Below are positions 1 through 28,035 of a stretch of 28,035 nucleotides of DNA, in pieces. The position numbers and the translations under genes are program-made. The number at the start of each line of letters is the position of its first letter. The first letter of the stretch is position 1. The stretch lies in the IMG/VR virus record IMGVR_UViG_3300031565_000278, positions 1 to 28,035 of that record; one strand, given 5' to 3'. The notes beneath the pieces are model-generated. The model was not told where the DNA came from, made no database searches, and saw nothing but the letters and a program-made list of their open reading frames with translations. Source of the stretch: a virus.

Positions 1-336
1 CATCAAACGGGGTCATTCGTCGGGGACGATACCGATAACCACGACTTCGTATTCAAAGGACGGGGCAAGTCATGTCCCCAGGTTGACGTTGACAACGCCC
101 CGAACGCCGAACTTACCTGGACGCTTTACGGAATGCACACTGAAGACGGGGCCGTCGGCGACCCTGGGACATACCAAATTGACACGGGGGCCATTGCCGC
201 CGCCGACCAGTTCGACGACGCCTGGTTCGGATACGCCTTCCCGTTCTTCCTTCTTCGCCTGGCGTATGCTGGCGCGCCAACCGACGACCCGAAGAAGTCG
301 GTCACAGTCTTTACGAATTTAACCTTTGGAATATAG
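1..336 (+). CDS. Virion-associated protein, 5' end cut by window edge
   Basis: The reading frame is open from base 1 to the TAG at 334-336, giving 111 visible residues with no start in view; the internal Met at 133 has no ribosome binding site and is not taken as the start. The visible part is acidic and Gly/Ala-rich and ends in a beta-type stretch (SVTVFTNLTFGI). I do not recognise the family. Its place just upstream of connector-like and tail genes suggests a capsid-associated or decoration protein, which is inference from gene order only. The next gene follows after 9 bases with a G-rich ribosome binding site. Confidence 0.65.
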   Translation, partial: HQTGSFVGDDTDNHDFVFKGRGKSCPQVDVDNAPNAELTWTLYGMHTEDGAVGDPGTYQIDTGAIAAADQFDDAWFGYAFPFFLLRLAYAGAPTDDPKKSVTVFTNLTFGI

Positions 337-345
337 GGGGGCGAT

Positions 346-861
346 ATGGTATTGAAACGAAGCCAAATCGAACAAGGCGTCCTGGACGCCATAATCAGCG
401 AAGAACACGTTCACAACCGCGAACGCTGGTTCGGGAAATCGGGCGACCAGTCGGGGAACGATTGGGCCGTCCCCGCGGGCTTGACCTTCTTCCGCGCCAT
501 ATCAGGAAGCGCGGACTTCGGGGGCGACGCGAACGACGAAGCCCTGGTCCTGGGGACCGCCGACACGCCCGCAATATCGGGGAAGACGACGTTCGACCTT
601 CATCGGATTATGGTTGAAGCTTCCAGCGTCGCGACGCCCTGGGTCCTTCGGGTCATTTACGGGTCGGGAACCTTTTCCGCAATGGAAGCCCTGGGCCAGT
701 ATTCCGACGTTATGATAACGGAAGCGAAGAAGGGCGGACCCGTCGAATTGATAATGCCGCGGGCGACTTGCGGAACCGACAAGGTATGGGTTCGGGCGAA
801 GAACGCGACCGACAACGCGACGATTGACTTCTTCGTCGGGTCCCATGAATACGACGAATAA
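346..861 (+). CDS. Putative virion structural protein, 171 aa
   Basis: The ATG is preceded by an AGGGGGG ribosome binding site at 8 bases' distance. The 171-residue product has a helical N-terminus (residues 1-30) and then alternating hydrophobic stretches that look like a beta-sandwich, including a FDLHRIMVEASS segment and a WVLRVIYGSG segment. No signal peptide or membrane segment is visible. I do not recognise a named family. Its position between the preceding virion-like gene and the connector-like gene at 874 suggests a head or head-decoration component. This is a context call, not a homology call. Confidence 0.6.
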   Translation: MVLKRSQIEQGVLDAIISEEHVHNRERWFGKSGDQSGNDWAVPAGLTFFRAISGSADFGGDANDEALVLGTADTPAISGKTTFDLHRIMVEASSVATPWVLRVIYGSGTFSAMEALGQYSDVMITEAKKGGPVELIMPRATCGTDKVWVRAKNATDNATIDFFVGSHEYDE

Positions 862-873
862 AAGGGGGACGAT

Positions 874-1410
874 ATGACAGTCGGGGCGAATACTTATGCC
901 GAACACGAAGACGTCGAAAGGCTTATCGGCGACATTGTTTTGAACCGAACCTTCGACGAAACCACGGTCCCGACGCTGGTCCAGGTTGAAAGCGAACTGG
1001 ACAACGCCGCGGCCGACTTGAACCGCGAACTGGACCAGGTCGGTTATACCGTCCCCGTGGTCCTGGCCGACTATCCGACGACCTTCGCCTTCCTGAAGGC
1101 GGCGAACGCTTACGGGGCGGCCGCGGTTCTATTGTCCACGGTCCCGTCTGAAGGTTACAATCCGATTGAAGAAGTCGAAGCCCCAGGGACAACCAGGGCG
1201 GAAGTCTATTCGAACAAATTCAAGTCGGCCCTGAAAGCGATTCGCGAACAACGGTTACGGGCCGCCCGTCGCAAGGGCCGCCTGGCCGACGTGGTCGCTG
1301 GTTCCCAGGCCGACGCCGACGGGAACGAAAAGAACCCAATATTCACGCGGGGAATGGACGACTATCCTGGAAGGCGTTCCCTGGTTGGTGGGGAAGGGGG
1401 GGACGAATGA
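874..1410 (+). CDS. Putative head-tail connector/adaptor protein, 178 aa
   Basis: The ATG follows AAAAGGGGG at normal spacing. The product is mostly helical: an acidic N-terminal half (YAEHEDVERLIGDIV, then a long helix around residues 45-65), an Ala-rich middle (residues 80-100) and a basic helix (FKSALKAIREQRLRAARRKGR, about residues 112-135). Small helical proteins of this size just before tail-completion genes are typically head-tail adaptors of the gp6/gp15 type that sit under the portal. The gene overlaps the next one by ATGA at 1407-1410, so the two are probably translationally coupled. No catalytic motif is present. The family assignment is inferred from size, helical content and position. 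Confidence 0.55.
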   Translation: MTVGANTYAEHEDVERLIGDIVLNRTFDETTVPTLVQVESELDNAAADLNRELDQVGYTVPVVLADYPTTFAFLKAANAYGAAAVLLSTVPSEGYNPIEEVEAPGTTRAEVYSNKFKSALKAIREQRLRAARRKGRLADVVAGSQADADGNEKNPIFTRGMDDYPGRRSLVGGEGGDE

Positions 1411-1847
1411 GCCAGGCAACGGTTGAAACTGGTATCGTGAACACGGTCCGCATTCATGCGGACTTTGATTCGACGAATTGCGTTGTATATGACCGAAAGC
1501 CGCTGGCGAAGGGGCTTGCCCGCCTTTGCTTCATATCGTATTCAACCCATACCCGCGAAGCGATAACCTTGAAGCTGGAACGGCGGACCTGGGTTTATAA
1601 CGTGGACGTCCTGGTCCCCTGGCGCGGGGACCTGGCCGAACTTGATTCCCGTATCGGGACCGAAACCCAAAAGGTCATTGATACCCTGGCGAAGTATCCC
1701 CGCTTGAACGGGACGGCCGACATTCAAACGACGGAAATGGTCGTGTCCACTTCGCCCGATTTACTGGCCGAACGGAAGGGCGTTTATCGCGGCCGAAGGC
1801 ATACGTTGAACGTCCTGGAAATCTTCGACCCAGGGAAGGTTGAATAA
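1407..1847 (+). CDS. Putative tail terminator/tail completion protein, 146 aa
   Basis: The start overlaps the upstream stop as ATGA and is preceded by GGAAGGGGGG. The 146-residue product has alternating strands and helices: a segment with many aromatic and charged residues (EAITLKLERRTWVYNVDVLVPW, residues about 52-73), a helix with regular hydrophobic spacing (residues 76-95) and a C-terminal beta segment (RHTLNVLEIFDP). This size and pattern fit the gpU/gp17-like tail terminator group that caps the tail tube, and the gene sits directly before a gp10-like gene, as in many siphoviruses. There is no diagnostic motif, so the name rests on context. It overlaps the next gene by TAATG. Confidence 0.5.
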   Translation: MSQATVETGIVNTVRIHADFDSTNCVVYDRKPLAKGLARLCFISYSTHTREAITLKLERRTWVYNVDVLVPWRGDLAELDSRIGTETQKVIDTLAKYPRLNGTADIQTTEMVVSTSPDLLAERKGVYRGRRHTLNVLEIFDPGKVE

Positions 1848-2356
1848 TGGCCCAAATGGAATTCGAAGTCTTCGGACTGAAGGAAGTTCAATCCCGCATG
1901 GCGAAAGCTGGCGACGCCCTGGTTCAAGCGGCCTTGAACGAAGGGCTTCGGGACATTGGCCGCCTGATTGTCCCCGCTTCGGGGACGGGGCCCCTGGCGA
2001 ATGAAACCCCGAAGGTATCGGGCGACCTGGCAAAGTCAACGGTCTTCCAGGTTATCGGGGGCCCGTTGAACCAGGTCCTTGAAGTTCGCCAGGCCGCGCG
2101 GTCGCCTGGGGGCGTATTTTATGGCTTCATAGTTCGGGAAGGACGGAAGGCCATTGAAGCGTCGCAAGGGAAATTCCTTCACTTCTTTATCGGGGACCAG
2201 GAATTCTTCAGGAAGCGGGTCGGACCAGCGAAAGCGAACCCGTATCATATCCGCGTATTGAACCGACTTCTTCCAGGCATTCAGGAAATCGTCAACAAAA
2301 TGGGTCGAAAGGTCGTCGGCTATATCAGCGGCGGCAATTCAGGAATAAGGGGGTAA
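1847..2356 (+). CDS. HK97 gp10-like head-tail joining/minor tail protein, 169 aa
   Basis: The ATG overlaps the upstream TAA (TAATG). The product starts with a short strand and then a helix-rich region (FGLKEVQSRMAKAGDALVQAALNEGLRDIGRLIVPAS) with the layout of the HK97 gp10 family: an N-terminal strand and long helix, a central 'P.VSGDLAKS' segment, and a C-terminal half in which a 'GFIVREGRK' strand precedes a conserved aromatic/basic region and a final helix. The family's usual length is 110-170 residues, so 169 is at the upper end. Members act at the head-tail junction, next to the terminator protein. The call is made from pattern and position and is fairly secure. Confidence 0.68.
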   Translation: MAQMEFEVFGLKEVQSRMAKAGDALVQAALNEGLRDIGRLIVPASGTGPLANETPKVSGDLAKSTVFQVIGGPLNQVLEVRQAARSPGGVFYGFIVREGRKAIEASQGKFLHFFIGDQEFFRKRVGPAKANPYHIRVLNRLLPGIQEIVNKMGRKVVGYISGGNSGIRG

Positions 2357-2363
2357 AAGTAAA

Positions 2364-2783
2364 ATGTCACTATATGACAGCGGATTATCGGTCTTCAAAA
2401 TCACGGACACGGGTTCGGACCTTCGGGACGTATCCCCGTATATCGTTTCAATTGACGGGCTTCCTGGACCCAGGGAATTGAACGAAGCGACGGGGTTGAA
2501 CGTGACGGGAAGGAAGTTTCACCCGACCCTTGAAAACGTCCCGTTCACGCTGGAACTTATGTTTTCAGCGGACGCAACCGTCGGGCCCGATACGGTCTTC
2601 GGACCGCTTTCCAGGCATACGGCGGCGACGGCCTTTGAATACTATCCGAAGGGCGTTACAGTCCCGAAGTATTACGGGTCTTGTTGGGTTCGGAATTATA
2701 CTATATTGACCAGGGTCGGAAGCCTTTTGACCGCCCGCGTCGAATGCCAGGTCGAAGGGACCGTATCAAGAACGGGTTCATAG
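2364..2783 (+). CDS. Putative major tail (tube) protein, 139 aa
   Basis: This gene starts at the ATG in 'aaaagtaaaATG', so its ribosome binding site is weak for this genome. The product is a small all-beta protein of 139 residues with features that suit a tail tube subunit: an early D-V-S-P-Y-I segment, a 'FTLELMFSADATVGPDTVFGPL' stretch (residues 59-80) typical of a tube-fold strand-loop-helix, and a closing beta strand (LLTARVECQVEGTVSR). It lies directly upstream of the frameshifting tail chaperone gene, where the tube gene is expected. The identification rests on position, size and beta content. A tail-associated protein with a different role cannot be excluded. Confidence 0.58.
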   Translation: MSLYDSGLSVFKITDTGSDLRDVSPYIVSIDGLPGPRELNEATGLNVTGRKFHPTLENVPFTLELMFSADATVGPDTVFGPLSRHTAATAFEYYPKGVTVPKYYGSCWVRNYTILTRVGSLLTARVECQVEGTVSRTGS

Positions 2784-2813
2784 TCAACCAGTAACCGAAA
2801 GGAAGGGGGAATC

Positions 2814-3215
2814 ATGGCTTACGAAATGCCAACCAAAAGGATTGAATTCGAAGGCGGCGGATACGCCGTCCTTTGTCTTCAACTGAAACACGGGACCCAA
2901 AAGGCGGTCAACGCTATTCTTCGGCCGCTTATGAAGACGCCCGACGGCGGGACCGTCGCGACGCTATCCGTCCAGGAAGGGGACGGGAAGACAAAGGTCG
3001 AAGGTCCGACCGAAGTTCAAATCGAACTGGCCCAGGTTGACTTCACGGCCGTCAACGACATTATTCTTTTGAAGCAAGTCAACGAATGGTCGTTCGGTCC
3101 AGTGGACCAGGCAACCCTTGACGTCGTTCCCGAACCCATAATCGAACGCCTGGTCGAAGAAGCGAATGGATTATACGGCGAAGTCCCTTTAGCAAAGGGC
3201 GGCGGCGGGAACTAG
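2814..3215 (+). CDS. Tail assembly chaperone, short (gpG-type) product, 133 aa
   Basis: The ATG is preceded by GGAAGGGGGAATC, a clear ribosome binding site. The 133-residue product (MAYEMPTKR... to ...AKGGGGN) is an acidic mixed alpha/beta protein that ends shortly after a slippery heptamer. It lies between the tube candidate and the tape measure gene, the standard place for the G/GT pair, whose products bind the tape measure protein and assist tail tube assembly without being part of the virion. The glycine run just before the stop looks like a linker to the frameshifted extension. I cannot identify it by motif, because this family is poorly conserved. The role comes from gene order plus the frameshift signal. 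Confidence 0.72.
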   Translation: MAYEMPTKRIEFEGGGYAVLCLQLKHGTQKAVNAILRPLMKTPDGGTVATLSVQEGDGKTKVEGPTEVQIELAQVDFTAVNDIILLKQVNEWSFGPVDQATLDVVPEPIIERLVEEANGLYGEVPLAKGGGGN

Positions 3216-3412
3216 GGGAAGGGCTTTTCAAGGCCCTGAAACTACCTTCACGTTATCGCTTGCCGCCTGAATTGGAAGAAGCAATGTTAATATGTGAAAT
3301 CGGGTTGCCGCCCCAGGTCCTTGACGAACTTTCGCAAGTTCTTATTGACCAGATTATCATTTACAAGGGCGTCAAGAACGTCGCCGAATACGGCGGGGAC
3401 TGGCAACCATAA
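2814..3412 (+). CDS. Tail assembly chaperone, -1 frameshift fusion (gpGT-type), 199 aa
   Basis: The stretch 3216-3412 has no start of its own but continues as a clean coding frame in the -1 register. It reads REL GEGLFKALKLPSRYRLPPELEE and on to a TAA at 3410-3412, with the same codon habits as its neighbours. Slipping back one base at the heptamer A AAG GGC (3194-3200) joins it to the gene that starts at 2814. The fusion keeps 129 residues of the short form and adds 70, giving 199. The added part ends in a helix-rich tail (QVLDELSQVLIDQIIIYKGVKN). In lambda the analogous T domain recruits the tape measure protein. The tape measure candidate begins 13 bases after the TAA. Confidence 0.75.
3194..3200 (+). 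promoter_or_regulatory. -1 ribosomal frameshift slippery heptamer AAAGGGC
   Basis: The bases read A AAG GGC in the frame of the upstream gene, a perfect X XXY YYZ heptamer. After a one-base slip the P- and A-site tRNAs re-pair with AAA and GGG. It lies four codons before the zero-frame stop TAG (3213-3215), and the -1 frame is open from here to 3412. Confidence 0.75.
3220..3237 (+). promoter_or_regulatory. Hairpin downstream of the frameshift site
   Basis: AGGGC at 3220-3224 pairs with GCCCT at 3233-3237, and T·G and T-A pairs extend the stem to about 7 bp around a 4-base loop. It starts 19 bases after the slippery heptamer, farther than the usual 5-9 bases, so its contribution to frameshifting is uncertain. 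The G-rich bases between may form other structures. Confidence 0.4.
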
Positions 3413-3424
3413 GGGGGTTATTCA

Positions 3425-3982
3425 ATGGCAAATGAAGCGGCCGTAACAATAGTCGCCCGAATGCGGGACGAAGCTTCGGCCAAAATGCAAAACCTGGGGA
3501 AGACCACGGCGAAGACGAATATCACAATGGCGGAAACCCAAATGACCTTGACGGCCGTCGGTTCCGCCCTGGTCGGCGTCGGGGCCTTGTTGGGTAAAAT
3601 GGACAACCCCCTGGCGAAGACCGCTTCGACATTCCTATTGACCGCGGGGGCCATTGGCGCGACGGCGGGGGCCATAATGAACATGATTCCGTATATTGGG
3701 AAGCTTATAACCTGGTTGCGTTCCCTGGCAATCGCCCAAACGCTTGTCGCCGCCCTTTCGGGCCCCGCTGGTTGGGCTAGAATTGGAATTGGCCTGGGTA
3801 TCGCCGCGGCGGGAACCGCGGGCATCGTCGCCGCGACGGGCGGGTTCGGCGGACGTGGGGGCGGAACGACCCAGGTCGTCAATATCAATTCCCAGGCATT
3901 CACGGGAAACGACGCGGAAGCCAGGAAGTTCGCTTCCAAAGTCCAGCGATATTCCAGGGAAGAAACCAGGTTGGGAAGATAA
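3425..3982 (+). CDS. Very short tape measure protein, 185 aa
   Basis: The ATG has AAGGGGG 8 bases upstream. The product opens with 'VTIVARMRDEASAKMQNLGKT', the 'I.V.A.DEASA.l..l' start common to many tape measure proteins. Two hydrophobic, Ala/Gly-rich segments follow (about residues 46-80 and 84-140), including 'ALSGPAGWARIGIGLGIAAAG', a pattern often found in the hydrophobic part of tape measures. It ends with a Gly-rich linker and a basic tail. It directly follows the chaperone genes. Family members usually have 600-2000 residues, so 185 is exceptionally small. By the established ratio of about 1.5 angstrom per residue it would specify a tail of roughly 28 nm. Confidence 0.7.
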   Translation: MANEAAVTIVARMRDEASAKMQNLGKTTAKTNITMAETQMTLTAVGSALVGVGALLGKMDNPLAKTASTFLLTAGAIGATAGAIMNMIPYIGKLITWLRSLAIAQTLVAALSGPAGWARIGIGLGIAAAGTAGIVAATGGFGGRGGGTTQVVNINSQAFTGNDAEARKFASKVQRYSREETRLGR

Positions 3983-3985
3983 CAA

Positions 3986-6900
3986 ATGGAAATTGAGAAA
4001 GTAAGCGACCCCGCGCGAATGACAACCGACCAGACTTTGCTTTCCCATTTGGCGACGGCGGGCCTTGAAAAAGACTTCGTCGCATTCGTCCAGGATTACA
4101 CACCCGAACACCCTTACGCCAAATTATACGAAGACCGCGTTTCGAAGCGGAAGTTCGCCGTTATATCACAGCTTCCAATGGTCAAGGTCGGCGGCCAAAA
4201 GATTGAAGCGGCCTGGTTCTATTCAGAGAAACAAGGCGCGTGGTATTCGCGGGCGAACCTTTTTTCGGCCATTGTATCGGGGTCGAAGGTCCAGCTTACT
4301 TGTCTATACCCGCAACCGAACGGGGCAAAATTGGGCGACCAGGTTGTCTTCCACGCCCAGGTCTTCGTTGACGGCGTCGAAGTTCTTCCGAAATCGGAAA
4401 AACCGAACTGGTTGGAAAGCGACCCATTCAACGAAAACTATAATCAAAACGTCCTTGAATGGGATTATGGAATTTGCAAGCGAAGATTGCGGCTTCTTGA
4501 AGGCCGTCTTTTGGGTTCCTGGTTATTCGAAAAGAAACCTGGCGGGACGGTCAAGCTGAAGTATAATCAGGTCGGGACGCTTCGGCTTAAACTTGGTTCG
4601 TTTGCTATTGGCGAAGACGAAGTCATTACGCCCGAACAATTCGAAGAATTCGGAAGATACCCTGTAAACATATCTGATAGTCAAACATTCTACCCCGACG
4701 CTTCCCCGACTTCAACGTCTTGTGATGGAGTAGTAAGACAGGCCAGTGTTGATATGTCATGGGCCGCTATAAGGGCAACAGTTGGCAACAACAAGATTGA
4801 TAATGACGATGGCGGCGAATTCTGCGACGGCGTTCATTGGAGATGGCGACCTGGCGGGCTTGGATTCAGGTATCTTTCAAGACCAATACTTCTTTTCGAT
4901 ACTTCGGGCCTTCCTGACGAAGCGACCGTCATATCGGCGACCCTTTCCCCTTTTGGTAGTGTGAGAGGAAACCCGTCAAGTTCTACTATATCGCTTAATA
5001 TCTATGTCCCCACGACGGCTAGTAATACCGAACTTACTACGACGGATTATAACTATTTGGGGTGGGGTGCAACTAAGCTTTGTGATACCGACAAGCAATA
5101 TGCCAGTTGGAGTTTAGTCGGCTATAATGCTTTCATTTTGAATGCCGCTGGTATCGCGAACATATCGAAGACGGGAATTAGTAAGTTCGGAATTCGTGAC
5201 GTTGATTATGACGTCGGCGGGTCCACTCCCCCAGGAAGCGGAATATCTGACCTAGATACTTATATGTGTTGTTGGTATTCTGAAAAGGGGGCTGGTTATA
5301 AACCGAAGCTGGTTGTTGAATATTCCGCCATTACCGTTCCAGTTATGGACACAGCGGACGCGGACAATATCGGCAACGAACAAGCCGACCTTCACGGCGA
5401 AATCGTAAGCACAGGCGGCGACAATTGCGACTTCCGCGGCTTCGTTTACGGCAAGGAAAGCTTCGGCGACCCAGGGGACACGGCCCCCGCTGATAGTGAT
5501 TATTCTGACTATTGGACGGAAGGCGGTTCCTTCGCCGCTGGCGTATTCGATAGGACGCAAACGGGACTGGACAGCGGGGCGACGTATTACGTTCGGGCTT
5601 GCGCGCATAATTCGCAAGGTTGGGCTTATGGCGACCAAATATCCTTCGCAACGATACCCGATATTTATACTTATCAAGCAACGAATATCGAATCGAATCA
5701 AGCGACGGGGAACGGGTCAATTGAAAGCGTGACTGGCATTGAAGCCGTTGGCTTCGAATGGGGCATTGAATCGGGGACGTATGACGACAGTGTTGAATCG
5801 GCCCTGATTGAACCAGGCGACTTCGCCCTTCAAATGACTTTACTGGAAGCATCAACGAAATACTACTTTCGCGCCTATGCTTACGATTCGGAAGCCGCCT
5901 ATATTTACGGCGAAGAAAAGTTCTTCACCACGTTACCGCCGACGCCCGTCGTTAGAACCGACCCGCCGACCGACGCGCAAATTGACCATATTGACGCCGT
6001 CGGTTATATCACGTCAATCGGTTCGGCAAACGCCGACTTCCGCGGCTTCGTTTACGGGTTGACTTCAAAGTCGAAGCCTGATTATTTGACCGCGCCAGGG
6101 GCTTCAGGATATGACGATTCGGTCGAAGAAGAAGGCGATTACGGGGTCGGGGCTTTCGCCATTACGCTTTCGAACCTGGAAGCAAGCCGAACTTATTACG
6201 TCCGCGCCTGGGCCCATAATTCATACGGATACAATTATGGAAACGAACTGGCAATCGTGACGAACTATGACGTTAATATCCTTTTGCCTTCGGGGAATTA
6301 TTCGGCTGGTATCCGCTTCGATACTTCGCCAGGCGGGGGGTATCCCTCACTTGGCGGCGGGGACATTCCCCATTATTTGCTGGTCCGTTCCAAAGATACC
6401 ATTTACACGGCGGGCGGATATTGGGGCTCAATCAGCGGCGAAGGCGTTTACGAACGCAGTTATTACAATTCGAATTATTATACGGACCTCTACACTTTGA
6501 CGAACCCTTATCGGCGAACTGAATCAATAATCAAGGTCAAATGGAAAGCCCGCTTCTTTGCGAATGCGTATCCTTACGGGAACGCGGGAAGGGAAGTCCG
6601 AACCCATTCGACGACATATTCTTCAGCGCGAACGAAGATTCACGTCGCGGCTTTGGGCGATACCCGTTGCGAAGTATTTTACGTCAACTTGAATACGTCG
6701 GCCGCCTGGTCCCTGGCCGAAGCCGACGCCCTGGTCGGCGGAATAACGGTTGGCGAAGAAGCTTCATACGGGATAGCCTTCGGCGACTGGTTCGAAATGC
6801 GCGTCCTTTGGGCGAATGCTGAAGTCCGAACCGATTACGGGGAAAAGCTTTCGGCGAACGAACTTCGATTGAACGGTTACGTCGTCCAGGACGAAGCCGA

Positions 6901-8665
6901 AGAATGCGAAGTCTATTTCGAATGGGGCTTGACCGACGGATACGGCAACGAAACAACGCCCGAAACGAAGCGGATTAACCAGTTCTTTTCGGCCGATATA
7001 AGCGGCCTTGACCCGCTGGAAACATACCACTATCGGGCCGTAATTGAAACCGCTTGCGGCGAAACGTTTTACGGCGAAGACGCCGCGTTCATTATGTATC
7101 GGCCCGACCGAATATATGTCTGGTTGGGGGACGAAGACGACGACCAGGTCTTCGAATTGACCGAACCAGACGTTGAACTGGTCTTGTCCGCCAGGACGGA
7201 ACGCGGTTGGGACGAAGAACTGGCCCAGGCCGCGGCGGGCATTTGTGAACTGGTATGCGACAACTTCGACGGGTCCTTCAGTCCCGAACGGGTTGATTCG
7301 CCGCTTTATGGCTTGTTATACCTGGGGGCCCGTATCACCATATATGAAGTTTACAAGGGCATTCAATACGACCACTTCACGGGCCGAATTGACAAGATAC
7401 TTCCCAGGGCGGAAGAAGACAACGCGACCGCTTACATCGTCGCCCTGGACGGAATGGACGACCTGGCGGGGACGAAGGTCACAACGGCCCTTCGAACCGA
7501 TACCGACGCGGGCGAACTTATGGGGGACGTCCTGGACGCCGCCAAATGGCCCGCGGGGGCCCGCGACATTGACACGGGTATTGATACCCTTCAAGTCGGT
7601 TGGTTCCATAAGACGCCAGGAATGAACGCGGCCCGCGACCTGGAAATGACCGAAAAGGGACGCTTCTTCATAAAGCGAACGGGCGAAGCGCGGTTCGAAA
7701 GCCGCCATTATAGAATCACGGGGAACGGCCTTGTATCCCAGGCGACCTTCGCCGACACAATGGTCGAAATGGCATACGAATATTCGAAGCGGCTATTGTT
7801 CAACGAAGTCCTGGTATCGGGCCGCCGATACTTCGCGGGCGGCGTTCAATTGTGGTCGGGTTACGACCTGGCAACGATTGACGACGACCTGGTATGGTCC
7901 GCCCATACTGGCGACGACGCGGCCCCTTATATTCCGCAAGCTTCGACGGTCGTCATTTGGGCGGAATTCAATTCGCCCTTGTCGTCCTTCACTTCACTTG
8001 TCAAAGGGACACACTGGAACGCGAATTCCCAACCCGACAAAACAGGGACGGACGTTTCCGACGATATAACGATAACCGCGACCCAATACGGCCAGGCGGT
8101 CAAGCTTTCGATTGCCAACGCGGGTTCCGCGGGGGCTTATTTGGTCGTTCCCGATACGCCGCCCGTTGGCGCGCCCGACGACCGAACGCTTCTTATTTAC
8201 GGCGTATTATTCGGCGGCGAAAACTTGACCTTCCTGGAAGAAGACACGACTTCACAAGAAGCATACGGGAAGCGGACCCTGGAAGTGGACGCGCCTTTCA
8301 AGTCCAGGCCGAATGATATATTGGCTTTTGCTCAATGGTTGAAGGCCAGGTATCACGAACCCGTCCCGACGCCCGTTCAACTTCGACACGTCGCGCGGTC
8401 GAACTGGCCCGACGACACAATTCGGGTTCAATGCTTGGTTCGGGAAATCAGCGACCGAATAACCATATCGTCAACCAGGCTTGGCCTTGACCGCGACTTC
8501 TATATCAACAAGGTCATTCAAGAATATGGTTTTAAGGAAGGCGGAACGGTCCACAATACGACCTGGTTCGTCGAAGCGGCCGAAGGGTCGGCCGAAGGTT
8601 TATACTGGTTGCTAGGGGTCGCGGGCTTCGGCGAATTGGGCGACAAAACGACACTTGGATTTTAA
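3986..8665 (+). CDS. Large modular tail hub / host-recognition protein, 1559 aa
   Basis: It starts 3 bases after the tape measure stop, without a strong ribosome binding site. Modules by eye are as follows. Residues 1-224 are unknown. About 225-447 is a DNRLRE-like beta sandwich ('ILLFDTSGLPDEATVISATLS' through 'YKPKLVVEY'). About 449-755 holds three fibronectin-III-like repeats with the recurring 'LEAS..YY.RA.A.NS.G..YG' pattern. About 757-950 is Gly/Tyr-rich and lectin-like. About 950-1035 is a fourth Fn3-like repeat ('SGLDPLETYHYRAVIETACGE'). Residues 1036-1559 resemble a siphovirus tail hub/minor tail protein, ending in a 'RLGLDRDFYINKVIQEYGF' segment. It probably forms the tail tip and binds the cell surface through the beta modules. 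Family details are pattern recognition, not searches. Confidence 0.72.
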   Translation: MEIEKVSDPARMTTDQTLLSHLATAGLEKDFVAFVQDYTPEHPYAKLYEDRVSKRKFAVISQLPMVKVGGQKIEAAWFYSEKQGAWYSRANLFSAIVSGSKVQLTCLYPQPNGAKLGDQVVFHAQVFVDGVEVLPKSEKPNWLESDPFNENYNQNVLEWDYGICKRRLRLLEGRLLGSWLFEKKPGGTVKLKYNQVGTLRLKLGSFAIGEDEVITPEQFEEFGRYPVNISDSQTFYPDASPTSTSCDGVVRQASVDMSWAAIRATVGNNKIDNDDGGEFCDGVHWRWRPGGLGFRYLSRPILLFDTSGLPDEATVISATLSPFGSVRGNPSSSTISLNIYVPTTASNTELTTTDYNYLGWGATKLCDTDKQYASWSLVGYNAFILNAAGIANISKTGISKFGIRDVDYDVGGSTPPGSGISDLDTYMCCWYSEKGAGYKPKLVVEYSAITVPVMDTADADNIGNEQADLHGEIVSTGGDNCDFRGFVYGKESFGDPGDTAPADSDYSDYWTEGGSFAAGVFDRTQTGLDSGATYYVRACAHNSQGWAYGDQISFATIPDIYTYQATNIESNQATGNGSIESVTGIEAVGFEWGIESGTYDDSVESALIEPGDFALQMTLLEASTKYYFRAYAYDSEAAYIYGEEKFFTTLPPTPVVRTDPPTDAQIDHIDAVGYITSIGSANADFRGFVYGLTSKSKPDYLTAPGASGYDDSVEEEGDYGVGAFAITLSNLEASRTYYVRAWAHNSYGYNYGNELAIVTNYDVNILLPSGNYSAGIRFDTSPGGGYPSLGGGDIPHYLLVRSKDTIYTAGGYWGSISGEGVYERSYYNSNYYTDLYTLTNPYRRTESIIKVKWKARFFANAYPYGNAGREVRTHSTTYSSARTKIHVAALGDTRCEVFYVNLNTSAAWSLAEADALVGGITVGEEASYGIAFGDWFEMRVLWANAEVRTDYGEKLSANELRLNGYVVQDEAEECEVYFEWGLTDGYGNETTPETKRINQFFSADISGLDPLETYHYRAVIETACGETFYGEDAAFIMYRPDRIYVWLGDEDDDQVFELTEPDVELVLSARTERGWDEELAQAAAGICELVCDNFDGSFSPERVDSPLYGLLYLGARITIYEVYKGIQYDHFTGRIDKILPRAEEDNATAYIVALDGMDDLAGTKVTTALRTDTDAGELMGDVLDAAKWPAGARDIDTGIDTLQVGWFHKTPGMNAARDLEMTEKGRFFIKRTGEARFESRHYRITGNGLVSQATFADTMVEMAYEYSKRLLFNEVLVSGRRYFAGGVQLWSGYDLATIDDDLVWSAHTGDDAAPYIPQASTVVIWAEFNSPLSSFTSLVKGTHWNANSQPDKTGTDVSDDITITATQYGQAVKLSIANAGSAGAYLVVPDTPPVGAPDDRTLLIYGVLFGGENLTFLEEDTTSQEAYGKRTLEVDAPFKSRPNDILAFAQWLKARYHEPVPTPVQLRHVARSNWPDDTIRVQCLVREISDRITISSTRLGLDRDFYINKVIQEYGFKEGGTVHNTTWFVEAAEGSAEGLYWLLGVAGFGELGDKTTLGF
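4658..5326 (+). other. DNRLRE-like module with foreign composition inside the tail hub gene
   Basis: This part of the hub gene encodes a predicted beta-sandwich module with the 'FDTSGLP..A.V.SATLS' and 'YKPKLVVEY' signatures of DNRLRE-type domains, which are widespread in secreted and phage tail proteins. Its codon use differs from its surroundings. It contains AGA arginine codons and AGT serine codons, at least five GAG trinucleotides (4728, 4840, 4963, 4965, 5110) and one CTC (5226), which are otherwise very rare in this window. Recent acquisition as a receptor-binding cassette is the inferred explanation. Confidence 0.55.
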
Positions 8666-8679
8666 CGAAGGGGGACATT

Positions 8680-9129
8680 ATGGACGGACTTATCACGGCG
8701 AACACCTGGTTCGGGTCAATGACCACGCGACCAACGGCCAGGACGATTGACTTCGAAATGTTTCGGAAAGTTTACCTGGGCCGCCTTCGAATGCGGTTCC
8801 ACTTCAAGGAAACGGGGTTCGACGAACTTTCCTTCCCCGTGAAGGCATTCGTCAACAAGGGGGCCTGGTTGGTCGGTTGCCCGAAATGCGGCGGGGCCGA
8901 ATACGCCTGGGAAGAAGGCTGGTTCTTTTGTTGTTCGTGTAAGAATTCATACATGGGCCATAAATACCGTCGTCTGGAATTCCCGAAGGACCGCGCCAGG
9001 ATTGAAGAACTTCTGGTCGTTCGGGCCCTGGACAATCGAAACTGGACGCCCAGGGAAACGGTCGAAGACCTGGAACGCGAGAACAAAGAACACGCCGCCG
9101 AACTATTGACCGCGGCGAAGGGGGTTTAA
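8680..9129 (+). CDS. Zinc-ribbon protein in the tail module, 149 aa
   Basis: The ATG follows GAAGGGGGACATT. The 149-residue product carries one treble-clef or zinc-ribbon type site formed by C67-x2-C70 and C84-x2-C87 (an extra Cys at 85), preceded by a 'TIDFEMFRKVYLGRLRMRFHF' region and followed by a basic stretch and an acidic helical C-terminus. It lies between the tail hub and a tail-fibre-type gene, so it is probably a late gene with a structural or assembly role, but that is inference from place only. I do not recognise a named family. The next gene starts 2 bases after its stop. Confidence 0.6.
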   Translation: MDGLITANTWFGSMTTRPTARTIDFEMFRKVYLGRLRMRFHFKETGFDELSFPVKAFVNKGAWLVGCPKCGGAEYAWEEGWFFCCSCKNSYMGHKYRRLEFPKDRARIEELLVVRALDNRNWTPRETVEDLERENKEHAAELLTAAKGV

Positions 9130-9131
9130 TT

Positions 9132-9989
9132 ATGGCCTGGACAACGCCGACAATAAGGGCGACGGGATACCTGGTCACGGCCGCCGACTGGAATACAGAC
9201 ATTGTTGACAACCTGGCATATTTGAAGGGCGAAGCGGGCGTTGACATTGTCCTGGAACACGACGTCGTCCCCGACGCGGGGACGGAACGAATCGGGCTTT
9301 CGACGAAGCCCTGGGACGAAGGACACTTCGACAAGCTATACGCGGGGCCCCGATACGCGCTTCATAGGTTCGTCCGTGAAGTCGTGGTCACTTGGGAAGA
9401 CGCTTCCGACAGCGATTACCAGATAACCCAGGGCGACAGCGGGGCGGGGGCCGCTTTCCAAATGGGGGGCTTCGGTCAATCGGTCCTGAAGGTTGACGAT
9501 AACCAGGCGGGGGCGAAATGGATATACGGCCAGGTCGAACAAAACAACGCCCAGGACACGGCCTTCAATGCTTCAAGGTCGCCATACTATCGCCAGGAAT
9601 TTTCTATCAACGCCAGTCGTTCGACGGCGGGCGCGTTCATAGGTCTAAGGCAAACGCCAGGCGCGGCCCTTCCCGTTTCGGCTTCAGAACACGCCTTCGG
9701 CCTGGTATGGACGGGGGTAATATGGCAATTCCAAAGCATGAACGCTTCGGACGTGGACGCTTCGGGAACCCAAACGATAACCGCCGCGACGCGATACGTC
9801 GTCGAATTCCTTTTGATTGCCGCGACGTCGGTCGAATGTTACTTGAACGGGGTCTTGATTGATACCTTGACCGTGGTCCCGACGGGCGACCTGGAATGGT
9901 CGGTCCTTGTGGAAAGCGACGGCCTGGGCGGGGCGACCGATAGCATTATCACCCTGGGGCAAGTAATACTTCAGGAAGACCTTTCATAA
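9132..9989 (+). CDS. Putative tail fibre / distal tail protein, 285 aa
   Basis: The start is the ATG 7 bases after AAGGGGG, which lies in the 3' end of the preceding gene. The N-terminus 'MAWTTPTIRATGYLVTAADW' followed by 'NTDIVDNLAYLKG' matches a recurrent opening of phage tail-fibre-type proteins from environmental phages ('W.TP.T...G.LVTA..WN...DNL.YLK'). The rest is beta-rich, with an 'ASDSDYQI' strand, a run of small residues and a C-terminal lectin-like region (about residues 100-285), containing one Cys within 'TSVECYLNGVLIDTL', a typical jelly-roll strand pair. A role as a distal tail or fibre protein binding surface glycans is inferred from this and from position. Confidence 0.62.
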   Translation: MAWTTPTIRATGYLVTAADWNTDIVDNLAYLKGEAGVDIVLEHDVVPDAGTERIGLSTKPWDEGHFDKLYAGPRYALHRFVREVVVTWEDASDSDYQITQGDSGAGAAFQMGGFGQSVLKVDDNQAGAKWIYGQVEQNNAQDTAFNASRSPYYRQEFSINASRSTAGAFIGLRQTPGAALPVSASEHAFGLVWTGVIWQFQSMNASDVDASGTQTITAATRYVVEFLLIAATSVECYLNGVLIDTLTVVPTGDLEWSVLVESDGLGGATDSIITLGQVILQEDLS

Positions 9990-10012
9990 ACTAGAAAAGG
10001 GGGAACGGAAAC

Positions 10013-10318
10013 ATGGCAATCGAAATAATCGTCGCGGGGTCGTCCTTCGTCGTCGCGGTCGTCGCTTGTGGCGGGGTCGTCGCAAGTTATCGGCGGAATG
10101 GGAAATCGGCCGCCGCCAGGGACGAACGCCTGGCAATCAACCAGGAAAACATTATCAAGACCCTGGACGACGAAAACGACGGCCTGGCCGCCCTGGGGCG
10201 AAAGGTCAACGATATGGTCAATCATTGCGGCGTCGTTTCAACGGGCTTGACCGAACGAATGAACGCCGCGGAACGGGACATAAAAGACGGCAAGCAACGC
10301 CGAACAACCGCCCCATAA
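10013..10318 (+). CDS. Small membrane protein, holin-like or accessory lysis candidate, 101 aa
   Basis: The ATG is preceded by AAAAGGGGGAACGGAAAC. Residues 3-25 form one hydrophobic segment (IIVAGSSFVVAVVACGGVVA) followed by a basic patch and a charged helix with heptad-like spacing up to about residue 90. This architecture, one N-terminal transmembrane segment and a cytoplasmic coiled coil, and the place at the end of the tail gene block fit small phage holins or accessory lysis proteins. No endolysin follows it. It could equally be an unrelated membrane anchor. It is the last gene before the hairpins that appear to end the late transcript. Confidence 0.5.
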   Translation: MAIEIIVAGSSFVVAVVACGGVVASYRRNGKSAAARDERLAINQENIIKTLDDENDGLAALGRKVNDMVNHCGVVSTGLTERMNAAERDIKDGKQRRTTAP

Positions 10319-10353
10319 TGGGGCCCGCCTATCACGGGCGGGGTCTTCCTTTC
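10310..10353 (+). terminator. Tandem hairpins ending the late (tail) transcript
   Basis: GCCCC at 10310-10314 pairs with GGGGC at 10320-10324 around the stop codon. CCCGCC at 10324-10329 pairs with GGCGGG at 10337-10342 with a 7-base loop and is followed by the pyrimidine-rich TCTTCCTTTC. The second hairpin plus tract looks like an intrinsic terminator with an interrupted U-tract. Confidence 0.6.
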
Positions 10354-10358
10354 GGATA

Positions 10359-10392
10359 GGGCCCTGGGGGAAACGGGCTTCCCCTGGGGCCC
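10359..10392 (+). other. Long GC-rich hairpin in the non-coding region
   Basis: GGGCCC at 10359-10364 pairs with GGGCCC at 10387-10392. After two wobble pairs the stem continues with GGGGAA (10367-10372) against TTCCCC (10379-10384), about 14 pairs with a 6-base loop. There is no T-tract after it. It could back up the terminator or act as an RNA stability element. A weaker GGCC-loop-GGCC element followed by CTTCTTTTTCC lies near 10438-10460. Confidence 0.5.
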
Positions 10393-10477
10393 GACTATTG
10401 TCACAGATATATCGGGACCCCTGGGTCGCTTATCAACGGCCTGGGGCCCTTCTTTTTCCTGGACCGTTTTCCCGTAT

Positions 10478-10497
10478 AGGACTTTAGTCCTGGGACT
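10478..10497 (+). repeat. Alternating GGACT / AGTCC / GGACT element upstream of P1
   Basis: GGACT occurs at 10479-10483 and 10493-10497, with its complement AGTCC at 10486-10490 between them, so two mutually exclusive small hairpins, or a dyad operator with a repeated half-site, are possible. It lies about 50 bases upstream of the P1 -35 box in otherwise A/T-richer DNA. The function is unknown. It is a candidate operator. Confidence 0.35.
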
Positions 10498-10547
10498 AAT
10501 TACTTTTATTCTGAAGCTATTCCCCAGGCGTAAAAAGGGCGACGGGC

Positions 10548-10576
10548 TTGACACGGGCATTACATAGTTATAGACT
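10548..10576 (+). promoter_or_regulatory. Promoter P1 (sigma70-type)
   Basis: TTGACA (10548-10553) is a perfect -35 box. A 17-base spacer leads to TAGACT (10571-10576), a 4/6 match to TATAAT. The first 17 bases (TTGACACGGGCATTACA) are identical to promoter P2 at 13845. It serves the gene starting at 10613, with the likely transcript start near 10583. Confidence 0.6.
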
Positions 10577-10582
10577 GAATAT

Positions 10583-10599
10583 GGTCGTATGACACGACC
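10583..10599 (+). promoter_or_regulatory. Perfect dyad at the P1 transcript start
   Basis: GGTCGT (10583-10588) and ACGACC (10594-10599) form a 6-bp inverted repeat with a 5-base centre, beginning at the predicted P1 start point. It may be a repressor operator in DNA or a 5' stem-loop stabilising the mRNA. The ribosome binding site AAGGGGG follows directly and is not part of the stem. Confidence 0.4.
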
Positions 10600-10612
10600 G
10601 AAGGGGGTTCGT

Positions 10613-10909
10613 ATGAAGAAACTGGTTGCAATCCTGGGAACGGCCTTCGTCGCCGCACAAGCGACGGACGGCTTCTTGACGCTTTGGGCCGTGAACCACG
10701 GCTTCGAAGAAGTCAATTCGTTCCTGGCCCCGATTGCGGGAACCTGGGCGTCGCCCGTGGTCAAGATACTTCCCGCCGCCCTGGTTGCCTGGGGCCTGGC
10801 CCGCCTGGGCCGCCGATACCCGCGGACCCAACCCGTGACCGCCGTCGGCCTGGTCGCGGTCGTCGCCTTTTATGCCGCCGTCCTGGTATCGAACGTCGCC
10901 GAACTATAA
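10613..10909 (+). CDS. DUF5658-like small membrane protein, 98 aa
   Basis: The start at 10613 is chosen over the in-frame ATG at 10589 because GAAGGGGG lies 6 bases upstream. The 98-residue product has hydrophobic segments at about residues 3-25, 46-65 and 75-95. The first half contains the 'A.D...T......G..E.N.F.AP' pattern (D19, E33, N35) that I associate with DUF5658-type membrane proteins, whose function is unknown. It is the first gene after promoter P1, so it may be an early membrane protein, for example one that changes host envelope properties. That role is speculation. The family call is made from the pattern alone. Confidence 0.6.
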   Translation: MKKLVAILGTAFVAAQATDGFLTLWAVNHGFEEVNSFLAPIAGTWASPVVKILPAALVAWGLARLGRRYPRTQPVTAVGLVAVVAFYAAVLVSNVAEL

Positions 10910-10934
10910 TCAAATATCGAAAGGGGGAAACACA

Positions 10935-11660
10935 ATGAAACGAACGGACATTATCAACCGCCTGGAATGCCTGGACACTATCACAGCAAACGCCCGCAAG
11001 TATCACGAAGGGGACGTTTCCAAATGGGTCGGCCTGGGTCTTTTGACCGAAGCCGAATACAAGGACTTTCGCCAGGGTTGGGAAGCTGAAAGCTACGCCT
11101 ACAAGATAGCGAAGGAAGCCGAAGAAGCTATCCCCTGGGCGAACCTTCTGGACCGCGACGACCTTCCGAAACCTTATCGGGAAATCGTCGAACGCATGGC
11201 CGAACTGAAGCCCCTGGTTGACGCCGACAAGAAGGTCAACGACTTCCTTCGGAACGCCCGCCCTTCGCATTGGAATAGCAATCGGCCGCCCTGGGGGGGC
11301 GAAGTCGGTCGCCTGGCCGACCAGGTCCTTGAACTTCTGAAGACCGCCGAAGGCGAAGACTATCGCGGCGAATACGCCGACCTGGACGCGAAGAAGGAAC
11401 CGAAGGAACGCGACGGGTCCATTGTCCGCCGTCTTCGTCATGCCATACACGACGAAGGCGAAACCGCGAAGAAGAAGGCCAGGTCCGAAGCTTACGACGA
11501 CGCCTTGACCCATGCCTGGGGCGATAGCGGGAAGACCGTCGGCCAGGTTATCGAACGGAAGAAGGAACTGGACCGCCTGGTTGACGAACGCCAGGACGCC
11601 AAGCGTTTACAGGCCGCCGCCCAAATGGGGCGGGTATTGAATGCCATTCTGAAGGCATAA
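10935..11660 (+). CDS. Hypothetical charged helical phage protein, 241 aa
   Basis: The start at 10935 has GAAAGGGGG with 8-base spacing. A longer frame from 10872 overlaps the previous gene without a ribosome binding site and is rejected. The protein is highly charged and largely helical, with Trp-containing segments ('KWVGLGLLTEAEYKDFRQGWE', 'ARPSHWNSNRPPWGGEVG') and a long C-terminal coiled-coil-like stretch (EGETAKKKARSEAYDDALTHAW to ERKKELDRLVDERQDAKRL). There is no signal peptide, membrane segment or catalytic motif. I do not recognise a family. It is the second gene of the P1 operon and precedes a hairpin and a DUF932 gene. Confidence 0.6.
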   Translation: MKRTDIINRLECLDTITANARKYHEGDVSKWVGLGLLTEAEYKDFRQGWEAESYAYKIAKEAEEAIPWANLLDRDDLPKPYREIVERMAELKPLVDADKKVNDFLRNARPSHWNSNRPPWGGEVGRLADQVLELLKTAEGEDYRGEYADLDAKKEPKERDGSIVRRLRHAIHDEGETAKKKARSEAYDDALTHAWGDSGKTVGQVIERKKELDRLVDERQDAKRLQAAAQMGRVLNAILKA

Positions 11661-11667
11661 CAAAGCG

Positions 11668-11696
11668 CGGGGCCCTGGAATTTTAACGGGGCCCCG
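11668..11696 (+). other. 8-bp perfect hairpin between 10935 and 11722 genes
   Basis: CGGGGCCC (11668-11675) pairs with GGGCCCCG (11689-11696) around a 13-base A/T-rich loop. No T-tract follows, so it is not a typical terminator. It could be an mRNA processing or stability boundary that changes expression between the two genes. Confidence 0.5.
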
Positions 11697-11721
11697 AAGG
11701 AAACCGAAAGGAGTATCAACC

Positions 11722-12819
11722 ATGACAACCGAAAACAGACACAGCATGACCCAGGGAACCGTCTTGAATGAAACCGAAAAGGCCCGCGTTCGCGAAAACG
11801 TCCGCCGCTTGAACCAGCGCGAAGTCGCCTTCGCCGACGTTATCGGGGAAGCCCGCGAATGGGACGCGACGCATAATCCGTTCGACCGAACGACCAGGCT
11901 TCCGCTTTTCCAGTATATCGTCGAAGAAGGAACGGGCGGGGCCCTGGTCCCCTTCAAGACGACCGACGTGGTCCCCGCGGGTCACGGCTTCAGCAATGCG
12001 GCCGTCGGCCTTCTTCCCCACGCCCACGGGCAACTTTTGTCCCGCCTGGACTTCGCGAAGCGGACCTTCGAAAAGCTTCCCGAAAAGCTTCAAGTCTTGA
12101 ACCTGAATTGGCTTATTCAAAACCATTACGACAAGGAAGTTCTTCTTCGTGTCATTGACGAAAACAAGGTCCGCGCGCTTATGTCCGCCGACTTCGAACC
12201 GTTCGACGACCTGGAACTTCTCACAATCGCCGAACCCTATATCGGCGACGGGACCGTCCGCTGGTATCATACCGACGACCAGGTCCTTCACTTGTCAATC
12301 ACCTGGCCGAACACGGAAGAAGAAATCAGGGTCGGCGACGTGGTCCAGACTGGCCTTCACATTTCGAATTCGGAAGTCGGCCTTCGGTCGGTCACAATCG
12401 CGGGCGTCGTTTGGCGCGTCAAATGTTCGAACGCCCTTATCGGCGGCGGGGAAGGCGGCGGAATGCGTCGCTTCCGTCACGTCGGCAATACCGACAAGCT
12501 TCGGGACCAGGTCGCCGCGGCCATTGAAGAAACGAAGCTGGAAAGCACGAAGGTATTATCACAGTTCAAGGCTTCGCTGGAAAAGGCCATTGACGACCCC
12601 TTCAACTATCTGGAACGGGTCGCGAAGGACAAGACCAACGAAATGTCCCAGGACGACTTCAAAGCGGCAATGGACGCCTTCTTGACCGAACCCGAAAACA
12701 CCTTGTTCGGCGTGACCAACTCATTGACCAGGGCCGCCCAGGGATACCAGGGCGAAGACAAGTATCACCTGGAACGGGTCGCCGCGAAGGTCCTGAATGA
12801 AGGGCTTCGGGCCAGTTAA
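11722..12819 (+). CDS. DUF932 domain protein, 365 aa
   Basis: The ATG follows AAAGGAG, the only classical ribosome binding site with GGAG in this window, suggesting strong expression. The 365-residue product has the middle signature of DUF932 (phage/plasmid TIGR03299-like) proteins: 'DENKVRALMSADFEPFDDLELL' at about residues 146-167, followed by the 'GLHISNSEVGLRSVTIAGVVWRVKCSNALI' block and a C-terminal helical region rich in Lys and Glu. DUF932 proteins are common in phages and plasmids and their biochemical role is unsettled. Length is close to family norm. The gene stands between two hairpins that may insulate its message. Confidence 0.78.
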   Translation: MTTENRHSMTQGTVLNETEKARVRENVRRLNQREVAFADVIGEAREWDATHNPFDRTTRLPLFQYIVEEGTGGALVPFKTTDVVPAGHGFSNAAVGLLPHAHGQLLSRLDFAKRTFEKLPEKLQVLNLNWLIQNHYDKEVLLRVIDENKVRALMSADFEPFDDLELLTIAEPYIGDGTVRWYHTDDQVLHLSITWPNTEEEIRVGDVVQTGLHISNSEVGLRSVTIAGVVWRVKCSNALIGGGEGGGMRRFRHVGNTDKLRDQVAAAIEETKLESTKVLSQFKASLEKAIDDPFNYLERVAKDKTNEMSQDDFKAAMDAFLTEPENTLFGVTNSLTRAAQGYQGEDKYHLERVAAKVLNEGLRAS

Positions 12820-12832
12820 AACGGAACGACGG

Positions 12833-12857
12833 GCGGCGGGGCTTCGGGTCCCGCCGC
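12833..12857 (+). terminator. GC-rich hairpin after the DUF932 gene
   Basis: GCGGCGGG (12833-12840) pairs with CCCGCCGC (12850-12857), a perfect 8-bp stem with a 9-base loop, followed by TTGTT. It lies 14 bases after the DUF932 stop and 21 bases before the lipoprotein start. It is probably a weak terminator or transcript-end stabiliser, because the U-tract is short. Confidence 0.5.
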
Positions 12858-12877
12858 TTGTTGAAGGAAGTATATCA

Positions 12878-13429
12878 ATGAAGAAGACAATCGTTGCAAT
12901 GGCCGTCCTGGGGCTTCTCATTGGGGCCCTGGGTTGCCAACCGAACGCCCCCGTCGCGACTGGAAAGCCGTCGGCGGGGGTCCCGCGTTTCGCGGACCTT
13001 ATGAACCAGTCGTCCCAGGAAGACCAGGTCTTCGCCGTCCCGTCCTTCGTCGTGACCGACTTCCAGGAAACCAGGTCGCCCGAAGCCTGGTCCATAACGG
13101 GGACCATTCGCCAGGCGGACCCCGCAATCCCTGGCCTGAAGTTCGACCGATTGCTGGTCGTCTTCGCTTACCTGGACGGCCGACCTTGCGAATACCAGGT
13201 CCCCGACCACGGTCCATTGAATGACCTGGTCGCCCCGATACCCTTCGCCCTGGTCCTGGGCCCCGACAATTACGAAGACGCGGGGTTCGGCTTCGCCGAC
13301 TTCCAGGACTTCGAAGCGACGTCACGCCTGGACCAAATCGTCGTCCAGGTCTTGACCAACAAGAACAAAGTCGAAACCCGTCCGAACCACTGGACGGGAA
13401 CGTTTATCGCTGAAAGGGGGGCACAATGA
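12878..13429 (+). CDS. Phage-encoded lipoprotein, 183 aa
   Basis: The start at 12878 is chosen over 12797 because it yields a signal peptide: MKKTIVAMAVLGLLIGALGC, with a lysine-rich n-region, hydrophobic core and a lipobox-like A-L-G-C ending in Cys20. The -3 residue is Ala rather than the usual Leu, a slightly relaxed lipobox. AAGGAAG is the ribosome binding site. The mature part begins with a Pro/Ala linker and then contains beta strands (DQVFAVPSFVVTDFQ, LKFDRLLVVFAYLDG, RLDQIVVQVLTN). Phage lipoproteins often act in superinfection exclusion at the envelope, which would fit the P1 operon with its other membrane protein. No family is recognised. Confidence 0.65.
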   Translation: MKKTIVAMAVLGLLIGALGCQPNAPVATGKPSAGVPRFADLMNQSSQEDQVFAVPSFVVTDFQETRSPEAWSITGTIRQADPAIPGLKFDRLLVVFAYLDGRPCEYQVPDHGPLNDLVAPIPFALVLGPDNYEDAGFGFADFQDFEATSRLDQIVVQVLTNKNKVETRPNHWTGTFIAERGAQ

Positions 13430-13839
13430 AGAAGGAATTTGAAACCACAATGAACGTCGTTTGCGCGTGGTGCGGGGCGGACCTGGGGACGAAGGACGGG
13501 AAGGGGGTCACGGGGACCACTCACGGGATATGTAAGGCTTGCGCGAAGAAGCTTCAACCGCCCGCCCGCTGGAACCTGGTTGGCCGCTTCTTGACCGCCC
13601 GCCGTATCCGCCGCGCATACCTGAAACGCCTGGAAAAAGAACACGCCGACTTGATTGAATTCGACCGCCAGGCCAACGAACGGGAAGACATTCGCCAGGC
13701 ATTCGAAGGGAACCCGACCCTTCAACTTTGGTCCGTCTTACATGGCAAGCCTGGCGTCAATTGGATTGACCTAAAAGTCGTCAACGTCCTTCAGGACCAC
13801 GCGAAGGACGACCCCGAAACCAAAGCCCGCTTGAATTGA
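13426..13839 (+). CDS. Small zinc-ribbon protein, 137 aa
   Basis: The start overlaps the lipoprotein stop (ATGA) and has GAAAGGGGGG upstream. A four-cysteine site is formed by C13-x2-C16 and C36-x2-C39 in 'VVCAWCGADLG...THGICKAC', the pattern of short zinc ribbons seen in many bacterial small proteins. A basic segment (RFLTARRIRRAYLKRLEKEH) and a helical C-terminus follow. The function is unknown. DNA or protein binding is plausible for a basic zinc-ribbon protein. It ends the P1 operon. The P2 promoter begins inside its last codons. Confidence 0.6.
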   Translation: MKKEFETTMNVVCAWCGADLGTKDGKGVTGTTHGICKACAKKLQPPARWNLVGRFLTARRIRRAYLKRLEKEHADLIEFDRQANEREDIRQAFEGNPTLQLWSVLHGKPGVNWIDLKVVNVLQDHAKDDPETKARLN

Positions 13840-13844
13840 CAAGG

Positions 13845-13874
13845 TTGACACGGGCATTACAACGGCGATACAAT
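13845..13874 (+). promoter_or_regulatory. Promoter P2 (sigma70-type)
   Basis: TTGACA (13845-13850), an 18-base spacer and TACAAT (13869-13874, 5/6 match) form a strong promoter. A second TTGACA lies at 13836-13841, 9 bases upstream. The first 17 bases are identical to P1. It drives the gene at 13931. Confidence 0.68.
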
Positions 13875-13900
13875 GGGGCCAGGGGTCAAAGCCTGGTCCC
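13875..13900 (+). promoter_or_regulatory. Dyad just after the P2 -10 box
   Basis: GGGGCCAGG (13875-13883) pairs with CCTGGTCCC (13892-13900), nine pairs with one G·T, around an 8-base loop. Because it covers the likely start point near 13881, it may serve as an operator. As RNA only part of the left arm would be transcribed. Confidence 0.4.
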
Positions 13901-13930
13901 AAATAACGAAAGGAAGGAAGGAAGGAAACC

Positions 13931-14062
13931 ATGAAAGGAAAGGAAGACAAATTCACTTGTTCGAACCAGTCGAACCACGTTTCGGCCTGGCCCGCATTCG
14001 ACCGAAAGCGTTGTCCAGATTGCGGGGAAGTTTACGTCCTGAAGGAAGGGGGTTCAAAATGA
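13931..14062 (+). CDS. 43-aa zinc-binding miniprotein
   Basis: A short frame opens with ATG after AAGGAAGGAAGGAAACC, a tandem repeated purine ribosome binding site, and ends in a TGA that overlaps the next start (ATGA at 14059-14062). The product contains C10, H16, C28 and C31 ('TCSNQSNH' then 'KRCPDCGEVYVL'), enough ligands for one zinc site, and the C-terminal 'RCPDCGEVY' half is a typical zinc-knuckle. Its promoter-proximal place after P2, with its own ribosome binding site and coupled stop, supports a real gene despite its size. The function is unknown. A regulatory or accessory role is possible. Confidence 0.6.
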   Translation: MKGKEDKFTCSNQSNHVSAWPAFDRKRCPDCGEVYVLKEGGSK

Positions 14063-15483
14063 TAATCGGACATTGCCCGCATGGGGAATTCGACCTGGAC
14101 AAAGGTTGCCCCGAATGTATCGAAGAACGCCGAAGGAAGGAAGCGGCTTTGGAAGCCGAACGGTCGGGGACGATACCCGAAGACACAAGCGTTCTTCCAA
14201 TGGACGCCGCCCTGGACGTCCCGCTTATCGTCAAGGTTCAATACTGGTCCGACGCGAAGGGCGAAGCCGCTGGCCGCGAATACTCATTCTTCACGGTTGA
14301 CCCGCTGGACGTCGGCGAATTCGTCCAGGTCCCGACCGCTTACGGGGCGACGAAGGCCAGGGTATCCGCCGTCAATATCCCCGACGCGGAAATCGCCGCC
14401 TTCAGGGACCGCGTCAAGACCATTCCGTCGGGGTCCATACGCCCCGACCCGTCCGTCCCAACCAACCAGGAAAGCGTCGAAATCGAAACGACCGAAGTCC
14501 CGTTCACTTTGCCCGAAAGTCAAGTCGGCGGTCCGAACCTATTCGCTGGAAACGCCCCAGGTCTTTTCGACCTGAAGCCCGAAGAACGCTTCCATTGCCC
14601 CGCCGATTGCGGCTTCAGCATTCCCGCGAACTATTCACACGACAACCCCGAACCTGGGGGTTGCGGCAACGAAGAAGCCGTCCCCGAAAACGCTTCCCTG
14701 GAAAACGACCCGACGCTTCCGCTTTGTCCAGGGTTCAAGCTGGCCCCGCCCGAACCCAATTACGAACCGCCCCAGGAAGAAGCAACCGTCGTCCTGGCCG
14801 TTGACCTGGAAGAAGGAACGGTTATCCCCCCCGCCTTGATAACGATTGAACGCCAGGTCGGGAAACCCGCCCCTGAATTGCTTCAGCTTTACAATGAAGC
14901 CGCGTCCCTTCTTCGGGTCGCGAAGGACCGCGTCATTGCCACGAACGAAGACCTGAAGCCCGCGACGAATGACCTGGCGATAATCGCGACTTGTAAAAAG
15001 GCAATGTTCGCCAGGAAGACCGAACTGGTCGGTCCCCTGAAGGCGAAGCTTGACCAGGTCAACCAGGCATTCAACGACATAATGTTTCCCGTCGAAGAAG
15101 CCGACCGATTGACCAGGGGGCAAGTCACGAAATACGACAACCAGGTTCGGGCCCAGGTCGCCGAAGCGCGACGGATTGAAGACGAAAAGTTCAAGCTGGC
15201 CCAGGAAGAAGCGGCCAACAACGGGACGGGGGAAATCACGGTCCCGTTAAACACGGCCCAGGCCCCGCCGCCCCCGCCCGAACGGACCCGAACGGACCTG
15301 GGGACCCTGGGGGGAAGGGACAACTGGAAGGCCCGCGTCGTATCCTTCAAGGACCTTGACGACGCTTACAAGCTGGCGGATATGCAAACGTTGAACGCGA
15401 AGGCCAGGTCCAGCAAAGGGACCGCCGTCATTCCAGGGGTCGAATTCTACAACGAACGGTCAACCACAATCAGAACGAAATAA
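14059..15483 (+). CDS. Phage coiled-coil protein with N-terminal zinc site, 474 aa
   Basis: The start at 14059 is chosen over an in-frame ATG at 13873 because GAAGGGGG precedes it and because the upstream part lies in the P2 leader. Residues 1-20 hold a Cys/His site (C6, H8, C17, C20) in 'GHCPHGEFDLDKGCPEC'. About 50-115 is a beta-rich domain ('REYSFFTVDPLDVGEFVQVP...ARVSAVNI'). A second Cys-rich region lies near 180-230. About 280-400 is a long charged coiled coil, and the end ('NAKARSSKGTAVIPGVEFYNE') matches a C-terminal tail common to phage coiled-coil proteins found near recombination or replication genes. The biochemical role is not known. Confidence 0.62.
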   Translation: MIIGHCPHGEFDLDKGCPECIEERRRKEAALEAERSGTIPEDTSVLPMDAALDVPLIVKVQYWSDAKGEAAGREYSFFTVDPLDVGEFVQVPTAYGATKARVSAVNIPDAEIAAFRDRVKTIPSGSIRPDPSVPTNQESVEIETTEVPFTLPESQVGGPNLFAGNAPGLFDLKPEERFHCPADCGFSIPANYSHDNPEPGGCGNEEAVPENASLENDPTLPLCPGFKLAPPEPNYEPPQEEATVVLAVDLEEGTVIPPALITIERQVGKPAPELLQLYNEAASLLRVAKDRVIATNEDLKPATNDLAIIATCKKAMFARKTELVGPLKAKLDQVNQAFNDIMFPVEEADRLTRGQVTKYDNQVRAQVAEARRIEDEKFKLAQEEAANNGTGEITVPLNTAQAPPPPPERTRTDLGTLGGRDNWKARVVSFKDLDDAYKLADMQTLNAKARSSKGTAVIPGVEFYNERSTTIRTK

Positions 15484-15500
15484 AAGGGGGAAATGAAACC

Positions 15501-16217
15501 ATGACGAAGAAACTTACGAACCAGCAAAAGACGGAAAAGAAGGCGGAACGCCGCAAGTCGAACCAGCAAAAGGCCCCGTCCACGATGAAGACCACGGTCA
15601 ACGTCCCAAAGCCTGAAGGGAAGGTCACGACCGACCCCGACGTCAACCTTTGCGATACTTGCGCGTTCGAATTCGGCGAATGCGAAGGGACCCCGAAATT
15701 CGGGGAAGAAGAAGGTTCCGACCGCGTTGTCGAATGTAAGACCTGGGCGAACGTTGACACTTTCCCGACCGCCGACCAGGGGAAGAAGAACCCGCCCGCG
15801 GAACCGCCCCAGGGGGAAGGTCCCGACGCCGCCCATGACGGCGACGACAAGGGTCCGAATGAGCCTGGCGGGGACCAGGGGGAACCCCGCGTTTGTGACG
15901 TCGAACACCTGGGGAATTATCCCCGTTGTTTCGAAGATTGCCCGAAGGACGAATGCGACGGAAAGCCCGCCGAACTGAACCACTTGAACGAAGGCGAAGG
16001 GGAAGCGGACCTGGCAACCATGCGGGCCGACCTTCCCGCCCGTCCCGACCCGAAGCGGTTCCAGGAAGACACGACCGACCGCGGGGCTTGTCCAGGTTGC
16101 GAACGGCCGCTGAAGCGGACCGCCTTCAACCGATACCGTGACGCTATCCGTTGCACGAACCCGCGTTGCCCGCAATACAGGGCGGTCGTCAAGACCGTCG
16201 GAACGGGGGTCCTATAA
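15501..16217 (+). CDS. Cysteine-rich acidic protein with several zinc sites, 238 aa
   Basis: The ATG is preceded by AAAAGGGGGAAATGAAACC. The protein has a Lys/Gln-rich N-terminus (residues 1-30), then Cys clusters: C51-x2-C54 with C61 and C79, a second around residues 130-155 ('VCDVEHLGNYPRCFEDCPKDEC') and a third at the C-terminus ('GACPGCERPLKR...IRCTNPRCPQ'). A central acidic Pro/Gly-rich linker separates the first two. The last site resembles the zinc ribbon of topoisomerase-like or transcription-factor-like proteins, but no named family is recognised. It overlaps the next start by TAATG. Confidence 0.55.
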   Translation: MTKKLTNQQKTEKKAERRKSNQQKAPSTMKTTVNVPKPEGKVTTDPDVNLCDTCAFEFGECEGTPKFGEEEGSDRVVECKTWANVDTFPTADQGKKNPPAEPPQGEGPDAAHDGDDKGPNEPGGDQGEPRVCDVEHLGNYPRCFEDCPKDECDGKPAELNHLNEGEGEADLATMRADLPARPDPKRFQEDTTDRGACPGCERPLKRTAFNRYRDAIRCTNPRCPQYRAVVKTVGTGVL

Positions 16218-17089
16218 TGGCCGACCGACCGCAAGGAACGACAATCCCGAAGCAACGCCTTTCAATAACGAATATCGAAATGGACGTCCCCTATTCCCAG
16301 GGGACGAAGCAACTGGACCGCGTTCACGCCGTCAACCTTTCCCTTCCTGAAGGCGACCCAATGGCGGGGAAGGACCTTCGCTTGACTATCTTCAACGGGG
16401 ACCTGAAGACCTTCGTCCGCGGGAAGACGAACCTTGTCGCCGACATTGAAGAACGCCCCAGGCCCGAAAGCGATTATGGTCCCGACCGAACCATTGTCCA
16501 GGTATATGACGACCAGGGTCAACCCGTTTCCAGGAAGCAATTCGGCGGCGGGGGCGGTTCCTGGAAGCGAAGCCTGGAAGACGACCTGGCCCTGGAAGCC
16601 GTCAAGCGGCTTTCCATTGAAGGACAAACGGCAATCGCCCAGGTCGGGGGATTGTTGACAAGCCCCGCCGACTTGAACCTGGAAGAACTGGCCCTGGACC
16701 CTGAAATCTGGACCCGTATCCTGGGGAAGTATTGGAAGGCCGTCGAACAATCCCTTGACAACTTCCTGGCGAAACCGACCCAGGCAACCGCGGCAAAGCC
16801 CGTCCAGCGGGCCCAGGATACACGACAAGCGGTTCAACCGCCCGCGGGGGTATCGAAGGACAATCCGCCGCCCCCCGACCCCGTCAAACACGTCGGGGAC
16901 CTATTGACCAGGGCGGCGAAACTGGTCCCGCCCGTCAACCCCGCGGAAGTCGCGCAAGCTTGCCAGGTCGAACGCGCCGACCAGTTGACCGACCTGGAAG
17001 ACGCCTGGAAGAAGGTCCAGGCATATTCGAAGAAGAAGAAGGACCCGTCCGACCCTGAATGGGACAAGCTAACCAGGGACGGGAATTGA
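16217..17089 (+). CDS. Hypothetical phage protein in replication/recombination region, 290 aa
   Basis: The start is the ATG overlapping the upstream TAA (TAATG). A longer frame from 16151 would run over the previous gene and is rejected. The N-terminal half is beta-rich with a 'DRVHAVNLSLPEGD' strand and a 'DRTIVQVYDDQGQPVSRKQFGGGGGSW' segment. The middle is a long helical stretch (LALEAVKRLSIEGQTAIAQVGGLL), and the C-terminal third is Pro/Ala-rich with a final charged helix. No catalytic motif is visible. Weak resemblance of the N-terminal part to OB-like single-strand-binding proteins is speculation. It is coupled to the HNH gene. Confidence 0.5.
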   Translation: MADRPQGTTIPKQRLSITNIEMDVPYSQGTKQLDRVHAVNLSLPEGDPMAGKDLRLTIFNGDLKTFVRGKTNLVADIEERPRPESDYGPDRTIVQVYDDQGQPVSRKQFGGGGGSWKRSLEDDLALEAVKRLSIEGQTAIAQVGGLLTSPADLNLEELALDPEIWTRILGKYWKAVEQSLDNFLAKPTQATAAKPVQRAQDTRQAVQPPAGVSKDNPPPPDPVKHVGDLLTRAAKLVPPVNPAEVAQACQVERADQLTDLEDAWKKVQAYSKKKKDPSDPEWDKLTRDGN

Positions 17090-17538
17090 AACCAGGCAAG
17101 CCGCTTCAGCGGCGAACGCCTTTGAAAAGGACGCCCTTCCGTCGAAGGCGGGGCGTCCTTCCTATGCCCGCCGCGGACCCGCCGCCGACTAGGGCCCAGG
17201 TCAAGCGTCGGAAGGAAGAACTGGCCCGCCGTCGGAAACTGAAGCGGGAACTTCTTCTTGAATGCCCCAGGGACGGCGACGTTATCCTTTGCCCGCGTTG
17301 CCTGAAGCGACCAGACTTCCGCGGCCTTCAACTGGTCCACAAGGTCGCGCTTTCCGCTTGCGGGAAAACGACCCGCGACAATTGCGTCATTCGTTGCGCG
17401 CCTTGCCACTTCGGACACGGCGAACCCTGGTCCCATAGGACCGAAGGAAAACCAGGGAAAGGGGACCCTTCCGAAAAGGGGCCTTCCCAAATATTCGACC
17501 AGGGCGGAATTCCAGGGGACGCTTCGGGCTTGACATAG
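17086..17538 (+). CDS. HNH endonuclease, 150 aa, TTG start
   Basis: The TTG at 17086 overlaps the upstream TGA (TTGA) and gives 'MKPGKPLQRRTPLKRTPFRR', an N-terminus typical of phage HNH proteins. The in-frame ATG at 17059 would add residues overlapping the previous gene. The HNH core lies at residues 69-111: C69-x2-C72, then His85 in 'LQLVHKVALS', Asn99 in 'TTRDNC', and C104-x2-C107-H108 with H111. This matches zinc-stabilised HNH nucleases that make DNA nicks or breaks using one metal ion. Possible roles are recombination, packaging-related cleavage or homing. The Lys/Arg-rich first 55 residues suit DNA binding. Promoter P3 begins inside its last codons. Confidence 0.78.
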   Translation: MKPGKPLQRRTPLKRTPFRRRRGVLPMPAADPPPTRAQVKRRKEELARRRKLKRELLLECPRDGDVILCPRCLKRPDFRGLQLVHKVALSACGKTTRDNCVIRCAPCHFGHGEPWSHRTEGKPGKGDPSEKGPSQIFDQGGIPGDASGLT

Positions 17539-17559
17539 GCGGGACGCGGGCGTTACAAT
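17530..17559 (+). promoter_or_regulatory. Promoter P3 (sigma70-type)
   Basis: TTGACA (17530-17535) overlaps the stop region of the HNH gene. An 18-base spacer leads to TACAAT (17554-17559). The sequence CGGGCGTTACAAT just before and within the -10 box resembles the CGGGCATTACA shared by P1 and P2. It drives the gene at 17583 with a short leader. Confidence 0.66.
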
Positions 17560-17582
17560 CAGGAAAACGAAAGGGGGTTCAA

Positions 17583-17792
17583 ATGGTAAACAAGACCGAA
17601 CACAAGAAGGGCAAAGTCGCCCCTGGCAAGGTCAATCGGAACTGGCGAATTGACGTCGGGATTGACCGAATGCTTCACGACGAAGCGGTCCGCCTGGGTT
17701 ACGGCGAACATGGCGTCGCGTTGTTTGTTATCACTCATTTTACGCGATACTTCAACGGCGAAACTATCCGACGGGACCCGTCAAATTTTTAA
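17583..17792 (+). CDS. Small hypothetical protein, first gene after P3, 69 aa
   Basis: The ATG follows GAAAGGGGGTTCAA. The 69-residue product has a basic Lys-rich N-terminus (residues 1-18) and then 'RIDVGIDRMLHDEAVRLGYGEHGVALFVITHFTRYF', a helical part that could be a small DNA-binding fold, ending with a short Arg-rich tail. No family is recognised. Being promoter-proximal and small, it could be a regulator, but nothing in the sequence demonstrates this. A hairpin separates it from the next gene. Confidence 0.5.
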   Translation: MVNKTEHKKGKVAPGKVNRNWRIDVGIDRMLHDEAVRLGYGEHGVALFVITHFTRYFNGETIRRDPSNF

Positions 17793-17800
17793 GGCGGGTT

Positions 17801-17820
17801 CCCTTTTTATCCGAAAAGGG
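17801..17820 (+). promoter_or_regulatory. Hairpin occluding the ribosome binding site of the next gene
   Basis: CCCTTTT (17801-17807) pairs with AAAAGGG (17814-17820) with a 6-base loop. The right arm is the start of the AAAAGGGGG ribosome binding site (17814-17822) of the gene at 17828, so folding would hide it. It could provide conditional translation or act as a bidirectional weak terminator. Confidence 0.45.
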
Positions 17821-17827
17821 GGAATAT

Positions 17828-18559
17828 ATGATGGTCAAGAAGACCGAAAGCAAGCCCGAAACCACGAACAAGGCCGAAGTCACAACCACGAAGAAGACCG
17901 AAGTCATTCAACCGCTGGCCGTATCAATTACATTCAACGGCATTTCAAATCTGAAGCTTCCGATTGCCCTGGACGACAAAGGCCACCTGGTCGTCGGGGT
18001 CCAGTTCGTCGCAAGGGTTGACCCCTTCGAAATCTTCCGCCTGGTCAACTTATTGAACCAACCGAACGGGGGCCTTTCCGCGACAATCGCGTCGCCTCAA
18101 TCGGCAATGGACTTCAAGTTCGACCCGAAGGCGAAGACCGTCGAAGTCCTTCAGGCCGCCGTTCCCGCCACGATTCCCCAGGGGAAGGCCCAGGAAAAGA
18201 AGACGGGCAAGTCCAGTCCGAAGGAAACGACCGCCGTCCAGGTCGTTCAACCCGAAGAACTGGTCAAGATACACGGCGTCACGTTCAACCATATTCCCGA
18301 AGAAAAGCTTCCCTTCGGCGTCCTGATTGAATACGTCAACGGGACGGGGGAAATCAAGTCGGCCGCTGGCCGCGGAATGAGCCCGACCGAAGCCGTCGTA
18401 TCGGGCGTCAAGAATTGCGGGGCCGTCGCCCAGGAACTTTCGGAACCGTTCGAAATCAGCGCGGCCCTGGACCTTCTGGAACCGTCGCCCGAAGGAAACA
18501 AGCTTATTCGGGTATTGGAAGTCGGTTCGTTCGACATTGAAAAGCCAAAGGGGGAATAA
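17828..18559 (+). CDS. Hypothetical replication-region protein, 243 aa
   Basis: ATGATG after AAAAGGGGG; either Met could start it. Residues 1-30 are a Lys/Thr-rich charged tail. The rest is an alpha/beta protein with 'AVSITFNGISNLKLPIALDDKGHLVVGVQF' and 'KFDPKAKTVEVLQA' strands, a Lys-rich linker near residues 118-135, and a second domain ('VKIHGVTFNHIPEEKLPFGVLIEYVNGTGEI', then helices). No known motif is seen. It sits directly upstream of the replication initiator in the P3 operon, so a part in DNA replication or recombination is possible. This is inference from place only. Confidence 0.5.
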   Translation: MMVKKTESKPETTNKAEVTTTKKTEVIQPLAVSITFNGISNLKLPIALDDKGHLVVGVQFVARVDPFEIFRLVNLLNQPNGGLSATIASPQSAMDFKFDPKAKTVEVLQAAVPATIPQGKAQEKKTGKSSPKETTAVQVVQPEELVKIHGVTFNHIPEEKLPFGVLIEYVNGTGEIKSAAGRGMSPTEAVVSGVKNCGAVAQELSEPFEISAALDLLEPSPEGNKLIRVLEVGSFDIEKPKGE

Positions 18560-18562
18560 AGT

Positions 18563-19462
18563 ATGGGGGCCGAAAGTCGCTTACTATACGACGAACGGCC
18601 GCTGGTCCTTATTCCCGAACTGGCGCGGTTGCTGAAGGGGGTCCCAGGGTTCAACGGCATTGACGAAGCCCTGGTCCTTCAACAAGTCCACTATTGGGTT
18701 ATATTGAACCAGCGGGCGGGCCGCAACGAACAAGACGGCTTCTTCTGGACGTATAACACGTTCGCCGCCTGGTCCGAACAATTCGCGAACTTGTGGTCCG
18801 TTTCCACTTTGAAGCGGATATTCGCGCGTCTGGAAAAGGCGGGCTTCCTGGTCAAAGGGCGGTTCAACAAGTCGAACATTGACCGAACGAAATGGTATCG
18901 GGTCAACCATGAAAGGCTTTCCCTATTGTGTCAAATTGACCCTTCCGTAAGTGTCAATATGGACCTTCCATTGGGTCAACTTGACCCGTTGCATAGTGTC
19001 AACCCGACACTTACGGACCAGGCACAAGCTACGCACGAAAACCCGTTACCAGAGAGTAACCAGAAACAAACTTCAGAGAGTAACAACAGAGAAGAACAAG
19101 GGGCTTCTTCGAAGGCCCCCCGCGCCAATGTGAAACGGGATTATTCAGTCTTCTTTGAAGGAATGCAAGTCTTCTTCAACTATCCGACGTTGACGGACAA
19201 GGACCCTATTCCGAACCACGGGAAGGAAGCGAAAGCCATTGCGCGAATGCTTCAACGGGGGTATTCTGAAGGCGACATAATGGACGCCTGGAAAGCGAAA
19301 TGTTCGTCGCGCGGCGTGAATGGGAAGCCCGTCTTCGTGTCAATGGTATATGTCAATGAAGACATTGGAAAGCCGACCCGACCGATATTCGGCCGCCAGG
19401 CTTCCCTTCTTCCGACCGAAGGCGACCTGGTCGCCCAGGCGAAGGAAAGGGGGCTGAATTGA
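18563..19462 (+). CDS. Phage replication initiator (lambda O-like role), winged-helix, 299 aa
   Basis: The ATG follows AAAGGGGGAATAAAGT. Residues about 10-120 resemble the N-terminal winged-helix domain of phage replisome organizers: 'DEALVLQQVHYWV', 'DGFFWTYNTFAAWSEQFANLWSVSTLKRIFARLEKAGFLVKGRFN' and 'DRTKWYRVNHE', the typical plasmid/phage initiator pattern. A low-complexity linker (about 121-195) is encoded by iteron-like DNA. The C-terminal part (about 196-299) is a helical domain likely to contact the helicase loader, whose gene follows and overlaps by TTGA. The protein would bind the origin inside its own gene and open it. The family call is from the motif pattern. Confidence 0.75.
   Translation: MGAESRLLYDERPLVLIPELARLLKGVPGFNGIDEALVLQQVHYWVILNQRAGRNEQDGFFWTYNTFAAWSEQFANLWSVSTLKRIFARLEKAGFLVKGRFNKSNIDRTKWYRVNHERLSLLCQIDPSVSVNMDLPLGQLDPLHSVNPTLTDQAQATHENPLPESNQKQTSESNNREEQGASSKAPRANVKRDYSVFFEGMQVFFNYPTLTDKDPIPNHGKEAKAIARMLQRGYSEGDIMDAWKAKCSSRGVNGKPVFVSMVYVNEDIGKPTRPIFGRQASLLPTEGDLVAQAKERGLN
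18928..19097 (+). other. Putative phage replication origin: four iterons plus AT-richer repeat region
   Basis: Within the initiator gene, four units with the core G(T/G)GTCAA begin at 18928, 18951, 18973 and 18996, 22-23 bases apart. Two are dyads of the form GGGTCAA-C-TTGACCC. A 12-base inverted repeat TCCGTAAGTGTC (18944-18955) / GACACTTACGGA (19006-19017) embraces units 2-4. Directly downstream an A-rich stretch carries CAGAGAGTAAC at 19050 and 19074 and a variant CAGAGAAGAAC at 19087. This is the layout of the lambda ori: iterons followed by an easily melted region inside the initiator gene. Confidence 0.7.
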
Positions 19463-20046
19463 ACGAAGAAGAAAAGCGGGAACTGTTTTGGAAGCAACGG
19501 GTCGAAGGTAACGTCCAGGCGTCGCGGGTCCCGAAGTCAAGCCGCGGGTTGAAGTTCAAGAACTTGACGGAAACCGAAGGCAACCGAAAGGCCATACGGA
19601 CCGCGACGGACTTCCTGGTCGAAAGGATTGACCCGCCGCTTCTTCTTTTCATTGGCGTTCCAGGCGTCGGCAAAACGACCCTGGCATACCTTATCGCCTG
19701 GGGGTTCCTGGAAGCGGGCGAAACCGTCATATACTACCAGGCGGAAGAACTATTGAACGACCTTCAATCGAAGCTGGAAGACGGGAAGGAATACGGCCGC
19801 TTCTGGTCCAGGTTGAAGGCCGCCGACCTGGTTGTCCTGGACGACCTGGGGGCCCACAATCGAACGGCCTGGCGGGACGCCCAACTGGACGCCCTGGTTG
19901 ACTACCGATACCGCGAACGCCTTCCCCTGGTTATGACAGCGAACAAGCTGGCGGACCAGTCCGAACGTATCCTGGACCGCGTCAAGGAAGGCGCGTCGGC
20001 CGTGATAACTGGCGAAAGCTGGCGCGGGAAGGGGAAGACCAAATGA
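19459..20046 (+). CDS. DnaC-like AAA+ helicase loader, 195 aa
   Basis: It starts with TTG overlapping the upstream TGA (TTGA). Its ribosome binding site is the GAAAGGGGG at about 19446-19453. The protein has a Walker A motif GVPGVGKT at residues 66-73, Walker B LVVLDD at 124-129, a sensor-like VMTAN at 158-162, and Arg-rich 'SERILDRVKEG' near 168-178, the standard layout of DnaC/IstB-type loaders. At 195 residues it is shorter than DnaC (245), with a reduced N-terminal region. It would load the host replicative helicase onto DNA opened by the neighbouring initiator. The C-terminus is basic. The gene overlaps the next by ATGA. Confidence 0.82.
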   Translation: MNEEEKRELFWKQRVEGNVQASRVPKSSRGLKFKNLTETEGNRKAIRTATDFLVERIDPPLLLFIGVPGVGKTTLAYLIAWGFLEAGETVIYYQAEELLNDLQSKLEDGKEYGRFWSRLKAADLVVLDDLGAHNRTAWRDAQLDALVDYRYRERLPLVMTANKLADQSERILDRVKEGASAVITGESWRGKGKTK

Positions 20047-20342
20047 CGTTCACAATGAAGAATTATTATGCCAACCTTCGCCGCGGGGATTGTCCCCAAT
20101 GCGGCCGCCTCAGGGACGCCGACGGCTTCCTTTGTCAAAGTTGCCTGGAAGGGAACCGCCGCCGCCTGGCCCTGGTCCCCAGGGAATTGAAAGCCGAATA
20201 TCGGCGGACCTATAAGGAACGGAACCGAAAGGCGGGGCTTTGCCCGCGTTGCGGGAAGCCGCCCGCGCCTGGTCGGGTCCATTGCCGAATTTGCCTGAAA
20301 AAAGAATTCGCCGCCCGTCGGCGAAAGGGGGTTCTGGTATGA
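20043..20342 (+). CDS. Double zinc-ribbon protein, 99 aa
   Basis: The start overlaps the loader stop (ATGA). It contains two complete four-cysteine sites: C17-x2-C20 with C31-x2-C34, and C67-x2-C70 with C81-x2-C84, joined by a basic helical linker (RRLALVPRELKAEYRRTYKERNRK). It is rich in Arg and Lys, so nucleic acid binding is likely. It sits between the helicase loader and the RuvC-like resolvase in tight overlap with both, suggesting a replication or recombination accessory. No named family is recognised. Confidence 0.65.
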   Translation: MTFTMKNYYANLRRGDCPQCGRLRDADGFLCQSCLEGNRRRLALVPRELKAEYRRTYKERNRKAGLCPRCGKPPAPGRVHCRICLKKEFAARRRKGVLV

Positions 20343-20827
20343 CCAGGTTTATATCGCTTGACCCTTCAACAACGTTCACGGGTTGGTCCGTCTTCCAGGA
20401 CGAAGCCCTGGTCGCCTGGGGGAAGATTGACACGCGGAAGGTTGACTATTCCTTCCGCTTCCAGTTCATTATCAACGAACTGATTCACCTGGTCCAGCAA
20501 TACGACTTCCAGGAAATCGCAATCGAAGACGTGAAGTTCGCCTGGCATGGGACCAACCGAAACCGAAACATTGCGGGCCTTCAGATTGTCTTCCGTTCAA
20601 TCCAGGAATGGGCGAAAGGCGCGGGCCTGGTCCTGGCCGCTTACAACCCCGCGACCTGGAAGAACGGCGTCGTCGGGTCGTCCCATGCGTCGAAGGAAAC
20701 CACGAAGGAAAATCTTTGCTTCAGGTTCCCCAGGCTTCCCAGGGGATTGACCGACCACGAATACGACGCCCTGGGGATAGGCGTATATCATGGGGGAATG
20801 CTGAAGCTGGAAGGAATGATGAAATGA
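20339..20827 (+). CDS. RuvC-like Holliday junction resolvase, 162 aa
   Basis: The start is the ATG at 20339 overlapping the previous stop (ATGA) and preceded by GAAAGGGGG. The in-frame ATG at 20240 is rejected because it would run over the zinc-ribbon gene. The RuvC fold motifs are present: D8 in 'ISLDPSTTFTGWSVF', E63 in 'AIEDVKF', and H140 with D143 in 'TDHEYDALGIG', giving the metal-binding acidic set of the family. Its 162 residues match RuvC length. It would resolve four-way junctions during replication or before packaging, ahead of the terminase step. It overlaps the next gene by ATGA. Confidence 0.82.
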   Translation: MTRFISLDPSTTFTGWSVFQDEALVAWGKIDTRKVDYSFRFQFIINELIHLVQQYDFQEIAIEDVKFAWHGTNRNRNIAGLQIVFRSIQEWAKGAGLVLAAYNPATWKNGVVGSSHASKETTKENLCFRFPRLPRGLTDHEYDALGIGVYHGGMLKLEGMMK

Positions 20828-21084
20828 ACGCGACACTATTCACAGCGACCGCCGAACACGATTGCCACTTCAAGCGTTGCCCGAAAGCGCGGAAGATAGC
20901 CGTCGGCGAAAAGGCGGTCAAGACAATGTCCAGGCAATCAACTTGCGGGTCGTCTTACGCGACGACCGTTTACTACCACGAAGAATGTTATCAATCGAAA
21001 GGGGGACGACAAAATGGACATATTCAACGAACTGGACGCGGCCCTGGCCGACGTCAAAAAGGAAGCGGCGAAGCTTCAAAATGA
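20824..21084 (+). CDS. Small Cys/His-rich protein, 86 aa, long overlap with next gene
   Basis: The start overlaps the resolvase stop (ATGA). The product has C14, H16, C19 and a later 'TCGSSYATTVYYHEEC' segment, a plausible single zinc site. The stop at 21082-21084 lies 71 bases inside the next gene, and the last 24 or so residues (from about 21014) have a basic, low-complexity composition typical of out-of-frame reading. The true protein may end in this overlap, or a frameshift or error could shorten it. No family is recognised. Confidence 0.5.
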   Translation: MNATLFTATAEHDCHFKRCPKARKIAVGEKAVKTMSRQSTCGSSYATTVYYHEECYQSKGGRQNGHIQRTGRGPGRRQKGSGEASK

Positions 21085-21274
21085 AGTCGCCGCGTTACAT
21101 CGGGAACGCCAGGGCGAAGTCTGGTATTACCAGGGGGACGGCGAAGACAAACTGGAAAGCTTGACTTGTCCCGTCCTGATTGAAGCCGAAGACCTTCGCG
21201 CTATCGTGGCAAGGTCGGAAGCCTTGAACGACGTCGTCGAACGTCACACGACGGGAAGGGGCGAATCGAAATGA
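21014..21274 (+). CDS. Hypothetical helical protein, 86 aa
   Basis: The ATG follows CGAAAGGGGGACGACAAA, a strong ribosome binding site. The 86-residue product begins with a coiled-coil-like helix (FNELDAALADVKKEAAKLQNEVAALHRER), has a short central 'GEVWYYQGDGEDKLESL' turn, and ends with a further helix. It carries one Cys and no membrane segment. Function is unknown. It overlaps the radical SAM gene by ATGA, so the two are probably translated together, which makes a partner or substrate-related role possible but unproved. Confidence 0.62.
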   Translation: MDIFNELDAALADVKKEAAKLQNEVAALHRERQGEVWYYQGDGEDKLESLTCPVLIEAEDLRAIVARSEALNDVVERHTTGRGESK

Positions 21275-22056
21275 TATACGAAACGAAGGGCCGCGCCAGG
21301 GAATACTTCGAACTGGCCGCCAATTTATACACGGGTTGCGAATTCGCTTGCGTCTATTGCTTCGCGCCCGAAATCATGCGGAAGGACCCGAAGGAATTCC
21401 ACGGCCGCGCGGTCCCCAGGCAAGGCGGCGACGGGGCCCTGGCAAACTTGCGGAAGGACGCCGAACGAATGAACGCCAGGGGCGACGACCGACACGTCCT
21501 TTTGTCCTTCATAACGGACCCGTATCAACCCGCCGAACGGGACTTCCAATTGACCAGGCGGGCAATTGAAGAACTTCACAGATACGGAATTCCCGTCGCG
21601 ATACTCACGAAAGCGGGTTGGCCCGCGACCAGGGACTTCGACTTGTTGGGGCCCGCCGACCTATTCGGAACGACCTTGACCTTCCAGGACCCGAAGCTTT
21701 CCCGCGTATGGGAACCAGGGGCGGGTCTTCCTTCAATGCGTATCAAGTCCCTGGAAGACGCGAAGGTCCGCGGGATTGGGACCTGGGTATCATGCGAACC
21801 CGTCATTGACCAGTCGGAAACCCTGGCCTTGATTGAACGGACCGCCCCGATTGTGGACGTCTTCAAGGTCGGGACGTTGAACTATTCCAGGAAGCTTCCG
21901 CGGGACCTGGTTCCGCCGCCGATTGACTGGAAGCTATTCGCCCAGGACGTCGTCAAGCTTCTGGACCGCCTGGGGGCGAATTACTATATCAAGAAGGACC
22001 TGGCCCGATACCTGGGCCAACCTGAAGGAATAACAGTCGGGGAAATCCCGAAATAA
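21271..22056 (+). CDS. Radical SAM protein (spore-photoproduct-lyase-like group), 261 aa
   Basis: The start overlaps the upstream stop (ATGA). The motif C23-x3-C27-x2-C30 in 'YTGCEFACVYCFA' is the canonical [4Fe-4S] cluster site that binds S-adenosylmethionine. The downstream 'LLSFITDPYQPAE', 'IAILTKAGWPATRDFDLL' (with V), 'TTLTFQD' and 'GTWVSCEPVID' segments follow the usual TIM-barrel strand order of SPL-like/ELP3-like radical SAM enzymes. The 261 residues cover only the core. The substrate is unknown: DNA photoproduct repair or nucleoside modification are possibilities inferred from family relatives. Its place among recombination genes in a phage is unusual but known. Confidence 0.85.
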   Translation: MIYETKGRAREYFELAANLYTGCEFACVYCFAPEIMRKDPKEFHGRAVPRQGGDGALANLRKDAERMNARGDDRHVLLSFITDPYQPAERDFQLTRRAIEELHRYGIPVAILTKAGWPATRDFDLLGPADLFGTTLTFQDPKLSRVWEPGAGLPSMRIKSLEDAKVRGIGTWVSCEPVIDQSETLALIERTAPIVDVFKVGTLNYSRKLPRDLVPPPIDWKLFAQDVVKLLDRLGANYYIKKDLARYLGQPEGITVGEIPK

Positions 22057-22070
22057 AAGGGGGTTACAAT

Positions 22071-22277
22071 ATGGACATTATCGTTTGTTCGAAATGCGGG
22101 CAAGGAATGGAACGCTTTGAAGCGGTCAACGCGGTCGAAGTTGATTGGGAACGGGACGTCCCCGTTTGCCCGATATGCCGCGGCGTCCCTGGGGCGGTTC
22201 CACTACGCCGACCGCGGAACGTCATTGGGGGCTTTCCCTGGAAGCGCGACGCCCAGGGGAAGAAGGTCCCGAAATGA
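22071..22277 (+). CDS. Small zinc-ribbon protein, 68 aa
   Basis: The ATG follows AAAAGGGGGTTACAAT. C6-x2-C9 in 'VCSKCGQGM' and a second pair in 'VCPICRG' (about residues 33-36) form one four-cysteine site. The C-terminal part is basic (LRRPRNVIGGFPWKRDAQGKK). It is tightly coupled to the following membrane miniprotein by ATGA. No named family or function can be given. It is one of many similar small zinc-ribbon products in this phage. Confidence 0.6.
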   Translation: MDIIVCSKCGQGMERFEAVNAVEVDWERDVPVCPICRGVPGAVPLRRPRNVIGGFPWKRDAQGKKVPK

Positions 22278-22420
22278 AACGACGCGAAGCTTTGTTATGG
22301 GGATTATACTTGATTGTCGCGGGCTTCCTGGCCTGGTTCGTTGCTTTGCTTCCGAAGTCGGGACGCGACGCCGCCCTGGAAGCCGCCGTCGCCAGTGTGA
22401 AAAGGAAGTGGTCGAAATGA
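22274..22420 (+). CDS. 48-aa single-span membrane protein
   Basis: The start at 22274 overlaps the upstream stop (ATGA), and the frame ends in a TGA overlapping the next start. Residues 1-5 are basic, about 6-27 are hydrophobic ('ALLWGLYLIVAGFLAWFVALL'), and the rest is a charged helix ending in Lys-rich residues. This is a typical tiny membrane anchor. It may be an early phage membrane factor, but nothing more specific can be supported. Confidence 0.6.
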   Translation: MKRREALLWGLYLIVAGFLAWFVALLPKSGRDAALEAAVASVKRKWSK

Positions 22421-22602
22421 CAAGCTACAACAAGCCCTGGCGGAAGGTCGTCGAATGGGGGGCTTATATTCCAGGGGGACGCAACGGCGGGGCCCATATC
22501 GCGAAGCTTGAATGCGGCCATTCGACAAGCCGAAAGGCTTCCGCGAACTTCCCGAAGCGCGTTCGTTGCGACTTTTGCCCAATGGAAAGGGCGTCGAAAT
22601 GA
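22417..22602 (+). CDS. 61-aa zinc-binding protein
   Basis: The start overlaps the upstream TGA (ATGA) and the stop overlaps the next start in the same way. The 61 residues contain 'LECGHSTSRKASANFPKRVRCDFC', with C, H, C, C ligands, the pattern of a small treble-clef site ('CGH...RK....P.R.RC..C') seen in several phage miniproteins. The N-terminal half contains 'WRKVVEWGAYIPGG'. Function is unknown. The tight coupling on both sides indicates that it is a real gene. Confidence 0.62.
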   Translation: MTSYNKPWRKVVEWGAYIPGGRNGGAHIAKLECGHSTSRKASANFPKRVRCDFCPMERASK

Positions 22603-23105
22603 ATATCGGCGGAAGCATAAGCGGGGCGACCTTCAGCGACGGGACGCGGCGGTTCCGTGTCGCGCTTTGGCGGATATGGGACCAGGCGAAACCCGCGCTT
22701 CTTTTCGTCGGATTGAACCCGTCCACGGCGACCGACCGCCAGGACGACCCGACCATTCGACGCGTCGCCAGGTTCGCCCGCGAAAGGGGATACGGCGGCC
22801 TATTCGTCGGGAACCTTTTCAGTATCGTTTCCGCGGACCCGACCGTCTTATGGTTGAAGCCGTCGCCCGAACTTCCTGGCGGACCGAATGACACGGCCCT
22901 TCGAAGAATGCGGGAACTATGCGGGGCGACCCTGGTCGGTTGGGGACACTTCGGTTACTTCGCGGGGAAAAGGCCCGTCGAAGTCCTGGCCCTGGTCGGG
23001 AAGCCCGTCTATTGCCTGGGGAAAACGTCGGGCGGTTGGCCGAAACACCCGCTATATTTGCGGGCCGACACGCCGTTCGTCGAATACGAAAGGGGGAAGG
23101 ATTGA
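22599..23105 (+). CDS. DUF1643 protein, 168 aa
   Basis: The start at 22599 overlaps the previous stop (ATGA). The in-frame ATG at 22512 would run over the previous gene. The product follows the DUF1643 pattern: 'RFRVALWRIWD', 'ALLFVGLNPSTATDRQDDPTIRRVARFARERGYGGLFVGNLF', 'GPNDTALRRM' and 'LVGWG', with the conserved NPSTA and DDPTIRR blocks. Length matches the family. The molecular role of DUF1643 is not established. Members occur in phages and mobile elements and resemble DNA-repair glycosylase-like folds, a relation I state only as a guess. It is coupled to an ASCH gene by TTGA. Confidence 0.8.
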   Translation: MNIGGSISGATFSDGTRRFRVALWRIWDQAKPALLFVGLNPSTATDRQDDPTIRRVARFARERGYGGLFVGNLFSIVSADPTVLWLKPSPELPGGPNDTALRRMRELCGATLVGWGHFGYFAGKRPVEVLALVGKPVYCLGKTSGGWPKHPLYLRADTPFVEYERGKD

Positions 23106-23497
23106 AAGCGTTATCACTGAAGCAACCCTGGGCCTGGGCGGTCTTCAATGGGAAGGACGTCGAGAACCGAACCTGGAAGACAACCTTCCGCGGCCGCTTT
23201 TATATTCACGCGTCGAAGGGCTTCGATATGGCGGGCTGGAAATGGATTGCCGAAAACGAAAACCGCCTGGGCCTGGTCCTTCCCTGGTATGCGGACCGCG
23301 ACTTCATTCGCGGGGCGATAATCGGCGAAGCGACCCTGGTTGATTGCGTCGTCGGGGACGCTAACGGGTCGCGCTGGTATTCAGGCCCGAACGCTTTTCA
23401 CCTGGCCGACGCGAACCGATACGAAACGCCCGTCCCATACAAGGGGGCGTTGAAGCTATTCGAAGTCAATCTTGAAGGGGGTATCAATGGCGAATAA
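23102..23497 (+). CDS. ASCH domain protein, 131 aa, TTG start
   Basis: TTG at 23102 overlaps the upstream TGA and has GAAAGGGGG before it. It gives an N-terminus 'KALSLKQPWAWAVFNGKDVENRTWKT' after Met, the classical ASCH opening, with 'RGRFYIHASKGFD' next, and 'GAIIGEATLVDCV' forming the second half of the PUA-like beta-barrel. ASCH domains bind or process RNA or modified nucleosides, and some cleave RNA or hydrolyse N4-acetylcytidine. The exact activity cannot be told from sequence. Neighbours are DUF1643 and small zinc proteins. The next start lies 11 bases inside its 3' end. Confidence 0.85.
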   Translation: MKALSLKQPWAWAVFNGKDVENRTWKTTFRGRFYIHASKGFDMAGWKWIAENENRLGLVLPWYADRDFIRGAIIGEATLVDCVVGDANGSRWYSGPNAFHLADANRYETPVPYKGALKLFEVNLEGGINGE

Positions 23498-23792
23498 TAA
23501 TCACAAGAAAACAAAGCAAGTCTTCAATTCGAAGCGGGAACCGCTTTTCCGTTGTCCGTTTCCTGGTTGCGGACAAATCTTCGCGAAGGAACCAGGCAAG
23601 CCCGAAACGTGTCTGAAGCATAGGACTTTGATTGCGGACGTCATGTTCATTCTGGACCATACGAAGACGCCCGAAGCCGTGGAAGAAGGACCAGCGACCG
23701 AAGCGGGGCCGAAGTTATACATTCCGAAGCCTGGCATGGCGGACAAGGCTATCGAAGAAGCGCGAAAAGCGCAAAGGGGGAAACAACCATGA
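23487..23792 (+). CDS. Small zinc-finger-like protein, 101 aa
   Basis: The start at 23487 follows GAAGGGGGTATCA and lies inside the 3' end of the ASCH gene. The product has a Lys-rich start (residues 1-20), then C23 and C28 in 'FRCPFPGCGQIF' and C43/H46 in 'ETCLKHRTLI', together a C2H2/C2CH-like single zinc site. An acidic Pro-rich linker and a short basic helix follow. The function is unknown. The next gene overlaps by ATGA. Confidence 0.6.
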   Translation: MANNNHKKTKQVFNSKREPLFRCPFPGCGQIFAKEPGKPETCLKHRTLIADVMFILDHTKTPEAVEEGPATEAGPKLYIPKPGMADKAIEEARKAQRGKQP

Positions 23793-24928
23793 AAGTCGAA
23801 CACGACGAAGACCGACGGGTCATATACCAACCTGGCGACGTCGTCGGCGTCAAGAATTACGGGTTCACGGGGAAGCTGGCGTATCACCTATTCGAACCAC
23901 AAACGGACTTGTATCACTTCTTATTGATTGACGGATACCTGGAAGACGAAGACGATTATTCCATAATCGAAAGCCTGGCGACGGGTCCCCGAATGGGCCG
24001 CCTTTCCTGGTATGCGAAGCGGGATTATCAGGTCTTCAGGGTCAACGAAGAACACGCGAAATTCTGGACGGTCTTCAGGAACCACAAGCTTCGGTTGAAC
24101 GCGTCGGGGTCGTCCGAATACCTGGGGGAAATCGCCGTCGAAAAGGCGTCCAGGTTCGGCCGTCACGGATACGACTTCGCGCTATACGTCAAGCTTCTGG
24201 TCGGCGTCCTTCGTTTCCAGGTCAACCGCCTGGTCCACGGGAAAGCCCCGCGGCGAATGAAGCCCGAAGACGTTCCATACGGAAGGGACCAGGCTTTCAT
24301 TTGCACAGAACTTGTCTTCGAAGCCTGGCGCGGGGTTGGCATTCAACTTCGGGCCGCGGACCATGCCCCGCTTCCTTGTGAATTCGTCCTGGCGGAAGAC
24401 CGCGGCGAACTCATTCGGATTGACTTCCACAACGGGACGAAGGGGCAAGCCTGGCGGTCACGGCTAAACGCCATAACGTCGGTCATGGAAGCAATAGACA
24501 AAGCGAAGGAAGGGGAAACGATACTGGTCAACGGACGCGACATTTCGATAATACCGAAGTCAACCCGCCCGACCACGGTCGTCAATATCCGAACGCTTGA
24601 TATGGACACGACGCCAACCCGTGAAGACCTGGCCCGACTGGAAGGACCCGCGCTTATCGCCCGCCAGGGGGGACAAAAGCGGAACCGCGTTCACCTATAC
24701 CGACAACCGTTCGGCTATCCGATACGGGCTTGTGATTGGGAAGCCTTCGCCCCCGAAGACCTGGAAGACGTCTTCAAGCTTACGTTCGGCGACCCCGCGA
24801 CCGCGCTTCAATCAGAAGGCGCGGCATTCCACAAGCCGACGTGTAAGCATTGCCAGGCCGTCATTGCGGGGAAACGGACGTCCGTCGGGGGGACCAACCA
24901 CGGACACGGGAAGGGGGCGACACTATGA
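23789..24928 (+). CDS. Permuted papain-like (YiiX/NlpC-P60-type) protein with C-terminal CxxC, 379 aa
   Basis: The start overlaps the upstream stop (ATGA) with AAAGGGGG before it. The order of motifs suits a circularly permuted papain fold: an N-terminal 'GDVVGVKNYG' strand, a His-containing 'LYHFLLIDGYLED' segment (H43), and much later 'FICTELVFEAWRGVGI' with Cys172, the 'CTELV..A...AGI' nucleophile motif of YiiX-like enzymes. Such enzymes are hydrolases acting on peptides or lipids. Additional residues include an uncharacterised domain (about 215-340) and a terminal C352-x2-C355 with H366/H368 for a possible zinc site. A role in host envelope or cell-wall cleavage is inferred; a phage endolysin is otherwise missing. 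Confidence 0.62.
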   Translation: MKVEHDEDRRVIYQPGDVVGVKNYGFTGKLAYHLFEPQTDLYHFLLIDGYLEDEDDYSIIESLATGPRMGRLSWYAKRDYQVFRVNEEHAKFWTVFRNHKLRLNASGSSEYLGEIAVEKASRFGRHGYDFALYVKLLVGVLRFQVNRLVHGKAPRRMKPEDVPYGRDQAFICTELVFEAWRGVGIQLRAADHAPLPCEFVLAEDRGELIRIDFHNGTKGQAWRSRLNAITSVMEAIDKAKEGETILVNGRDISIIPKSTRPTTVVNIRTLDMDTTPTREDLARLEGPALIARQGGQKRNRVHLYRQPFGYPIRACDWEAFAPEDLEDVFKLTFGDPATALQSEGAAFHKPTCKHCQAVIAGKRTSVGGTNHGHGKGATL

Positions 24929-25281
24929 AGAAGCCCGAAGATATGACGCCCGCCGAAATCAAGGCGGAAATCGAAGACCTGGGGAAACGGCTTTCCGAAG
25001 GGAACGCCCGCCTTTTCCGATTGCGTCTTCGCCTGGCCCTGGACGCTTGCCCTTATCAGGTCGGGGAAGTCCTGGTCAACCGCCTGGGGCAACGGGGCCG
25101 CGTTGACGCTATACACGCCCAACAATACGGCGGCGAAGGATACCAGCTTTCGGGAATATGGTTGAAGAAGGACGGGACGCCCGCAATGAACCCAGGTCGG
25201 GACAACACTTCCCCGCGGGTCAACGGCTTTTCTTCCTGGGAAGAATGGAAGCGGGAAGGGGAAGGGTCCGTCAATGCCTGA
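24925..25281 (+). CDS. Hypothetical protein, 118 aa
   Basis: The start overlaps the previous stop (ATGA) and has GGAAGGGGG before it. A longer frame from 24850 is rejected because it overlaps the previous gene. The N-terminal third is a charged coiled-coil-like helix (TPAEIKAEIEDLGKRLSEGNARLFRLRLRLALDA). The rest is a small beta-rich domain ('YQVGEVLVNRLGQRGRVDAIHAQQYGG', then 'YQLSGIWLKKDG') that resembles an SH3-like barrel, a resemblance by eye only. Function is unknown. It overlaps the terminase small subunit gene by 8 bases. Confidence 0.6.
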   Translation: MKKPEDMTPAEIKAEIEDLGKRLSEGNARLFRLRLRLALDACPYQVGEVLVNRLGQRGRVDAIHAQQYGGEGYQLSGIWLKKDGTPAMNPGRDNTSPRVNGFSSWEEWKREGEGSVNA

Positions 25282-25948
25282 AAAGAAGTCACACAAGAAG
25301 CAACCGCCCCGTCCGTGGAACGCGTTTCGGGCCGACGAACGCCAGGAATACTTCTTCCTGGTATATGAACAAATGGGGGTCAACCGAACCCTGAAGCGAT
25401 TGTGGGGACTTGTCCGCGGCGTCGGGGCGGAAATCTCATTGAAGACCCTGGAACGTTATTCGTCCGAATACGGCTGGCAAGCGAAGATATTGGAACGGGC
25501 CGCCAGGCATGAAAGCGCGGACTTCCAGGACGTCCAGACCCAGGTTGACCGAATGACCGAAGAACACGTTCGGACCTTCCAGGATATAGGGGCCCTGGTC
25601 ACGGCGGGAATTCGGAAGTATCAGAAGCAAATCGAAGACCAGGTCACTTCGGGCCTGGCCCCGACCCTGGACATTGACCTGGCGACAATCGGGAAGCTGG
25701 CGACGACGTATCAATACGGGGAACGCCTGGCGCGTGGACTTGCCACGTCGAAGGCCGAAGTCATTATCGAAGTCCTTCCCCCGCTGGTCAAGGATATGTT
25801 CGCCGTCTTCCTGGCCGTGAACGTTATCACGAACGACCCGCCCGAACTGGTCCGCAAGCGGGAAAGCGAATTCATAACGCGGGGGGACCAGGTCTTGAAC
25901 ACTTATTACGGGAAGACCAAAGCCCTTCCCGAACGGGGGTCCGAATGA
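25274..25948 (+). CDS. Putative terminase small subunit, 224 aa
   Basis: The start lies 8 bases inside the upstream gene. The N-terminal third contains a 'QMGVNRTLKRLWGLVRGVG...ISLKTLERYSSEYGWQAKILERA' segment (about residues 33-76) that resembles the helix-turn-helix part of small terminases, with the 'S..T..RW....GW..R' pattern. A long helical coiled-coil region follows (about 80-150). Small terminases recognise the packaging site and stimulate the large subunit. The large terminase gene lies 1.4 kb downstream, separated by a PAPS-reductase-like gene and two small genes. The call rests on this motif plus context. Confidence 0.68.
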   Translation: MPEKKSHKKQPPRPWNAFRADERQEYFFLVYEQMGVNRTLKRLWGLVRGVGAEISLKTLERYSSEYGWQAKILERAARHESADFQDVQTQVDRMTEEHVRTFQDIGALVTAGIRKYQKQIEDQVTSGLAPTLDIDLATIGKLATTYQYGERLARGLATSKAEVIIEVLPPLVKDMFAVFLAVNVITNDPPELVRKRESEFITRGDQVLNTYYGKTKALPERGSE

Positions 25949-26781
25949 AAGTCTTATCATTGGGGGCGGGCGTCCAGTCTTCGACAATCCTTCTTATGGC
26001 TTGTCGCGGGGAATTAGAAAAGCCCGCCCTGGCAATCTTCGCCGACACGGGTTGGGAAGAACCGCGGACATACGCACACTTGAACTTCCTGGAAGACGAA
26101 GCGAAGAAGGCTGGCATTCCGCTTCTTCGGGTATCAAGCGGAAACGTTCGGGACGACCTATTGAACGCGGCCGAAATGAAGACCAGGTTCCAGCAAATAC
26201 CGCTATTCATGCGGCGGAACGGGAAGCTTCAAATGGGTCGCCGCCATTGCACAGAAGTTTATAAAATGCGGCCGATACGACGGAAACTTCGGGAACTCCT
26301 GGACGTCGGCCCCAGGGCCCGCATACCGAAGGCCGAAGTCGAATTATGGGTCGGAATAAGTATTGACGAATACCAGCGGGCGACGCCGTCAAGCAACCAG
26401 TGGGAAAACAAGACCTTCCCGCTGATTGAAAAGCGAATGTCCCGCAACGATTGTCTGTTATGGTTGGCCGACCGTTACCCTGGCCGCGTGGTCCCGCGGT
26501 CGTCTTGTGTAGGTTGCCCGTTCCATTCGACCGAATGCTGGAATGAACTTCGCCAGTTTCCCGAAGTATGGAAGGACGTCCTGGACGCCGACGACCTTAT
26601 TCGTGAAGGCCGTCCCGACGGACAATTATTCCTTCATAGGTCGGGGACCCCGCTTCGCGACGTGGACCTTCGGACGGCTGAAGAAAAGGGCCAATTGACC
26701 TTCCCGTTTTATCAAGAAGAACGATTCCAATTCTTCACGAAGTTGAACATTTGGCTTCCTGAAGAAGAAGGGGGTATATAA
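25945..26781 (+). CDS. Phage PAPS-reductase-like PP-loop protein, 278 aa
   Basis: The start overlaps the upstream stop (ATGA). Residues 5-14 'SLGAGVQSST' form the PP-loop that binds ATP-derived groups, followed by 'ALAIFADTGWEEPRTYAHL', a typical PAPS-reductase/N-type ATP pyrophosphatase strand. Further motifs are 'RRHCTEVYKMRPI' and 'SSCVGCPFHSTECW', a Cys cluster (four Cys) that could bind iron-sulfur or zinc. Phages commonly carry such genes near terminase genes, and their true reaction, possibly sulfur transfer to a base or small molecule, is unproved. Relation to DndC of phosphorothioation is by fold only. The gene overlaps the next by TAATG. Confidence 0.8.
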   Translation: MKVLSLGAGVQSSTILLMACRGELEKPALAIFADTGWEEPRTYAHLNFLEDEAKKAGIPLLRVSSGNVRDDLLNAAEMKTRFQQIPLFMRRNGKLQMGRRHCTEVYKMRPIRRKLRELLDVGPRARIPKAEVELWVGISIDEYQRATPSSNQWENKTFPLIEKRMSRNDCLLWLADRYPGRVVPRSSCVGCPFHSTECWNELRQFPEVWKDVLDADDLIREGRPDGQLFLHRSGTPLRDVDLRTAEEKGQLTFPFYQEERFQFFTKLNIWLPEEEGGI

Positions 26782-26978
26782 TGACGGAATGGAAAAGGAA
26801 ACACACCTTCGTCGGGGAAGTCCGCCGCTTCCTTCGACGCTTCCGTATCCTGGAACTGAAGACCGAAGTCTTCCAGGAAGCCGAAGAAACCGAAGTCCCG
26901 ACGGGCGGGACCCGATACACGTCCACGGACCGCTTCGTGGTCATTATCCGCTTGACGGGACACTGGCGGGACAAATGA
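26781..26978 (+). CDS. Hypothetical protein, 65 aa
   Basis: The ATG overlaps the previous TAA (TAATG) and has GAAGGGGG just before. The 65-residue product is mostly basic in the first half ('WKRKHTFVGEVRRFLRRFRI') and beta-like in the second ('YTSTDRFVVIIRLTGHWRDK'). No motif is recognised. Its tight coupling on both sides (ATGA with the next gene) supports a real gene. Function is unknown. Confidence 0.55.
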   Translation: MTEWKRKHTFVGEVRRFLRRFRILELKTEVFQEAEETEVPTGGTRYTSTDRFVVIIRLTGHWRDK

Positions 26979-27397
26979 AAGGCGATTGCCCGCAATGCGG
27001 CTTCCCATTGAACAAGGGGAACGTCCAGGTCGTCCGCCCCAGGGGGAAGAAGCGGCCGTATCGGATACACCGCCGTTGTCCCGAACTGAAGGCCCTTCCG
27101 ACCATGCCCCAGGAAGCCGTCGCGGACCTGGTAAAGCCCGAAGTCTTCACGGGGAAACCAGACCACGGGGAAACCCATTCCTGGAAGGGGGACTTCCACG
27201 TTGACCCGCCGCCCAGGTTCCGCTATTTTATGACCAGGGACCAGGCGGAAAAGGTCAAGGCGTCGGTCGAACGGAACGCTTCATTCGGCTTCGGGATAGG
27301 GTTCGAAGTGATACCCGTCATTGATTATCTGGTTGACCAGGACCCCGACGAATACGCGGACCTGGTCGAAGTAACGATTGAATGGGGGCCCGAATGA
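26975..27397 (+). CDS. Zinc-binding protein upstream of the large terminase, 140 aa
   Basis: The start at 26975 overlaps the upstream stop (ATGA). A frame from 26789 is rejected because it overlaps the previous gene. C5-x2-C8 in 'GDCPQCG' and a later Cys35 with His32 in 'RIHRRCPEL' form a probable zinc site. The rest is a helical and acidic C-terminus. No family is recognised. Its stop overlaps the large terminase start (ATGA), so it might be co-translated with the packaging motor. No direct role in packaging is shown. Confidence 0.58.
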   Translation: MKGDCPQCGFPLNKGNVQVVRPRGKKRPYRIHRRCPELKALPTMPQEAVADLVKPEVFTGKPDHGETHSWKGDFHVDPPPRFRYFMTRDQAEKVKASVERNASFGFGIGFEVIPVIDYLVDQDPDEYADLVEVTIEWGPE

Positions 27398-28035
27398 TAA
27401 CACGCCAGGCATACCACTTCAAGGACGCGGCTTCCGCCGTCGAAGTTCGTCAACGGGAAAACGCCCGCGACTGGTCCAGGACCCCCGCTTCCCTGGCCGA
27501 ACACATTTCCAGGGGGTCATATACCAGGCCGCCACATATCGAATACTTGTCCGACCGAATATCCGAAGTCGCCCTGGGCCAACGCTTCTTCGCGATAACG
27601 GTCCCGCCCCAACACGGCAAAAGCGAACTTGTGTCACACTGGACGACCGTTTGGTTCCTGAAGAAGTTTCCCTGGAAGAAGGTCGGCCTGGCGTCTTACG
27701 AAATGGGATACGCTTCCGAATGGGGCGGCAAGGCGAAGGAAACCATATCGGACAACGAAGACGAATTGGGCCTTCAACTTCGGGCCGACACGAAAGCGAA
27801 AGGCCGCTGGAACCTTCGCGGATACGGCGGGGGAATGTTCGTCGCGGGCATCGGCGGCCCCTTCACTGGCCGCGGGTTCGACCTGATTATCATTGACGAC
27901 CCTATCAAGAACGACGCCGAAGCCTTGTCCGACGTGTATCGCCGACGGAACTGGAACTGGTATCGTTCCGTTGCCAGGACCAGGCTTGCCCCTGGCGGTT
28001 CGATAATCGTCATTATGACGCGCTGGCACGAACAA
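27394..28035 (+). CDS. terL: Terminase large subunit, 3' end cut by window edge
   Basis: The frame from the ATG at 27394 (ATGA overlap with the previous stop, GGGGG upstream) stays open to the last base, 214 residues. The ATPase motifs are clear: Walker A 'PPQHGKSE' at residues 71-78, Walker B 'LIIIDD' at about 164-169, and the coupling-like 'IIVIMTRWHE' at about 204-213. The MTRWH block and the helix order are those of the large terminase N-terminal ATPase, which powers DNA packaging into the procapsid. The C-terminal nuclease part, expected to follow over about 250-300 more residues, lies outside the window. Confidence 0.9.
   Translation, partial: MITRQAYHFKDAASAVEVRQRENARDWSRTPASLAEHISRGSYTRPPHIEYLSDRISEVALGQRFFAITVPPQHGKSELVSHWTTVWFLKKFPWKKVGLASYEMGYASEWGGKAKETISDNEDELGLQLRADTKAKGRWNLRGYGGGMFVAGIGGPFTGRGFDLIIIDDPIKNDAEALSDVYRRRNWNWYRSVARTRLAPGGSIIVIMTRWHEQ

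Follow-up and report, generated by a model that had tools for sequence, protein, structure and literature searches.

The window analysed here is a virus record from IMG/VR, 28,035 bases long and itself a fragment. On its + strand, positions 18563 to 19462 encode a replication initiator of 299 amino acids, for which there are phrog matches and an AlphaFold2 model. The protein has a winged-helix N-domain (approximately residues 1–125), a disordered linker (residues 127–191) and a helical C-domain (approximately residues 195–270). In the model, much of the N-domain has a pLDDT of ~90, and values are below 50 in the linker, which is predicted to be disordered and is encoded by the DNA of the putative origin. 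As the first-pass annotation had stated, a helicase loader gene follows directly (19459–20046, + strand). This gene has a TTG start, overlaps the initiator stop codon and encodes a DnaC-like AAA+ protein; profile searches matched phrog_50 (1.8e-36), PF01695 (5.3e-14) and Bac_DnaA (2.1e-6). Around the replication region are genes for a RuvC-like resolvase (20240–20827), an HNH-type nuclease (17059–17538; a sub-threshold match) and a DUF932-like protein (11722–12819). The phage also encodes a radical-SAM protein (PF04055; 21271–22056) and a PAPS-reductase-like protein (phrog_424, 1.1e-39; 25945–26781).

In profile searches, the initiator best resembles phrog_6493, annotated ‘DnaD-like helicase loader’ (3.5e-30), and phrog_11233 (1.8e-21). 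Its N-domain and linker match phrog_428 (2.6e-13). O-like families scored more weakly (phrog_678, 2.1e-8). No Pfam or NCBIfam model matched the protein, no DnaD-type C-domain (PF07261 or TIGR01446) was detected in it, and a PDB sequence search with the initiator profile found nothing. The solved fold closest to the predicted N-domain is that of RepA_N plasmid initiators (4pql_B; VIA Z 10.0, rmsd 3.8 over 115 residues). Further RepA_N structures gave similar VIA scores (4pt7, Z 9.9; the Rep–DNA complex 5kbj, Z 9.1), and the N-domain of DnaD scored Z 7.5. In Foldseek searches these were remote fold matches only, with E values of 0.03 or worse. Winged helices that bind DNA are common. Hence, with no Foldseek E value below 0.03, the RepA_N match is weak evidence of identity.

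The DNA encoding the disordered linker contains four iterons. The first-pass annotation had noted four G(T/G)GTCAA cores, and we found them as described: GTGTCAA at 18928, 18951 and 18996, and GGGTCAA at 18973, spaced by 23, 22 and 23 bp. Each core is half of a 15 bp dyad, GNGTCAA-N-TTGACNC, and this longer reading fits all four sites. Iteron 1 (18928–18942; GTGTCAA-A-TTGACCC) and iteron 3 (18973–18987; the perfect dyad GGGTCAA-C-TTGACCC, also recognised previously) have no mismatch to GNGTCAANTTGACNC. Iteron 4 (18996–19010; GTGTCAA-C-CCGACAC) has two mismatches, and iteron 2 (18951–18965; GTGTCAA-T-ATGGACC) is degenerate, with three. When synonymous codons were shuffled, keeping the protein unchanged, 2 of 3000 trials produced four cores in the stretch (mean 0.75). 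The iteron starts occupy two reading frames, so the repeat in the DNA does not reflect a repeat in the protein.

Two further features of this segment were considered and set aside. A 12 bp inverted repeat (18944–18955/19006–19017) is present as first described, and one of equal length arose in 1 of 3000 shuffles. Its position is not kept in relatives, and we rejected it as a conserved cruciform. Among the relatives introduced below, L001 and L149 have no inverted repeat of 9 bp or more, and L002, L003 and L148 have others elsewhere. Boxes for host DnaA (TTWTNCACA, allowing one mismatch) occur below chance level in the window; the only such site in the iteron segment lies inside iteron 1.

The iterons are conserved despite drift of the linker, as the earlier reading had predicted. 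The initiators of three close relatives, L001, L002 and L003, are 87%, 73% and 63% identical to that of the window. In these phages iterons 3 and 4 are best kept, and sites 1 and 2 are weaker. A site without mismatches occupies the place of iteron 3 in all three, and at iteron 4 there are 0, 1 and 2 mismatches respectively. Iteron 2 is degenerate in the relatives too; the aligned sites are GTGTCAGAATGGCCC, GTGTCAGAATGGCCC and GTATCAGATTGCGAC. A fourth relative, L148, has the same N-domain and three near-perfect dyads. We then assembled a dereplicated family set of 82 initiators from viral, genome and phage records. In this set we counted 207 sites with the iteron core CAANNTG, compared with 74.6 expected from synonymous-codon shuffles, and they occur in different reading frames. 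The arms of the dyads vary among phages but pair within a site: all four flanking pairs are complementary at 41 sites, against 2.5 expected. Successive cores are 23 bp apart in 48 cases and 22 bp apart in 32. Two points of the first-pass annotation need correction here. The iteron sequence is not foreign to lambda, since lambda iteron 3 contains the same CAANNTG core, and the period is not longer than in lambda, where the distances between iteron starts are 20, 24 and 23 bp.

Downstream of the iterons are two further conserved elements. The first, a CAGGCACAAGCTACGCACGAAAA block (19019–19041, + strand), lies between the iterons and the repeat tract and is conserved at the DNA level in the clade of the window. 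L001 and L002 match it without mismatch and L003 with one, despite protein identity as low as 63%, and it is absent from L148 and L149. The second is a tract of CAGAGANTAAC repeats (19050–19097, + strand), for which we propose a role in opening the strands and loading the helicase. As noted before, the word CAGAGAGTAAC occurs exactly at 19050 and 19074, with the variant CAGAGAAGAAC, carrying one mismatch, at 19087; we found a weaker copy at 19061. Of 3000 shuffles of synonymous codons in the gene, one produced four copies with at most two mismatches, and no further copy of CAGAGAGTAAC with up to one mismatch occurs in the window outside the tract.

The tract had been described as an AT-richer stretch. 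This holds against the window as a whole, where the AT fraction is 0.43 compared with 0.55–0.58 in the tract. It hardly holds against the gene itself: across relatives, the AT excess of the first 30 nt over their own gene is only 0.024. We therefore rejected a plain AT-rich DNA unwinding element (DUE). Easy melting of the tract is not obvious, because it is hardly AT-richer than its host genes. The tract is not merely an AT-richer stretch but a sequence-specific DNA element common to many phages.

The evidence for this comes from the same 82 initiators. Their linkers contain 120 exact copies of CAGAGANTA(A/C), compared with 8.6 expected, and 67 of the 82 hold at least one exact copy (8.3 expected). 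The remaining 15 have none. Outside the linkers, the same genes hold only four. In an unbiased ranking of 7-mers, words from the tract came first (among them ACCAGAG, TACTACA, AGAGACT and TACCAGA), followed by words from the iteron core. The unit can be written TAC(C/T)ACAGAGAN. Units are spaced by 12 bp (47 cases) or 11 bp (15 cases), and the reading frame is therefore often broken. Most often the tract starts 13 bp past the last iteron core.

Repeats inside a coding sequence could be selected as peptide, with the DNA following. Here the peptide would be the linker motif PESN, TETT or TEIT, which might, for example, touch the helicase or SSB. The E and T positions are indeed nearly invariant in the protein alignment. 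Synonymous sites, however, are fixed far beyond codon usage. The tract codon for glutamate is GAG in 135 of 142 cases and GAA in 7, whereas the same genes overall use GAA 1224 times and GAG 693 times. Other tract codons are similarly fixed: CCA (63/67), ACA (54/56), TCA (19/19), ACT (61/62) and AAT (19/19).

We also scanned IMG/VR with patterns defined on DNA alone. A first scan, for pairs of CAGAGANTAAC, returned initiators in only about a quarter of cases; the rest were repeats in coding sequence, including those of tail fibres (SETNAATSETN). Because that scan was swamped by coding repeats, the TAC form was chosen for the unbiased test, as CAGAGANTACNNCAGAGANTAC (12 bp spacing) and CAGAGANTACNCAGAGANTAC (11 bp spacing, which breaks the frame). 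Each pattern found at least 120 stretches, compared with three for a scrambled control. All 80 of the CAGAGANTACNNCAGAGANTAC loci that we read lie in the middle of initiator-like ORFs and share one frame, encoding TE(I/T/N)T, as selection on the peptide would have it. Their N-domains are of more than one type (35 with a QQxxYW signature, 45 other), and 71 of 78 full proteins matched phrog_428, ‘replication initiation protein’. All 80 CAGAGANTACNCAGAGANTAC loci that we read lie in similar ORFs with the same order of linker and tract, the protein type being judged by linker and signature and not by profile. These occupy frame 2 (61 loci), frame 1 (17) or frame 0 (2) and encode unrelated peptides such as TRDYTETT, ITREYTEN and TETTQRLPETT. 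The iterons, too, occupy different frames. Thus, all 160 matches read sit in initiator-like genes, which have N-domains of several types, and together they cover every reading frame; we regard selection on the peptide as extremely improbable. Some loci of a scan are related to one another, and so do not count as independent events; two (L260 and L283) occur in both scans. Since the tract accompanies several N-domain types in every frame, it is, judged from sequence, a DNA signal; it is neither a peptide nor simply AT-rich DNA.

The tract is strand-specific and always on the coding strand, which would also fit an element acting in RNA, such as a piece of mRNA that folds or is bound by a protein. 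Folding analysis detected neither a stable nor a conserved RNA structure in it (z-scores of −1.3, +1.5 and −0.6), and no Rfam family matched at the gathering score; on these two results an RNA element was rejected. DNA is further favoured because the tract keeps a constant place beside the DNA dyads attributed to initiator binding. We consider action at the RNA level highly improbable.

Two relatives show what can change around the tract. The initiators of L148 (2501–3190) and L149 (2501–3421) combine an N-domain and iterons of the window type with a C-domain that is DnaA domain I (PF11638; 1.1e-10 and 9.6e-9, respectively). In L148, ACCAGAGACTAAC comes immediately after the dyads. L148 resembles the window as far as the tract and no further, and the point of exchange is therefore the origin. 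The swap shows phages changing their means of helicase recruitment around the tract.

Cumulative GC skew had been proposed as a check on the origin. In the window, the raw curve has a local minimum at 18315, and the curve with its linear trend removed has its minimum at 19218, 0.2 kb from the proposed origin. We compared related genomes. In G001 the detrended minimum is at 21974, ~0.7 kb from the site (initiator, 22219–23115); in G002 it is at 14424, 1.7 kb away (initiator, 12319–13173); in G003 it is at 4504, inside the initiator (3928–4791). G004 goes against the pattern, with its minimum (17937) far from the initiator (about 30.7 kb). Thus, minima lie within 2 kb of the site in four of five genomes. 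This is weak support for an origin, because related genomes were compared and removing the trend was a matter of choice. In G001, G002 and G003 the last 60 bases of the contig recur near its start, which suggests complete, circularly permuted genomes, although they are classed as linear.

The dyad also occurs away from the initiator gene. In each of G001 to G005, five relatives that share it, a copy (GTGTCAACTTGACAC or GTATCAACTTGACAC) lies in the gap between the genes for the terminase large subunit and the portal (L473:4892–4906, L475:14143, L477:13737, L479:6635 and L483:4906, respectively). These genes were assigned by phrog_38 and phrog_113 in G001 and G003, and by matching ORF ends and starts in G002, G004 and G005. 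About 0.2 dyads, with up to one mismatch, would be expected by chance over five shuffled genomes. The intergenic DNA around the dyad cannot be aligned between G001 and G003, and yet the dyad is retained. Its right half is TTGACA, the −35 box of a putative σ70-like promoter, and a TATTAT-like box lies 17 bases further on in those scored (in G001, TTGACA-17-TATTAT, an 11/12 match). The corresponding place would lie ~0.9 kb beyond the end of the window at 28035. No dyad of this sort was seen in phages whose iterons are of other types. Outside the initiator genes of Staphylococcus phage IPLA88 and Providencia phage PSTCR8lys we found no convincing dyad; hence we take the promoter dyad to be a feature of the clade. 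In G005, a dyad GTGTCAAATTGATAC lies at position 28788 (L484), just downstream of a promoter-like sequence and ahead of the initiator operon, where autoregulation of that operon is possible.

Such copies invite the view that the dyads are operators and that the protein chiefly represses or activates its own gene or late ones. The promoter copies in otherwise diverged DNA are what it would lead one to expect, and the initiator may regulate late genes. It does not account for clustered sites inside a coding sequence, phased at 22 or 23 bp and adjoining the tract and the loader gene, and the homologues of the protein are replication initiators. Moreover, operator and origin uses can coexist. We judge it very unlikely that the protein is not mainly an origin binder. 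As an alternative to an operator, the gap dyad might, by analogy, be a second binding site like oriR of SPP1 (PMC6316719).

We compared the locus with known systems. Replication origins within initiator genes are a known arrangement, found in lambda, in SPP1 (oriL) and in pSK41. In lambda O, phi80 gene 15 and P22 gene 18, iterons that are imperfect inverted repeats, ~20–24 bp apart, lie in the middle of the initiator gene (PMC7466680). An opening region and then the helicase loader gene follow, as in the window. The protein differs: PF04492 (Phage_rep_O) is found in the lambda, phi80 and P22 initiators but does not match that of the window, and profile comparison with lambda O found nothing (hhalign probability 5%). 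Hence, the description ‘lambda-like’ holds for the plan but not for the protein family. The opening regions of these three phages are rich in A and do not contain CAGAGANTAC exactly, and their mapped origins lack the exact tract motif. P22 does have a repeated word, ACAAAAGACAATATACAAAAGACAATA, after its iterons (gene 18, L350:525–560), and lambda gene O (L059) has ACAAAAGACACTATTACAAAAGA in the same place. Both could be repeats of the tract type that have diverged.

The plasmid pSK41 offers another parallel. The N-domain of its Rep protein (RepA_N; ~120 amino acids) binds four boxes inside rep, and residues 121–199, encoded by the origin, act as a linker to a separate C-domain (PMC5703833). 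The boxes, GTGTCAAAAGGACAC with ~22 bp spacing (L472), are close to the dyads of the window. However, pSK41 Rep matches PF06970 and the window initiator does not, and no sequence relation between the two is detectable. A different AT-rich repeat, without CAGAGANTAC, follows the pSK41 boxes, and the C-domain there binds DnaG. The tract is also absent from the chimeric plasmid pPR9, which replicates experimentally and whose phage-like N-domain is of a different type.

A further likeness is to initiators of phrog_6493 and phrog_428, such as gp17 of IPLA88. That protein has the same N-domain family, dyad core and spacing, with the same tract directly downstream of the dyads. The window meets this pattern of CAANNTG dyads at 22 or 23 bp followed by CAGAGANTA(A/C) repeats. 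It differs in the C-domain: gp17 has a DnaD-type domain (PF07261), and the window initiator has neither this nor the DnaA_N of L148 and L149.

The features seen in the first-pass annotation are thus real, and its reading of the locus as an origin gains support, though there are no binding data. The locus has a winged-helix initiator, four dyad iterons of family-wide architecture, a downstream tract selected at the DNA level and a loader gene directly after. We consider it likely that the site is the replication origin of the phage, set in the part of the initiator gene that encodes the flexible linker; this function is inferred, since neither a binding nor a replication assay exists for this phage. 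By inference from known systems, the N-domain would bind the iteron dyads at helically phased sites and build a nucleoprotein core. Strain in this core would open the adjacent tract, one strand of which would be held single-stranded through its CAGAGANTAC units. The C-domain could then hand the DnaC-like loader and a DnaB-type helicase to the opened strand.

Recognition of single-stranded DNA at their own opening regions is known for TrfA and RepE, and for DnaA and DnaD. Iteron-binding Rep proteins bind one strand of the DUE, and every 13-mer is needed (PMC4081077). Lambda O binds single-stranded DNA of its AT-rich region, which is dispensable for binding of O to the iterons (PMC7466680). DnaD reads paired TnnT motifs on one strand of oriC (PMC10201434). 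Like DnaA-trios, the DnaD element and TrfA 13-mers, the phage tract consists of short words repeated on one strand beside initiator boxes, and the complement of each unit contains TANT, which fits 5'-TnnT-3', the DnaD core of Bacillus subtilis (PMC10201434). The phage word differs in being longer, of other sequence and spaced by 11–12 bp, and single-strand binding has not been shown for it. We favour, by analogy, a reading of the tract as single-stranded DNA by the whole initiator assembly or by a host factor, because the tract is kept with several C-domains (O-like, DnaD-like and DnaA domain I) and several N-domains. This is the weakest step. The role of the tract is inferred from its place and conservation, and it could serve another step, such as priming.

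The opening regions of origins in initiator genes are usually described as AT-rich only. A full-text literature search found no account of the tract motif, although it did not extend to papers behind subscription, such as reviews of phage replication modules. In the searchable literature, then, a frame-independent and widely shared tract word is undescribed, and CAGAGANTAC probably represents a component of DNA opening that is common to many phages but had gone undescribed. A broader proposal can be offered only tentatively, as somewhat more doubtful than not: that the origins of tailed phages generally share CAGAGANTAC repeats as a strand-specific code for opening, recognised in single-stranded form, and that in this clade the initiator also occupies the portal operon promoter, tying late transcription to replication. 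Such a tie is suggested by the gap dyad on a putative late promoter, which would couple expression of late genes directly to replication. Sequence-specific recognition of a single strand in phage initiation, as with DnaA-trios, the DnaD element and TrfA 13-mers, can be tested on the tract, and its word can be searched for to locate origins in uncultivated phages. On the broader proposal, CAGAGANTAC is constant across unrelated DNA-binding domains and exchangeable helicase recruiters, and phages would exchange specificity (iterons with N-domain) and helicase partner (C-domain) around this fixed opening element.
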